From the NCBI GenBank assembly GCA_949358305.1, contig OX442315.1, positions 32,700,427 to 32,764,426 of the forward strand: 64,000 nucleotides of DNA. The letters are read 5' to 3'. Below, one piece after another: positions 1 to 64,000 of this stretch (position 1 is its first letter; the number at the start of each line of letters is the position of its first letter). This DNA comes from Strigamia acuminata. Taxonomy: Eukaryota > Arthropoda > Chilopoda > Geophilomorpha > Linotaeniidae. Position numbers and translations under genes: made by a program. The notes beneath the pieces are model-generated. The model saw only the letters and a program-made list of their open reading frames with translations, was not told where the DNA came from and ran no database searches.

Positions 1-1323
1 CGAGTACTGATTCGTAGTTATCTGCTTTGGCAGTTTTACTTATTTTCGCCATGTAATAAATGGCTAAATTATATACTTGATCGTCTATAGAAATAGCTGT
101 TTTCACTGGATAATTAATTTCGGCTATCTGGAATAAAGTTTTTATGATTTCGAACTTTTGTTTGAAATAAAAATCAAACTTACTAATTTATATGGCGTTT
201 TTAACATTGGAACTTGTTTGTCAGCTATCTGCACATCTGTATTCTCTTGCAACTTAAATACGGCCATTTGAGAGCAGCAACCTAAATGTTCACTTCCTGC
301 CGGTCCTTCACCAACACCACTTATTTCAACGCTATAATGTGGATATTCACTCAAAATAGCATCGCACCTAAAAATTAGAATTATAAAAAGTTTATATCAT
401 TCAACATTCATGAATTTCATTTAAATGCTCAGTTTTTTTCCATTCAAAATTCATAATTTCATTTAAATTTTCGGTTTTTTCATTAAAAATTCATTAAACT
501 CATTTAAATTTTCAGTTTTTTATTCAAAATTCATTAATCCCATTTGATTTATATTTTTTTTTACATCCAAAATTCATTAATTGTATTTAAATTTTCAGTT
601 TTCTCAATCAAAATTCATTAATTTCGTCTAAATTTTCAAATATTCAACCCAAAATTCAAAATTAAAGTACCATTCTTTAAACTCTATCCTACTCCATTCG
701 AATTTATGATCCCAGTGTCGAAATCCTTTAAAATCCTTGAATAAAACATTAAAATCCGAATTGGGAGTGGTAAAAATAGCAACTTTTGGCTTCACAAAAC
801 CAAACACAACATCTGGTAATCTGTCTAAAATTTCCTTTTCTAAATGTTCAATCCTAAAAAAAACATAAAAAAAAAATAGAAAGAAATCCCCAATAACCAT
901 CTCGTATTGTCCTTACAACTCAATACACGTTACACCTTCATATCCGATTAATCGTTCATCTTCCTCCGTTACACTTCCACAAAACACGGTATAACTTAAC
1001 GGCCTTTCCCTCCGCATAGTCTCAATATATTCAACCGTAAGCGGTTCGAGTTTAACGAAACATCGTTCCAACAACTCTTGGTCAATGTCCACAGCACAAA
1101 CTCTCTCAATAAACGCGGAACGTTTCAGCCGTAGTGCAAAATTCAACTCCGCGCACCCAAAATCGATCACCTAAAAACAAATTACGGAGTAATTAATTAA
1201 TATTTACAGTATATCAAAATACATTACATTTCCGATTCCATTTTCTTTCAAAACGTCAATTGTAGCTGTATACCGTTGAATATACACGGGACAATTCGAA
1301 TTCTCTCCCAAAAAATATGCCAT
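1..1323 (-). CDS. HENMT1: Small RNA 2'-O-methyltransferase HEN1 homologue (3' end cut by window edge)
   Basis: This enzyme 2'-O-methylates the 3'-terminal ribose of piRNAs/siRNAs and so protects them from trimming and tailing. I read five exons on the minus strand: 1228-1323, 917-1170, 671-853, 184-367 and 1-127 (continuing past the window). All joins use GT-AG sites and keep frame. Seen in the translation: a short start (MAYFLGENSN), the SAM-binding motif VIDFGCAE, then CIELIEHLE, which supplies the Glu-x-x-Glu-His metal ligands, and DHKFEWSR, which supplies the downstream His ligand; FTTPNSDFN and GVGEGPAGSEHLG also match HENMT1. Family knowledge: Mg/Mn-dependent HEN1 catalytic domain, acting with PIWI proteins in the cytoplasm. 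The acidic and His metal ligands are all present, so it is probably active. The C-terminus is missing because the window ends. Start chosen at the first ATG preceding the conserved domain. Confidence 0.93.
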
Positions 1324-1709
1324 AAAAAAACATAAACAAATATCACATCGTTTCGTTATTATTTACCACGAAGAAATTGCAAACATGGCAGCGACCTCTT
1401 TCGACACAACACGAAATTATTCTACACCGCGACATCTAGTGTTGAAAAGAAGAGATAAAACTGCAAAATCACTTTATTTTTCAAACTTATTTTCTCGAAT
1501 ATATTTCAGGCAACATCAACATCTAATGGAGATTTCAAAACACGCCTATACAAACAACTAAACTTAAAAAATCCACATCTTCCAACAAAAAATTAAAAAA
1601 TCTCAAAATTTACATAATTTTTCAATTTTTCATCTAAAAAAAATAAAAATAAAAATAAAAATGATAAACTTCCATTTATTATCAATAAATAATTCAACAA
1701 AAAACACAT
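1324..1709. other. Intergenic spacer between HENMT1 and the coiled-coil gene
   Basis: No ORF of note. It must hold the HENMT1 promoter/5' UTR (right of 1323 on the minus strand) and the 3' UTR of the coiled-coil gene. An A-rich stretch (aaaaataaaaataaaaat) lies at about 1638-1660. No clear TATA box was seen. Confidence 0.5.
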
Positions 1710-3658
1710 TTAGGTTGTTTTTTCCGATACAAAAAACGGATGAGTCCAATTTCGCAACTTTCCTCTCAATTCCTCCAAAGACCTCGACTTAACTCTGTTA
1801 ATTTTCTTATATTTAACATCCTTTGGTTTTGTGACACTTCTGTGTGTGCTCATCACCCTATTGAACGACGCCGCATGTCCCGATAAATCATTACTCGGTG
1901 GCGGTGTCTCACAATCCTCAGAAAACCCATTCACGCAACTTCCATCCAAAATTTCTTCCGCCACCTCATCCAGGGCCTCTAGTGTCGGAATATGGCGACT
2001 GGCTGCTTTGTCCCACGGACTGCGCGCCGCAACTTCTTCCTCGTTGATATCGTCGCACGATGACGTCATTAAATGTTCATCCGAGCTATATCCGTTTAGA
2101 ATTCCGTTCACGTTCAAATCACTACAATTTGCATCACTCTGAGTTCTTCTCAAGATCGAATCTTTGCCGAAATGCACTTTTTTCGAGGTATACCTTCTCG
2201 GTGTGGTTTCACACGTTCCGTTCCGCCACGCGATGTCGCTTTGCGATTGTCCCGCCATGTTGGCGAGTTTGCGATTGAGGACGAGCAGCGCGTGAATTTG
2301 TCGTTCCTGCGCCGCGATGATGGTTTCCTTGTCCTCGACTAATCGTAGAATATCAGTTTGTTCCTTGCGTAGCTCGGCTTGCACTAAGAGCACGCTGCTA
2401 GCGATTTCGCACATTTCTTTATCCCGATCTCGTTTCAGTGTCTGTATGATTGATTCCTGCTCGCTCAACTGTCGTCTCCACGCGAGTACCAGATTTCCTT
2501 GTTTTCTTAAATTTTCTTTGGCTCGTTCGGCATCGGCTTCGGCTTTCTCTACCCGCATTTGGAGCGACTCAAACTCCAATCGCATCTGAAAATACACAAA
2601 AAAAAGTTACTGTAATATTGTTGAAAACCAAGAAAATCACATTCGTTAAATAATTTAGACTGAACAGCACAAAAACAAGATAATTAAACTGTTTTTTTAA
2701 ACTGCTTGTCTCGATGTAACTTCAAAAATGGCAGCCGATTTTATCTGTTTTCAGTCGCAAAATGTTGTAATATTATTGAAAACTAGCAAAAATCATTACT
2801 ATTATTGTTGAAAACCAGCAAAAATCATTGTAATTATTGTTGAAAACAACAGAAATCATTTTAATTTTATCGAAAACAACAAAAAACATTGCAATATTGT
2901 TGTAATTTTATCGAAAACAACAAAAAACATTGCAATATTGTTGTAATTTTATCGAAAACAACAAAAAACATTGCAATATTGTTGTAATTTTATCGAAAAC
3001 AACAAAAAACATTGCAATATTATTGTAATTTTATCGAAAACAACAAAAAACATTGCAATATTGTTGTAATTTTGTTGGCAACAACAAAAATCATTTTTTT
3101 TTTTAGTTTGAAAAACCTTTTTAGTTGAAAATAGCAAAATTATTGTTTTTTCAGTTGAAAATAGCAAAAATTGTTGCTTTTTTTAGTTGAAAATAGCAAA
3201 AACTAATGATTTTTTTAGTTGATAATAGCAAGAATTAATGTAAAATTATTAAAAACAGCAAAAATCATTCTGAGATTGTTGAAAACAACAACAAAATCAA
3301 CAAACAAATCTGTCCCACTTCAAACTTGTTTGGCCATCTGACGTAAAAAGTGCATTTTATGTTTTATCAATCACGAAAGTGTTTTAATTTTAAATGCGAT
3401 AACCTTAATAATAAAAAAAGCAAAATCAATCCCAATTCACACATTTAAACAACGCAATAAAACAACCACACTCCCCAACGTTCACGTATATATAAAACAT
3501 ACCTCTCCAAAACTTGAATTGTAGCCTAGATTCGTTTGTAACTTTTTCCAAGCCACCAATTCCTTAACGACCATTTCCTTTTTCCAAATTAAACTGCTGC
3601 GAGTGTCTTGACCATTCAGTGCGAGGTTAAAGTCCTCACACAAGACTACTATCATCAT
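1710..3658 (-). CDS. Coiled-coil protein, two-exon form (possibly quick-to-court-like)
   Basis: Minus-strand exons 3503-3658 and 1710-2585 give a protein of 343 aa. The donor after ...NSSFGE (GAG|GTATGT) and the acceptor before MRLEFESLQ (TTTTCAG|) join in phase 0. Residues about 50-160 are a long charged coiled coil (RVEKAEADAERAKENLRKQ, then QERQIHALLVLNRKLAN); the C-terminal half is Ser/Asp-rich, low complexity and probably disordered, with SRSLEELRGKLRNW near the end. I do not recognise the family with certainty; the central QESIIQTLKRDRDKEM...VLLVQAELRKEQ region recalls arthropod quick-to-court-type proteins, but this is a weak impression. The start ATG (3656-3658) is the first in the exon frame after the 5' leader. 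The gypsy element ends 33 bp upstream, in the putative 5' UTR, in the opposite orientation. An alternative first exon may lie at 21636-21755. Confidence 0.7.
2840..3110. repeat. Intronic minisatellite, about 41-bp unit
   Basis: Within the intron of the coiled-coil gene, a unit of about 41 bp (ttttatcgaaaacaacaaa followed by acattgcaatattgttgtaa) is repeated about five times with few changes. Diverged relatives (gttgaaaac-agcaaaaatcatt) extend from about 2760 to 3290. The right part overlaps short antisense ORFs, which are repeat artefacts. Confidence 0.85.
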
Positions 3659-3691
3659 TTTTCCATAGCTCTCTCTTTCTCTCCTCTCATT

Positions 3692-5281
3692 TGTGACGGT
3701 TACACTGTCATGCACTTTGTTAGTATAGGACGATTACTTCACCAATAGATGGCGCTGATGCGTTTTAGCGGTAAATTCAAATTTCGACAATTTTTGAGTG
3801 AATAAAATATAAATTACTATTTATATTTTATTCCACTGCAACTTTAGACACTTTTAAATACTTTTGGATGTTTAAAAACTAGTTGATTTATTTGTCACAT
3901 AATTCTATTGAATTATGTGCAAACTCTACACCTGGTGAAGTCACCCCCCATCACCCACTGTGAGTTGGACTCCTTTTGGATTATAGTCAAAGGGACTTAA
4001 TCCAAAATGTGTCCTGCGTATCCAGTTCCTGTAGTGGACCTAGTAGAAGACTATGTCCTGAGTATCCACTTCCTATGATCTGGGATTGGATGGATTTGAC
4101 TGCCCAGTGATCCCATTGGATCACTGAACAGCTATTCTCCTCACCGAGTATATATCCCCCTGCAAAACGGATATAGCTCGCTCTTGTTCTGTTTTTGTTT
4201 GATACTGATATTACTTGAGCACATATTATACTTCTCTGCGTTCCGACAATCCGTTGTAGAAATACTTTGTATTTAGTGTAAGTATCTAGAGTGGGTAGAA
4301 GACTCACAGACACACTGCCCGCCTCTTCATGCCAACATTCCGTTGTAGAAATGTTGTAACTAGAGTGAGTAATTCACAGACACATTTAAGTGTAGTATCT
4401 AGAGTGGGGTACAACCCACAGACGCACTCCCTCCAGCTTCATGCCAACATTCCGTTGTAGAGTGCAGAATCTAGAGTGGAGTAAAATTCACAGACGCATT
4501 GGTAATGTAGAATCTAGAGTGGAGTATTTATATTTCACAGACGCATTATCAGAGTAATCGACGCGGAGTAATTTCCCGGTTACTCTCCCGCCAGCCAGGA
4601 CCGAGTGGAGTAATTTCCCGGCGATGGATAACCTTTCCTGCGAGATATTTCGATTCAATTCGTTATTGGTTTGACGGAACATTTAAGTCTAACTTAGATG
4701 TTGATTGCACTCGGGGCAAAAAATAGCTCGGCGCTATTTTAATATATTTTACTTATTTTCATAGTTTTAGTTAAGTTTGTGACTCTAAAATATCATGATT
4801 AATTCCATAGAATTAATATGAATATTTATTCTCACATTGTTACATCTCGCGGTAATTATTGATTACAACAATTATCTGCGATGCGATGTGTGTGACGATA
4901 CAGAAAAGTCAACCGCACCTCTCGGATATAACCCACCCAGCCTAACCATTTACACGCCTTTTAGAACCAAACCCCGGACCATTTAGAAGCCAAAGCCATT
5001 CATAGATGACATCTTTTACGTCACAGCAATAAGACCGTTACAAATTCTTATTGCATGACTGAAGCCTTCAAATGATATTATTTCAGGGCTTTTGCCAAAT
5101 AACTGTATAGTTTAACTTATCGTCATTTTAGCCACTTGTAGGCATAGTATTTATATAAGGTTCAAACCGGAATAAATGTTATATGTTTTGAGAAAACATC
5201 AGGTTTGCATATTTTACATTTTCACACAGATAGTTCACACTTTAGTTTAGCAATTGCTATCTCCAGAAGGTAATCGTCACA
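3692..5281 (+). repeat. 5' LTR of gypsy element
   Basis: 1590 bp, TGTGACG...CGTCACA. A likely TATA box (TTATATAAGG) is at 5151-5160 and a polyadenylation signal AATAAA at 5171-5176, placing the U3/R boundary near 5180. It contains an array of a repeated motif (see 4270-4550). Two minus-strand ORFs inside recur unchanged in the 3' LTR and are not genes. Confidence 0.97.
4270..4550 (+). repeat. Degenerate tandem motif array inside the LTR
   Basis: Five copies of a block built on TCTAGAGTGgxGTA followed by 5-15 nt and CACAGACgCA occur at about 4275, 4349, 4394, 4467 and 4509, some preceded by 'caacattccgttgtagaa'. The same array is at about 16686-16966 in the other LTR. Such arrays in U3 regions often bind host proteins (enhancer or insulator); that role here is inference. 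Confidence 0.75.
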
Positions 5282-5283
5282 CG

Positions 5284-5301
5284 TGGAGGTCCCACCGAGA
5301 T
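5284..5301 (+). promoter_or_regulatory. Primer binding site, tRNA-Gln
   Basis: TGGAGGTCCCACCGAGAT lies 2 nt after the 5' LTR. Its reverse complement, ATCTCGGTGGGACCTCCA, is the expected 3' end of eukaryotic tRNA-Gln including CCA, so minus-strand DNA synthesis is probably primed by tRNA-Gln. All 18 nt fit from memory of the conserved tRNA sequence. Confidence 0.85.
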
Positions 5302-6160
5302 AGGTTGCATTTTATCGAAGTGAACTCTGTGATCAAAGTGTAAAATTGAAAAATGAATTTTCTTGATTATTTTATATAGATATTATAATTAGAAAATTTC
5401 CGATTTTTCTCTATAAATTTACTGTGAAATATCCATTTGTTTTCAAAAAATTCTCATTATCTTTTGGAAATATCTGAATTCGAATTTTTGGATTATTTTG
5501 AAAAAAACTCATTATAATTCCGAATCTCTTACGAAAAATCTATTATGATTTTATTGAGTTTCCCAGAATATTCAGCTATATTCTGGAAAATTTCGAAACC
5601 TTGAATTTTGATCAAAAAACGAATTTGACTAGAAATCCTGCTGACTGAAAAATAAAAAGTTAAAGTATTTTATTTTGCTGGTTAAAAACTTGACCAAGTT
5701 TCTATTGTTCTGTTTTCAATGTTTTTGATTATTATTTTAATCTTTAACAAAGTAAAGAATGTGACAAAGAGAACCACTCACGATGCAGCTCGGAGTAGGT
5801 CATCCAGATGTGACATTGTTGAGAATTTCGGATTAGAAATTATCAGGAATTTGTCAACATCGCCAATCACAGCAGACTGTCTTGACAAAGGAGATTTTCC
5901 GGAAGCTAGTTTGACAACCAATATTCAGCCACACTTGCTTTTCGACAGTGCGACCATCCAGTTGTGCCTTTGTGACCAGTGCCCGTTTGGACCATTCTTG
6001 ACCACGCAATAGGACAGTTTTTCCGAAGCCACTTCAGTTTCAGCAGCTAAGGTTGTATTTTTTCAAATTATTTCTTAGTTTAATATTAAGCGTGTTACAT
6101 TTACGCTAGTTCAGTTAAAATCTTATTTTTCCTTGTTGTACGTGTATTTCTTTGAGTATT
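5302..6160 (+). other. Untranslated leader of gypsy element
   Basis: AT-rich leader between the primer binding site and gag. It has one short ATG-initiated ORF (5719-6012, 97 codons) of no recognisable family. Packaging and dimerisation signals would be expected here but cannot be pinpointed. Confidence 0.6.
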
Positions 6161-8209
6161 ATGGCCCGTAGACCTGTAAGAGTTCGTGGAACACGAGGAA
6201 ATCGTGGAGCACGACGACGTGGTGGTATGTGTGAAACACCAAGAGGAATTGTGGAGTCTGATCTAGAAAGCCAGGGGGAAGAAAATGTTCCTAGAGACGT
6301 TTCCAACCCAGGTAGTTCTCGAACGGATCCACTATCAGTCCCACATGATTTAGAAGTTTACTGTCGCCATTACCAATTGGAAGTGACGCAGTTTTCCTCT
6401 TTGTGTGAAGCTCAACAATACACGGCGAATAATCATCACGAGAGAAATCGTGTAATTACTCCCGATGTAGTTGTAACCAACGAACAAAGTGTTTCTATAG
6501 ATCGAACTGGCCCTCGTTCGCCGGCCACATATCGCTACCAGCAATTGCCTGGATGGCGAATGAATGTTGCTCGTGACGACAATGGGCAGTTAAATTCTTC
6601 ACTATCTGTTCAACCTTTGATTCAGTTACCAACTAGTTCTTGGCGATCGAATTCGGCCGAAAGAATGGGAAATTCCGGACAAGGAAATATTTCTGCGCCA
6701 ATTTCCCGAAATTTACCAAGTGCGACGGCTGTAAATAATATTTTACCCGCTCCCACTGGGAATTTGAATGATTCTTTCAGAGTTCCACAGCCTCGAACTA
6801 ATCTGTCGGTCCAACCAAGGGGGAGAAATGAAAATTATCAAAATTTTCAATCTCACACCCAATCTGATGGAGATTTTAGGAATTATAGAAATTCCCGCTC
6901 TCAAGGTGGACGAGCTCCGCCGAGAAATCAACGATTTCCCGGAGCTCCTGGTGATCCGCGTGACTCCGATCCTAACTCGAGTAGTGACGAATCTCACGCT
7001 GGTGGAGGGGGAAATTATAACAATAATTTCCACCGACGTAATAATTCTCGTTCTCCACCGCCACCTGATAGACATCAAAATTTTCAAGGAGAGCCAAATC
7101 CGCCACCCAGAGACCAAGGAAGTCGGTCTACACCCAATTCGAACTCTGCTTCTAATTTGTCGGACGAAAATGTAAAACAAATTATTCAGGGTTTAGTTGG
7201 TCAAATCCGAAGCCCGAGTAATCCCAGTCAGAATTTTGGAAAAGGAATCGAGATTCCTATTTTTGACGGGAAACAGACAGAGGTTGCGCGATTCCTTGAA
7301 ATCGTCAAAGCTGTCGCACTCGGGAAAGGCATCCCTTTAGACGACATGGTACACACTGCTGTACCTGGACGACTATTAGGCCATGCACAACGTTGGTTCC
7401 ATAAGCAACGCCATACTTTTAACAGTTGGCGAACTTTCGAAGCCTCTTTTCTCGATTGTTTCGACCTCGTTCCACTTACAAGAGAAAGGCGACTTCTTAA
7501 TGTAAAACAACGAGCCGACGAGTCACTTTATAGTTTTCTTCTGCGTTATACGCAAGAACAAGGTGAAGTGCCGCCAGGTGATAAAACTGGACGTGCGCAA
7601 TTATTCGACAATTTAACTCAAGAAAGTTTCACGGCGTTATGTACACAAGGAATGTATGGTAACTTTACAGTAGATGACATTCTACAATATGTAGGAGCAA
7701 ATCGCTCTAAGTTTGAAAGTTCTCAACTTGCAGCAAAATTGGAGTACGATAATCGAGAGAATCATCCTACTCCCAAACTTCACGAAAAATCTAAGATTTT
7801 TCCTTCTAAAACTTCACTACGTTTAACGCAAACTCAAGATGAAGTTGAAAATGAAGACGAGTCGGAAAATGACGACTCAACTGACGATGGTTCAATGGAG
7901 CGATTATTTGCCGCCCAGTATGAAAAGACTACTGGAAAATGCTTTTTCTGTCACGAGCCTGGACATTTTAAAAGAGAATGTCCCGCTCTTGCCAAAAAAT
8001 TAGCAGGGAAATCAGACTCGTTAAATTCAAATAAAAGATTTAACCACTCTGCTCCCAACCCCGAGTTTAAACGACCCAAACAAAATTGGGTTACGTCAGA
8101 AACTTTAGACTCCAAATTTACTGACTTCCAGAAAAACATGGTTGACCTGTTAATTAAGCATTTACCAGCAGCCACTGAGTCAGTCACTCCCGACGAGACA
8201 AAAAACTGA
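6161..8209 (+). CDS. gag: Gypsy Gag polyprotein
   Basis: 682 aa from the ATG at 6161 (MARRPVRVRG), the first ATG of the frame. The N-terminal half is Arg/Asn/Ser/Pro-rich and low in complexity (for example runs of RNNSRSPPPPDRH), probably disordered and RNA-binding. A retrotransposon-gag capsid-like region follows at about residues 365-500 (IPIFDGKQTEVARFLEIVK ... RWFHKQRHTFNSWRTFEASF). One CCHC zinc knuckle, CFFCHEPGHFKRECP, is at about residues 594-608, then a basic tail. The stop codon (TGA 8207-8209) follows directly on a slippery heptamer, so a fraction of ribosomes should make Gag-Pol. Expected role: virus-like particle assembly and RNA packaging in the cytoplasm. Confidence 0.93.
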   Translation: MARRPVRVRGTRGNRGARRRGGMCETPRGIVESDLESQGEENVPRDVSNPGSSRTDPLSVPHDLEVYCRHYQLEVTQFSSLCEAQQYTANNHHERNRVITPDVVVTNEQSVSIDRTGPRSPATYRYQQLPGWRMNVARDDNGQLNSSLSVQPLIQLPTSSWRSNSAERMGNSGQGNISAPISRNLPSATAVNNILPAPTGNLNDSFRVPQPRTNLSVQPRGRNENYQNFQSHTQSDGDFRNYRNSRSQGGRAPPRNQRFPGAPGDPRDSDPNSSSDESHAGGGGNYNNNFHRRNNSRSPPPPDRHQNFQGEPNPPPRDQGSRSTPNSNSASNLSDENVKQIIQGLVGQIRSPSNPSQNFGKGIEIPIFDGKQTEVARFLEIVKAVALGKGIPLDDMVHTAVPGRLLGHAQRWFHKQRHTFNSWRTFEASFLDCFDLVPLTRERRLLNVKQRADESLYSFLLRYTQEQGEVPPGDKTGRAQLFDNLTQESFTALCTQGMYGNFTVDDILQYVGANRSKFESSQLAAKLEYDNRENHPTPKLHEKSKIFPSKTSLRLTQTQDEVENEDESENDDSTDDGSMERLFAAQYEKTTGKCFFCHEPGHFKRECPALAKKLAGKSDSLNSNKRFNHSAPNPEFKRPKQNWVTSETLDSKFTDFQKNMVDLLIKHLPAATESVTPDETKN

Positions 8210-8240
8210 TTCAGGGGGTTGTTCAAGTTGCCCAACCCCC
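8200..8240 (+). promoter_or_regulatory. -1 programmed ribosomal frameshift signal (gag-pol)
   Basis: Slippery heptamer A AAA AAC at 8200-8206 in the gag frame, followed at once by the gag stop TGA (8207-8209). Seven nt downstream begins a perfect 8-bp stem: GGGGGTTG (8214-8221) pairs with CAACCCCC (8233-8240) around an 11-nt loop. Slipping by -1 continues into the open pol frame (CTG ATT CAG...). Heptamer, 6-8 nt spacer and GC-rich hairpin are the three classic parts. Confidence 0.92.
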
Positions 8241-11200
8241 GCTTAAAGAGTTGTTTCCTTTCTCGGAATTGTCAAATGATTTATTTTTACGAAAAGATGA
8301 ATTTAAATTAAGACATAAGCCTAGTCATCTCACAGTACCTTATGTCGATGATTCGAAGAATAAACCACCATCGTTGGTCATTTCTTACGAAGCCGTACCT
8401 GTCTGTCGAAAGACTAGCAGCTCTACTGGCGGTGTCGATGAAAATTTAAAAGTCATGACAGACCAACTAGAAAATTTGAGTATTTTCAGTGGAAGCTGGA
8501 ATGCACCCAAGAAACCGCTTGTACCCAAGGTTTTCAAGTTAAGAAAACTTCTTAAACTTGAAAAATGGAACAAGAAAGAACGAAAAGTATTGCTTGGCAA
8601 ACTTTGCAATAGCAAATTAATTAATGGTGGCAAAGATGATCCGCGTATGAATGTCCAAATTGGAGGTTTGGATTACAACGCACTAATGGACTCTGGAGCC
8701 ACCCAATGTTTTATTGGAGTACAACTCCTCTCAAACACGGAAATTCCGGTGGAATTCATACAAGAATGTCCCCGGGGAATGCGTGTCTGCGCGGTCGGAA
8801 TAGATCACCGACCTATCGGTCAAGTTTGTCTTTGTGTCAAATGGGCCGATAAAAGGAGAGTTACACCTATGACCTTCATAATTCTACACAAGAATGTATG
8901 TGGGTTGATTTTGGGTCACAATTTTATGCGTAGAACGGGGATAAACCCTAATCCCCGACGAGCAGTGTTCACCTGTGATGACATGCCCGGATGGACAGCC
9001 CCGTACGAGACCACTGAACTTAACTGTTGCTTAGCAAGCATTAAGACTTTGGGTCTCCAAGGTGAAGGAACTCCCACTTCACCGGACTGGGCAGAAAAAC
9101 TCGTCGAAGGCTGCAACAGTTCGGCGGAAGAAAAACAGTTACTCGTAAACGTTCTTGTACAATTAAAAAACGTATTTCGAGACCAACTGGGCTGTACGAA
9201 GGTGGCCAAGCACAGCATCAAGTTTAAACCTGGTGCTACTTGGAAACACCAGCCATATAGAATGTACAATCCGGCCAAGAAGGCGATTATGACGGAATTG
9301 GTCGAGGAGTTGGAGGCCGATGGGTTGATCGAACCTGCCACTGGCCCTTATATAAGTCACCCCGTCATAGTGGCTAAACCCGGCGGGAAGTATCGATTAT
9401 GTATCGACTACCGCTGGTTGAATGCGATCACAGAAGTTGATGCAATTCAAATGCCAAGTATTGACCTATTAATTCACCATACTAATCAGGCCAAGTACTT
9501 TACATCCATTGATTTAACTAAAGGTTATCATCAAATGGAAATGGAGGAGGAGGATAAGAGCAAAACTGCTTTTTACACCCCAAAAGGCAAATTTCAATTC
9601 AAGAGATTGCCATTTGGTCTTTGTAATGCACCTAGTTCTTTTCAACACCTCATGACTACCGTATTGGGTGACTCTCTATATAAACATGCTCTGGTTTATT
9701 TAGACGATATAATTATTTTTTCCGACACATGGGAAAATCATTTATTACATATTAAAGACGTACTTGAGAAGTTGGATGCCGCGAATCTAACTATCAATAA
9801 AGACAAGTCAAAATTTGGTCGAACATCATTACGATTTTTAGGCCATTTAATTTCGGAGGGATCTCTTCTTCCAGACCCTGACAAAGTCTCGGCTGTAAGG
9901 AATTTCCCCAAACCGACTTGCTCTAAAGACATTCAAAGATTTGTAGGACTTGCGAATTTTTTCCGAAAATTTATTCCTAACATCGCAAATATTGCTCGTC
10001 CATTGACCAATATTATGCATGATCAAGCAAAGTTTGTGTGGGATGATCCACAAACAACTGCATTCGAAACTATCAAAGATATTTTGTGTGACAAGGACCA
10101 AGCCCTTCTCCACATGCCAGATATGAATAAGCCTTTTGTCATTTTGACAGATGCTTCTCATTCAGGCTTAGGTGCAGTACTCTGCCAAGATGTCGAATTA
10201 TTCTGTGAAAAGAAACAGAAATTAATTATGGTCCCGAAAGCAGTCGCGTACGCCAGTCGAGTGTTACACGGGGCCGAAGTAAGGTATTCTACGCCGGAAT
10301 TGGAGTGTTTGGCCGTTGTATGGGCAATCGAGAGATTTCGCCCATATATAGAATACACGACTTTCACTCTCGAGTCCGATGCTAAAGCCCTTAGCTGGTT
10401 GATGAGTACGCCGGAACCATCCGGAAGGTTTGGTCGTTGGGCCGTCAAAATACAATGTGGCGCGTTTAAAATTATTTTTAGACGCGGCGCAATGAACCAA
10501 GTAGCGGACGCATTATCACGCGCTCCACTGTCTGCACTAGACACTCCGGATTATGATTATATCGAACCAGAGGAGATCACCCATTTCTATCCAACTTGGA
10601 ATGGAAACAGGTGTGCATCTTTACAAGTGACGGAAACTGAGCGCAAACATTTTCTTACAAATGTTGGCCTTAGTTTAGACTTTTTCTCAGAATCATATAA
10701 TCCAGTTAGATTTCATGATTCTGGAGAAAAGGGGGAGGAAGAAGGATGTACAAGAGAAAATTGCAGACATATAGATGTCCACAATTGTAATCACGAAAAT
10801 GTACACACTGCGCTAACAGATATCCTAAAAGTAGTTCCGCCGACGCGAGACGAAATTATCGAAGCGCAGCTTAAAGATCCAGCATGTAGTAAAATCCTTG
10901 TTTACCTAAAAGGAGACGAAAAATTAAAAAATCGTGTCACGGATAAACATTGGTTAAACGCGATTTGTGGCTACACTCTCGACGAACCGGAAGAAAATAA
11001 AGGTGTTATGCTAATTTATTTTGCTCCGACCGATGAGGAAGAGTTAAACGACTCCGGCAACGGGTTTAAGGCGGTAATTCCACGCTCTCTCGTGAGACGT
11101 GCATTATTCGCATGCCATGGCCACCCACTTACAGGACATGCCGGCATGAGCAAAACCCTAGATAGAGCAAAACAGATGTATTTCTGGCCTAGAATGAGCA

Positions 11201-12486
11201 AAGACACTCGAAACTACGTTCGCAGTTGCACTCATTGCCAACAATACAAACCTAGTCAACACCAAAAGCATCGGGCAAGCTATACACCTCACAACATGAC
11301 CAACCCGTGGGAGACTGTAAGCATTGACCTGATGGGACCAAAACCAGCCGGTCGTTCGCAATTAAAATGGATTTTAGTAATCATTGATAATTGTACAAAA
11401 TGGATTGAAGTCTTCCCACTAGCGACTGCATCAAGTGAATGCATCGTTAATAAAATGAGCGAAGTTTTCCACCGTTGGGGATATCCAAAAAAGATAATCT
11501 CCGACAACGGCAAACAATTCGTGTCAACAATATTTAATGATTTTTGTCGAAAAAATCACGTAGATATTGCTCACATTAGCCCATATCACGCTGCCGCTAA
11601 TATTACAGAGCGGGCTAACAGGACTTTAAAAATGATGTTAGCTTTATACTCGGACATTCACTCTCACTGGCCAAAATATTTAAATTCTTTTGCCTTTGCG
11701 ATGCGCACCGCTAAGTCCGAGGCAACAAATTGTTCTCCGATGATTCTTAATACAGGAAGAATCGTTCCTTTGCCATTTGACCCGCGTATTACTAAACACG
11801 CCATCAAATTCGACAAAGAGAATCCCGAAGCCTACGTCTACAGCATTTTAGACGTAATTAGACGTGCACACAGCGAAATGCATCGGAAAATTCAATCGAA
11901 TTACGAAAAGCATGATCGACTACATAAAGACAAATATTATATTTGTCAATTTGCCAAAGGAGATCTCGTGTGGAAAGCCACACATATTTTATCAAATAAA
12001 GATAAAGGGATTTCGGCAGGATTCGCTGAGAAACGTGATGGACCTTGGGAAATTACGGCTGTTCTTGGCGGAGGTTCCTACACACTACGTAAGCTTTCTG
12101 ATAACACGAAAGCAAAAGCGATCAACATACAGGATTTAATGCCTTATATCCCAAGTTACCCGATTGAGGAATGGACATTAGATCAGAAAGTCGGTACCAA
12201 CGAGTCACACCCGACTCCAGATTGGATGGCAGGTCAGGTTATTAATTCTCCAGAATTAATAAATGAACCTGTGTCCATGGAAACAGAGGATTTAGTTGAA
12301 GAGAAAGAGGAGGAAACTTCTCAGATTTCTTCTAAAGAGGACGAAACTCCTCAAAATCCGTCTAAAAAGAGGAAAAGATTTCCATCTCCCGTTCGACAGT
12401 CTAAACGTAGACCCAAGCCGAACACAAAATACGTGACCGATTTTGTACAACTCGTAAATTGTCTAAAACAAGTCAAGTTGGGTTAG
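8206..12486 (+). CDS. pol: Gypsy Pol (protease-RT-RNase H-integrase), expressed by -1 frameshift
   Basis: Read in frame 1 from the slip site at 8206; the frame opens just after an upstream stop at 8176-8178, so it overlaps the end of gag and has no obvious ATG of its own. Counting from 8251: aspartic protease with MDSGATQCFIG (about residue 147); reverse transcriptase with FTSIDLTKGYHQ and the YLDDIIIFS catalytic box (about 484); RNase H with LTDASHSGLGAVL (about 632); integrase with an HHCC zinc finger (HPLTGHAG ... CTHCQQ, about 955-998) and a DDE triad in SIDLMGP, ISDNGKQF and NITERANR (about 1026, 1086, 1120). The C-terminal GPW/GPY-like segment (RDGPWEITAVLGGGSYTLR) is present; no chromodomain was seen. 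The tail is Lys/Arg-rich (KKRKRFPSP...KRRPK), a possible nuclear localisation signal. No internal stop over 1411 codons and all catalytic residues intact, so probably active. Confidence 0.96.
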   Translation: MIQGVVQVAQPPLKELFPFSELSNDLFLRKDEFKLRHKPSHLTVPYVDDSKNKPPSLVISYEAVPVCRKTSSSTGGVDENLKVMTDQLENLSIFSGSWNAPKKPLVPKVFKLRKLLKLEKWNKKERKVLLGKLCNSKLINGGKDDPRMNVQIGGLDYNALMDSGATQCFIGVQLLSNTEIPVEFIQECPRGMRVCAVGIDHRPIGQVCLCVKWADKRRVTPMTFIILHKNVCGLILGHNFMRRTGINPNPRRAVFTCDDMPGWTAPYETTELNCCLASIKTLGLQGEGTPTSPDWAEKLVEGCNSSAEEKQLLVNVLVQLKNVFRDQLGCTKVAKHSIKFKPGATWKHQPYRMYNPAKKAIMTELVEELEADGLIEPATGPYISHPVIVAKPGGKYRLCIDYRWLNAITEVDAIQMPSIDLLIHHTNQAKYFTSIDLTKGYHQMEMEEEDKSKTAFYTPKGKFQFKRLPFGLCNAPSSFQHLMTTVLGDSLYKHALVYLDDIIIFSDTWENHLLHIKDVLEKLDAANLTINKDKSKFGRTSLRFLGHLISEGSLLPDPDKVSAVRNFPKPTCSKDIQRFVGLANFFRKFIPNIANIARPLTNIMHDQAKFVWDDPQTTAFETIKDILCDKDQALLHMPDMNKPFVILTDASHSGLGAVLCQDVELFCEKKQKLIMVPKAVAYASRVLHGAEVRYSTPELECLAVVWAIERFRPYIEYTTFTLESDAKALSWLMSTPEPSGRFGRWAVKIQCGAFKIIFRRGAMNQVADALSRAPLSALDTPDYDYIEPEEITHFYPTWNGNRCASLQVTETERKHFLTNVGLSLDFFSESYNPVRFHDSGEKGEEEGCTRENCRHIDVHNCNHENVHTALTDILKVVPPTRDEIIEAQLKDPACSKILVYLKGDEKLKNRVTDKHWLNAICGYTLDEPEENKGVMLIYFAPTDEEELNDSGNGFKAVIPRSLVRRALFACHGHPLTGHAGMSKTLDRAKQMYFWPRMSKDTRNYVRSCTHCQQYKPSQHQKHRASYTPHNMTNPWETVSIDLMGPKPAGRSQLKWILVIIDNCTKWIEVFPLATASSECIVNKMSEVFHRWGYPKKIISDNGKQFVSTIFNDFCRKNHVDIAHISPYHAAANITERANRTLKMMLALYSDIHSHWPKYLNSFAFAMRTAKSEATNCSPMILNTGRIVPLPFDPRITKHAIKFDKENPEAYVYSILDVIRRAHSEMHRKIQSNYEKHDRLHKDKYYICQFAKGDLVWKATHILSNKDKGISAGFAEKRDGPWEITAVLGGGSYTLRKLSDNTKAKAINIQDLMPYIPSYPIEEWTLDQKVGTNESHPTPDWMAGQVINSPELINEPVSMETEDLVEEKEEETSQISSKEDETPQNPSKKRKRFPSPVRQSKRRPKPNTKYVTDFVQLVNCLKQVKLG

Positions 12487-13795
12487 GACACAATATATTG
12501 AAAATATTTTATTTTAAATAAATATTTCCAATCATATTCACGAAGAATTGTTAAATTTTATTAATTAAAAACATTTTTTTTTTTTGATGTGGATAAAATT
12601 TAACAAATGTTTGAGTTATTTTTTACACAAGCTGATTGTATTCAAATTAATCTACGTGTAAACATTTACTTGAAACTGTGTTTCCCCCTTTGGGTTAATA
12701 GAAACTTCGAGATGAGTAATTACAAACCAATCAAATTACTCCTCGAAACTCCCCTTAACCCCTGGTTTGAGATTATCACTCACTTGTTCGCCAAGTTTTG
12801 TACTGGACTGAAATCAAGGATTATTCTCGACCCTTCGACGCTTTAACGGATTTTCGCTGAAATTTAGTGAGTTAAAATCTAGATGATTTTGAACACTTAT
12901 CGTTTATTTTACTGATTTTTTCATTTGACGAATATCAGTTCAAATTCAGAAATTATCGACACGACGCTGATTATCGAAACCATCTCGTGGACAAAATCGC
13001 GAGTAAGCCTTTCACGAACTCACTAAGTGAATTCCCGGTAAACATTTAAGCAATATTTTGTCAAAATTTATAATATTTTGACATTAATTGACAACATTTA
13101 TTTTGGTTAAGCGTTCATTACGGCGGACTTAGAATTCGCACGCGCCGCACAACGTTTTTATCGGCCAACATCGCCGGAACCGAACAGCCCTCGCAAATAC
13201 GTGAAGCTAGACATTAAACTAGCCAAGTATACCCTTCTAGGACTACACCTAGTTAGTAAGTGTTTATTTTATGAAAGATAAAATATCTCTTAAGTTCCTT
13301 GGAAATTGGTGAGCAGACATGTGTTAACAAGTCACGTGTATGATAGGGGCAAACGCCACCAGATGTCGGTAGTAAATTATTTACTCGGACGAATTGTGGA
13401 ATTATTCGTACAATTAAAACCATGTAAAATGACTATTGTCGGATGCTAAAAAACACTTACAAAAATATTTTTTTTTAATATTTTTATATGTTTTTTAGTT
13501 ATTATGTCGTGTAGATACAAAAATTAGGTTTATTTCATTAAATAAACACTAATTTGAATATTTTATCAGCGATATTGTTTTAAACGATAAAATGAAATTA
13601 TATGCCAAGTCGAGAATAATTATTAATCTTAATAATTATTCGACAAATGGAGGAAACACGCTAACAAGGGAACTTAAGAATTAATTATGAAATTAATCCA
13701 GTTGTTGGTCGACAATTAATTTAATTTGAAATTAAATTAATTTCCGACGGTTGATTCATGTTCTCAAATAAAATTTATATTTTCTTGAAGATGCA
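12487..13795 (+). other. Non-coding stretch of gypsy element between pol and ORF3
   Basis: AT-rich, with a short ORF at 12607-12846 that I do not recognise. It could be the intron/leader of a subgenomic RNA for ORF3: a weak acceptor-like sequence (tttcttgaag) ends at 13790, just before the ORF3 ATG at 13796. No other structure noted. Confidence 0.5.
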
Positions 13796-15451
13796 ATGAG
13801 TCGCCGAGGTCGTGCTAGCAAGCGACAGTACGTGCATTGGGATCCAGAAGAGTCGGAAGAGACGGATTATCGCTTCGTTAATCCCTCCTCTGACCCCGAG
13901 CTCGTTGCCAACTGGGCCCGTGATAACCCGGATCTCGTACCGCCACGAATTAGGACCGCCATGGGTGTTAGCCCGACCGACTCGCGTCCTTCCAGAGGCC
14001 GTCAAGCTAGTCAGCGTGTTGTAACCTAAGATGCGCCGAATTGGGATTTTTCTGACGACTCGTCACAATACTCCCGTTCTGCCTCGAGGAGACGGCGCCA
14101 AGATGACTTCTCACAAGAAGAAGAATCGGTTGAAGAAGCTCCGCCTCCAGCTACCAGCAGGCAGTTTGCCCGACCACGAAATCCGCGTGATACCGCTAGT
14201 CGAGGCAAGACTGGCAAATCCAAAGGACCCACCAAGTCCACGTTGGCATCTTCATCCGAAGCGCTGACCCGCCCAACATCGCAGGCTCGCTCGATATCGG
14301 AGCTAAATTTGCCAAGTTACCGGAAGCAGCGAAGAGAACACGTATTTCGAGATATGGAAGCTGCCGCCTTGGGGACTAACATCATGCCAAAGTCGAAGCT
14401 GATGTTCTGCCCATTGTGCGCAGGATGCGGATGGTTGTCGTCCTTGTTATCCGGCATTCACGCCGTAGTCTGCGTGAACTGTCACGGTGGTAAACGCGTT
14501 GCCATATCCAGCATGTGGAATGAAGAAATTCTTCCATTTATCGTCAAGGGGCTAAGTACGCCGACAGCACGCAATTGGGCGATGTGTCGCGAATGTGGCC
14601 TCATCCACCAGGGCCCGGAGCAGGCTATTTATGTAGACCCGGCACAAATGTCCAGCACCTCGACTCCACGAGGAGGATTTACGGAGCCACAACGCGAGCC
14701 GGAAACTCCCACCCCTGCGATTGATGGAACTCCGGTTGTCTCGGCGGAAAACCTCCCAACGAACGAACCAACGTCAGTTACTGCGTCTGATTCTCCGCCG
14801 GTTGCAGCCGATTCTGGTCCGCAAGCCGCCGCTTCTCCAGAGGGAACTTCGGCTAACAACATGATCGTAGCGACTATTCCGCTCCCCGAAGTAAACAACG
14901 CTGCTGAACCGGTTATTTTACTGGTCCACCCATATATGCCGAGACCAGACATGTCACTCACGGAACAAACGAAGGCAGAAGTGGAACATTATTTCCCAAT
15001 TTTATTGGAAGCAGCTAAACGTATTAGTGTGTCGATTTCAAACGACCGAATTCCAGATTTGAGCGTGCCACTGGCCGTGATCCAATGGATTTTTCATCCA
15101 TCCCGGCCGGAATCTTTTCAAACTCGCTCTTTTATTTGGTGTAAGATTTTACAGCAGGTCTCAGCAGCAGCACACCCGTTGATTCGTGAGGGATGGCACT
15201 CTGGCTTACCCGACCATCACTTGGTTTTCTCCGAGCCAACCAGCGCTAACACCATTCCGTTAGGAGGGCCTGATCCCCTGGAAGTATTCACCGAGGAACA
15301 ACACAGAATGCTCCTGAATCCCCTGGCCCACGACGTTGAGACAGATGTAGTACCGGAATTGGTAGCTATTCAACTTAATTCTCCACCCGCAGCCGTCTCG
15401 GAAGTTGTTACATCCATGGAAGGATTTATTGAGGATGAAGAGTTGGACTAG
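13796..15451 (+). CDS. Gypsy third ORF, Cys-rich, interrupted by one in-frame TAA
   Basis: The frame starting at ATG 13796 is open to 15451 except for one stop, TAA at 14027-14029: 77 codons before it and 474 after it (counting the final stop). The N-terminal part is basic and acidic mixed (SRRGRASKRQ, then Glu/Arg/Ser-rich). The central part has paired cysteines at CPLCAGCGW, CVNCHGGKR and CRECGLIHQG, suggesting zinc binding, and the C-terminal third (about 14935-15260) is a more conserved-looking globular stretch (SRPESFQTRSFIWCKILQQV). It sits where env would lie, but there is no signal peptide, no transmembrane segment and no furin site, so it is not an ordinary env. I do not recognise a family. 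The stop could be readthrough, a shift, a splice event, or a recent inactivating mutation. Confidence 0.7.
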
Positions 15452-16107
15452 AAAGCGTCAACGATGTCGGGATCCGTTACTTTCCCGATATCTTCCCTTT
15501 TAAGGCAAGACCAGAAGTAACGAGTCCATTTTCTCCATCTCCATTTCTTGACCCGAGTTGAAACAAAGATTTAGTCAGGTTCAGGTGTATTTTATGCCGT
15601 TTTTGTGAATAATTCAAAGATCTTTAATATTTAATTTAACAATTCTGTTAAAATTTGATTACGAGTCAATGTGAGTTTGTTTAAATGAATACTAATTTTA
15701 ATACTTGAATTTTAACGTGTAAAGTGTTATTTTGCAAATCATTATATTTCCAGTGAGAAGTTAAGTTTTGTGAAAATAATTGTTAAATTTTATTAATCAT
15801 TTGTTTGGTACAAGAGTTTGATGTTAGTTTAAGTTATCGCCTTTTCTTGATGCAGTTGAAAGTCCACCTGTAAAGAGAGATGGAAGTTATTATTGATAAT
15901 TGAAAGTTTTATAACCCTAATAAATATTTTTTGAAGCATTTGATTAAGAAATACTCTTTATTTATACTATTAAGATATAAAATAAAGGTTTTTACTTACC
16001 AAGGATTACAGCTCGAGTCCCCTAGATGACAGTGTGGTCTTGATCCTCAAGATATTCGGAATAAATAGTATGTTAATACAGGTATTAACATATATTTAAG
16101 GGGGACT
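15452..16107 (+). other. 3' untranslated part of gypsy element with polypurine tract
   Basis: Non-coding. The polypurine tract AAGGGGGA (about 16098-16105) lies 2 nt before the 3' LTR at 16108, as needed for plus-strand priming. Confidence 0.8.
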
Positions 16108-17697
16108 TGTGACGGTTACACTGTCATGCACTTTGTTAGTATAGGACGATTACTTCACCAATAGATGGCGCTGATGCGTTTTAGCGGTAAATTCAAATTT
16201 CGACAATTTTTGAGTGAATAAAATATAAATTACTATTTATATTTTATTCCACTGCAACTTTAGACACTTTTAAATACTTTTGGATGTTTAAAAACTAGTT
16301 GATTTATTTGTCACATAATTCTATTGAATTATGTGCAAACTCTACACCTGGTGAAGTCACCCCCCATCACCCACTGTGAGTTGGACTCCTTTTGGATTAT
16401 AGTCAAAGGGACTTAATCCAAAATGTGTCCTGCGTATCCAGTTCCTGTAGTGGACCTAGTAGAAGACTATGTCCTGAGTATCCACTTCCTATGATCTGGG
16501 ATTGGATGGATTTGACTGCCCAGTGATCCCATTGGATCACTGAACAGCTATTCTCCTCACCGAGTATATATCCCCCTGCAAAACGGATATAGCTCGCTCT
16601 TGTTCTGTTTTTGTTTGATACTGATATTACTTGAGCACATATTATACTTCTCTGCGTTCCGACAATCCGTTGTAGAAATACTTTGTATTTAGTGTAAGTA
16701 TCTAGAGTGGGTAGAAGACTCACAGACACACTGCCCGCCTCTTCATGCCAACATTCCGTTGTAGAAATGTTGTAACTAGAGTGAGTAATTCACAGACACA
16801 TTTAAGTGTAGTATCTAGAGTGGGGTACAACCCACAGACGCACTCCCTCCAGCTTCATGCCAACATTCCGTTGTAGAGTGCAGAATCTAGAGTGGAGTAA
16901 AATTCACAGACGCATTGGTAATGTAGAATCTAGAGTGGAGTATTTATATTTCACAGACGCATTATCAGAGTAATCGACGCGGAGTAATTTCCCGGTTACT
17001 CTCCCGCCAGCCAGGACCGAGTGGAGTAATTTCCCGGCGATGGATAACCTTTCCTGCGAGATATTTCGATTCAATTCGTTATTGGTTTGACGGAACATTT
17101 AAGTCTAACTTAGATGTTGATTGCACTCGGGGCAAAAAATAGCTCGGCGCTATTTTAATATATTTTACTTATTTTCATAGTTTTAGTTAAGTTTGTGACT
17201 CTAAAATATCATGATTAATTCCATAGAATTAATATGAATATTTATTCTCACATTGTTACATCTCGCGGTAATTATTGATTACAACAATTATCTGCGATGC
17301 GATGTGTGTGACGATACAGAAAAGTCAACCGCACCTCTCGGATATAACCCACCCAGCCTAACCATTTACACGCCTTTTAGAACCAAACCCCGGACCATTT
17401 AGAAGCCAAAGCCATTCATAGATGACATCTTTTACGTCACAGCAATAAGACCGTTACAAATTCTTATTGCATGACTGAAGCCTTCAAATGATATTATTTC
17501 AGGGCTTTTGCCAAATAACTGTATAGTTTAACTTATCGTCATTTTAGCCACTTGTAGGCATAGTATTTATATAAGGTTCAAACCGGAATAAATGTTATAT
17601 GTTTTGAGAAAACATCAGGTTTGCATATTTTACATTTTCACACAGATAGTTCACACTTTAGTTTAGCAATTGCTATCTCCAGAAGGTAATCGTCACA
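16108..17697 (+). repeat. 3' LTR of gypsy element
   Basis: 1590 bp, same length as the 5' LTR and the same at all positions compared, at a fixed offset of 12,416. Ends CGTCACA, followed by the CATT target duplication. Confidence 0.97.
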
Positions 17698-18364
17698 CAT
17701 TTTTGCCTCGTTGCTTGGCGGAACAAAATCGTGAACTCTTTATGGGCGGTCAAGGAACATGCATGAGCAACGAAAAATGGACGGAAAGAAAAGTGCCTAC
17801 TAACAAACACTTGTGCCTTATGTGTGACCTTTTCAACCGCGGGGTCGTACGATACATTGTCCTTACATTTCCAACCGAATAATATAAAAGTTTGCACTTT
17901 TATTACAATTTTTTTTTTTTTTTTTTTTTCGTTTTTTTTTTGTTAAATAAACTCTTTCACCTTTTCGGAGGAGGGAAATGGAAGTTAAATTAAAAGGCAG
18001 GCAAAATTTTTAGTGTTGGAAAGGAAAAATGAATGGAGTTGTTTACGAAACTTATGTAAGAATGAAATGCATGAAATGTTTGATATTTTTTTTTGTTTGT
18101 TTTTCTTTTCCTGGAATTGACATTTATTATGTCTTTTGTTGGCTTTTATTTCCTTTTTATTTTTATTTTTGTAGAATTTGGGTGATTTATTTCATATTTT
18201 GCAATTTTTATTTTTATTTTTTATTTTTAGTTTTTCTAGGTTTTTTGTTGTTGTAAGTTTTATTATTTTTATTGCAATTCGTAGTTTATATTTCTTTTTG
18301 TTCATAGATTCATTAATTTTGGTCAAAATGCAATTTTTTTTCCATTAAGATTTCCTTCTTTCCT

Positions 18365-18660
18365 ACAATTTTTAATTTTATTATTGAAATTTTCATATTT
18401 TTATTAAAATTTTCATATTTTCATTGAAATTTTCATATTTTTATTAAAATTTTCATATTTTCATTGAAATTTTCATATTTTTATTGAAACTTTCATCTTT
18501 TTATTGGAATTTTCATATTTTAATGGTAATTTTCATATTTTAATGGTAATTTTCATTTTTTAATGAAATTTTTATCTTTTAATTGAAATTTTTATCTTTT
18601 AATTAAAATTTTCATCTTTTTTCATCTTCTTAATAAAATTTTTATTTTTAAGTTGAAATT
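18365..18660. repeat. Degenerate AT-rich tandem repeat
   Basis: About fifteen imperfect units of 17-20 bp of the form ttttcatatttttattgaaa, progressively diverged to the right. Confidence 0.75.
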
Positions 18661-20709
18661 TTAATCCTTTTATTGACCTTTTCTTTTTCTCATTCATTTT
18701 CCAAACTAATCATTTCCCATTGACAAAAACCCCATACCGAGAATTCCATTAAAAAACACAATAAACCTAAAAATAAAAAAAACAGCAACCAACAAAAAAA
18801 AAACCCAAACAAACAGCCCTATCTCATTCCCAATACTCACAATTCACCTGAGAACTATAAAATAAAAATAAAAATAAAATAAACTAAAATAAAATTCCAA
18901 AAAAAAAAAACAAAAAAAAAACCAAACCACACGTCACTCAAATTCCATTCTCCCTTCTCCCTTTTAAATCTTTTCCTCAATTCTCATCCACATTGTGAAA
19001 TAACTTCGACATTTTCCCATTCGCTTGTCTTTCTCTAATTATTACCCACAAAACCAGGTCACAACGTTGACCTTATTCCAAACTCAGAGGAAATGGCCGC
19101 AAAATCCGCACACATGACACATTATATTCCTTACTCCAAATGTCAAGGTCATTAAATCAAACCATTTACTTCATTTCCTTTATTTACAACTACAAATTTC
19201 CTTCACAAAACTCAACAATAACACTCAAAATCCCTCCACACAATCTCTTTCACAAAAGCCCCACCCTTTTGCCTCGATCTGAATTCATTCAAATCAAAAA
19301 TCTAATTTTTAACCACAAAAAATCTCAATCCAGGTCAAACAGAGTTCAATACAATAACCCAAACACTTAAAAACTCTCCACAATTTAAAACATAAAAATA
19401 AAAAACCTTAAAAAATAAAAAAACAAAGAAAATAAAAAAATAAAAAAAACGGCCTCGTTTTCGTTTAAAGGAAAGTACAGCTATTTATGACCGGTTTTCA
19501 AGAGACTAGAATGGAAAGGAAAGGAAGAAAAAAATTAAGTGGGGAAAGTGATTCAGGGTTTAAAATTTCAAACTGAAATCGACATTTAGTTTGAAAATCC
19601 CTAAAAAAAAAAATCGTTGAATAATTCACGGGTGGTCTTTCAGATGCTAAACGAAAAGGTGGGTGAAAAATGTAAAATAGGCTTAGATAAAAAATAAAAA
19701 AAATAAATAAAAAAAATAAAATATATAATAATAATCCGCAAAGAAAACCTATTTGACCTCGGCATCATTTTCATTTCATCCGCCCATAAAAGCAACAAAA
19801 AAAGGGGACAATGTTGAATTTCTCACATGATCATTTTCTTTTTGAATATATTTATTCAAAATTAGGCTTAAAATCATTCAGTTTTGTTCTACAGTGCCTT
19901 ATCAATGCCCTCAAATCGAGCCAAAATGGTACAGACTGAGTCAACGGTACAGATTTACAGATTAAATGAAAATTTGGCCTAAATTCATAACAAATCGACA
20001 AATGTCAAAAATAGATCCGTGCCCATACACACCGCCATTAATAACGAGATTCCAGTCGTCTTATGATCACCCACAACGCATCCCAGTCTACTTGTGAATA
20101 CAAGCGTGACGTTTATCGGTATATTTTTGAATCCAAGTCAAAGTCCCAAACCTTATTCAGTCATTGCCAACTATTTTAGTTCAGGATTTCCCCCACTAAA
20201 AAAACAACATTCTAATCTTACACCTTTTAATTCTAAAAGGGGTTGGTTCGATGATGTCAGAAATCGAGTCCGTTGACATTTATCTCGCCGTTGTTGAGCA
20301 ACCGCCTGTATCAACAAAACAACCCCCCAAAATGACGTCATCCGTCATACCGATAATTAAAAGAGCAATTGAGTCAGTTTATACTCGCATCACGCCTTCA
20401 AACATTAAAAAAAAAAACTAAAACAAAAATAGGCCTTTAAAATACAAATAAAGGTGCAAGGTGACACGCAACAAGATCACATGTTAATAACTATGTCAAT
20501 ATAACATAATTTCCTTGATCAAATTGCATCAACAGGCTGACAACAAAGTCCTTGTTGATTCACCTGGCAACGAGGAAAATATCAGTAGGATGAGACACCT
20601 GTTTCATTTCCCTCACAATAAACATTTATTTATCTATTCTTTTAACGACAGATGCTACACTTTTATCTATTCCAATTCACGCATGCGCCGTGTCTCCCCT
20701 CGCCCATGC

Positions 20710-20735
20710 CCTCTCTCTCTCTCTCTCTCTCTCTC
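20710..20735. repeat. (CT)n microsatellite
   Basis: Thirteen uninterrupted CT dinucleotides. Flanked by ORFs on both strands that exist only because of the repeat. Confidence 0.95.
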
Positions 20736-21635
20736 CTTCACGACCATTATCCAATGGAAGGCCCTGATGAGAGATATCCGGCCGGCCAAGCTGCAAGCTG
20801 CCTTTTCCAAGGTCCCCCTCTTCCAATATGCTTTTGGCTCTACCTCACCTGTCAAGGAAAGCCGCTTGTTTAGCTCGAACAAAAAACCCGCGAAAAAATA
20901 TTTAGGCTTATTGTCTATTTTTGTATTTTATTTGTTTGTGTCGTTCAAATTTCTGTCACCAGAAGTCACATTTTATTTTATTTATTTTATTTTTTGTGCT
21001 TTATTGAATTAATTTTGGTTTCTTTTTTGTATTTTTGTGTTGTTTTTTAATTTATTTAATTCACTTGTTTAGAAATATCAACGTGACCGGAAATTTTCAT
21101 TTTTAATTGTTTTGTCGCCATAATTGGACTAATTTCTAATGACCGGTTAGAAAACACAACAAAAATATGCCTATTTGCAAGAAATCAAGATTTTTCTTTA
21201 AAAAAATCGCAAAAATAAATTAAATTTTTCAAATATTTCCATCTGTTTGTGCTTGTTTACAAACAATAAGGAAAAGTTGTTTTTGTTGTTAATTAGTCGC
21301 CTGTGGGTCGCGTTTAGGGGCTGATAAGAAGGATTTAGCTTTACACCAACTTAAAACACACTTAAAACACATTCACAATTTTTTTCACCCCTTTTCGAAC
21401 ATTATTCACGTAGGATTTAGAGTTAATTACTGATTTTTATCACGTGTCAAGGAAGACAGCAATTAAAAACGCATAGAAAAGCGACTAATGTGCATTTTTG
21501 CTACCAAATTTCTGCACAAAATGTGCTCAGACTCGATTTCTGCAGCGCCGAATGCCAAATTACACACATTAAAACCGGTAACATTTTTAGTTCATGTATA
21601 AAACCTTCCTGTTTTTCTTTAAATATTTTGCCTAC

Positions 21636-21755
21636 CTGCTCAGCCATCGGTTCGTTGACTTGGGCTGCCGTGCAGGTGTTGAGCGCCGAATTGTCTTCCA
21701 ATGCCATTTGTTCGCTTTCTACCGGTGTGGAATCGATGTGAACACTCGCTGGCAT
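21636..21755 (-). CDS. Possible alternative first coding exon of the coiled-coil gene
   Basis: Minus-strand ORF with ATG at 21753-21755 (MPASVHIDSTPV...) of exactly 40 codons, ending at a consensus donor GAGCAG|GTAGGC in phase 0. It is acidic and Thr/Ser/Ala-rich with no recognised domain. The nearest downstream minus-strand acceptor with matching phase that I can identify is the exon starting at 2585 (MRLEFESLQ...), so it could be a distal first exon of the 1710-3658 gene, skipping exon 3503-3658. The intron would be about 19 kb, of which 14 kb is the gypsy element. Alternatively it belongs to an unseen gene, or is chance. Confidence 0.45.
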
Positions 21756-23480
21756 AGTTAATTCATCCACATGTTATGTTTGTACGAGATAAGAGTCATT
21801 TCTTCGCCTGCAAATACCACTGTTGTCAGCACACTCACGTTTCATTATCGAATATCCAAGACTACCAAAACGATGCAGTGGCGAATGCAGCGCCGGATGG
21901 TGTCGGTTTGTAAAAATAACAAATTCGTTGGTTTTGTATGTTTTTATTTAAAACTTGGGGGAAGTTTTTTGTTTTGTTTTGTTTTTAAAACGATAAATAG
22001 ATAAAATAAATTACACGTTATTTTGTAACGATTATACATCGTTAAAAATAATAAATACGGCAATAAAAAATTATATTTGATCATAAAAAACGAAAAAAAA
22101 TAAAACATTCCATTGAATTTGATGTAAATTTGCGGATTTTTCGTGAATTAAAAATTAATTTCACAATATTTTCAATTTTAATGATGAAAAAATACTGCTA
22201 TAAGCCTAGTTTACAAGTTATTTCACCTTGAAGGATTAACACAAACAGTTAAAAATAAAAATAAACATGAGTACCGTAAGCTTTGTGTGGGAAAGTTTGT
22301 TATTGTTTTCGCATGTCAGCTCTAATAAATAAGTATTTCAAAATTCTGAAAGCTGATCCTGTTTTATTTCTATCATTTAATTTAATTCCTCATCATCCCA
22401 TGCTTATCTGCAGATCTCAACAGGTCGCGCATAACCGCAACACAATGAACCTTTTTTTTTCTTAGCTTATTTCGCTTGGGATATGAAAATGTTGTTATAA
22501 TTGTTCATTGTCAATTTAGGTCATTTCCGTGTAATCCATTGTATCGGCTATTCCCTATCTCAATTATTATCTTAGTCACTTCTTTCTTTTTCTTTTACAA
22601 CTATTTAACTGGATAATAAATGGAAAATAAAATGAATATTCAGAATATAAATTTGAGAAAGTCTTTGTGTTCATTTGCCAGAAGAAAAAATAGAAGATTA
22701 TAAACGCCTGAGTGATAAAAGGAAGAAGTCATTAGGAAGTTGTTATTATTGAATTAAGCCTATTTAGAGGGTCAATATAGAAGCAAATGGTACAGTATAC
22801 TGTTATACCACAATTTTGGTACCTAAAAATCATTTTATAAGTAGTATTCTTCCTTAAATTAACGTTATTTAGCGTTATTTAGGGCGGAGGCCAGTCGTCT
22901 ATTACTCATTATTTATCATCGTGCTGTACATCACCAACAATAATGAAATGACGTCACTTATGAATTGCCTGAAAATGTGTTTGCAGATGCAGCCAACAGC
23001 CATCTCTGAGAGTTATAAATGTTTAAAAAAACGATTCAAAGTGGATTGATTTATAATTTTTTTATTATGTTTATAAACCTTTCTAATAAAATATTTTTTT
23101 TACCCGTATTTTTCGTATTAATAGTAATCTTCTTAACATTTTATCGGCTTAAAATTAGAATTTTAAGTATTCTTTTTTTAATTTGATGTGTGTGGACCTT
23201 GACCACATAAATTATACTCATTTAATAATTCCTTGGCTTGAATAATAATGAGAAATTGGTTAGTTGAAATGTTGCAGTCAGTAATTAAGAAGAAGAAAAG
23301 AAAAATATATGGGAATCAAGGATGATAAGACAGTCCCATCCAGATCTGTGCAGATTTTAAATGGTTTATTTGGTCCTGACCCAAATTTGGGGCATGAACT
23401 TGGTCGATAACCTTCGAAATTGAAATGGGAAAACGAGCAAGGTTAAAAAGTGAAGGTAGACTTTCGGAGAATTGGTGCAA
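21756..23480. other. Intergenic, nothing recognised
   Basis: AT-rich, with short ORFs lacking recognisable domains. Near 22860 there is a short duplicated 'cgttatttag'. No repeat of note. Confidence 0.5.
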
Positions 23481-23481
23481 T

Positions 23482-23516
23482 ATAAAAGAGAAGAGCGTGA
23501 TTAAGCATTTCAGTCA
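23482..23516 (+). promoter_or_regulatory. Core promoter: TATA box and arthropod-type initiator
   Basis: TATAAAA at 23482-23488 is followed by TCAGTC at 23511-23516; the A at 23513 lies 31 nt from the start of the TATA box, the standard spacing. The ATG of the next gene is 64 nt downstream of the putative start site. Confidence 0.8.
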
Positions 23517-23576
23517 CAACTTAGACACCCCGTTTGGATTTACACCACTTTCCTTTGCATTTCATACTGCGAAAAA

Positions 23577-24495
23577 ATGAAACTTCTCGCCATTTTAATT
23601 ACCTGCACTTTGGTGGATAATTTTGTACGAAGTGCACCTGCCAGATCCGCCCTCATTGAAACACTGGACGGTCTAAAAGTAAGAGAAAATATTAATTCAT
23701 TTCACAACAGACATTTTACATTTTTCTTTATATTTAGCCCAAATACTTATTAATGACTGTTGGTCCTAATTACACCATTGACAGAAAACCCAAAGTAATT
23801 ATGCCGTTATTTCGTGTGTATCTGAGTCTAATGATGTTATGATTTTAGTGGATTATTGTGTACAAAAATACGGTGAAAAAAGAATGTATTTTTCGTGAAG
23901 TGGATGACAGCACAGCACATACAATAGCGACTGCAGCTGAAGCTCTTCGTAAAAAGGTATGGAATAATATTTAATTTTTCATGCTTTTTTTTGTCTTCCT
24001 AAAAGATCATACGGTACGATGTTTATTACTTAAAAATTAAATTTAATTAGCGCCATCTAGTAGACAATAACTGAATTTTTTAATCCAAATTTTTGCTTTT
24101 TATTTGTGTTACCAACAAGTGTCTTTAAAATTAGGTTGAAGGTTGTTTGTGGCATTAGGTGGGCCTTTGAATGGACTTTCGGACCTATGAGTCACTGGTA
24201 GTACCAATCCCCAAAAAGTGGTTGATTGGTCTGGGATGTTTTGCATATATGGGGCCCTCAAGGTGTACCTAGATTTTAAAGGCGATCATCTTAGATAAAA
24301 ACAAGTTTGAACTTGTTTGTATGCCAAAGTTGATATATATATATTTCTTTTTATTCACAGTCGTTTCATTTCCCCACACATTTGGACGGTTTATTAATCA
24401 TCAACGACGCTAACGTGTCTTCATTTTGCGACGGATTCTCCACTCGCTATATATCGCCAAAAAATTTCACGTCATCGCAATCCGCGGAGACGTAA
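23577..24495 (+). CDS. Small secreted protein of unknown family
   Basis: Four exons, 23577-23678, 23738-23794, 23849-23956 and 24361-24495, all joined in phase 0 by GT-AG introns, give 133 aa. The N-terminus MKLLAILITCTLVDNFVRSAPA is a plausible signal peptide. The mature part has two cysteines (KKECIF and SFCDGF) that could form one disulfide, and motifs such as PKYLLMTVGPNYT and THLDGLLIINDAN. I do not recognise the family; an avidin or lipocalin relationship was considered and not supported. It lies just upstream of, and in the same orientation as, an avidin-like gene, and has a strong TATA/initiator promoter typical of tissue-restricted secreted products. The third intron (404 nt) is much longer than the others. 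Confidence 0.8.
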
Positions 24496-24840
24496 ACTTG
24501 AGATAATATCAAATGTTTACAAATCGTAAACCATTTTTATGGGTCATTAAAATCACTCAAAATGGCGTTTATGTATATATAATTCCAAATTAATAACGAA
24601 ATTCTGTGAATTTTGTTTCTATTCTACCGATTTTACAAGTGAATTATTATAAATTAAATCTATCTTTTACTCCAAATGTAAATACACTTCTTCTTTTTTA
24701 AATTAAAATAAAATGTTGATCATTTAAAAAAATCTGATTTATGGCTCCATATTTCACCATTCCATGACACCCATCAATAAATGTCACTTTTAATTCCCTA
24801 AAAAATTTACTAACTATCAAATAACACTTCAAAATACACC

Positions 24841-24848
24841 TATATAAG
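24841..24848 (+). promoter_or_regulatory. TATA box of avidin-like gene
   Basis: TATATAAG, 46 nt upstream of the ATG, with a plausible start site near 24870. The convergent avidin-like gene also has a TATA-like run and a CGCAGACA element near its ATG (CCGCAGACA here). Confidence 0.65.
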
Positions 24849-24893
24849 CTCGGAACTTCTAACCATCTTTGCAAAAAACCGCAGACAAAAAAA

Positions 24894-25758
24894 ATGATCG
24901 GAAACCTTTTAGTTCTCTTTGTTTTGGCTGCGCACATCGGCAGTGCATTGGTAAGTCCTAAATTCCACTAACCATCTTCACAAAACCGAATTCAAAAACC
25001 AAATTTCTTAATAGACTATTGCAGCAGTCAAACACCATCACCCCCATCCTCAACCTCAAGCGCCTCACTCGCACCATCACCCGCACCCCCATCCTCAACC
25101 GCCTCACTCGCACCATCACTCCCACCCTCAAGCGCCTCACTCGCACCATCACCCACATCCTCACCCGCAGCCTCCAAAACCTGGTTATCCTGTATCCAAA
25201 CCGCCACACCACAGTCACCACGGTCACAGTTCCTGCAAAGAATTGAAAGGATGGTGGGAAAGTGACTCGCATCTTACGATGTACTTAATTGAAGATATTC
25301 CCAAGAGTTTCGTGGTCACTTTTGATGGTTTCTTCTTCAAAAGTGAAGAGAAACGAGTCGCTGCTACGATTATGGGCGCGAAGTCAAAGCTCACTCCCCA
25401 TAGAGACGACGGAACGTTTGGATTTGTTGTGTCGTTCCCCGCAGGTTGTTGACACTAGAATTGAACTTATAGTGTTCTTTATTAATAAATTAACCTAATC
25501 TAGGAGGAACGGCGGTTTGGGTTGGACAATGTTATCATGAACACGGTAAAGATGTTTTGCAGACACTTATGCTTCATCATAGTTATGCGACTTCAAACGA
25601 ATATTGGTTAGCTACGAGGTAAATTTTACGTTTATTTATTGTTGCTGTAGCAATTTTATAATCAAATTTTATTTCTTTCTTTTAGAATTGCGAGCCAGGT
25701 TTGGAAACGAATGCCTCATCCACCTCCATGGTACAATGCTGCTTCTTTTAAACCCTAA
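24894..25758 (+). CDS. Secreted avidin-domain protein with N-terminal His/Pro-rich arm
   Basis: Exons 24894-24950, 25015-25444, 25504-25618 and 25686-25758 (intron phases 0, 1, 2) give 224 aa. Signal peptide MIGNLLVLFVLAAHIGSA (1-18). Residues about 25-80 are a His/Pro/Gln arm of 13-residue units (HHHPHPHPQPPHS), a likely divalent-metal binder. Residues about 88-205 match the avidin beta-barrel: CKELKGWW for the first strand, GTFGFVVSF for the family PTFGFTVNW, WVGQCYHEHGKDVLQT for the TGQC strand, and YWLATRI for DWKATRV. Against chicken avidin, Trp110 is kept and Tyr33 becomes Phe, but Trp70 and Trp97 are replaced (Phe, Met) and Asn12/Ser16 are lost, so biotin affinity may be low. The two Cys expected for the avidin disulfide are present. 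Exon structure is shared with the avidin gene at 27688-33771. Confidence 0.85.
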
Positions 25759-27687
25759 GTAAATAAGATGTTTGCATTATAAAATGTAGATGAAGTAAAT
25801 AAATATTAATACCAGAAATCAAAATTGTATTCGTTTTATTTGTTGTTCATTTACTGGTCATTTACAGTCGAGTTCACTACCACTGGAAAAAAAAGGAAAT
25901 TTTCAAACATTTTCAAGTTGGAAATTGCCCAGAAAAAAAAGTTCTGCAGTACTCGATCATGCAGAATACTTTTCTGCACAGCATGTCGAGTTCTGCAGAA
26001 CTTTATTTCTGGGGTGTATTTAAAAATTTTAAAAATGGAGGGTAGTATGTTTTTTGGTATTGGTAGAAAACTTAAAAACATATTGGAAATATATTGGAAA
26101 TATATTGTGAAATTTCAAATTTTCAAAATTGAAAATGCTTGTAAAGTTATTGTAAAAAAAATCATGGAAATGGTCTCTTTCCTAGATTGTAAATACGTTG
26201 AGAAAAAACTAATTTTTAATTGATTGTAAATCTAATTTCCCAAGTTGTAAAATCGATCTACCTTAATATTTACAATTCTTTACAAGTGAGTAAATCTGCT
26301 TGTTTTCCAGTGTACAACACGGTTTATGCATACATACAGTGATGTGCAGTACAGTGAAGCAAAATAGGTTGGTTTGACTGTAGAAGGAAAGGAAGTTGTT
26401 TAGTTGTGATTTTGCTGTCTAAAAAATCTTTGGCATATTAGAATGTAAGGAAATAATTGTGTAACCAATGTTTGTTTCAAAATAAAAATTACAAGAAAAC
26501 AAATTTTTTTTCCAAATATATTTTAGCCCAAACAAAACAAGAGAAATATTATTGTGATTGTCGTATGAAACGAATTTGCTACAGGCACTTAAGGTGTGTC
26601 ACCAAGAAAACTAAAGATTAACAAAAAGAAAAACTGATATAAAAATTATTTAGTAGAATAAAATTGTTTTATGCTTAAATATTTATTGTTTATTTTTTAA
26701 TTTCCTCTGCAGTAAACCTAGGCTATTGTCAGGGCAACCAGCCTAAAGCTCCTATGCTGAACAAGAACTGCATCCTGCCTGACTCTAAAACGCCCTCTAA
26801 AAATAAATAAAAATGTTTAAATACGACCGTTTTGTGCGAAATGCTAGAAAACTAAAATCGGTATTTTTCTGTTTACAACTTTACAGCTGTAGTTAGTGAA
26901 TTTGAAACAAATTAATGTGCACCATAAGCTGATATTGTAATTGCACAAAGGGCTGGCTGGAGAGTCTCGGGAAGTCTTGGGAAAAACACTGCGAGAGGTG
27001 TCTACAGTGTTAGCATCTACAATATCTATTGCAAATCCTAGCACACACAGTATATTCTTTGGTTGAGTATACAGAATATCTTTCTGCCTTGTTCGGATTC
27101 CCTCTCTGCAGTCACATAACAGGGTTCCATCAATTCATAGATGATCAATTTGTTGCCGATCCCGTGCCCACGAGTTTTCTAGCAACACTCGCTCTCCAAC
27201 TGTTTTAAAAGAGACGTCGAAGATTTGAACCTGCCAACGATTTGGATCCATTGACAAAAAACACCACTTTTGAATTTGTTAGATTTTGGATTGTTTGATT
27301 GATAATCCATTAATTTGTTTTATGCTGTTTAGTCAACTGGGCTGTTTCATCTAAATGTTGGCGAAATGGCTTAAACGAATTAAACCGACCACCAAGTGAC
27401 TACAACAAATTTTTGGCTTTTTAATGTGGTGGGACCTTAAGCAACATCAGTGTACACATATACAATCCAGTAAACCCTCTTTGGGTCCCTAATTGCTTGA
27501 GCTGTCTACTTTTTAAGTAATTTTATTACAAAGGTACCTTAAATTTAATTATTCATACCAGAATCCATACCAGAAACACATGACAAAAACAATATATGCA
27601 ATTTAAAACTTTATTTAAGACAGTAAAATATTTTATACAATGATTAGTTTAAATTAAATCGTAATTCCTAAAGTTTTAAGAAACATT
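25759..27687. other. Spacer between the two convergent avidin-like genes
   Basis: Polyadenylation-type aataaa occurs at about 25797 for the left gene. The rest is AT-rich without a supported gene. A short minus ORF at 26844-27044 and a less AT-rich stretch at about 26700-27260 might be old transposon sequence, but no family is recognisable. Confidence 0.5.
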
Positions 27688-30600
27688 TTATCCTTGAGGA
27701 CGGCTATGTCCTCCATGCCCATGCCCGTCTTTTGAGTGACTGTGTCCTCCTTGCCCATGCCCTTCTTTTGAGTGACTGTGTCCTCCGTGTCCATGCCCTT
27801 CATTTGGATGACTGTGTCCTCCGTGTCCATGCCCTTCATTTGGATGACTGTGTCCTCCATGTCCGTGTCCTCCTTTACCTTCTTGAGGGCGACTTACACC
27901 GTGACCTGGACGGTGAACCTCATGTCCACCATGTCCGGATTTCTGGCGACCATCCTTGTCTGAACTTGATGTTGAACCATGCCCGCCGAGTCCTAGCCCG
28001 CCAACTCCAACAATAGCCAGATTATGATTATGCTGGTCATTATGCTTGCTGTCTCGAGATTCATAATCATTTAAACTTTTCTCTGCGTGTTTTTCTGCAT
28101 GGTCGTGCTTGTGATGTTTGTCCTTCTCTGCATCATTGCTCCAACGGTGTCCCTGACCTTCTCTCTCAATTTCTAATGAATCAATATCGATGGCTCCATG
28201 GGGCACATGATACTTCTCGTCCTTATTAGTCACTTTCATTCGGTTCTTATCGTAATGCCCATCGTCGTGATGCCTTTCACGTTCGTGAGATTCATCTTTT
28301 GTTTTATCCTCTTCCTCATCTTTACGCTCGCGTCGATCATGCTCCTTTTCTCTGTGATCGGTTGTTTTGTGGTCATCATATTCTTTAATTGAAACAGCTT
28401 TGTCCCCGTCAGCAGCTTCTACTTGGCCACCAAACTCAATATCACCACTCCCATCGCGATCACCTTTTCCTCCATGATGATGCTGATGACTACGGTCCTT
28501 TCCGCCAGATCCATAACCACCATTTTGCCATGATCCTTGACCATCTTGATCACTTGATTTCCATGATTCCTGGTCATCTTCGTCATTGCTGCTTCCTTGA
28601 GATCTGTGTCCACCATGACCACTATGTCCATGCCCATGTCCCCCATGATCACTTTTTCCCCAAGATCCAGACCCACCATGATCACCTTTTCCTCCGTGTC
28701 CACCATGTCCATGTCCATGCCCACCGTGATCACCTTTTCCTATAGATCCATGTTTATCGTGATCACCTTTATGATCATCATATTCTTTAATTGAAACAGC
28801 TTTGTCCCCGTCAGCAACTTCTACGTGGCCACCAAACTCAATATCGCCATCATGATCACTTTTTCCCCAAGATCCAGACCCACCACGGTCATCTTTTCCT
28901 CCTTGTCCACCATGTCCATGTCCATGCCCACTGTGATGACCTTTTTCTATAGATCCATGTTCATCGTGATCACTTTTTCTTGAAGATTCATGAGCCTCGT
29001 GGTCTTTTTCTCCTCTGGATTTTGACTCGTCATGATCACTTTTTCCCCAAGATCCAGACACACCACGGTCATCTTTTCCTCCGTGTCCACCATGTCCATG
29101 TCCATGCCCACCGTGATGACCTTTTCCTATAGATCCATGTTCATCGTGATCACTTTTTCTGGAGGATTCATGAGCCTCGTGGTCTTTTTCTCCCCTGGAT
29201 TTTGCCTCATCATGATCACTTTTTCCCCAAGATCCAGACACACCACGGTCATCTTTTCCTCCGTGTCCACCATGTCCATGGCCATGCCCACCGTGATGAT
29301 CTTTTCCTATAGATACATGTTCATCGTGATCACTTTTTCTGGAAGATTCATGAGCCTCGTGGTCTTTTTCTCCTCTGGATTTTGACTCATCATGATCACT
29401 TTTTCCCCAAGATCCAGACACACCACGGTCATCTTTTCCGCCGTGTCCACCATGTCCATGTCCATGCCCACCGTGATGATCTTTTCCTATAGATACATGT
29501 TCATCGTGATCACTTTTTCTGGAAGATTCATGAGCCTCGTGGTCTTTTTCTCCTTTGGATTTTGACTCATCATGATCACTTTTTCCCCAAGATCCAGACA
29601 CACCACGGTCATCTTTTCCTCCGTGTCCACCATGTCCATGTCCATGCCCACCGTGATGATCTTTTCCTATAGATACATGTTCATCGTGATCACTTTTTCT
29701 GGAAGATTCATGAGCCTCGTGGTCTTTTTCTCCTTTGGATTTTGACTCATCATGATCACTTTTTCCCCAAGATCCAGACACACCACGGTCATCTTTTCCT
29801 CCTTGTCCACCATGTCCATGTCCATGCCCACCGTGATGATCTTTTCCTATAGATACATGTTCATCGTGATCACTTTTTCTGGAAGATTCATGAGCCTCGT
29901 GGTCTTTTTCTCCTTTGGATTTTGACTCATCATGATCACTTTTTCCCCAAGATCCAGACACACCACGGTCATCTTTTCCTCCGTGTCCACCATGTCCATG
30001 TCCATGCCCACCGTGATGATCTTTTCCTATAGATACATGTTCATCGTGATCACTTTTTCTGGAAGATTCATGAGCCTCGTGGTCTTTTTCTCCTTTGGAT
30101 TTTGACTCATCATGATCACTTTTTCCCCAAGATCCAGACACCCCACGGTCATCTTTTCCTCCGTGTCCACCATGTCCATGTCCATGCCCACCGTGATGAT
30201 CTTTTCCTATAGATACATGTTCATCGTGATCACTTTTTCTGGAAGATTCATGAGCGTTGTGGTCTTTTTCTCCTTTGGATTTTGACTCATCATGATCACT
30301 TTTTCCCCAAGATCCAGACACACCACGGTCATCTTTTCCTCCGTGTCCACCATGTCCATGTCCATGCCCACCGTGATGATCTTTTCCTATAGATACATGT
30401 TCATCGTGATCACTTTTTCTGGAAGATTCATGAGCCTCGTGGTCTTTTTCTCCTTTGGATTTTGACTCATCATGATCACTTTTTCCCCAAGATCCAGACA
30501 CCCCACGGTCATCTTTTCCTCCGTGTCCACCATGTCCATGTCCATGCCCACCGTGATGATCTTTTCCTATAGATACATGTTCATCGTGATCACTTTTTCT

Positions 30601-33600
30601 GGAAGATTCATGAGCCTCGTGGTCTTTTTCTCCCCTGTACTTTGACTCATCATGATCACTTTTTCCCCAAGATCCAGACCAACCATGATCACCTTTTTCT
30701 CCATGTCCACCATGTCCATGCCCACCATAATCACCTTTTCCTATAGATCCATGTTTATTGTGATCACCTTTATGATCATCATATTCTTTAATTGAAACAG
30801 CTTTGTCTCCGTCAGCAACTTCTACGTTGCCACCAAACTCAATATCGCCATCATGATCACTTTTTCCCCAAGATCCAGACCCACCATGGTCATCTTTTCC
30901 TCCGTGTCCACCGTGTCCATGTCCATGCCCCCCATGATCACTTTTTCCTATTGAGCTTCGTTCATCATGATCACTTTTTCTCGAAGATTCATGTGCCTCG
31001 TGGTCTTTTTCTCCCCAAGATTTAGTCTCATCATGATCACTTTTTCCCCAAGATCCAGAGCCACCACGATCATCTTTTCCTCCGTGTCCTCCATGTCCAT
31101 GTCCATGCCCACCATGATCACCTTTTCCTATTGATCCATGTTCCTCATGAACACTTTTTCTCGAAGATTCGTGATCCTCATGGTCTTTTTCTACCCAGGA
31201 TTTTTCCTCATCGTGATAACTTTCTCTCCAAGAGCCAGATCCACCGTGGTCTTTTCCACCATGTTTAGAATGACCAATTCCAACTAGCTCACTGAAAATA
31301 TCATCATCAATAGCATTGACAGGACCTTTATGGGGGTGATGATGGTGATCATCTGACCCACCACTGCCATGATGGGGATGATTGTTGTGACCACCAGTGT
31401 CAGGATGTGGTTGACCGTGTGAACCACTGCCGTGATGGGGGTGACCGTATGAACCACTGCCGTGATGGGGGTGACCATGTGAACCACCGCCGTGATGGGG
31501 GTGACCGTGTGAACCACCATGTCCTGGCCCAAGCCCATCGCCAATCTCTTTTCCACTTTTCCACGCACCTCCATCTTCATATCCATGCCGACCATGATCA
31601 CCTTTTCCTATTGATCCATGTTCTTCATGATCACTTTTTTTTGAAGATTTGTGAGCTTCGTGGTCTTTTTCTCCCCAAGATTTTTCCTCATCGTGATAAC
31701 TTTCTCTCCAAGAGTCAGACCCATCGTGGTCTTTTCCGCCATGTTTAGGATGACCAATTCCAACTAATTCTCTGACAATATGATCAACAATACCATTGAC
31801 AGGTCCTTTATGGGGGTGATGGTGGTGATCATCTGTTCCACCACTGCCATGATGGGGGTAATCATTTCTACCATCAGTGCCATGATGTGGGTGACCATGT
31901 GAACCACCATGCCCATGTCCATCGCCAATCTCTTTTCCACTTTTCCAAGCATCTCCATCTCCATATCCATGCCAACCATGATCACCTTTTCCTATTGATC
32001 CATGTTCTTCATGATCACTTTTTCTTGAAGATTTGTGACCCTCATGGTCTTTTTCTCCCCAAGATTTTTCCTCATCGTGAGAACTTTCTCTCCAAGAGTC
32101 AGACCCATCGTGGTCTTTTCCGCCATATTTAGGATGACCAATTCCAACTAATTCTCTGACAATATGATCAACAATACCATTGACAGGAACTTTATGGGGG
32201 TGATGGTGGTGATCACCAAATCCATCTAGTGGATGTCCTAATTCTCTGCCAAATACGTCACCATGCCTATGTTTATCCCCAACATCTCCAAAGTCAATAT
32301 ACCCCTTATCGAATTCATCCGAAATATCGTCTGAACTTTTATGGGGGTAATGGTGGTGATCATCTGACCAACCACTGCCATGATGGGGACGTGGTGTGCC
32401 AGGATGTGGTTGACCGTGTGGCCCGCTGCCGTGATGGGGGTAATCATTTGTACCACCAGTACCGGGATGGGGGTGACCGTGTGAACCACCAGTGCCGTGA
32501 TGATGAGGATGACCGTGTGAACCACCACTGCCGGGATGGGGACGTGGTGTGCCAGGATGTGGTTGACCGTGTGGACCGCTGCCGTGATGGGGGTAATCAT
32601 TTGTACCACCAGTACCGGGATGGGGGTGACCGTGTGAACCACCAGTGCCGTGATGATGAGGATGACCGTGTGAACCACCACTGCCGGGATGGGGATGACT
32701 GTGTGAACCACCAGTACCGGGATGATGAGGATGACCGTGTGAACCATCACTGCTGGGATGGGGGTGACCGTTTGACCCACCACTGCCGGGATGATGGTGA
32801 TGGTGTGTACCGTCAGTGCCGTGATGAGGATGATTGTGTGAACCACTAGCTTCGTGTCCGACTATAAACGGGTTAGGCTCATGCTCGTAGAAATCCCCAG
32901 GACCGTCACGTTGAGGAGGGGCTTGAAACAAGTCTTCGTCTTTTTCAGTTTTAAAAAATGCTTTATCATCTTTTGGTTGATTAAAATCTGGATTGTTCTT
33001 ATCATCGCCTATGAAAAAGCCATTCTTTTCAAAGTAGAAGTGCAAATTAGGAGAATCGTGATCGGATTGCGAGTGACCGTGCGGACGATATGTCGGCCGA
33101 TCTCTTCTCATCACATCGTCTTGACCAGTTCTATAAAAAAAATAAACAGACAATTAGAAATTTCACTAAAAATATCATCTAGTAAGCACACAAATTAATA
33201 ATTCTTCTAAATTTTCACCTTTTCGATAACCATTCTTCAGCTGGCTTGTGTTCGGGTCGTTTCAAAACCCATTTAGTCCTTAATTCTTCGTGTCCTTTAA
33301 TCACGTAACACTGCCCGACCCAAGCAAAGATGGTGCCTGTCAAACGAATTTAATTTTCAGAAAAATAAAAAAATTAATAGAAAAAATAATAATGACCAAC
33401 CTGAAGTAAAAACTGCTACGAAACCAAATGTGCTGTTCAATTCTCCTCTGCTCTTAGAACCAAAAAGCCATCCTTTAGCTCCGTATGGAATGGTGAAGTC
33501 TTTCCGCTCCATCGTGACAGTTCCGTCTAACCTTTGCGAGAATCCTCTTACAGGCGCTTCTACAATCTCTAATTTCCATCCCACTTGGTCGTACCAAGTT

Positions 33601-33771
33601 CCAGTTAAACTACATAGTTCTTTCTTACATCTCTACAGTTTAAAATTTAAAAAAAAATTACAACTAAAATATATAAAATCTTCATTTTTTACTTACGGCA
33701 TTTGCAGCTGAAAATAAGCCTAACACTAAAGCGTAAAGAAATAACACACATTTAATGTTTAATGCTGCCAT
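27688..33771 (-). CDS. Giant secreted protein: avidin domain fused to an 1800-residue His/Gly/Asp-rich repetitive tail
   Basis: Minus-strand exons 33697-33771, 33401-33632, 33219-33336 and 27688-33130 give 5868 nt, that is 1955 aa, with introns in phases 0, 1, 2 at the same places as in the avidin gene at 24894-25758. Signal peptide MAALNIKCVLFLYALVLG...ANA (1-25). Avidin domain at about 26-140: CSLTGTWYDQVGW, GTVTMER, STFGFVAVF, WVGQCYVIKG, LRTKWVLKR and EEWLSKR. Trp10, Trp97, Leu99 and Trp110 of avidin are kept; Asn12 to Asp, Ser16 to Trp, Tyr33 to Val and Trp70 to Phe are changes. The rest is repetitive and hydrophilic: proximal HPHPGTGGSHGHPHH-type units, a middle of 60-residue units (SDHDESKSKGEKDHEAHE then GGHGHGHGGHGGKDDRG), and 12-residue GHGHGGHSHPNE units at the end. 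The tail is probably disordered, strongly metal-binding and possibly mineral- or glycan-associated; that is inference. No transmembrane segment follows the signal peptide, so an extracellular matrix, egg or secretion role is likely. Confidence 0.88.
27697..27870 (-). repeat. 36-bp coding repeats at the C-terminus of the giant protein
   Basis: Five copies of a 12-residue unit, GHGHGGHSHPNE or GHGQGGHSHSKE, close the protein before SRPQG and the stop. Confidence 0.9.
28851..30850 (-). repeat. In-frame 180-bp coding repeat array
   Basis: About eleven copies of a 180-bp unit (60 aa) in perfect register within the giant avidin-tail exon. Copies from 29040 to 30660 differ by only a few bases each; outer copies are more diverged, as expected from unequal exchange or gene conversion in the middle. 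The reading frame is kept in all copies. Confidence 0.95.
32380..32850 (-). repeat. Gly/His/Pro coding repeats after the avidin domain
   Basis: Tandem units of 45-60 bp encoding GSGGSHGHPHHHGTGG-type sequence. A block of about 180 bp is duplicated nearly exactly (about 32390-32535 and 32545-32720). Confidence 0.85.
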
Positions 33772-33816
33772 TCCCCACAATGTCTGCGTCCAAGATGGAG
33801 TAAACTCATCACACAC

Positions 33817-33827
33817 ATATATATATA
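33817..33827 (-). promoter_or_regulatory. TATA-like element of giant avidin gene
   Basis: TATATATATAT run on the minus strand, 46 nt upstream of the ATG (33771), with a GACGCAGACATT sequence between, resembling the CCGCAGACA just before the ATG of the other avidin gene. Confidence 0.55.
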
Positions 33828-34061
33828 GGTTCAATTAATGACACCTTGCCATTGACGTTCGATTTAACAAATAAATTAATCAAGCCGAGAGCTTTAAATC
33901 ATTCAAAAGTGAACGGAAGAAGACAGAAATTTATTGACACAAATGATACAAATTTACGACGGCACTACATAAATGTTTACCGAGACTAAAATGAATAGAA
34001 AATTGATTTTTAAAAAGTAAAAAATAAAATAAAATCAAACAAGTGTTAGATTATTAGACAT
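33828..34061. other. Spacer between giant avidin gene and FIRRM
   Basis: Short AT-rich spacer; holds the upstream region of the avidin gene and the 3' UTR of FIRRM. Nothing else seen. Confidence 0.5.
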
Positions 34062-37000
34062 TTAATTAGAAATAGATTGGAGTTTATCTTGAATTTGATT
34101 CAATTCCTTTACGGCCCAATTGGGCAGCGGTTGTTTCGCCGATAAATCTAGTAAATTTGCTACGTTCGACTGAATCGCTTTTAAAGTGATTTTAATTCTT
34201 TCCTGATCTTGATTAGAAATTGCAGGCGGCTTTTGTGGCACAGTCGGTGGGGTATCGAATGTGGTTTGAGTGCAGCGAGTATCGTGTTTGGTCATTTTTG
34301 TTTTCTCACTTTTCAAAAAAGATATTGGGTCAGTATCACACGTCCAGGGTCTCTAGAAAATCGAAAAATCCAATTAAAATCCAATTAAATTGATTCGCTG
34401 TGTCTCTTCTCTTTTGACCACATTTATTTAAATATAAAGCTTAAAACGCTTTAAAAATCACAGTAATTCATCAAAATGCACAAACATGAACATTTGCCAT
34501 CTGCGATGCTCTGCAGGGCAGCCGTTATGTGCGAAATGCGAGTTAAATCCATGCAGTGCAGGACAGCCGCTCTGTTTGCTCTTATAAAAATCAATATTTT
34601 AATTATTCGAGTTGTTACAACTAACCTGATTCAAATAAGCAGTCACACGCTCTTGGATTAATGCGTTACTAGCCGTCGTTTTGGAAATAACCGTCGTGAA
34701 AACAGTTTCACGCGCAAAACTTGTAAATGCATCTAAAGCAGAATCAACAACAATCCAATTCGGATCCAGCAACAAAGTTGAAAATGAGCGCGAAATCAGA
34801 TCCGGAGCTTTAATCTGCGAAAACATTAAACCAAAATAAGCTAAAATAAAAAATAATTATTTTCCAATAACTTTACCGCTAGCGAAGGATCATTTTCAAT
34901 CTGTTTGAGGTTTTTTAAAATTTTAGTCGCGTGTTTGCGAGCTGTACTGCTCAAACTTTGTCTTCCAACATCCAGCGAGTTCAAAACCTGCAATATTTCG
35001 TCACGGGTAAACGAATGTATCAATTCCGCAGTCAAAAGCAGGAATTGTTCCATCAAGACGGAGCTGTTGAACTTTAAAAGCGAATTTGTGTGTCTCGTTT
35101 TGTGCAGAGATGCGGTGATCCGCGTTAAAGAAGCCACTTTTTCCACGTCGTCCTTCGTTAAATGGACCCGATCGGCTTGGAGTATTTTGTAAGCAGTTTG
35201 AAAACTTGAAATCTATAATAAATTCTATCAGAATTAGTCGATTAATTCGTGAAATAATTTCTCACCAAATCAACTTCGCCGACATCCGAAGGAGACTTAA
35301 TAAATATGCTCAAAGTCGATATTGATTTTTCGTATAAGATTTTCACCGGATATATTAAACACGTTGGACTTCTCTTCGATATATTTATGTCGGATGCGAT
35401 TTGTTTGGAATTGGATGACAAAAATTGATCCTAAAATAAAAAAATGTTAACAAAAAACAAAAATATTTACTTAAATTTAATTTACCAAATGATCAATCGG
35501 TAAAAAATGAATTAGACGATTCCAAAGGCATCCGACGTGCACCGCGACTACGGACGTGCTGGAACGTAAACACGCAACAACATTTGATATAATGCTGCAA
35601 TGATGAAGACATAAATTCGGCGAAGAATGTCTACATAAAAAAAAAGATTATTTTCCAATACTTTGATCGTTTTGATCGAATTTACCTCCCCACAAACGTC
35701 CAAACATCCATTGACATTTGTCGGCTCCAGAAATTCGGATTTAGCAAATTGTTAATTAAAACCTTTTCCTGTTAATATTTGAAAAATCAATTTTTAATTC
35801 CATTTTAAGATTGAATTACTCACTAAATACAAAAAATGTCTGGCGGGAAGACGCGCAACAAACCTACAGAGCTTCGTATGCGCGTATTCGTACAGCGAAA
35901 CATTTAAGGGTAATTCGCCTCGCGATGTTTCCATCGACAAATATACCGGCAATGTCAATTCCACGTGACCTACAATTCATTAACCAACATTACATAACTT
36001 GCTAAATTGGGAAATTCTTCGTACATGACGGTAATACGTTGAATATGGCTGATAAAATGGACGACAGTTTGTTACCGGAAATCTGGGACATCCATTGATC
36101 GAAATCTCGTTCTGAAATAAATAAATTAAAATTAATATTTTATTTAAAAAAATATTTTTAAATTACTTTTTAGTTTTGGTAATTTCTCTAAAATCGACAG
36201 CAATAAGATACATCGTTCGAATCCGTTGGAATCGCCTGAAAAATCGCCATTTTTATTATTTTAACATTCGGAATTTGAATTTAATTCGGTACTTTGAGGT
36301 TCTTCTAACACAAAGTGTAGAAAATGGTAGTCCTGGATTAACTTTTCGACGAGCGGTTCGATTCCGACGGTCAATTCGGTGTTTAGTTTTTGAGTTGAAC
36401 TAACTGCAGCAAGACTGGGTGGAGAAATTCTATTTTTTTTTTTTTTTTAAATAAATGTAAATTTCTTCTGTAAATTTCTTGTGTTTTTATTTACCTGTAC
36501 ACATGTAGGATTAAACTGAATAAATTTTTCTGACAAGTGCCAAGATGTCCGCCATATTTATCACAAAGGAGGACAATTACTTTGAGAAGAAAGCCGCACA
36601 TTCGAGTTAACTTGACAAACGTGACCTCACCATTCGTTTTCTAAATTTAAAAAAAAAAATTAATTAAATACGATTACATTGAGATGGAAAATTGTACGAT
36701 CGTACAATGTGCTCAAGTTTTTCCAATCGATTCAGTAATTGACTAATCAACACTTCGATGGTCGGCCCTATGTCTAAAACCTGTTTAATCAGTTCTTCCT
36801 GTTCTGTAGCGATTCTGTAAAATCAAATTGCATCAAAATTAAAATAAAAACAAAATTTACTTCCATTAAAATTCATACTTTATATACAGTTGCCACACAG
36901 CTGCCATCATTCTTATATCAATATCAAAAACTATTTCTCCGATTTGCTTCAAACCTTCTAAAACTGAAAATGTACATTAAAATATGAACTTATTGTCTTA

Positions 37001-39071
37001 TAATAAATAAAAGACGAACAAGGGCGTCTAAAAATAACCATTTTCGTACATAAAAATGCATATTTGGACTAAAAAATGCAAATTTGGACTAAAAAAAAAA
37101 ATGCATATTTGGACTAAAAAATGAATATTTGGACTAAAAAATGAATATTTGGACTAAAAAATGAATATTTGGACTAAAAAATGAATATTTGGACTAAAAA
37201 ATGAATATTTGGACTAAAAAATGAATATTTGGACTAAAAAATGAATATTTGGACTAAAAAATGAATATTTGGACTAAAAAATGAATATTTGGACTAAAAA
37301 ATGAATATTTGGACTAAAAAATGAATATTTGGACTAAAAAATAAATATTTGGACTAAAAAATGCATATTTGGACTAAAAAATGAATATTTAGACTAAAAA
37401 ATGAATATTTGGACTAAAAAATGAATATTTGGACTAAAAAATAAATATTTGGACTAAAAAATGAATATTTGGACTAAAAAATGAATATTTGGACTAAAAA
37501 ATGAATATTTGGACAAAAAAATGAATATTTGGACTAAAAAATGAATATTTGGACTAAAAAATAAATATTTGGACTAAAAAATGCATATTTGGACTAAAAA
37601 ATGAATATTTAGACTAAAAAATGAATATTTGGACTAAAAAATGAATATTTGGACTAAAAAATAAATATTTGGACTAAAAAATAAATATTTGGACTAAAAA
37701 AGGAATATTTGCACTAAAAAATGAATATTTGGACTAAAAAATAAATATTTGGACTAAAAAATGCATCTCTCCACCTGAAAATTGCCTTTCTTAGTTGAAT
37801 ATCCTTTTTTACACTTAAAAATTGCAATTTACTCCTAAAGAATTATCTTTTTTATTTTAGACCGAAATAATTTGCTTCAGATGCCGAAAAGCCTTATAAA
37901 TTAAACACTGAATTAATACTTACTAGATAAAACAAAATGCAAGTCACTGGACGATTGAACAAGGATATTGTGTAATAAACCATTTAATTTCTATTAAATA
38001 AAAATCATAATTAATTAATTTCAATTTGTTTTGAAAGCAGATCAAATTAGAGGAATTTTCACTGTTAAAAGGGCTCCGGTTTTATTGAAAAGAAAAGTTA
38101 AGGACTCGTTCATTGTTTCCAGAAACTTCCCATAAATTTCGACACTTCGCTGGAAAAAAAGAAAGATACCTTGGATTATATTTTTGCCATTTTTCATGAT
38201 AGTACTCACTTTACAATGTCCATAACTCGCGTAAACAATGAACAATGTTACGGTGCAAAGACTCGAAACATGTCTAATGTAAACATCCTTTTGTTTGGTG
38301 AATATACTTTCTATATAACACGCGAAGCAATCCATAATAAAGCATAATTCCTATAAAATGTGTAAAAAAAAGTATGAAAATGAATAATTTCTTTAAAAAT
38401 AAAAATATCCTACCTCGATTACAGGTTTGATTAAATCGCAACAAGGCAATAAGTTATTTGTTATGTGTTTTTTTATGAGTTCAAAACTCGAGCGAAAGAG
38501 ATTCTTTAACTGTAACAGAAATATTTGGTTTTTGTCAATATAAAACTTAATTTTTTCCAAATAAATAACCAAAAAATTAAGTTTTTTGATAAAAAAAATT
38601 GAATTTTATCCGTATAGTCTTCTATTATCGATGCTTTCATATTATGAAGCCTGAAAATTATGTCAAAACTAATTATAAATACACTTTTTCTATTTACCCA
38701 TTCAGATATTTTATTAAAAAGTTGCTCTTCCGAGTCTTGTAACGACAAATGAGGCACTAATTGGTTAAACATCACTTTCAATGTTTCTAAAAAAAAAAAT
38801 AACAAATTAATAAATTAAATTATTTTATTAACTTTTTATATGCATTTCAATGATAATACCTTTTAGACTTTTATTATGCTCTTCTTTTAAACAGCTGTGC
38901 TACGAGTTAAGTAAAAATAAAACAAAAATAACAAAAAATAAAATTTCCATTTCGGAATTTTTTTTACAAATAAAAGGATATGATCAATTTCGGTAACGCA
39001 AACGACAAGTTTTGTTGACATTCTTCTCTCGTCCACAGTTCCACAGTCTCTACGAATTTAGTCTGAGACAT
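34062..39071 (-). CDS. FIRRM: FIGNL1-interacting regulator of recombination (C1orf112/FLIP family)
   Basis: Family members bind the AAA ATPase FIGNL1 and help remove RAD51 from DNA, limiting homologous recombination. At least 13 exons on the minus strand, including 38968-39071 (start MSQTKFVETVELWTREEC), 36814 down to about 36700, 36495-36640, 36266-36399, 36167-36235, 36025-36111, 35824-35969, 35686-35768, 35486-35630, 35266-35430, 34877-35212, 34626-34814 and 34062-34352. Matches along the human protein: LSFALPKLI near the start, VWQLYIK, HVELTLPVYLSME followed by LYEYAHTKLCRF, NPNFWSRQMSMDVWTF, then LLLDPNWIVVDSALDAF and a short helical C-terminus (PNWAVKELNQIQDKL). Human FIRRM is about 850 aa; this is a similar size. 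It is probably a helical-repeat protein, nuclear. Some N-terminal exon borders (37900-38850) and the 36814 exon donor are uncertain. One intron may be only 30 nt (36236-36265). It is divergent from DNMT1. Confidence 0.87.
36236..36265 (-). other. Putative 30-nt micro-intron (or in-frame stop) in FIRRM
   Basis: Begins GT (GTTAAAAT) and ends TTTTTCAG. Its length is a multiple of three; if it is retained, an in-frame TAA (36261-36263) ends the protein. If it is removed, the frame runs on through SECDSNGFERCILLL, which matches the conserved family segment. Confidence 0.6.
37058..37765. repeat. Intronic minisatellite, 20-bp unit
   Basis: About 35 tandem copies of aaaaaatgaatatttggact within a FIRRM intron, with rare variants (aaataaat, aatgcat, tagact) that themselves recur in blocks, showing duplication of multi-unit segments. 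Register is an exact 20 bp throughout. Confidence 0.97.
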
Positions 39072-39458
39072 ATCAACTGTAAATATTCCATAAAACTACA
39101 ACTGAAAATCGCGGCGGCTTTAAAATGGCTTAAAACTTGATTCAAAACGCTAGTCGAAGAACGATGCTCAACCCACAAGTCGAGTATATTCCTTTGGGTA
39201 GTTGAGTAAAGCGCGATTCACGTTTTAGATATTCCAAAATATGATTAATACATTTCCGTTTTGCTCCATTTTGCGCGGGAAATCTTTACACGAGAGTACT
39301 GCAAGCACGTTGCAGCACTCCTCTTGGATTGACAGCTAAAGTTAACCAAATTTATTTAGTTATCACTCTTTGGTAATGTTAAAAAATATGTTTCTTTATT
39401 CGGTGGATCGTGAATTAACGAAAATTCATTCACAGTAAATCGACATCACATTGAGAAA
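39072..39458. promoter_or_regulatory. Shared FIRRM-DNMT1 divergent promoter region
   Basis: 387 bp between the start codons of two genes in opposite directions. It is richer in CG dinucleotides than the neighbouring introns (cgcggcgg, gcgcgat, gcgcggg) and has no obvious TATA box. A bidirectional, housekeeping-type promoter is likely. Confidence 0.65.
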
Positions 39459-42400
39459 ATGGTAAAACCAAAACCAACAGCCAAGAGGTTAGGAAATGCA
39501 AATTAAAAATTTCGAGAGTGAAACAGTAAAATATTTTTCCTTTCAACTCAGAGCTGCGAGTAAAAAGACTAAGGGATCCCAGAAGTCAACGCCACGAGTT
39601 TTACGCGATTCAACGGTGAAGAAAACGAACGTTTCCCGCGGAGAGCCGGACGAGCCAATCACAGCGTGAGTCGTTAAATTGAATCTATATTTTCATTTCC
39701 ATATTTCAGTAAAACGAATCGTATTTTTCAGTGAAAGCAACAAGCGCAAAATGGAAGAAGAGGAACCGCCACCGGTAAAAATACCAACCAAAAGACGGAA
39801 GAAAGAAAATGGGTAGTTATATAAAGGATAAATCCGATGTAAAGCCCCCAAAAACAAGTGTTATAACGTTTTTCTGTGTCAAATATAGCGCAAATAAGTC
39901 AACAAAAAACATGGATACGTCCAACGATCAAGTAACGAATGTTAAAGGCGAAAAAGAAAATTTAAAGTGAGTTAAAACGTGCAAAATGTGTCATAAATTG
40001 CATTTATTATAAGAGATACTTCACAGCGGTGAGAAAAACGACGTTTTGAAAAAGGCAATCAACTCCAAACCTCAAATCACTCGATGTACCGAATGTTCTC
40101 AACTCCTGGACGAAAAAATAGTTATTTTTCCTGGGGATAGTGCCAATGCGGTATGTTTATTTGCTTTATTTTAACCTAAATATTATTCTAATACTTTTAA
40201 ATTCAACAGGAAGATGAAGTATTGGCTTTATGTAACGAAACTTTGACTCTGGAAGGCCAAGAAATGGATGAGTACGCAGAAACATCAATTCCGGACTACA
40301 AACTCACGCAGTTTACGGTTTACGATGTAAATACGCACGTTTGCCCATTCGATACAGGATTGATTGAGAAAAATCGCAAATTATATCTCAGTGGCGTTAT
40401 TAAACCCGTTTACGATGACGATCCCAGTCCCGAAGGTAATTAAAATCCACAAATTTAATTATTCGTTTAATGAAAAATTTTCTTATGAAAAGGTGGCGTT
40501 CTTGCGAAAAAGATCGGACCCATTGTCGAATGGTGGGTTGCAGGTTACGACGGTGGTAATGATGTCTTGGTAGGAGTTTCGACGGGTAAATTATTCCAAA
40601 ACGATTGAATCGAGAGAATATTTTGTAATATTTATTATTTCAGAACTTGCGTTTTACTACTTGATGACACCCAGTGACATCTATGCGCCATATATGAAAT
40701 CGATTATGGAGAAAACTTATTTAACTAAATTAGTGATTGAATTTCTGAATAGCGACGAAACAGGGACGTATGAAGATTTAATTAACAAAATACAGGTTTT
40801 TTTTTTAAGGGTTTACGTTGTTTTTCCTCGTTTTTTAATCGATTTGTTTTGATTTTTTAGGCTACGCCGCTTAAAGGTTACGACAGCTTTACAGAAGAAA
40901 GTTTGTTACGTTATGCGCAATTTATCGTCGAACAGGTGGATAGTTACGACCACGCGGCGGATGCAGATGAGAATTTATTGAATAATACGGAATGCATGAA
41001 GGCTCTGATTAATTTGGCGGGTGTTTCTCGGGAGGAAAAGTTAGTTTTTGAATTAATGATTTAGTTTGATGTCTAATTAATTAATTTTTATTGATTTTTT
41101 TGTGTTTTTATTTAGGAAATACATTCGTGCTCGCATTCGTAACGTTCAAAAGAAACCTAAAGATACGAAAGCGACTACGACACCTTTGGTTAGAGAGCTT
41201 TTTGAATTGATGTTTAAAGACCAAATTGAAACCGCGCCAAAATCGTCCGTTCGACGGAAAAGATGCGGAGTTTGCGAGGTTTGAAGAAGAAAAAATAATA
41301 TAAAAGTTTAGAAATAATTTATTTTTTTATTTTATAGGGCTGTCAGCGACCTGATTGCGGTGAGTGCAGTAATTGCAAAAACATGATCAAGTTTGGCGGC
41401 ACGGGAACCGTGAAACAAGTGTGCAAACAAAGAATCTGTAAGAATTTGGGTTACGTTGAAAATGGAGCCGAAGCGTCCGATGAAGAGACGGAAGAACCAA
41501 TCGTTGATGAAAATGTGAAACCTAAAAGAGAGTTTACGATACCGAAAGAAAAGCCGAAAGTGTCGTGGGTCGGTGAAAAAATCGAATCAAATAAGAAGAA
41601 AACTTTCTACAATGCGGCTAAAATCAATAAGAAAATAGTTACGTATTTTGTCTCTAACATTTTGGTTTTGTTTAATTAATTTTGTAAATTTTTTTTCAGT
41701 ATAATGTTGGTGATTGCGTTTTGGTGTACCCAAGTTCCCCAGATGTGCCAATGTTTATTGCTAAAATCATTTACATGTTTGAAGACAATTTTACAAAGAA
41801 AAAGATATTTCATGCTCACTGGTTTTGGTAATAATAACAATAAAGAAAATATTAATTTTTATATTTATTATTAATTTTTTTTTTAATTTTCTTTCGATTT
41901 AGTCGCTGCACAGACACCGTTTTAGGCGAAACTAGTAGTGACAACGAAGTCTTTCTTGTGGATGAATGCGAAAACTCACTATTGGATATCATTAAATCGA
42001 AATGCGAAATCGTTTATAAACCGCCACCAGCCAATTGGGCGTATTTAGGGGGCGAAGACGTGGCCTTGCAGAAGGAAAATTACGACGAGAAGAAATTCTT
42101 TTACAAATTGTTTTATCAGCGAATGAGTGCTCGGTTCGAGGACCCACCGAGAGAGTACATTGACGTAGACGACAGAGAGGATAAGAAATGTGATTTTTGT
42201 CCCTGTTGTGAGCGGATAAACACATTTAGAAACGTAAGAAAAATTAAAAATATAATAAAAGAATACGTAATTTTAAAAAATAATTATTTATTATTAGCTC
42301 GAGATGCTGCATCTTGGAAATGTTTACAACGAACATGGCAAAGATGTGTTTTACGAGTCCGTTAAGTGGTACAATGTCAAATACAGTATGGGGTCGCAAG

Positions 42401-45400
42401 TTTTTCTTTCACCTGACGCATTTAAATTCAAAGCCAAAACACCAGTGCTGCCTGAAAAAGAAATCATCGAAAAGGTGAAATAAACGTTTTAAAAAAAATT
42501 TAATTATATGTTTATGTATTGTTTTAAGGTGGACGAGGACGTTTATCCGGAATATTACCGCAAAAATAAAGAACGAGGGGAATATGTGGACTTGCAAGAG
42601 CCGTTTAAGATCGGATACATCGAGAAAATTTACTGCGCTGCGAGTAAAAACGGTTTAGTGAATTCGAGCGACGTAAAGTTATTGGTAAAGAAATTTTACC
42701 GGCCTGAAAACACTCATCGCGGCATGGCTGCGAGTGCGTTTGCCGATTTTAATTTATTATATTGGAGCGATGAAGGTAAATAAGTGAATTAATGGTATTA
42801 AATTTAAAATTTTGCTGATTATTTTTAAAATTTTTGATAGAGGCTGTAGTGAATTTGTCAAGTGTTCAAGGAAAGTGCCACGTTGCGTATTGCAATGATC
42901 CAGCCAAAACCGAAGCTTTGTGGGATTCCGATGAACATCATTTCCACTTTAATGAGGTAAATTTGGAACCTGTTTTGTATTTCTCACAAAATGTAGAAAA
43001 TTTGGAGGAAATATTTAATTATTTACTTATTCTAACAGGCGTACAGCGCAGAATCAAAGACATTTGAAGACCCACCATTCAAAGCGCAGCTGTTAGGAAG
43101 TCGTGGAAAAGTATTATTTGATTTTTGAAGTTAAAAAATTGATTGAATTTATTGAAGAATTTAATTTTATCAGGGTAAAGGAAAAGGAAAAGGGAAGAAA
43201 ATCGAAGACATTCAACAAGACCCATCGCCGAAAGTGCTTAATTTTGAACGGCTGAAAGCTATGGATGTTTTTGCCGGCTGCGGAGGTTTATCCGAAGGAT
43301 TCCATCAGTCGGGAGTGTGCGACACGAGGTGGGCGATCGAATGCGACGAAATGGCGGCGCAAGCTTTCCGATTAAACAATCCAGACTGCACTGTTTTCAA
43401 CCAGGATTGCAATGATCTTCTCAGAATGGTCATTGAGGTAATATTGATAGAAAATTTGTGAAAATTTGTTAAAAATTTATTAAAAATTGTTAGAATTTGT
43501 TAACATTTGTTAGAATTTGTTAAAATTTGTTAGAATTTGTTAAAATTTGTTAGAATTTGTTAAAATTTGTTAGAATTTGTTAGAATTTGTTAAAATTTGT
43601 TAGAATTTGTTAAAATTTGTTAGAATTTGTTAAAATTTGTTAGAATTTGTTAAAATTTGTTAGAATTTGTTAAAATTTGTTAGAATTTGTTAAAATTTGT
43701 TAGAATTTGTTAAAATTTGTTAAAATTTGTTGCAATTTGTTAGAATTTGTTGCAATTTGTTAGAATTTGTTAGAATTTATTACAATTTGTTACTATATGT
43801 TACAATTTGTTGCAATTTGTTATAATTTATTACAATTTGTTGAAATTTGTTGAAATTTACTGTTTTTCCTTTTTTAAATTTTAGGGTCAAACGAAAAACA
43901 ACCAAGGCCAGACATTGCCACTCAAGGGGGATATAGAGCTACTCTGCGGCGGTCCACCTTGCCAAGGCTTTAGCGGCATGAATCGATTCACAGCCGGTCA
44001 ATGCTCGCAGTTTAAGAATTCGCTGATTGTTTCTTACCTCAGCTTCTGCGACTTTTATCGACCGAAATTTTTCCTTTTGGAAAACGTGAGAAATTTTGTG
44101 TCGTACAAGCAGAACATGATTCTTAAGTTGACCCTTTCTTGTCTGGTTCGCATGGGTTATCAATGCACTTTTGGCGTTCTTCAGGCAGGAAATTACGGCG
44201 TACCCCAATCGCGAAGACGGTGAATTTTATAATTTAGTTACAAATTAAATTTTTTAAATTAATTAATTTTTTTTTTTAAATTTTTATATCAACTAGTGCG
44301 TTTATATTGGCCGCAGCACCCGGCGAAAAATTACCCAATTTCCCCGAACCCAGACACGTTTTTAAACACAGCTCTTGCCAGGTTTTCGTAGACGACAGCA
44401 AGTACGTAACGAACGTTAAATGGCACGAATCGGCGCCGTATCGTCGTATAACCGTCCGCGACAGTCTTTCCGACTTGCCCGCCATTGAAAATGGCGCCAA
44501 AATCGACGAAATATGCTACACGCCCGAAAACCAGTCGCATTTCCAGAAAATCGTAACTTAAAATGAATGATTTTAATCTCGACGTTCTTAAAAAATATTT
44601 TTTTCAAAAACAGTTGCGGAAGAAGAACGTGACGCGTGTGATTCACGACCACGTGTGCAAAGAAATGAGACCGCTGGTCGCGGCTCGCATACAATACATT
44701 CCGTGCCAACCTTTCGCCGATTGGAGAGATTTACCCAACATCGAAATAACGTTATCGGATGGCAGCAAGACTAAAAAATTGTTATTAATTTATTTTTATT
44801 TTTATTTTTAAAAAAAAAAACAATAAATTAAAATCTTAACTTTTAGGGAATACGGCTTCGATGATGGAAAAAACGGACGTTCGTCGACCGGTGCACTGAG
44901 GGGAGTTTGCCGATGCGCCGAAGCCAAAGTGTTCAAAAAATGCGACCCACAGCACCGACACCCCCAAGACAGCACAATCATACCGTGGTGCCTGCCGCAT
45001 ACGAGTAACAGACACAATAATTGGGCCGGACTGTACGGCCGTTTGGATCCCGACGCTCATTTTAAGACGACTGTTACGAACCCCGAACCTATGGGCAAAC
45101 AAGTGAGATTTTTCTGTAGATGAAAGTGGGATTTGAATTAATTTATTTATGTTAATTTTTAGGGTAAAGTTCTTCATCCTGATCAGCACCGAGTGATAAG
45201 TGTGAGGGAGTGCGCGCGATCGCAAGGGTTTCCAGACGCTTATAAGTTTTATGGGAACACGCTGGATCGACATAAACAAGTCGGGAATGCGGTCCCACCG
45301 CCACTGGCTCGCGAGATTGGGTTGGAGATCAGGAAATGTCTGAAGTCGTGTGTGGAGAGGAGTGAGGAATGCGATAAAAGTGCGAGTGACAAGGGGATCT

Positions 45401-45441
45401 CGATGGATTCGCTAGCAAAGCCAGGTTCGTCCAAGTTTTAA
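39459..45441 (+). CDS. DNMT1: DNA (cytosine-5)-methyltransferase 1
   Basis: Copies CpG methylation onto the new strand after replication, in the nucleus. I could place 23 exons: 39459-39487, 39552-39665, 39732-39812, 39889-39966, 40027-40150, 40210-40435, 40493-40585, 40644-40795, 40861-41039, 41116-41278, 41338-41637, 41700-41827, 41903-42233, 42298-42474, 42529-42775, 42841-42956, 43039-43110, 43174-43437, 43885-44219, 44297-44552, 44614-44780, 44847-45102 and 45163-45441. They sum to 4167 nt, that is 1388 aa, in frame. Domains: basic N-terminus; RFTS (about 110-330, with [11 protein letters not shown]); CXXC zinc finger (about 408-450, [18 protein letters not shown]); two BAH domains (about 510-870); Gly-Lys linker (GKGKGKGKK); methyltransferase (about 885-1375) with motif [14 protein letters not shown], catalytic [13 protein letters not shown] motif [22 protein letters not shown] and [15 protein letters not shown]. 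All key residues are present. It is shorter at the N-terminus than the vertebrate enzyme, with no clear DMAP1-binding domain. Confidence 0.98.
43480..43858. repeat. Intronic minisatellite, 10/20-bp unit
   Basis: Alternating ttagaatttg and ttaaaatttg ten-mers between DNMT1 exons 18 and 19, about 38 ten-mers, becoming diverged at the right end (ttgcaatttg, ttacaatttg). Confidence 0.96.
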
Positions 45442-46099
45442 AGACAATCAACGATTTTTTTTAAACATATTCTTTTCGACAAATTTTATATCGTGTTTTT
45501 AGATTTTAAGTTTATGCACAAATGTTAAAATATTTTCTTGTATTCTAAAAAAAAGTTTGATGATGAATGATTCGTAATAAACATACTTTTTTGAAATTGT
45601 GCTGGTTTATCACATTTCTTTTTTCTACAATCAATAGATGCGTTCGTAAAGTAATTTAGACAGGTCAGTCCAAAAAGTTTGGAATAAGCCAAATTTTTTG
45701 AGCACATGCGTTTTGTACGGTCGAAAGATCCGTGTTATGGCCATTCGTATAAATGTTCAAGTGACCATGTATATTTTTGCGCAGATAAGATGCGGCTAAT
45801 GTAGTTGATAAACTATTAATTTTCGTATTCATTTATTTATTTTTGTTGGTGATTGAAATGTATACAATGGAGATTGTTCGATTGAATATTAATACAGCGT
45901 GATTTGTTTTTTTATTGTTTCGGACAATTATATACATACAATTATAACTGATGGGTGATGACTTAATTTTTATTTAAAGGAAAGTTTTGTTGACTGCAAA
46001 TTTAATATAAAGACTCTGACAACGTTCATTTGAACATGCTGGCCCAGAAATGAACCTTGGAACGAAATCGATTTTTTTTCCGTAATTACGTTCAAAAAA
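45442..46099. other. Spacer after DNMT1 with a dispersed repeat
   Basis: Contains 'ttgttcgattgaatattaat' (about 45887-45906) and following sequence that recurs beside the RPB1 fragment at about 53156-53190 and, in part, right of the copia element at about 57885. No gene. Confidence 0.55.
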
Positions 46100-46645
46100 G
46101 TGAAATTATTGTCCAGCGTAATCGCAGCAATAAGAATTGATTATCTCTACAAGGCGTTTGTGGAGTTAGGACTTTTACCGGTTCTCACAGATTGGCTCTC
46201 GCCGCTTCCCAACGGCAGTTTGCCGTCTTTGAATATAAGGCAAGACATTCTTGATGTTTTGGAATTTTATCCAAGTTCGCTGCTCAAAGACAGTGTACTT
46301 GTACAAGCAGTCGCATATTTACGTGATCACCCGAGAGAAACGTATGACAATCAGGTTAGGGCCGGAGAACTAGTTGATAAATGGTCAAGAACTAGAGAAG
46401 AGACGAAACGAAAATTACAAGAAGATGAAGAAAGAATAAGAAAACGGTTCAAATTGAACGTTGAGACCAAGCAGGTTAAACGCGGCAGTAAGAAACGACG
46501 GACAGCCAAACAAGAGACGGACTCACTTTTCCTGAGCGCTGCTAAGGTCTTAAAGAATATGGACGCACCAATTAAACTTGTGATCTACGGAGATGGAGAA
46601 CATGATTTCTCCGATGAATTTGATTTTCGCGGGGATTTATTATAG
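46100..46645 (+). pseudogene. IWS1/TFIIS N-terminal-domain fragment, copy 1
   Basis: About 181 codons open to TAG 46645 with no in-frame ATG; the frame is open back to about 46034. It encodes a TFIIS N-terminal (LW) type helical domain: FVELGLLPVLTDWLSPLPNG, SLPSLNIRQDIL, AVAYLRDHPRET and AGELVDKWSR, matching Spn1/IWS1, the RNA polymerase II elongation factor partner of Spt6. It is followed by a Lys/Arg/Glu-rich tail and an acidic end (DGEHDFSDEFD). Intact IWS1 is much longer at the N-terminus and has a different C-terminus, so this is a fragment or retrocopy, although it could be an exon of an unseen gene. The coding frame is clean, which argues for youth or residual selection. Confidence 0.6.
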
Positions 46646-46675
46646 CTGATTAGACTTTCGACTGATCTACTTTTA

Positions 46676-46988
46676 GGGGCCGTCCATAAATTACGTAACG
46701 GCTTAAGGGGGGAGGGGAGGGGGTTTCAAATTTTGTAACCGGTTGTTACGATGTAGAAAGTGGGGGTTTGCAATAATGTTATGTAACAATATTGAATATT
46801 GAAAAAACATGAGTTTGCCTTGGGAAGATGAAGTTTAAAACGTTAACAAAAATGCAAAACTGTGAAAATTAATTTTTAAAATGTCATTTTTAAATTAAAA
46901 TTGAAAATTACTACTTGAAATTTGATACAGGTGGGGGGAGGGGTCTAAAAACGCAAAAATTTGCGTTACGTAATTTATGAACCGCCCC
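46676..46988. mobile_element. PIF/Harbinger-type MITE (313 bp)
   Basis: Terminal inverted repeats of about 24 bp: GGGGCCGTCCATAAATTACG... at the left and the complement ...ACGTAATTTATGAACCGCCCC at the right. It is flanked by TTA on both sides (46673-46675, 46989-46991). The paralogous site in unit 2 (ctacatttagtcgcc, about 48231-48245) is the unoccupied target with one TTA, confirming insertion and its borders. A 3-bp TTA duplication and GGG/CCC ends fit PIF/Harbinger. Confidence 0.92.
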
Positions 46989-47596
46989 TTAGTCGCCAAT
47001 TGAACCCGTTCAAGTATTTATTTTTTGTGAATTAATTTTTAGCTGCTTACACTTCTACATTTTTTACTGCCGCGAGTTTAACTCCATTAACAGGCCGACA
47101 GTTTTCTCACCGTATCATCATCCTTTTTTCTCATTTGGGCTTTAAATCAGGGCCGCATCATTTTACATGTTGTGTTGGACGAAATTGACCGCCATTTGGG
47201 ACAAACTGAGATGATCTGTCTTTTTTGAAGTACCGTTAAGTGATTAAATTGTGCTGCGGTTTTCATTAGAGCTTCAATTCCCGACGGTTCTAACAACCGA
47301 TGTTGAGTCATATGTAATACTCCTATAAACATTCCATTTCTTCGATCAACTTCAAATATCAAACCGCATATGCATCTGCATCGTCAACTTTGAGAACTCG
47401 CAACATCTTCCTGGACTTCAACAAAACACCCACGAATATCGAGTTTCTGCAGATTAGGCAAATTTGTTCGCACATACTGGCTATAAACAAATTGTTGTAT
47501 AGGAATGTTGCACGCAGCAAGGACATGTTAAACATCGTCCAATAAAGCTCTCAACATATTGCAGTCAATATTTGGTTACAAAGATTACAGAAATTA

Positions 47597-48211
47597 TTGC
47601 CCAGCGTAATCGCAGAAATAAGAATTGATAGTCTCAGTAAGGCGTTTGTGGAGTTAGGACTTTTACCAGTTCTCACCGATTGGCTCTCGCCGCTTCCCAA
47701 CGGCTGTTTGCCGTCTTTGAATATAAGGCGAGACATTCTATATGAGTTGTTATTTTATCCTATCTCGCTGCTCAAAGACAGTGTAATTGTACAAGCAGTC
47801 GCATATTTACGTGATCACCCGAGAGAAACGAAAGAAAATCAGGCCAGGGCCGGAGAACTAGTTGATATATGGTCAAAAACCATTTTAAATCCAGAAGTCA
47901 ATTCTGTTTCTAGAGAAGAGACGAAAAAACGAAAATTACAAGAAGAAGGAGAAACAAGAAAACGGCCCAAACTCAACGTTGAGACCAAGCAGGTTAAACG
48001 CAGCAGTTGGGAACTGACAGTTCAGAAAAGAATCTTGCGCGCTTTTCATTCTAACAGACAAAAGTCTATTTGCACAGCCAAATGCAAGCCAGTTAAACAA
48101 GAGACAGCACTTTCCCTCGTCTTAAAGAATATTGACGCATCTATTGCATCTGATGTCAACGGAGAATTTGATTTCTTCGAAGAATTTGATTCTCGCGGAG
48201 ATTTATTATAG
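47597..48211 (+). pseudogene. IWS1/TFIIS N-terminal-domain fragment, copy 2
   Basis: About 204 codons from an upstream-open frame (first codon TTG, no ATG) to TAG. It has the same domain as copy 1 (FVELGLLPVLTDWLSPLPNG, DILYELLFYPISLLKDS, AGELVDIWSK) and a longer tail with an extra segment (TILNPEVNSVS and WELTVQKRILRAFHS). It has diverged from copy 1 at scattered codons while keeping the frame. Same reading as copy 1: an intronless partial copy of an IWS1-like gene, function unknown. Confidence 0.6.
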
Positions 48212-48536
48212 CAGCTTAGACTTTCGACTCATCTACATTTAGTCGCCAATTGAACCCGTTCAAGTATTTATTTTTTGTGAATTAATTTTTAGCTGCTTAC
48301 ACTTCTACATTTTTTACTGCCGCGAGTTTTCTCACCGTAATCCTTTTTGCTCATTTGGGCTTTAAATCAGGGCCGCATGATTTTACATGTTGTTTTGGAC
48401 GAAATTGACCGCCATGTTTGTTGGGACAAACTGAGATGAGTTGTCTTTTTTGAAGTACCGTTAAGTGATTAAATTGTGCTGCGGTTTTCTTTAGAGCTTC
48501 AATTCCCGACGGTTCCAACAATCCATGAAATGAGGT

Positions 48537-48620
48537 CATTCAGTCGACTTTTACTTAGTCGACGCCGTTTTGTCGACCAGGTCACCTAGTCGACCGTCGA
48601 CTAAATGAACAAACCCCAAC
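48537..48620. repeat. GTCGAC-rich insert
   Basis: Within about 80 bp GTCGA(C) occurs at least six times, in both orientations of a TTAGTCGAC-like core, giving potential hairpins. It is absent from the matching place in unit 1. Possibly a tiny foldback insertion. Confidence 0.5.
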
Positions 48621-49840
48621 AGAGTTTCTGCAGATTAGGCCTAAGATGGCACATTTGTTCACACATACTGGCTATAAATGAAGTCTGGACGGGCAGTTGT
48701 AACTCTTGTTAGATTCTATCCGCTGCAATTACTTGTAGAAAAGTTTAAACAAATCGTTTTATAGGAATGTTGCACACAGCAATGGCATATTAAACATGCG
48801 TGTATGTCTTTTGGAGATTCCTTTTTTCATCAAACACCAAATCTCTTTTGTTTCTATCAAATTTAGTGAATTCCTGTATATTCCCAAAAGCGAACGACTC
48901 TACTCACGCGCCATTTTACAAAAACAAAGAATAAAGCAGGGGGAATAGAAAACGAGGTCGTTACTCTTAAAATACATAAATAATACTGAATTAAATGATG
49001 CAAAATACATAGGAGGAATATCAGCAACATGAACATACAAAGAAATAAGGAACACTTCCTAATAAAGAAATGACATAAACTCGAATGTGCCAAAAGGTGG
49101 TCAAAACAAACATGAAAAACTGAAAATAATGTTACAAATACACGAGGAAGTACAGCAATTATATAAAATTTGAACTACAAAGCGATAAATTGTAAAAATA
49201 AATATTTCGAATCATAATTTACCCAAGAATATAATGGTAAGCTTAGACAGTAAATCAAACGAGTCTAAAAAGCATTAAAATGCATTAAAAAAACGTTAGG
49301 CTTAACCGGAAAAATAACCAATCACAGCACAGTAAGCGATTCACTTCATGGAGTCTCACTAGAAAATATACTAAAATACAGAATTGACGAGAATAAATAC
49401 AAAATCACTTTGAAAATTATTTAATTATATTAAATAAACAAATTGGATTGATGCAAAAACTGGGATAAACCTAAAACTTTAATCTGAACACAAAACAGTG
49501 CGTAACAATCCAAGATGGCGGACAGGAGACATAAAATTCCTCAAATCCACACGACTATAACTTGTAAGCTAGAATAAAAGGGAAAAAAGTCTCCGATCAC
49601 AACAAGGACATCAGAAACGAAAAGAGAGGATTCAAATTGCTACAGTAAGCACTCAAAAAATGAATTAAAACAGTATAAAGGTAATTATCAGTATCGATAG
49701 GCGACGCGAAGCGCCAAAAAACTAGTGCTCGAACTTGTGTGATCACCCGCGTACAAGTTAAAAAGCAAAAGAATGGACTGGAAAAATATTGGTAAATAAA
49801 ATTGGTAAACAAAGATTTGCTTTTTTATTGATTATTTCTC
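48621..49840. other. Spacer, nothing recognised
   Basis: AT-rich after the end of duplication unit 2. Short ORFs on both strands have no recognisable domains. Confidence 0.5.
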
Positions 49841-49849
49841 TTGTTAAAA

Positions 49850-52295
49850 TGGCGGGTAATTCAAGCAATAACTCAAGTACGAAGTTGTTGCTTAACACCA
49901 GATCTACTGAATTATGACGATTTGCTGCTTGAAACTCCTCGAAGTGTAGCAAGAACAGGAATTCGTGGCCCTACTCCAACAATTCCATTAGCTGAATTTG
50001 AAAAGTTCAAAAGAGGACAAGCCATAACAAGTCAGGCAAAAAGAATTGTGTTGAACTTATTCAACAGATATGGCAACAAAGAGCCAAAAATGCGAATTAA
50101 TTACATAAATAAGATCGTGGCTCATTTAACTGGTGTGGGAATGACTTCAATTAGAAAAATTAGACGGGAAATGTACGACAAAGGTTAGTAAAAACATAAA
50201 TCGAATTTTTATACCAAATATTGATATTGATTTATTTTTTAGGCAAAGTCAAAACACTAGGCAAGAAAAGACATGGTGGAAATCGCAGGCGCATCAATAA
50301 ATATGACTCATTTGTGCAAACTGCAATCAGAATGAAGGTGCATGAGTTTTATAGAAGATGCGAAGTGCCAACACTAGCAAAGGTTGTTTCTGTCATTAAA
50401 GACGACGACAGCCTTCCAAATTTCAGTATAACGAGTCTAAGGTTACTGCTTCAAGATATTGGGTTCAAATTTATGAGACACAAACGGAATGCAGCCCTAA
50501 TTGAGCGTGAAGATATTGTAGTATGGAGAAGGAAATATTTGCGACAAATTCGCGCTTATCGTCAAGAAGGAAGGAAGATATATTACATTGATGAAACATG
50601 GATTCATGCAGGTTATTAAATAAAATTAAAAATTGTTTTCAGAAATATTATTTTTTTGTTTACTTGAAATAAATGTAAAATTTACTGATCTTGCAGGCGA
50701 ATACGTGAACAAAGCAGTGAACAAAGCATTTCCGAGTGGACTAAGCACTGACCTAAAGCATCCCACATCCAGAGGAGGCAGACTGATTGTTGGTCATATT
50801 GGAAGTGATACAGGTTTTGCTCAGAATGGATTACATGTCTTCAAGTATTTTAAATTACATTGATTTGAAAGTAGTCTATTTTTAATAATTGTATTATTTC
50901 TAAGTGCCAATAAGGGTGAGAGTAATTACCATTTGGAAAAGAATTCTGCTAATTTCATGCAGTAGATGGAAAGGGTCTTTCCAAACTTGGAAAAAGGCAG
51001 CGTGATAGTTTTGAATAATGCACCATATCATACTGTTGAATTGGACCCATTTCCAACCACTGCATGGCTGAAAGCAGACATTCAGAAATGGTGTGTTACC
51101 CACGACGCTTATTTTGAAGACAATTACATTAAGGCTGACTTACTGCAGGTATTAATTTTAAATTTTAAATTTTAAATTTAATTTTTAAATTTGTCAAATT
51201 TTAAATTTAATTTTTAAATTTGTCAAATTTTAAATTTAATTTTTAAATTTGTCAAATTTTAAATTTAATTTTTAAATTTGTCAAATTTTAAATTTAATTT
51301 TTAAATTTGTCAAATTTTAAATTTAATTTTTAAATTTGTCAAATTTTAAATTTAATTTTTAAATTTGTCAAATTTTAAATTTAATTTTTAAATTTGTCAA
51401 ATTTTAAATTTAATTTTTAAATTTGTCAAATTTTAAATTTAATTTTTAAATTTGTCAAATTTTAAATTTAATTTTTAAATTTGTCAAATTTTAAATTTAA
51501 TTTTTAAATTTGTCAAATTTTAAATTTAATTTTTAAATTTGTCAAATTTTAAATTTAATTTTTAAATTTGTCAAATTTTAAATTTAATTTTTAAATTTGT
51601 CAAATTTTAAATTTAATTTTTAAATTTGTCAAATTTTAAATTTAATTTTTAAATTTGTCAAATTTTAAATTTAATTTTTAAATTTGTCAAATTTTAAATT
51701 TAATTTTTAAATTTGTCAAATTTTAAATTTAATTTTAAAGTTTTTTTAATTTTATATTTATTCATCTCACTAGGTTGTAGCAGCTTTCAAGAACGACTTT
51801 GTTAGTTACGTCTTTGATTCAAGAGCAAAAGAGTTAGGATTTAAAGTGCTGCGTTTGCCTCCTTATCATTATTCACTTAATCCTATTCAAATGGTTTGGA
51901 GTCAGGTAAATAAGTAATGGAAATTGCTTGGCTCACATGTAAGTAAACTTCTAATATTTTACATTATAGGTAAAGCACTATGTACGGATGAACAATACAA
52001 CATTTAAATTGCCTGATGTTGAGAGACTGTTACATGAAGGAATTGTGCAGGTTACACCCCAGCAATGGCATAATTATAATCTGCATGTAATTAAAGAGGT
52101 TAGTAAAGAATTAAAATGTAATCTACTCATATACAGTATAATATTACTTTATTGAAGGAACAACAAATGTGGGAACAGGAGGAATTAATTGAGGAGGTGA
52201 TTGAGCAATTCATCATTAACACGGATAATGATTCTTCAAGTGAAGATGAAGAATTCTTAAATGATGAAACAGATGAAGAAAACATTTATGAATAA
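49850..52295 (+). pseudogene. Tc1/mariner-like (DDE) transposase-derived multi-exon pseudogene
   Basis: Seven exons with GT-AG introns: about 49850-50183, 50243-50611, 50697-50844, 50905-51148, 51774-51905, 51970-52098 and 52158-52295. N-terminal helical DNA-binding region (RINYINKIVAHLTGVGMTS, then FSITSLRLLLQDIGFKF), then an RNase H-like DDE fold: YYIDETWIHAG keeps the first Asp; VIVLNNAPYH has Asn where the family has Asp; HYSLNPIQMVW has Gln where the family has Glu. An in-frame TAG (50963-50965) replaces a likely Trp in exon 4. The tail is acidic (SSSEDEEFLND). No clean ATG opens exon 1: the ATG at 49849 is in another frame. A gene with introns derived from a transposase was probably once a host gene, now decayed; two of three catalytic acids were lost. 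Confidence 0.78.
51149..51740. repeat. Near-perfect 29-bp satellite in an intron
   Basis: About 19-20 identical copies of gtcaaattttaaatttaat (then ttttaaattt) between exons 5 and 4 of the transposase-derived gene. The unit is nearly self-complementary (aaatttaa, aaattt) and has no variants across the core, so it is very recent or being homogenised. Confidence 0.97.
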
Positions 52296-52927
52296 TTTTT
52301 TTTTCTAAGTTTGCATCATTAATATTAAATCAATTTTTTAAATGTACGTGTTCGATTTGTCTTATTTTCTGCCCTTAACAGCGTCAAAGCATCACCTTTG
52401 ACAATGAAACAAGTGTTGGTAATTGATCACAATATCTGGAGTTTGATATGGCTGGAATTAGGTCAACTCGGTTCAGAGTATACAATATTAATTACTAAAT
52501 AACATTCGTAGCTTTACGGAATATAAAAATCAAAATGAATTCTAGGCGATCACAAGCGATAATTAGAACGCGGGAAACAGCAACAAGTGGTGAAAAAAAT
52601 ACAACGGAAAAATAGATACACAGTAAAATTAATCAATGTAAGAAAGCGTTGTAAAACAGTTGAAATAACAAGAAAACATTCAGTAATAAATCATTAATAA
52701 TTCAAATACTATAGGAATCGACAAGAACGTTACAAATGAGCCACGCCCAAATCACATGTTGGGCAAGAATAATCAAAATGAGACAATTAGATAAGTTTCC
52801 AAATTATATCAATAAATTAAGATAATTATTAAAAACATAACTTTGTAATTACAGGCAAAAAACAACAACAACAACTCCATGTTGCTCGCAACAATAGGCT
52901 TACAATGTAGAAAAATGTGTAAAATAT
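52296..52927. other. Spacer, nothing recognised
   Basis: AT-rich; no ORF or repeat supported. Confidence 0.5.
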
Positions 52928-53150
52928 CCAGAGACGTATGAAGGCAGGCACGCCAAGTTAGATGGCCTTATGGCAAGGGGTTGTTGACCGTGACACACAT
53001 TGCCAAACTTGCACGGGAAATATGACCGAATGTCCTGGTCATTTTGGGTTCATCGATTTGGCCAAGCCAGTTTTTGTCGTCGTATTCTTGCCTAAGATAA
53101 CGAAAATTCTTAGATGTGTGTGCTATCATTGCTCGAAATTGTTGAATGGA
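52928..53150 (+). pseudogene. RNA polymerase II largest subunit (RPB1) N-terminal fragment
   Basis: Begins [15 protein letters not shown] in one frame and continues as [20 protein letters not shown], then [12 protein letters not shown] and [13 protein letters not shown] in the next frame, so a frameshift lies near 52977. This is the zinc-binding clamp-head segment of RPB1 (family: Gxx[26 protein letters not shown]). The following sequence is unrelated. There is no intron, no start and no catalytic part: a gene fragment. The Cys/His zinc ligands are still present. Confidence 0.88.
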
Positions 53151-53227
53151 TACGTTGTTCGATTGAATATTAATATCGTGTGATTTGTTTTTTGAATGTT
53201 TCCAACAATTACAACAATAGTTATTAC

Positions 53228-53389
53228 TGTGAGATATATATGTTATCATAGTTTAAGTTGCTTGGTAACGCGCACTGCGCGCATGTTCTGTATTATTGTG
53301 TTACTTGTATTGAATATACATCTCATCAGTTTTCTTGTTGAAAAAGCTTTCTTCTTCCTACATTTTCTACGCACACACGTACACTCACA
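53228..53389 (+). repeat. 5' LTR of copia element
   Basis: 162 bp, TGTGAG...CTCACA; contains TATATATG near the start and a palindromic GCGCACTGCGCGC core at about 53270-53282. Confidence 0.97.
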
Positions 53390-53390
53390 A

Positions 53391-53402
53391 GTGGTAGCAG
53401 GA
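53391..53402 (+). promoter_or_regulatory. Copia primer binding site (initiator Met tRNA-like)
   Basis: GTGGTAGCAGGAG starts 2 nt after the LTR. TGGTAGCAG matches the complement of the initiator tRNA-Met 3' end (CTGCTACCA), the usual copia primer; similarity ends after 9 nt, as is common for short copia sites. Confidence 0.7.
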
Positions 53403-53509
53403 GTCTGGTTTCTTTGCAAGATAGAAACGTTCCATTTTGGCGACGATTTGTGGAGAATTTGCGGTGAAAGAAGAATTGAAAAACAAGGCGTAACGATCGA
53501 ACAAGGAAG

Positions 53510-56500
53510 ATGGCGGATGCGATTGCAAGTGCATCTTTGAATCGAATTGAACTTCTAAAACCTCAAAACTATTTTACTTGGCAATTCAAAGTGGGGACAC
53601 TTCTAGCTGCAAAAGGTTTGAAAGGAGTCATCACGAAACCGGAGCCGATAGTGCCCGACGCGACGGATGCAACGTATGCAGACGCGCTGAAGAAGCACGA
53701 AGCGTGGGCCAAAAATAATGACGAGGCTTTAGGGATTATAGTTTTAACGATGTCGGACGAAGAAGCCACAAACTGTATGGCTTTTACCGAGGCCAAGGCG
53801 CTTTGGGAGGCGTTGAAAGCGCAGTACGCAGGTACCACGGAAGAGCGACAAATTGACGCTGGTTCGGAACTTGCGGAGCTGCGCATGAGACACGACGAGT
53901 CGACGGATGGTTACTTGAACAGGGCCAAGTCGATTCAGGCAAAAGCCAAAGCGGTAGGAAAGGTTGTTTCGGACCGCGAGATTCTTCATTACACGACACG
54001 AGGACTTTTGCCAAAATATGGCAATATTGCACGAAATTATCGTGACGCGGCTGACGCGAAATTTGAAGATTTGCGACGGTCACTGAAAATGGAAGATCAG
54101 TGGGCGACATTCCACTCAAAGGGACAGACCGTGGACAACGTGACGGTTGCGTTCAAGGCGCAGGTGGGACGTAATTCGGGCGGCAAGAAGTTGAAAAACG
54201 TTTCAAAATCAGCCTGTTATGAATGTGGTAAAAGTGGCCACATTGCCAAGAATTGCTGGCAGCGCTACCCCGAAAAGAGGCCGAGTCCAGCGTCACAACG
54301 ACCAAGAGAGGCAGCCACGGCAAAAATAGCACAACAGGAAGCGGTTATCCAGCATGCTTTTGTCGTCGATTTGGGCGGCGACGATTGTCAAGACGAGTGG
54401 ATTCTCGATTCCGGCGCGTCGGCGCATATGTCTGGAAAACGGGAATTGTTTGGGACTTTCGAGGAAATCGAAGCAGTGGTCACCACAGCCAAAAAGGGCG
54501 CAAAATTGTTGGCTACGGGGAAAGGGAATATCATTTTGAGATGCAAGCTTTCAGAAACGGAATTCATGAAGATTTTGCTCCTCGACGTCTTATTTGTGCC
54601 AGAGTTGAAAGGCAATCTGTTGTCAATTCCACGTCTTACCGCTAATAATTATGCGATTTCATTCAACAATAAAGTCGCGGAAATTAAGGACCCAAGAGGA
54701 ATGACGATTGCAACAGGAACATTAAATGGCAGCATGTATTTACTGCACCAATGGGTTGGAGAGGAAGCCAACGCAGTTTCTGTGCAACCTCGCCCAGCCA
54801 GCAAGGAATTGTGGCATGAGCGACTGTGTCATTTAAATGAGCGTGCAATAGATAAAATGCGAGACAAACAGATTGTGCACGGGCTGGAATATGCGGACGT
54901 GCATTTGGAAAGATGCACTGCATGCACGTTGGGAAAAATGACGAGAAGCCCGTACAAAAGAGTCAAGGGGAAGCAGTCAACTGAAGTTTTGCAACTTATT
55001 CATGGGGATATGGTTGGACCATTTCAGACTGCATCGCTGGGAGGCAGCAAGTATGCTTTGATTCTAACTGATGATTTTACACGCAAAAAATTCGCGTTTT
55101 TCTTGCGGGAGAAATCTCAATGCTTTGAACATTTTGAAATATTCAAGAACATGGCAGAGAAGCAAACTGGCTACAAACTCAAAAGGTTTAGAAGTGACAA
55201 CGGTGGGGAATTTGTCAATGCAAATTTCAAGCGTTTTTTCGAATCTGAGGGCATTCTGCACGAGCTTACGGTTCCCTTTAATCCTTCTAGTAATGGAATT
55301 TCTGAGAGGGCAAATCGTACGCTAGTAGAGGCGGCTCGGACACTGCTAATCAAATCGGGCCTTCCTTTGAAGTTTTGGGCAGAAGCGATCGCCACATCGG
55401 TCTATGTCAAAAATAGATCGTTTACCAAGCCGAATGGGGATTTTACACCCGAGGAGTTATGGTCGAAACACAAGACGACAGTTGCATTCTTGCGGATTTT
55501 TGGTTGCGAAGCCTTTTTGCACATACCGGAGGAAAAGCGACGGAAATTGGATCCGAAAGCCAAACACGGCATATTTGTCGGTTATTCAGTCGACAGGAAA
55601 GCCTATCGAATTTACGTTCCGAAAGACGGTAAAGTAGAAGAGGGCAGGACGGTAGGATTCAATGAGGAGGTGCGAGGTGCAGACGTTTTTGGTTTAAACG
55701 ATGAGGGGGCAAAGCAACGTTTTTGCCAAGAAGAGGAAGACGCCATTTTTTCTGTTGAACCGGTGAACGAGTTGCAGGACGCTCAAGACGAGGTCGAACA
55801 CCCGGTTATCGCTGTTGACGACGCCGCACCGCAGCCACTTCAGCCGGTGCAGGTGGGGCGACCCAGGGGCGCGACGAAAGCGGCGCTTGAGCAGAGACTG
55901 GCGGAACAGCTTGCGCAGCGCGAAGAGCGGTTGCAACAAGAGGGAGTGCGACGCTCGGAGCGCATAGCAGCACAACAAGAGGCGGTCAATGCTGCAATAG
56001 AGTGTGTGGAAGAGCTGTTCACTCCTGAAACTTACGTAGAGGCGGTAAACTGCAATGACAGAGAGAAATGGCAAGAAGCGATGGACAGCGAGATTAATTC
56101 TCTACACATCAATAAAGTATGGACACTTGTAAAGAGGGAAAGACAGACAGTGACGGTGAAAAGCAAATGGATTTTCCGCATTAAACTTAATGCCGACAGA
56201 AGCGTCAATAAGTATAAGGCACGCCTGGTGGCGGTGGGGTATTCCCAACGACCTGGTGTGGATTTCACGGAGACTTTTTCGCCCGTAGTGAGGATGGAAT
56301 CGCTCCGGATCATACTTTCGATGATAGCCAGACACGGACTGTTGACGCGACAATTCGACATTAAGACCGCGTACCTTTACGGATTGTTGGACGAAGTCAT
56401 CTTTATGGAACAACCGGAAGGTTACGAGCAAGACGATCTCGTTTGCCGACTGGAACGCAGCCTGTACGGGTTGCGCCAGTCGGGACGATGCTGGAACGAG

Positions 56501-57574
56501 CGACTTGACCAGGAACTGATCAAGATTGGCTTGAAACCGCTCATAAACGACCGGTGTGTCTATATTTATAGACATAAAAATGACTACATAATTTTGGGCG
56601 TGTACGTGGACGATATTTTGGCTGCTTTCACGAGACAAAGAATTCTTGATCGGATACTAAAACGACTAAAGAAGGTTTTCGAAATAGTCGACATGGGGGA
56701 GGTTCACTTCCTACTCGGAATGGAAATTTCGGTCACTAAGGACGGAGTATACGTGGGACAACAAAAATATGTAAACGACATTTTGACAAAATTTGACTTA
56801 CTCAATGGGATCACTGCGAAAACGCCGATGGCAACAGGACAGGATTTGGAGGACTTCGACAAATCAAAGAAGGTTGATCAGAATTTATACCAGCAGATCA
56901 TCGGTTCTTTGATGCACCTGATGATTGTTTCTCGTCCGGATTTGTCATATGCTGTGAGCGCTCTCTCAGCTTTCTCCAAAGATCCTCGCCAACTGCACTT
57001 TCGAGCAGCGAAACGCGTTTTGCGTTATGTCAACGGTACAAAAGATTTGCGTTTGTTCTTCTCAAGCAAAGAAGGAAGCTTACAAGGATTCGCGGACGCA
57101 AGTTGGTGTGTAACCCAAGATGCTAAGTCACACACGGGCTTGATTTTAAAGATCGGCGACGCAACTATCGGATGGAAAACGAAAAGACAACGTTTGGTGG
57201 CGATGTCCACCACCGAGAGCGAGATACTTGCGATTTGTGAACTGCTCAAAATAATCAAATGGGCAAGAGATTTCCTAAGCGAGGTCGGTGAGGGGGATTG
57301 CGTGCCAAGATGCGTACCAATCTACACTGACTGCACACCCGGCATTCAAGTTCTTTGTGGTTCAAACCAGTTTGGGCGGACCAAGCATATGAATCGACAT
57401 ATGATGTTTATTAAGGACGATCTAAAATTGGGAAATATCAAGCTGGTCCACCTTCCTTCAGCAGAAATGGTTGCGGATTTCTTGACTAAACCGCTGGCAA
57501 AGGACAAGTTTGAAGAAGGCCGTGATCGTGTGGGTCTTCAAGATGATGCCAAGATGAAAGAAGAAGAACAATAA
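53510..57574 (+). CDS. Copia Gag-Pol polyprotein
   Basis: 1354 aa from ATG 53510 (MADAIASASLNRIELLKPQN), the first ATG of the frame. Gag at about 1-280 (LLKPQNYFTWQFKVGTLLAA) with the CCHC knuckle CYECGKSGHIAKNCW at about 235-249. Protease WILDSGASAHMSG (Asp about 300). Integrase: HERLCHLNERA ... CTACTLGK zinc finger at about 435-475, catalytic residues in HGDMVGPF, RSDNGGEF and GISERANRT. Reverse transcriptase with ARLVAVGYSQRPGVDF, FDIKTAYLYG and the YVDDILAAF active site (about 1032). RNase H ADASW ... STTESEILAICE ... YTDCTPGIQVL. No stop or shift. Encoded as one polyprotein without a frameshift signal, as in many copia elements, with protease cleavage expected after translation. Confidence 0.97.
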   Translation: MADAIASASLNRIELLKPQNYFTWQFKVGTLLAAKGLKGVITKPEPIVPDATDATYADALKKHEAWAKNNDEALGIIVLTMSDEEATNCMAFTEAKALWEALKAQYAGTTEERQIDAGSELAELRMRHDESTDGYLNRAKSIQAKAKAVGKVVSDREILHYTTRGLLPKYGNIARNYRDAADAKFEDLRRSLKMEDQWATFHSKGQTVDNVTVAFKAQVGRNSGGKKLKNVSKSACYECGKSGHIAKNCWQRYPEKRPSPASQRPREAATAKIAQQEAVIQHAFVVDLGGDDCQDEWILDSGASAHMSGKRELFGTFEEIEAVVTTAKKGAKLLATGKGNIILRCKLSETEFMKILLLDVLFVPELKGNLLSIPRLTANNYAISFNNKVAEIKDPRGMTIATGTLNGSMYLLHQWVGEEANAVSVQPRPASKELWHERLCHLNERAIDKMRDKQIVHGLEYADVHLERCTACTLGKMTRSPYKRVKGKQSTEVLQLIHGDMVGPFQTASLGGSKYALILTDDFTRKKFAFFLREKSQCFEHFEIFKNMAEKQTGYKLKRFRSDNGGEFVNANFKRFFESEGILHELTVPFNPSSNGISERANRTLVEAARTLLIKSGLPLKFWAEAIATSVYVKNRSFTKPNGDFTPEELWSKHKTTVAFLRIFGCEAFLHIPEEKRRKLDPKAKHGIFVGYSVDRKAYRIYVPKDGKVEEGRTVGFNEEVRGADVFGLNDEGAKQRFCQEEEDAIFSVEPVNELQDAQDEVEHPVIAVDDAAPQPLQPVQVGRPRGATKAALEQRLAEQLAQREERLQQEGVRRSERIAAQQEAVNAAIECVEELFTPETYVEAVNCNDREKWQEAMDSEINSLHINKVWTLVKRERQTVTVKSKWIFRIKLNADRSVNKYKARLVAVGYSQRPGVDFTETFSPVVRMESLRIILSMIARHGLLTRQFDIKTAYLYGLLDEVIFMEQPEGYEQDDLVCRLERSLYGLRQSGRCWNERLDQELIKIGLKPLINDRCVYIYRHKNDYIILGVYVDDILAAFTRQRILDRILKRLKKVFEIVDMGEVHFLLGMEISVTKDGVYVGQQKYVNDILTKFDLLNGITAKTPMATGQDLEDFDKSKKVDQNLYQQIIGSLMHLMIVSRPDLSYAVSALSAFSKDPRQLHFRAAKRVLRYVNGTKDLRLFFSSKEGSLQGFADASWCVTQDAKSHTGLILKIGDATIGWKTKRQRLVAMSTTESEILAICELLKIIKWARDFLSEVGEGDCVPRCVPIYTDCTPGIQVLCGSNQFGRTKHMNRHMMFIKDDLKLGNIKLVHLPSAEMVADFLTKPLAKDKFEEGRDRVGLQDDAKMKEEEQ

Positions 57575-57678
57575 TTTTTGTTGTTAATATTTTATTCGTT
57601 TTTCTCTTTCATTCATGTTTGTTGTTAGAGTTAGTTTTCTTTTTAAGTTTAAACAAATGATAACCTATGAGGGGGATT

Positions 57679-57840
57679 TGTGAGATATATATGTTATCAT
57701 AGTTTAAGTTGCTTGGTAACGCGCACTGCGCGCATGTTCTGTATTATTGTGTTACTTGTATTGAATATACATCTCATCAGTTTTCTTGTTGAAAAAGCTT
57801 TCTTCTTCCTACATTTTCTACGCACACACGTACACTCACA
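57679..57840 (+). repeat. 3' LTR of copia element
   Basis: 162 bp, the same sequence as the 5' LTR on direct reading, followed by ATTAC. Confidence 0.97.
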
Positions 57841-58213
57841 ATTACAAAATCAAGTTTAATTAGTGGTAGTGCTGATTGAATGGATACGTTGTTCTATTGA
57901 ACAATTACAACAGTAGTTATTGGCAGTGACTACGTTCATGTCCGTGATTGGTTGAGATCTATTGATGTCGGTTCATTTCCTCAACGCACGTTTTCTCAAA
58001 AGGATGATTTCAAGATTTTATCTTCCCCTTGCCTCCCAAACCTAACCATTTTCATTTTTTACAACATATTATAGACTCACCGAGTATTTTCATCAATTAT
58101 CTTAATGCATCTCTCAACCAATCACAGCTCGTCATGAACATAAGATGTTCATGCCGGACATGAACGTAACCACTTCATACATTTTTATTTGTTTAATAGA
58201 ATAAGAAGTAACA
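57841..58213. other. Spacer right of copia, with partial repeat of its left flank
   Basis: 'gaatggatacgttgttc/tattgaa' and 'acaattacaacagtagttatt' (about 57877-57922) repeat the sequence left of the element (about 53145-53225), so the element landed in or beside a small local duplication. No gene. Confidence 0.6.
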
Positions 58214-61200
58214 CTAAATTGTAAACGTATAAAAGGCACTCGGCTTTCGAGTACATTCAGAATTTTCGATTCTTTTGCCACAACACGACCAATGTTTATG
58301 ACCAGGATGGTTTGTGTGTCCATGCCCGCATCCCTTATATCCCCCTGAAATTCCAAACGGCCAATTAAATACATTGATAAATTGAAATAGACGACTGAAA
58401 TATCACCTGGCATCGAACCACCGCAAGCACAAACCGCAACTTTGGATCCATTACTCGAGCAAAAAGAGCAGCAATGGAATTTACCCGAATGCAAATTCCA
58501 TTTAGATTTGATTGGAATAAGAAATGGACTTCCCTAAAAATAAAAATTAAACCAAATTAAACCAAAAAAAAAAAAAAAATTATATAAATATAAATACCTG
58601 AATTGGCTCGCCAAAACTCGTAATATTCAGCAAAAAAAACCCACAAATCGTCGGATAAAAACACAATTTATGTAACCCATTTTTGTAGTTGGTTATCTGA
58701 ACCGGAATGCATCTAATAACAACAAAAAAAATTAATTTTTTTAAATTTACAATTGATGTTAGGCCAATAAGATTGCGAATGATAGACGCGTGGCACAAAG
58801 CCACAGAGTATAGATATCACAGCGGCGTAATGAATGCCAACTGGCTTCACAGTTTAACGCAACTCACAATAGTGTCTCCTTGAGACTCGTTCAGCTATGT
58901 CGAATAATCTTTGGCAAACAAATAGCATCGCATAAATCACAGGTAAAACTTTACCACACAAGTCGGGTTGTGCTTGCTGTCAACAGCTGTCTGCTTTACA
59001 AGTTTATTGCGCGACGGAGACGTGCAATAAATATTTTATTATGACAAAAAATGTGGGCTTGCCTGCCTGATTGGTCTCTCTCAGTGAGAGTTACTTTAAT
59101 GTAGTCGTCGTCTAATAAAACGGAATTTCCGTGCCAGTCTTGACAGGTGACAAAAACTTCGGACCATTGCCCCTCTCGCGCTGTAAGAAGACCTGGAAAT
59201 ATAGAGCTATTAATCACACGTGTGCAGTGTGTGAAAATCATGTTCATTCATCTGCAGACGTGTTGGTGCTAAAAAGTTATGAAGTGGTTTGATTTGGTTT
59301 GTTTTCTTGGCGTTTTCAGGTACAGGGAAACCATATTTGAATGAGAATGATATAGTATTTTATACAAACATTTTAATTGCATATACCGGTATATCTAATT
59401 TACAAAGGACATTTCAACGTACTTTTGTGGATTTTTTGAGATGTACCAGTACGAGATCGCACGAGATTTTGCTAGATTTTCTGAGATTGCACTAGATTTT
59501 CTGAAATTGCACTAGATTTTCTGAAATTGCACTAGATTTTGTTAGATTGCACTAGATTTTGTTAGATTGCACCAGATTTTGTGAGATTGCACTAGATTTT
59601 AAGAGATTTTACCTAAAATAAAGTTGTTTGGTACCAAAAAAAGTGGCACAGGTACAGTACCGTACCACTACCACGAGATGCAGAATTTTTTGAAAAGTAG
59701 AATGTATATCTGTACCGGTACCGCTGAAGAAATCCACAAAAGTACCACAAAATCTGAAATTTAGGAATGACTAGTGCAATCAAACTTGGCAGATTGGGAC
59801 AAAAATTGATTAAAATCGCAAATATCTTGAAAACGAAAGCTCGGATCGTCAAAATCCACACACCAAACGAAAACGCATGAAAAAACTGCACCAAAAAACG
59901 TTAAATAAACAACACCGCCCACAACTAATAATTAATTTATACCATATTTAATTGAACAGTGTATAGCCAACATTTTTTTGCGACTCCCTGTATTGTTTGG
60001 CCGGTTTTATTTGGGCCACCCGGTATAAACAAACATAAAAACAAAATTAGATAACATATACGTTCTTGTCTTCTATTTTTACTATTTATAAAAACACCAA
60101 AAACCATAAAAACCTAAACTTTGAATGCACCACTATAGGTGATAAAAGCAGCACAGTGAAGCCTACCTTTCTTTCGACAGCTTTACTTCGTTCCTCTATA
60201 AATGCACTTACCGTCTCCTTTAACAATAAATTTGAACAGTGGTGGCGACCTTGTTAAAATGGCGCCTTGAAGTGAAATCCCATTAACACGAACAGTTTGT
60301 GACTTATCGAGCATTATGACATCATCGTCTTTCTTCTTTCCAGCCTTATTCACCAACTCCAGCTCGTGAAACCTTTGCAAAACAACACTAACCAACGACA
60401 GAATTTCCACGTCCGATCCAAACTGAAGCAACTCTTCGGAAAACCGGAAACTCGTCTCAAGGTCCTCCACAGTCTGCTGCAATTGAATCTTCTGCAAGGC
60501 AAAAAATTCTTTTTTCTGCTTTTCAACATTTTTAACTTCGTTCAAAAGATTCTGTCTATGCAGTTGCAGAACCCGGATGTAGGAATCGACGAACTCGTTC
60601 ACTTCCTCGGTTGTTTGACTCACACGCGCGTCAAATTTTGCAGCGGACGGTTCTAGAGATTCCACGCATTTCTTTATCTCTTCCACATAATGCTGCAGTT
60701 GTATCATCTCATCTTGGAACCGTGAAATCTGATGATCGCTCACATCGGCTACGAAGCGACAACTGTGATTTCTATGCGTTTCGTCGGCACAAACACAACA
60801 CACTGTTGTAAGACAGTCTTCACAAAACAGTTTTAAACCTTCGTCCACGTGGAGGGTGCATTGCAGAGATGAAAACTTCTTGTTCACAGCCTAAAAATAT
60901 TTGTGAAAAAGTTCCCATCAATATTAGTCTACAGGATTATTTAGAAACACATGGAAACATGCTAAACAGCGTGTACAGATGTATCCAGACTTGATTGCTT
61001 AAAAACTGTACAAGCATGCTCAATACCTTGCACAGCTTCATGATAACTATACTCGAGTTGCACTCAAGAAAGAACCTTACAATCTCGACTCCCATTGGTC
61101 GAGGAGTTTACTAGTAACTCCATACTACTAGGAGAAGTAGTTTTGTTTTTTATTTATTGTTGTGATTGTTATGACTAATTTAGTTTATGTTATTTTGATT

Positions 61201-63620
61201 TTATTAAATAAAAAATGTTATTTCCATCATTACAATGTAGTTTCACACATTAAAAAATGTCAAACTCATGATTGTTGTGTTTATTGGTTACTTCGTCTGG
61301 AAGTTTGAATTTTAGGCCGTTACCTAGGCAATCGATTGCAATGTCTGTACATTGTAATGCAATTCTGGTGTTTGGGTCTACTTTTGTGGATCACTACACC
61401 ACAGTAGACTGTGCACTATACACCAGTAAACTTGCTCGACCAATGAGAGTAGAGATTGTAAGGTCCTTTCTTGAGTGCAACTCGAGTATAACCTAAATTT
61501 ACTAGACTGTGAACTGAGGGATTGTGGGTAAGAAGCATGTCAGTGGCAACACTAAATTCTTTTTAACTTCCTGTCACTGTTATGGCTGCCTGAAATCAGC
61601 CTACAAACAAGATTTCCGAACGATGGTTGGCAAATACTGCGTGGTTTTGAATTGTGAAACATCACAATCCAGATGTATTTATTTAAATATAAATAAATAA
61701 ATAAATAAATAAATAAATATAATATAGCTAAGAAAAAAATGCAAAAAAAAAGGTGCAAAAAACGAGAAAAAAACGAGGGTAAAACGAGAGAAAAACGAGA
61801 TAAAAACGAGATAAAAACGAGATAAAAACGAGATAAAATGAAAAATGGGATTGAAATTGGTGGAGTAAGATGCCAAACAGGAAGTTGAAGAGCATTCATG
61901 ATGTCACTTCATCCCAACAATGCCTCCTTCTCTTTTTGCAGTGCGCAGTCCAGTAGTATTTAGGTCTGTGGTCAAATGACACCAGATCTGGAAAAAGTCT
62001 GGGATCTAAGTTGAGCATTTTAGCAGTTGCGGATCTTTAATTTCCACTGTTTGGTCTCATTTTTCACGAGTCAAAAAACACATGCCCTGGGACATTCCCT
62101 CCATTCCTCCATTCCTCCATTCTTTTACGATCGCTCCTGCTCTGCAGTGTAGCCGACTCCTAATACAACTGTTGTTTTTGGTTCACTTACTTATTTATTT
62201 AGACTAGTTTGATGGTGGTGCTCTACAACAGCGCTTAGCTAAATTACAAAATGATCGACTTTGAAACTGACCACAAGAACACATTTACTACATTTACATG
62301 CACCGAATATTTTGAGTGATGAATAATTCGAGATCAAATTGTTGCGTTTACATGCAAAAAATGATTCGTGATCACTTTCGGTTTTCGATCAATGGGGAAG
62401 TGCCGGAAGTAACGCACGCATGCGCAATAAAAATAGTTCAAGTTCACTCGAATTAAACAACCTTCTGCGAGGGATTATTCACTACTCGAATAATCCTTGT
62501 CATCCGTGTTTACATGACAGTTGTGCACATGCAATATTCCATCTAACTCGAAATATTCCGTGCATGTAAACATAGTAATTGAGCCAAAACCACCCAAAAC
62601 CCTCTGAATAACTTTAGTCCCTAAATATTTTTTATAAAAATGGCACTTGATATACTACAGTTGTGTGTATTGACTGTGGTGTACTTTAGTACAGTACAAT
62701 GCATGAGAACACCAGCATTTCACCTTAGTTTGTGTTTGTTTGTCAAGTTACATCAAATATGAATTTTAACTCAAATTCAAAAATACCAAATAGCACAAGA
62801 AAATGAAATGTGAAGATCAGCAACATATCTCGACCACCCAAATGTCAACCTGTCAATTCGTGCAATTTTAAAACCTGTCAACTACAGTATCCATTAATGG
62901 TAACAAAAAACAAAAATAGAAACCTCATCTTTTGCCAACAACAACAACATCAGAAGGACTTAAAATGACTCTATCTTCCACTTTTAAATTAAGACCCTCA
63001 CCTCTTTATCGCCAATTTCATCCTTTAGTTTGACAATCCTGTGAAGGCTTGTTTTCCTTTGGCGTCTGTGGGCCTCGGTGCAAAACATACACAGTACATG
63101 GCAACATTCTTCGCATCTGCTTGTCACGGGTGATTTGTACGTACATGCATCGCAGGAAACGAGCACCTGACTCCGACTGGATGCAAATTGTTTCTCAACT
63201 ATGTAATTAATTGGCAGGCAGTTAGCGGGCCGCAAATCAACCTCGCTGTCGCAAATCGGGCATAAAACTGTTTTCGTTTCGATTAGGCTTAACGTCGTCG
63301 TCGTTGTTGTTGTTGAAAATGATGACGATTGATCTTGATCAGTTCTGAGTTTCCTTTTCTTGTTCCACGGTAAATGGATTCTAGTACGGTTGGGCTCTAA
63401 CGTGTTAACCGTCGACTCGTTTATCGGAATGTATGGCTTTAATCGATCGATGCAAACGGCGCAGAATGTGTGCAAACATGGGAGTATTCTTGGGTCTTCG
63501 AAGGGTTTTTCGCATATTCGGCACATCAATTTTGGATCTGGCACTGGTCCGCTGGAAATAAGTTTTAAAAAATGTGTGTTAAGTAAATAAACAGTCAGGT
63601 TTCGACGTAAATATCGCCAT
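58214..63620 (-). CDS. TRIM45: TRIM45 E3 ubiquitin ligase homologue
   Basis: Minus-strand exons: tentative 14-nt first exon 63607-63620, then 63002-63551, about 60213-60890, about 59050-59192, 58597-58712, 58407-58533 and 58214-58344. RING finger: CRICEKPFEDPRILPCLHTF with a 60-residue Ser/Thr-rich insert before CPICDSEVDL. First B-box: CDACTYKSPVTSRCEECCHV then HRRQRKTSLHRIV. Second B-box: CTLHVDEGLKLFCEDCLTT then THRNHSC. A BBC coiled coil follows (HYVEEIKKCVESLEPSAAKF), a filamin-type Ig repeat (GQWSEVFVTCQDW ... ICGFFLLNITSFGEPIQ) and the family-specific C-terminus HCCSFCSSNGSKVAVCACGG then CGHGHTNHPGHKHWSCCGK. That tail is almost identical in pattern to vertebrate TRIM45. The junction between the 59192 and 58712 exons does not close in phase as I read it, so a small exon or shifted site is missed. 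The first exon (MAIFT) is inferred from phase only. Confidence 0.92.
59455..59612. repeat. Tandem 20-21-bp repeat in TRIM45 intron
   Basis: Seven to eight units of agattgcactagattttctg, with variants. Flanking sequences form a loose inverted pair (acttttgtggatttttt at about 59421 and gaaatccacaaaagta at about 59729). Confidence 0.85.
61048..61490. mobile_element. MITE with about 55-bp terminal inverted repeats (Tc1/mariner-like)
   Basis: Left end TATACTCGAGTTGCACTCAA and onward to GGTCGAG is matched in reverse at the right end with about four mismatches in 55 bp. Ends are TA-flanked, fitting a TA target. It is non-autonomous: 443 bp without a transposase. It lies in the large TRIM45 intron. 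Confidence 0.85.
61690..61840. repeat. Simple repeats: (TAAA)n and acgagataaaa units
   Basis: taaataaataaa at about 61690-61720, then four to five 11-bp units of acgagataaaa at about 61785-61835. Confidence 0.9.
62285..62578. mobile_element. MITE with about 33-bp terminal inverted repeats
   Basis: TTACTACATTTACATGCACC...GAATATTTTGAGT at the left is matched by the complement of ACTCGAAATATTCCGTGCAT...GTAAACATAGTAA at the right. 294 bp, no ORF. The superfamily is uncertain; the target duplication was not resolved. Confidence 0.8.
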
Positions 63621-64000
63621 TTTATAATTAACTTTCAAACAACCACATTTCACTTCATCCGGTATCTTGAAGCCAAATGCAAACACTATAAATTCCATTA
63701 TTGCGTACGAAACAAGTCTAAAATCGCTTATTGCACACAAAAATAGTGTCATTACCTCTTATCGTTTCTAAAAATCACGTATTTGCAGTGTTGGGCAAAA
63801 TACTTTACCAAAATATTTTGAAAATACCAAATAAAATACCTTGTAATATGTATTTTGTCGTAACACTGCGCTAATCCACTTGTTGCGATGTAATGAGCAA
63901 CTAAAATTTCATTTAAATCAACTAATCTCATCACTTGTTTAATTTTCGTAAACCACACGTGGTGAAAACGAAAACAAACATCAGAAAAAAGGAAAACAAC
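63621..64000. other. Right window edge, upstream of TRIM45
   Basis: Putative TRIM45 promoter and 5' UTR; no TATA box, and no gene recognised on either strand. Confidence 0.45.

Follow-up and report, generated by a model that had tools for sequence, protein, structure and literature searches.

A predicted centipede gene joining an avidin-like barrel to a giant histidine-rich repeat tail

We describe here gene A, a predicted gene of the centipede Strigamia acuminata in which an avidin-like barrel is followed by a giant His-rich tail, a combination that is a variant within the avidin family, whose members are mostly small proteins. The gene lies in a stretch of 64,000 nucleotides (the window) near gene B, an avidin-like gene with a His-rich arm of its own, and the genome holds a third, plain avidin, gene C. 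Judged from sequence, it is probable that one of these copies (C) binds biotin and that the other two (A and B) do not. The three genes offer a natural three-way comparison of avidin folds within one genome and, with one probable binder beside two probable non-binders, non-biotin roles of avidin folds become testable. For the gene A product we favour a role as a secreted extracellular scaffold, in which the barrel would oligomerise or anchor a His polymer that responds to pH, binds metal or can be cross-linked, and we give this reading an even chance of being correct.

Predicted structure of gene A

The preliminary description of this DNA had read four exons amounting to 1955 codons in frame, and the gene prediction agrees with it, with GT-AG borders at all three predicted introns, intron phases of 0/1/2 and one terminal stop (Table 1). 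The N-terminus, MAALNIKCVLFLYALVLGLFSAANA, is hydrophobic and, by eye only, signal-peptide-like. One sense frame of exon 4 runs open through 1813 codons, and each of the other five frames contains 35 to 200 stops; since 200 base shuffles of this exon gave ORFs of at most 172 codons, the long reading frame is not due to chance. The architecture of an avidin domain with a His-rich tail is well supported at the level of the sequence.

Table 1. Features of the three avidin-like genes (positions in the window unless a genomic sequence is named)
Feature	Position	Strand	Remarks
Gene A, four predicted exons, 5868 nt, 1955 codons + stop	33771-27688	-	
Gene A TATA-like element TATATATA, starting at 33827, ~50 nt before the ATG	33820..33827	-	consensus match only
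Gene A exon 1 (75 nt), putative signal peptide of 25 codons	33697..33771	-	donor GTAAGT, reading frame; signal peptide by eye
Gene A exon 2, start of avidin-like barrel, 232 nt	33401..33632	-	
Gene A exon 3 (118 nt), from the GQC motif to the counterpart of W110	33219..33336	-	
Gene A exon 4, final avidin strand and ~1800-residue tail, no stop between, 5443 nt	27688..33130	-	
Pfam Avidin span in gene A, broken by introns 2 and 3	33115..33611	-	coordinates by arithmetic from residues
SHGHPH(H)GTGG-type repeats, ~11 residues, ~residues 232-430 of gene A	32266..32862	-	limits by eye
60-residue unit array SWGKSDHDESKS...GHGHGHGGHGGKDDRGVSG and two longer variant units, residues 775-1630	28666..31233	-	
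C-terminal 12-residue repeats, GHGHGGHSHSKE type	27707..27871	-	period 36, 4.6 copies, 92% matches
Gene A AATAAA polyadenylation signal	27610..27615	-	consensus match only
Gene B, 224 residues	24894..25758	+	exons 24894-24950, 25015-25444, 25504-25618, 25686-25758
Gene B TATA-like element TATATAAG, ~50 nt before the ATG	24841..24848	+	consensus match only
Gene B His/Pro-rich repeats, between putative signal peptide and avidin domain	25033..25174	+	
Gene C, plain avidin, 148 residues (L001)	C4:13947282-13946635	-	Pfam Avidin 1.3e-26

An alternative is that the avidin exons and the tail do not form one protein, either because an alternative short last exon is used or because the tail is a separate gene; short last exons have indeed been described for avidins (PMC3811995, PMC1082904). 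However, exon 4 begins with the final avidin strand, aligned with those of B and C, although its share of the Pfam match is short (residues 142-147), and it continues through all 1813 codons without a stop. The tail contains two Met and no signal-like start, its repeats bear the marks of coding selection described below, and an AATAAA signal is found 72 nt past the stop. The shared exon 4, the scarcity of Met in the tail and the position of this signal make separate avidin and tail transcripts unlikely, and the alternative as a whole seems to us most improbable.

Avidin domain and its relatives

The preliminary description had claimed an avidin domain fused to the tail and had proposed an HMM search as a check. 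This search bears out the avidin domain: Pfam Avidin (PF01382) matches gene A residues 33-147 with 51.2 bits against a cut-off of 24 (E 2e-13). Using phmmer against the PDB, 30 distinct sequences were obtained at E up to 0.001, zebavidin matching residues 31-147 (E 5.9e-9); the top row is 2c4i (7.8e-11), but here three weaker pieces are added together. In an alignment of A, B, C, chicken avidin and zebavidin, the C4 and C83 columns (chicken numbering) are Cys in all five sequences, corresponding to Cys 32 and 112 of gene A, and W110 is likewise kept in all five. The exon lengths are 75/232/118/5443 nt in A, 57/430/115/73 nt in B and 60/217/121/49 nt in C, with phases 0/1/2 in all three genes, and zebrafish avidin is reported to have four exons and three introns (87/211/120/42 as printed, a sum that is not whole codons; PMC3811995). 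Its profile match, its four exons with introns at the usual places and its cysteine pair put predicted gene A in the avidin family.

With vertebrate avidins (chicken avidin, BBP-A and zebavidin) gene A shares the HMM match, the four exons, the cysteine pair, the GQC motif and W110; it differs from these small proteins in that most of the biotin contacts are lost and in that exon 4 measures 5443 nt, compared with 42 bp in zebrafish (PMC3811995). Chicken BBP-B, which also belongs to the avidin family, has a fourth exon of increased length and is predicted to carry a C-terminal extension; this extension is, however, a short predicted helix and not a giant His-rich repeat (PMC1082904). In bacteria, extended avidins have been described that combine an avidin with an aspartic peptidase or with a C-terminal extension of ~150 residues; unlike the tail of gene A these extensions are short or enzymatic, the proteins are predicted biotin binders, and the available text of the source describes no His-rich repeats in them (PMC8033661). 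Among the open-access papers searched, no report of an arthropod avidin or of a His-tailed avidin was found.

W110 has been listed at the 1-2 subunit interface of avidin and M96, V115 and I117 as 1-3 interface positions (PMC1082904). In gene A the latter three are K, T and Q, respectively, which makes a classic tetramer doubtful; the barrel may form a dimer or another assembly.

Gene B, which the preliminary description had not recognised, is convergent with gene A at a distance of 1.9 kb. Its predicted product has a signal-like start, then a His/Pro-rich arm (of the 74 residues from the start of exon 2, 26 are His), and then the avidin domain (Pfam Avidin 5e-9, 37 bits). Just upstream of gene B, at 23577-24495 (+), a secreted-looking protein of 133 residues can be spliced by eye from four exons; it gave no Pfam match at E 0.01.

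Gene C lies on another contig, outside the window to which the preliminary description was confined, and its final intron is GC-AG. A Pfam family search of the genome found gene C alone and missed A and B themselves, their domains being intron-split and diverged, and it follows that more copies of this kind may exist. The genome searches with A and B returned their own exons, C weakly and weak matches on C10, C1 and C8 (E 2.0-5.4), and a local profile gave E 2.2 for L009 and E 2.3 for L014, with L008 not listed. The three genome searches (Pfam family, gene A and gene B queries) brought up no other avidin gene. A weak match (E 0.2) is also present in the window at 22735-22878. In a protein database, the first 243 residues of gene A retrieved 196 candidates, none at E 0.01, and gene C retrieved 3, none at E 0.001; since even a plain avidin had no matches there, the database seems poor in animal proteins and we make no claim of absence for other animals.

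An unrooted tree of the five aligned sequences sets A and B apart from C, chicken avidin and zebavidin (support 75/82), on branches of 3.94 and 4.27 for A and B versus 0.29 for C; pairwise identity is 37/120 between A and B and 36/125 between A and C. The tree gives weak support to the A and B grouping, on very long branches. The simplest history, also weakly supported, would be that C is the old avidin and that A and B are a duplicated and remodelled pair.

Biotin pocket

Biotin contacts were compared in the five-sequence alignment at 18 positions, with chicken avidin as the reference. The positions were chosen in advance and later turned out to be 18 of the 20 BBP-A residues within 4 Å of biotin, the two omitted being A39 and E102, of which E102 is not conserved in avidin (PMC1831776). 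Identity with chicken avidin is seen at 12/18 contacts in zebavidin, 10/18 in C, 4/18 in A and 2/18 in B, some contact positions of the last two being unsure because their identity to the other aligned sequences is just 24-31%. As zebavidin binds biotin (PMC3811995), values of 10-12/18 are compatible with binding, and those of A and B are well below, which makes biotin binding by these two predicted proteins unlikely. In chicken avidin, the changes W110K and W70R together almost abolish biotin binding; the same source cautions that the consequences of residue changes of this kind for binding are difficult to foresee (PMC8033661).

Gene A retains S73, W97, L99 and W110. The polar contacts N12, S16 and T77 are altered to D, W and F, respectively, W70 is also F, and Y33 is lost, being an alignment gap or, if aligned by eye without a gap, V. 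The preliminary description had proposed an extracellular scaffold that could combine biotin sequestration with metal or mineral binding; the scaffold idea finds support in the sequence, whereas the 4/18 contacts speak against the sequestration. If gene A did bind biotin or a derivative, it could act as a defensive or nutritional vitamin trap in which the tail fixes the barrel in a matrix, and the PF01382 match would agree with this, as would the presence of W97, L99 and W110 and two changes shared with zebavidin, F79 to W and N118 to D. The altered N12, S16, W70 and T77 and the loss of Y33, the 2/18 contacts of B and the existence of a separate copy with 10/18 contacts are difficult to reconcile with such a trap, which we consider very unlikely.

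Most of the gene A pocket residues are substituted and not deleted. This would suit a secretion from a gland, for example saliva, glue or an egg coat, in which the barrel binds a non-biotin ligand in a remodelled pocket and the tail is the carrier, and the long branches of A and B, taken as a sign of a changed role, can be counted in the same direction. We regard a secretion of this type as quite unlikely.

Histidine-rich tail

The tail, which had been put at about 1800 repetitive residues rich in His, Gly, Asp, Ser and Lys, is confirmed by its open frame, by its coding selection and by its composition: it has 1814 residues past residue 141, with 21.8% G, 17.7% H, 11.5% D, 11.4% S and 8.3% K. 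It contains 321 His, no Cys and only two Met, and 83 HXH and 33 GHGHG sites are present in the whole protein. The tail opens with an acidic, less repetitive stretch, and the repeat arrays of Table 1 follow. No Pfam family, and no chitin-binding domain, was matched at E up to 10 in the 1813-residue tail frame; the Rebers and Riddiford (R&R) motif of CPR cuticular proteins, which we assume from its name to be present in BmorCPR152, was likewise absent from the tail (Pfam, E up to 10), and Pfam gave no EGF or cystatin match, either for residues 1-243 or for the tail. When 111 repeat residues were used to search the genome, 14/14 matches among the best candidates lay inside gene A.

There are 17 motif starts in the gene A tail, and twelve equal-length units of 60 residues were compared, the units at residues 487, 615, 895, 1562 and 1631 being omitted on account of their differing lengths. 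The twelve units contain 51 distinct variants, of which 24 are synonymous (36.7 sites) and 27 replacement (143.3 sites; binomial P 1.7e-5). Over all pairs pN/pS is 0.33, and third codon positions carry 28/51 variants (P 0.0012). Both P values are rough, because tandem copies do not vary independently and the calculation takes no account of transition bias. In three 40-codon comparisons among units 487, 615 and 775, pN (0.03-0.05) is also lower than pS (0.10-0.25). Purifying (coding) selection on the gene A repeats is thereby shown at the level of the sequence.

For residues 151-1955 a net charge of -112 was computed at pH 7.5 and of +137 at pH 5.5, and metal binding is plausible from the composition of the tail. 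Histidine-rich glycoprotein of vertebrates and the Nereis jaw protein Nvjp-1 are both His-rich and metal-binding; neither, to our knowledge, has an avidin domain, and histidine-rich glycoprotein combines its His-rich region with cystatin domains, for which gene A has no match. The metal binding of histidine-rich glycoprotein raises the question of whether gene A encodes a soluble metal carrier or sink, whose tail would bind Zn, Cu or Ni in the haemolymph, the gut or the saliva, with the avidin barrel as a passive carrier or docking domain. The His, HXH and GHGHG counts and the lack of Cys in the tail are what such a protein might show, but the size and the long, near-identical tandem arrays suit a structural polymer at least equally, and the Pro/Gln/His arm of gene B is of quite different composition. 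We therefore rate the metal carrier or sink as unlikely.

Possible role of the gene A product

The scaffold that we favour would be made from one secreted protein, in which the avidin-like barrel would no longer be a biotin trap and would instead serve as the oligomerisation or anchoring module of the tail, a long His-rich polyampholyte that is probably disordered. Joined through their barrels, several such tails would form a multivalent scaffold, which might be condensed by pH through the charge switch of the tail, or alternatively by divalent metal, or by quinones that couple covalently to the His side chains, as happens in insect cuticle; an extracellular material, hardened or gel-like, would result. 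For gene B a role as partner or as parallel component is probable. Secretion, disorder, oligomerisation, hardening chemistry, tissue and the pairing of A with B are elements that we infer. This reading is preferred because the barrel retains its fold motifs, cysteine pair and interface Trp but not most of its biotin contacts, and because there are precedents in fibropellins and in His-rich insect proteins; taken together, these features suggest that an avidin barrel may have been reused to build extracellular material. The selection on the repeats, the location of all listed repeat matches inside gene A and the charge switch also count in its favour. Against it stand the altered 1-3 interface positions, the failure to match a chitin-binding or other Pfam domain in the tail and the weakly supported grouping of A with B.

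In the sea urchin fibropellins EGF repeats are joined to a C-terminal avidin domain, whereas in gene A the avidin domain is N-terminal and no EGF repeat was matched. A fibropellin paper by Yanai reportedly, to go by its title, holds that the avidin domain was adopted for oligomerisation. Fibropellins are stated not to bind biotin, and they represent a known non-binding avidin domain in a mosaic protein (PMC8033661). The second precedent comes from His-rich cuticle proteins: BmorCPR152 contains 45% His and forms films, TcCP30 contains 21% His in 171 residues and is without the R&R motif, and laccase 2 cross-linking is reported for both, in the case of TcCP30 in beetle cuticle (PMC8062583, PMC4440208). 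The predicted gene A product resembles these low-complexity, His-rich, secreted proteins in kind and not by descent, and differs from them in its avidin domain, as none is described for them in the available text of these sources.

A wider version of the scaffold, which we put forward as doubtful, is a two-gene biomaterial in which A, with its giant C-terminal His tail, and B, with its N-terminal His/Pro arm, would co-assemble through avidin-type interfaces into an extracellular network set by pH or metal, the avidin fold being the natural cross-link node of a His-rich polymer. Should the scaffold reading be true, gene A would encode a pH- or metal-responsive natural polymer with avidin nodes.

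Surroundings in the window and genome

On the plus strand of the window, DNMT1-like DNA methyltransferase exons are found at 40201-45438, with BAH identified by Pfam and with what we take to be DNMT1-type catalytic and CXXC motifs in the ORFs. Two adjoining ORFs that are alike by eye follow at 46034-46642 and 47546-48208 (+), and both of them match Med26 (TFIIS helical bundle). The ORFs at 6119-12486 and 53480-57574 (+) presumably belong to gypsy-like and copia-like retroelements, respectively, and the first of these elements is situated between two arrays of 112-bp period with equal scores (4271-4526 and 16687-16942).

Elsewhere in the genome, three nuclear-receptor loci (L019, L022 and L025) out of nine translated loci have DNA-binding domains that are presumably HNF4-like and may represent a family expansion. 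An ultraspiracle/RXR ligand domain matches 1z5x (Bemisia) with 332.8 bits, scarcely more than the RXR-alpha chains of vertebrates (331.5 bits) and more than 2nxx (Tribolium, 302.5 bits), a result that does not point to any one arthropod order. A GroEL search for a symbiont gave three pieces at one C4 site and one weak piece on C1, none above the cut-off, and no symbiont was identified. Among exact 30-base telomere patterns, TTAGG, which points to an arthropod and away from beetles with TCAGG telomeres, accounts for 18,704 overlapping matches in the genome, including the start of C1, versus 38 for TCAGG.
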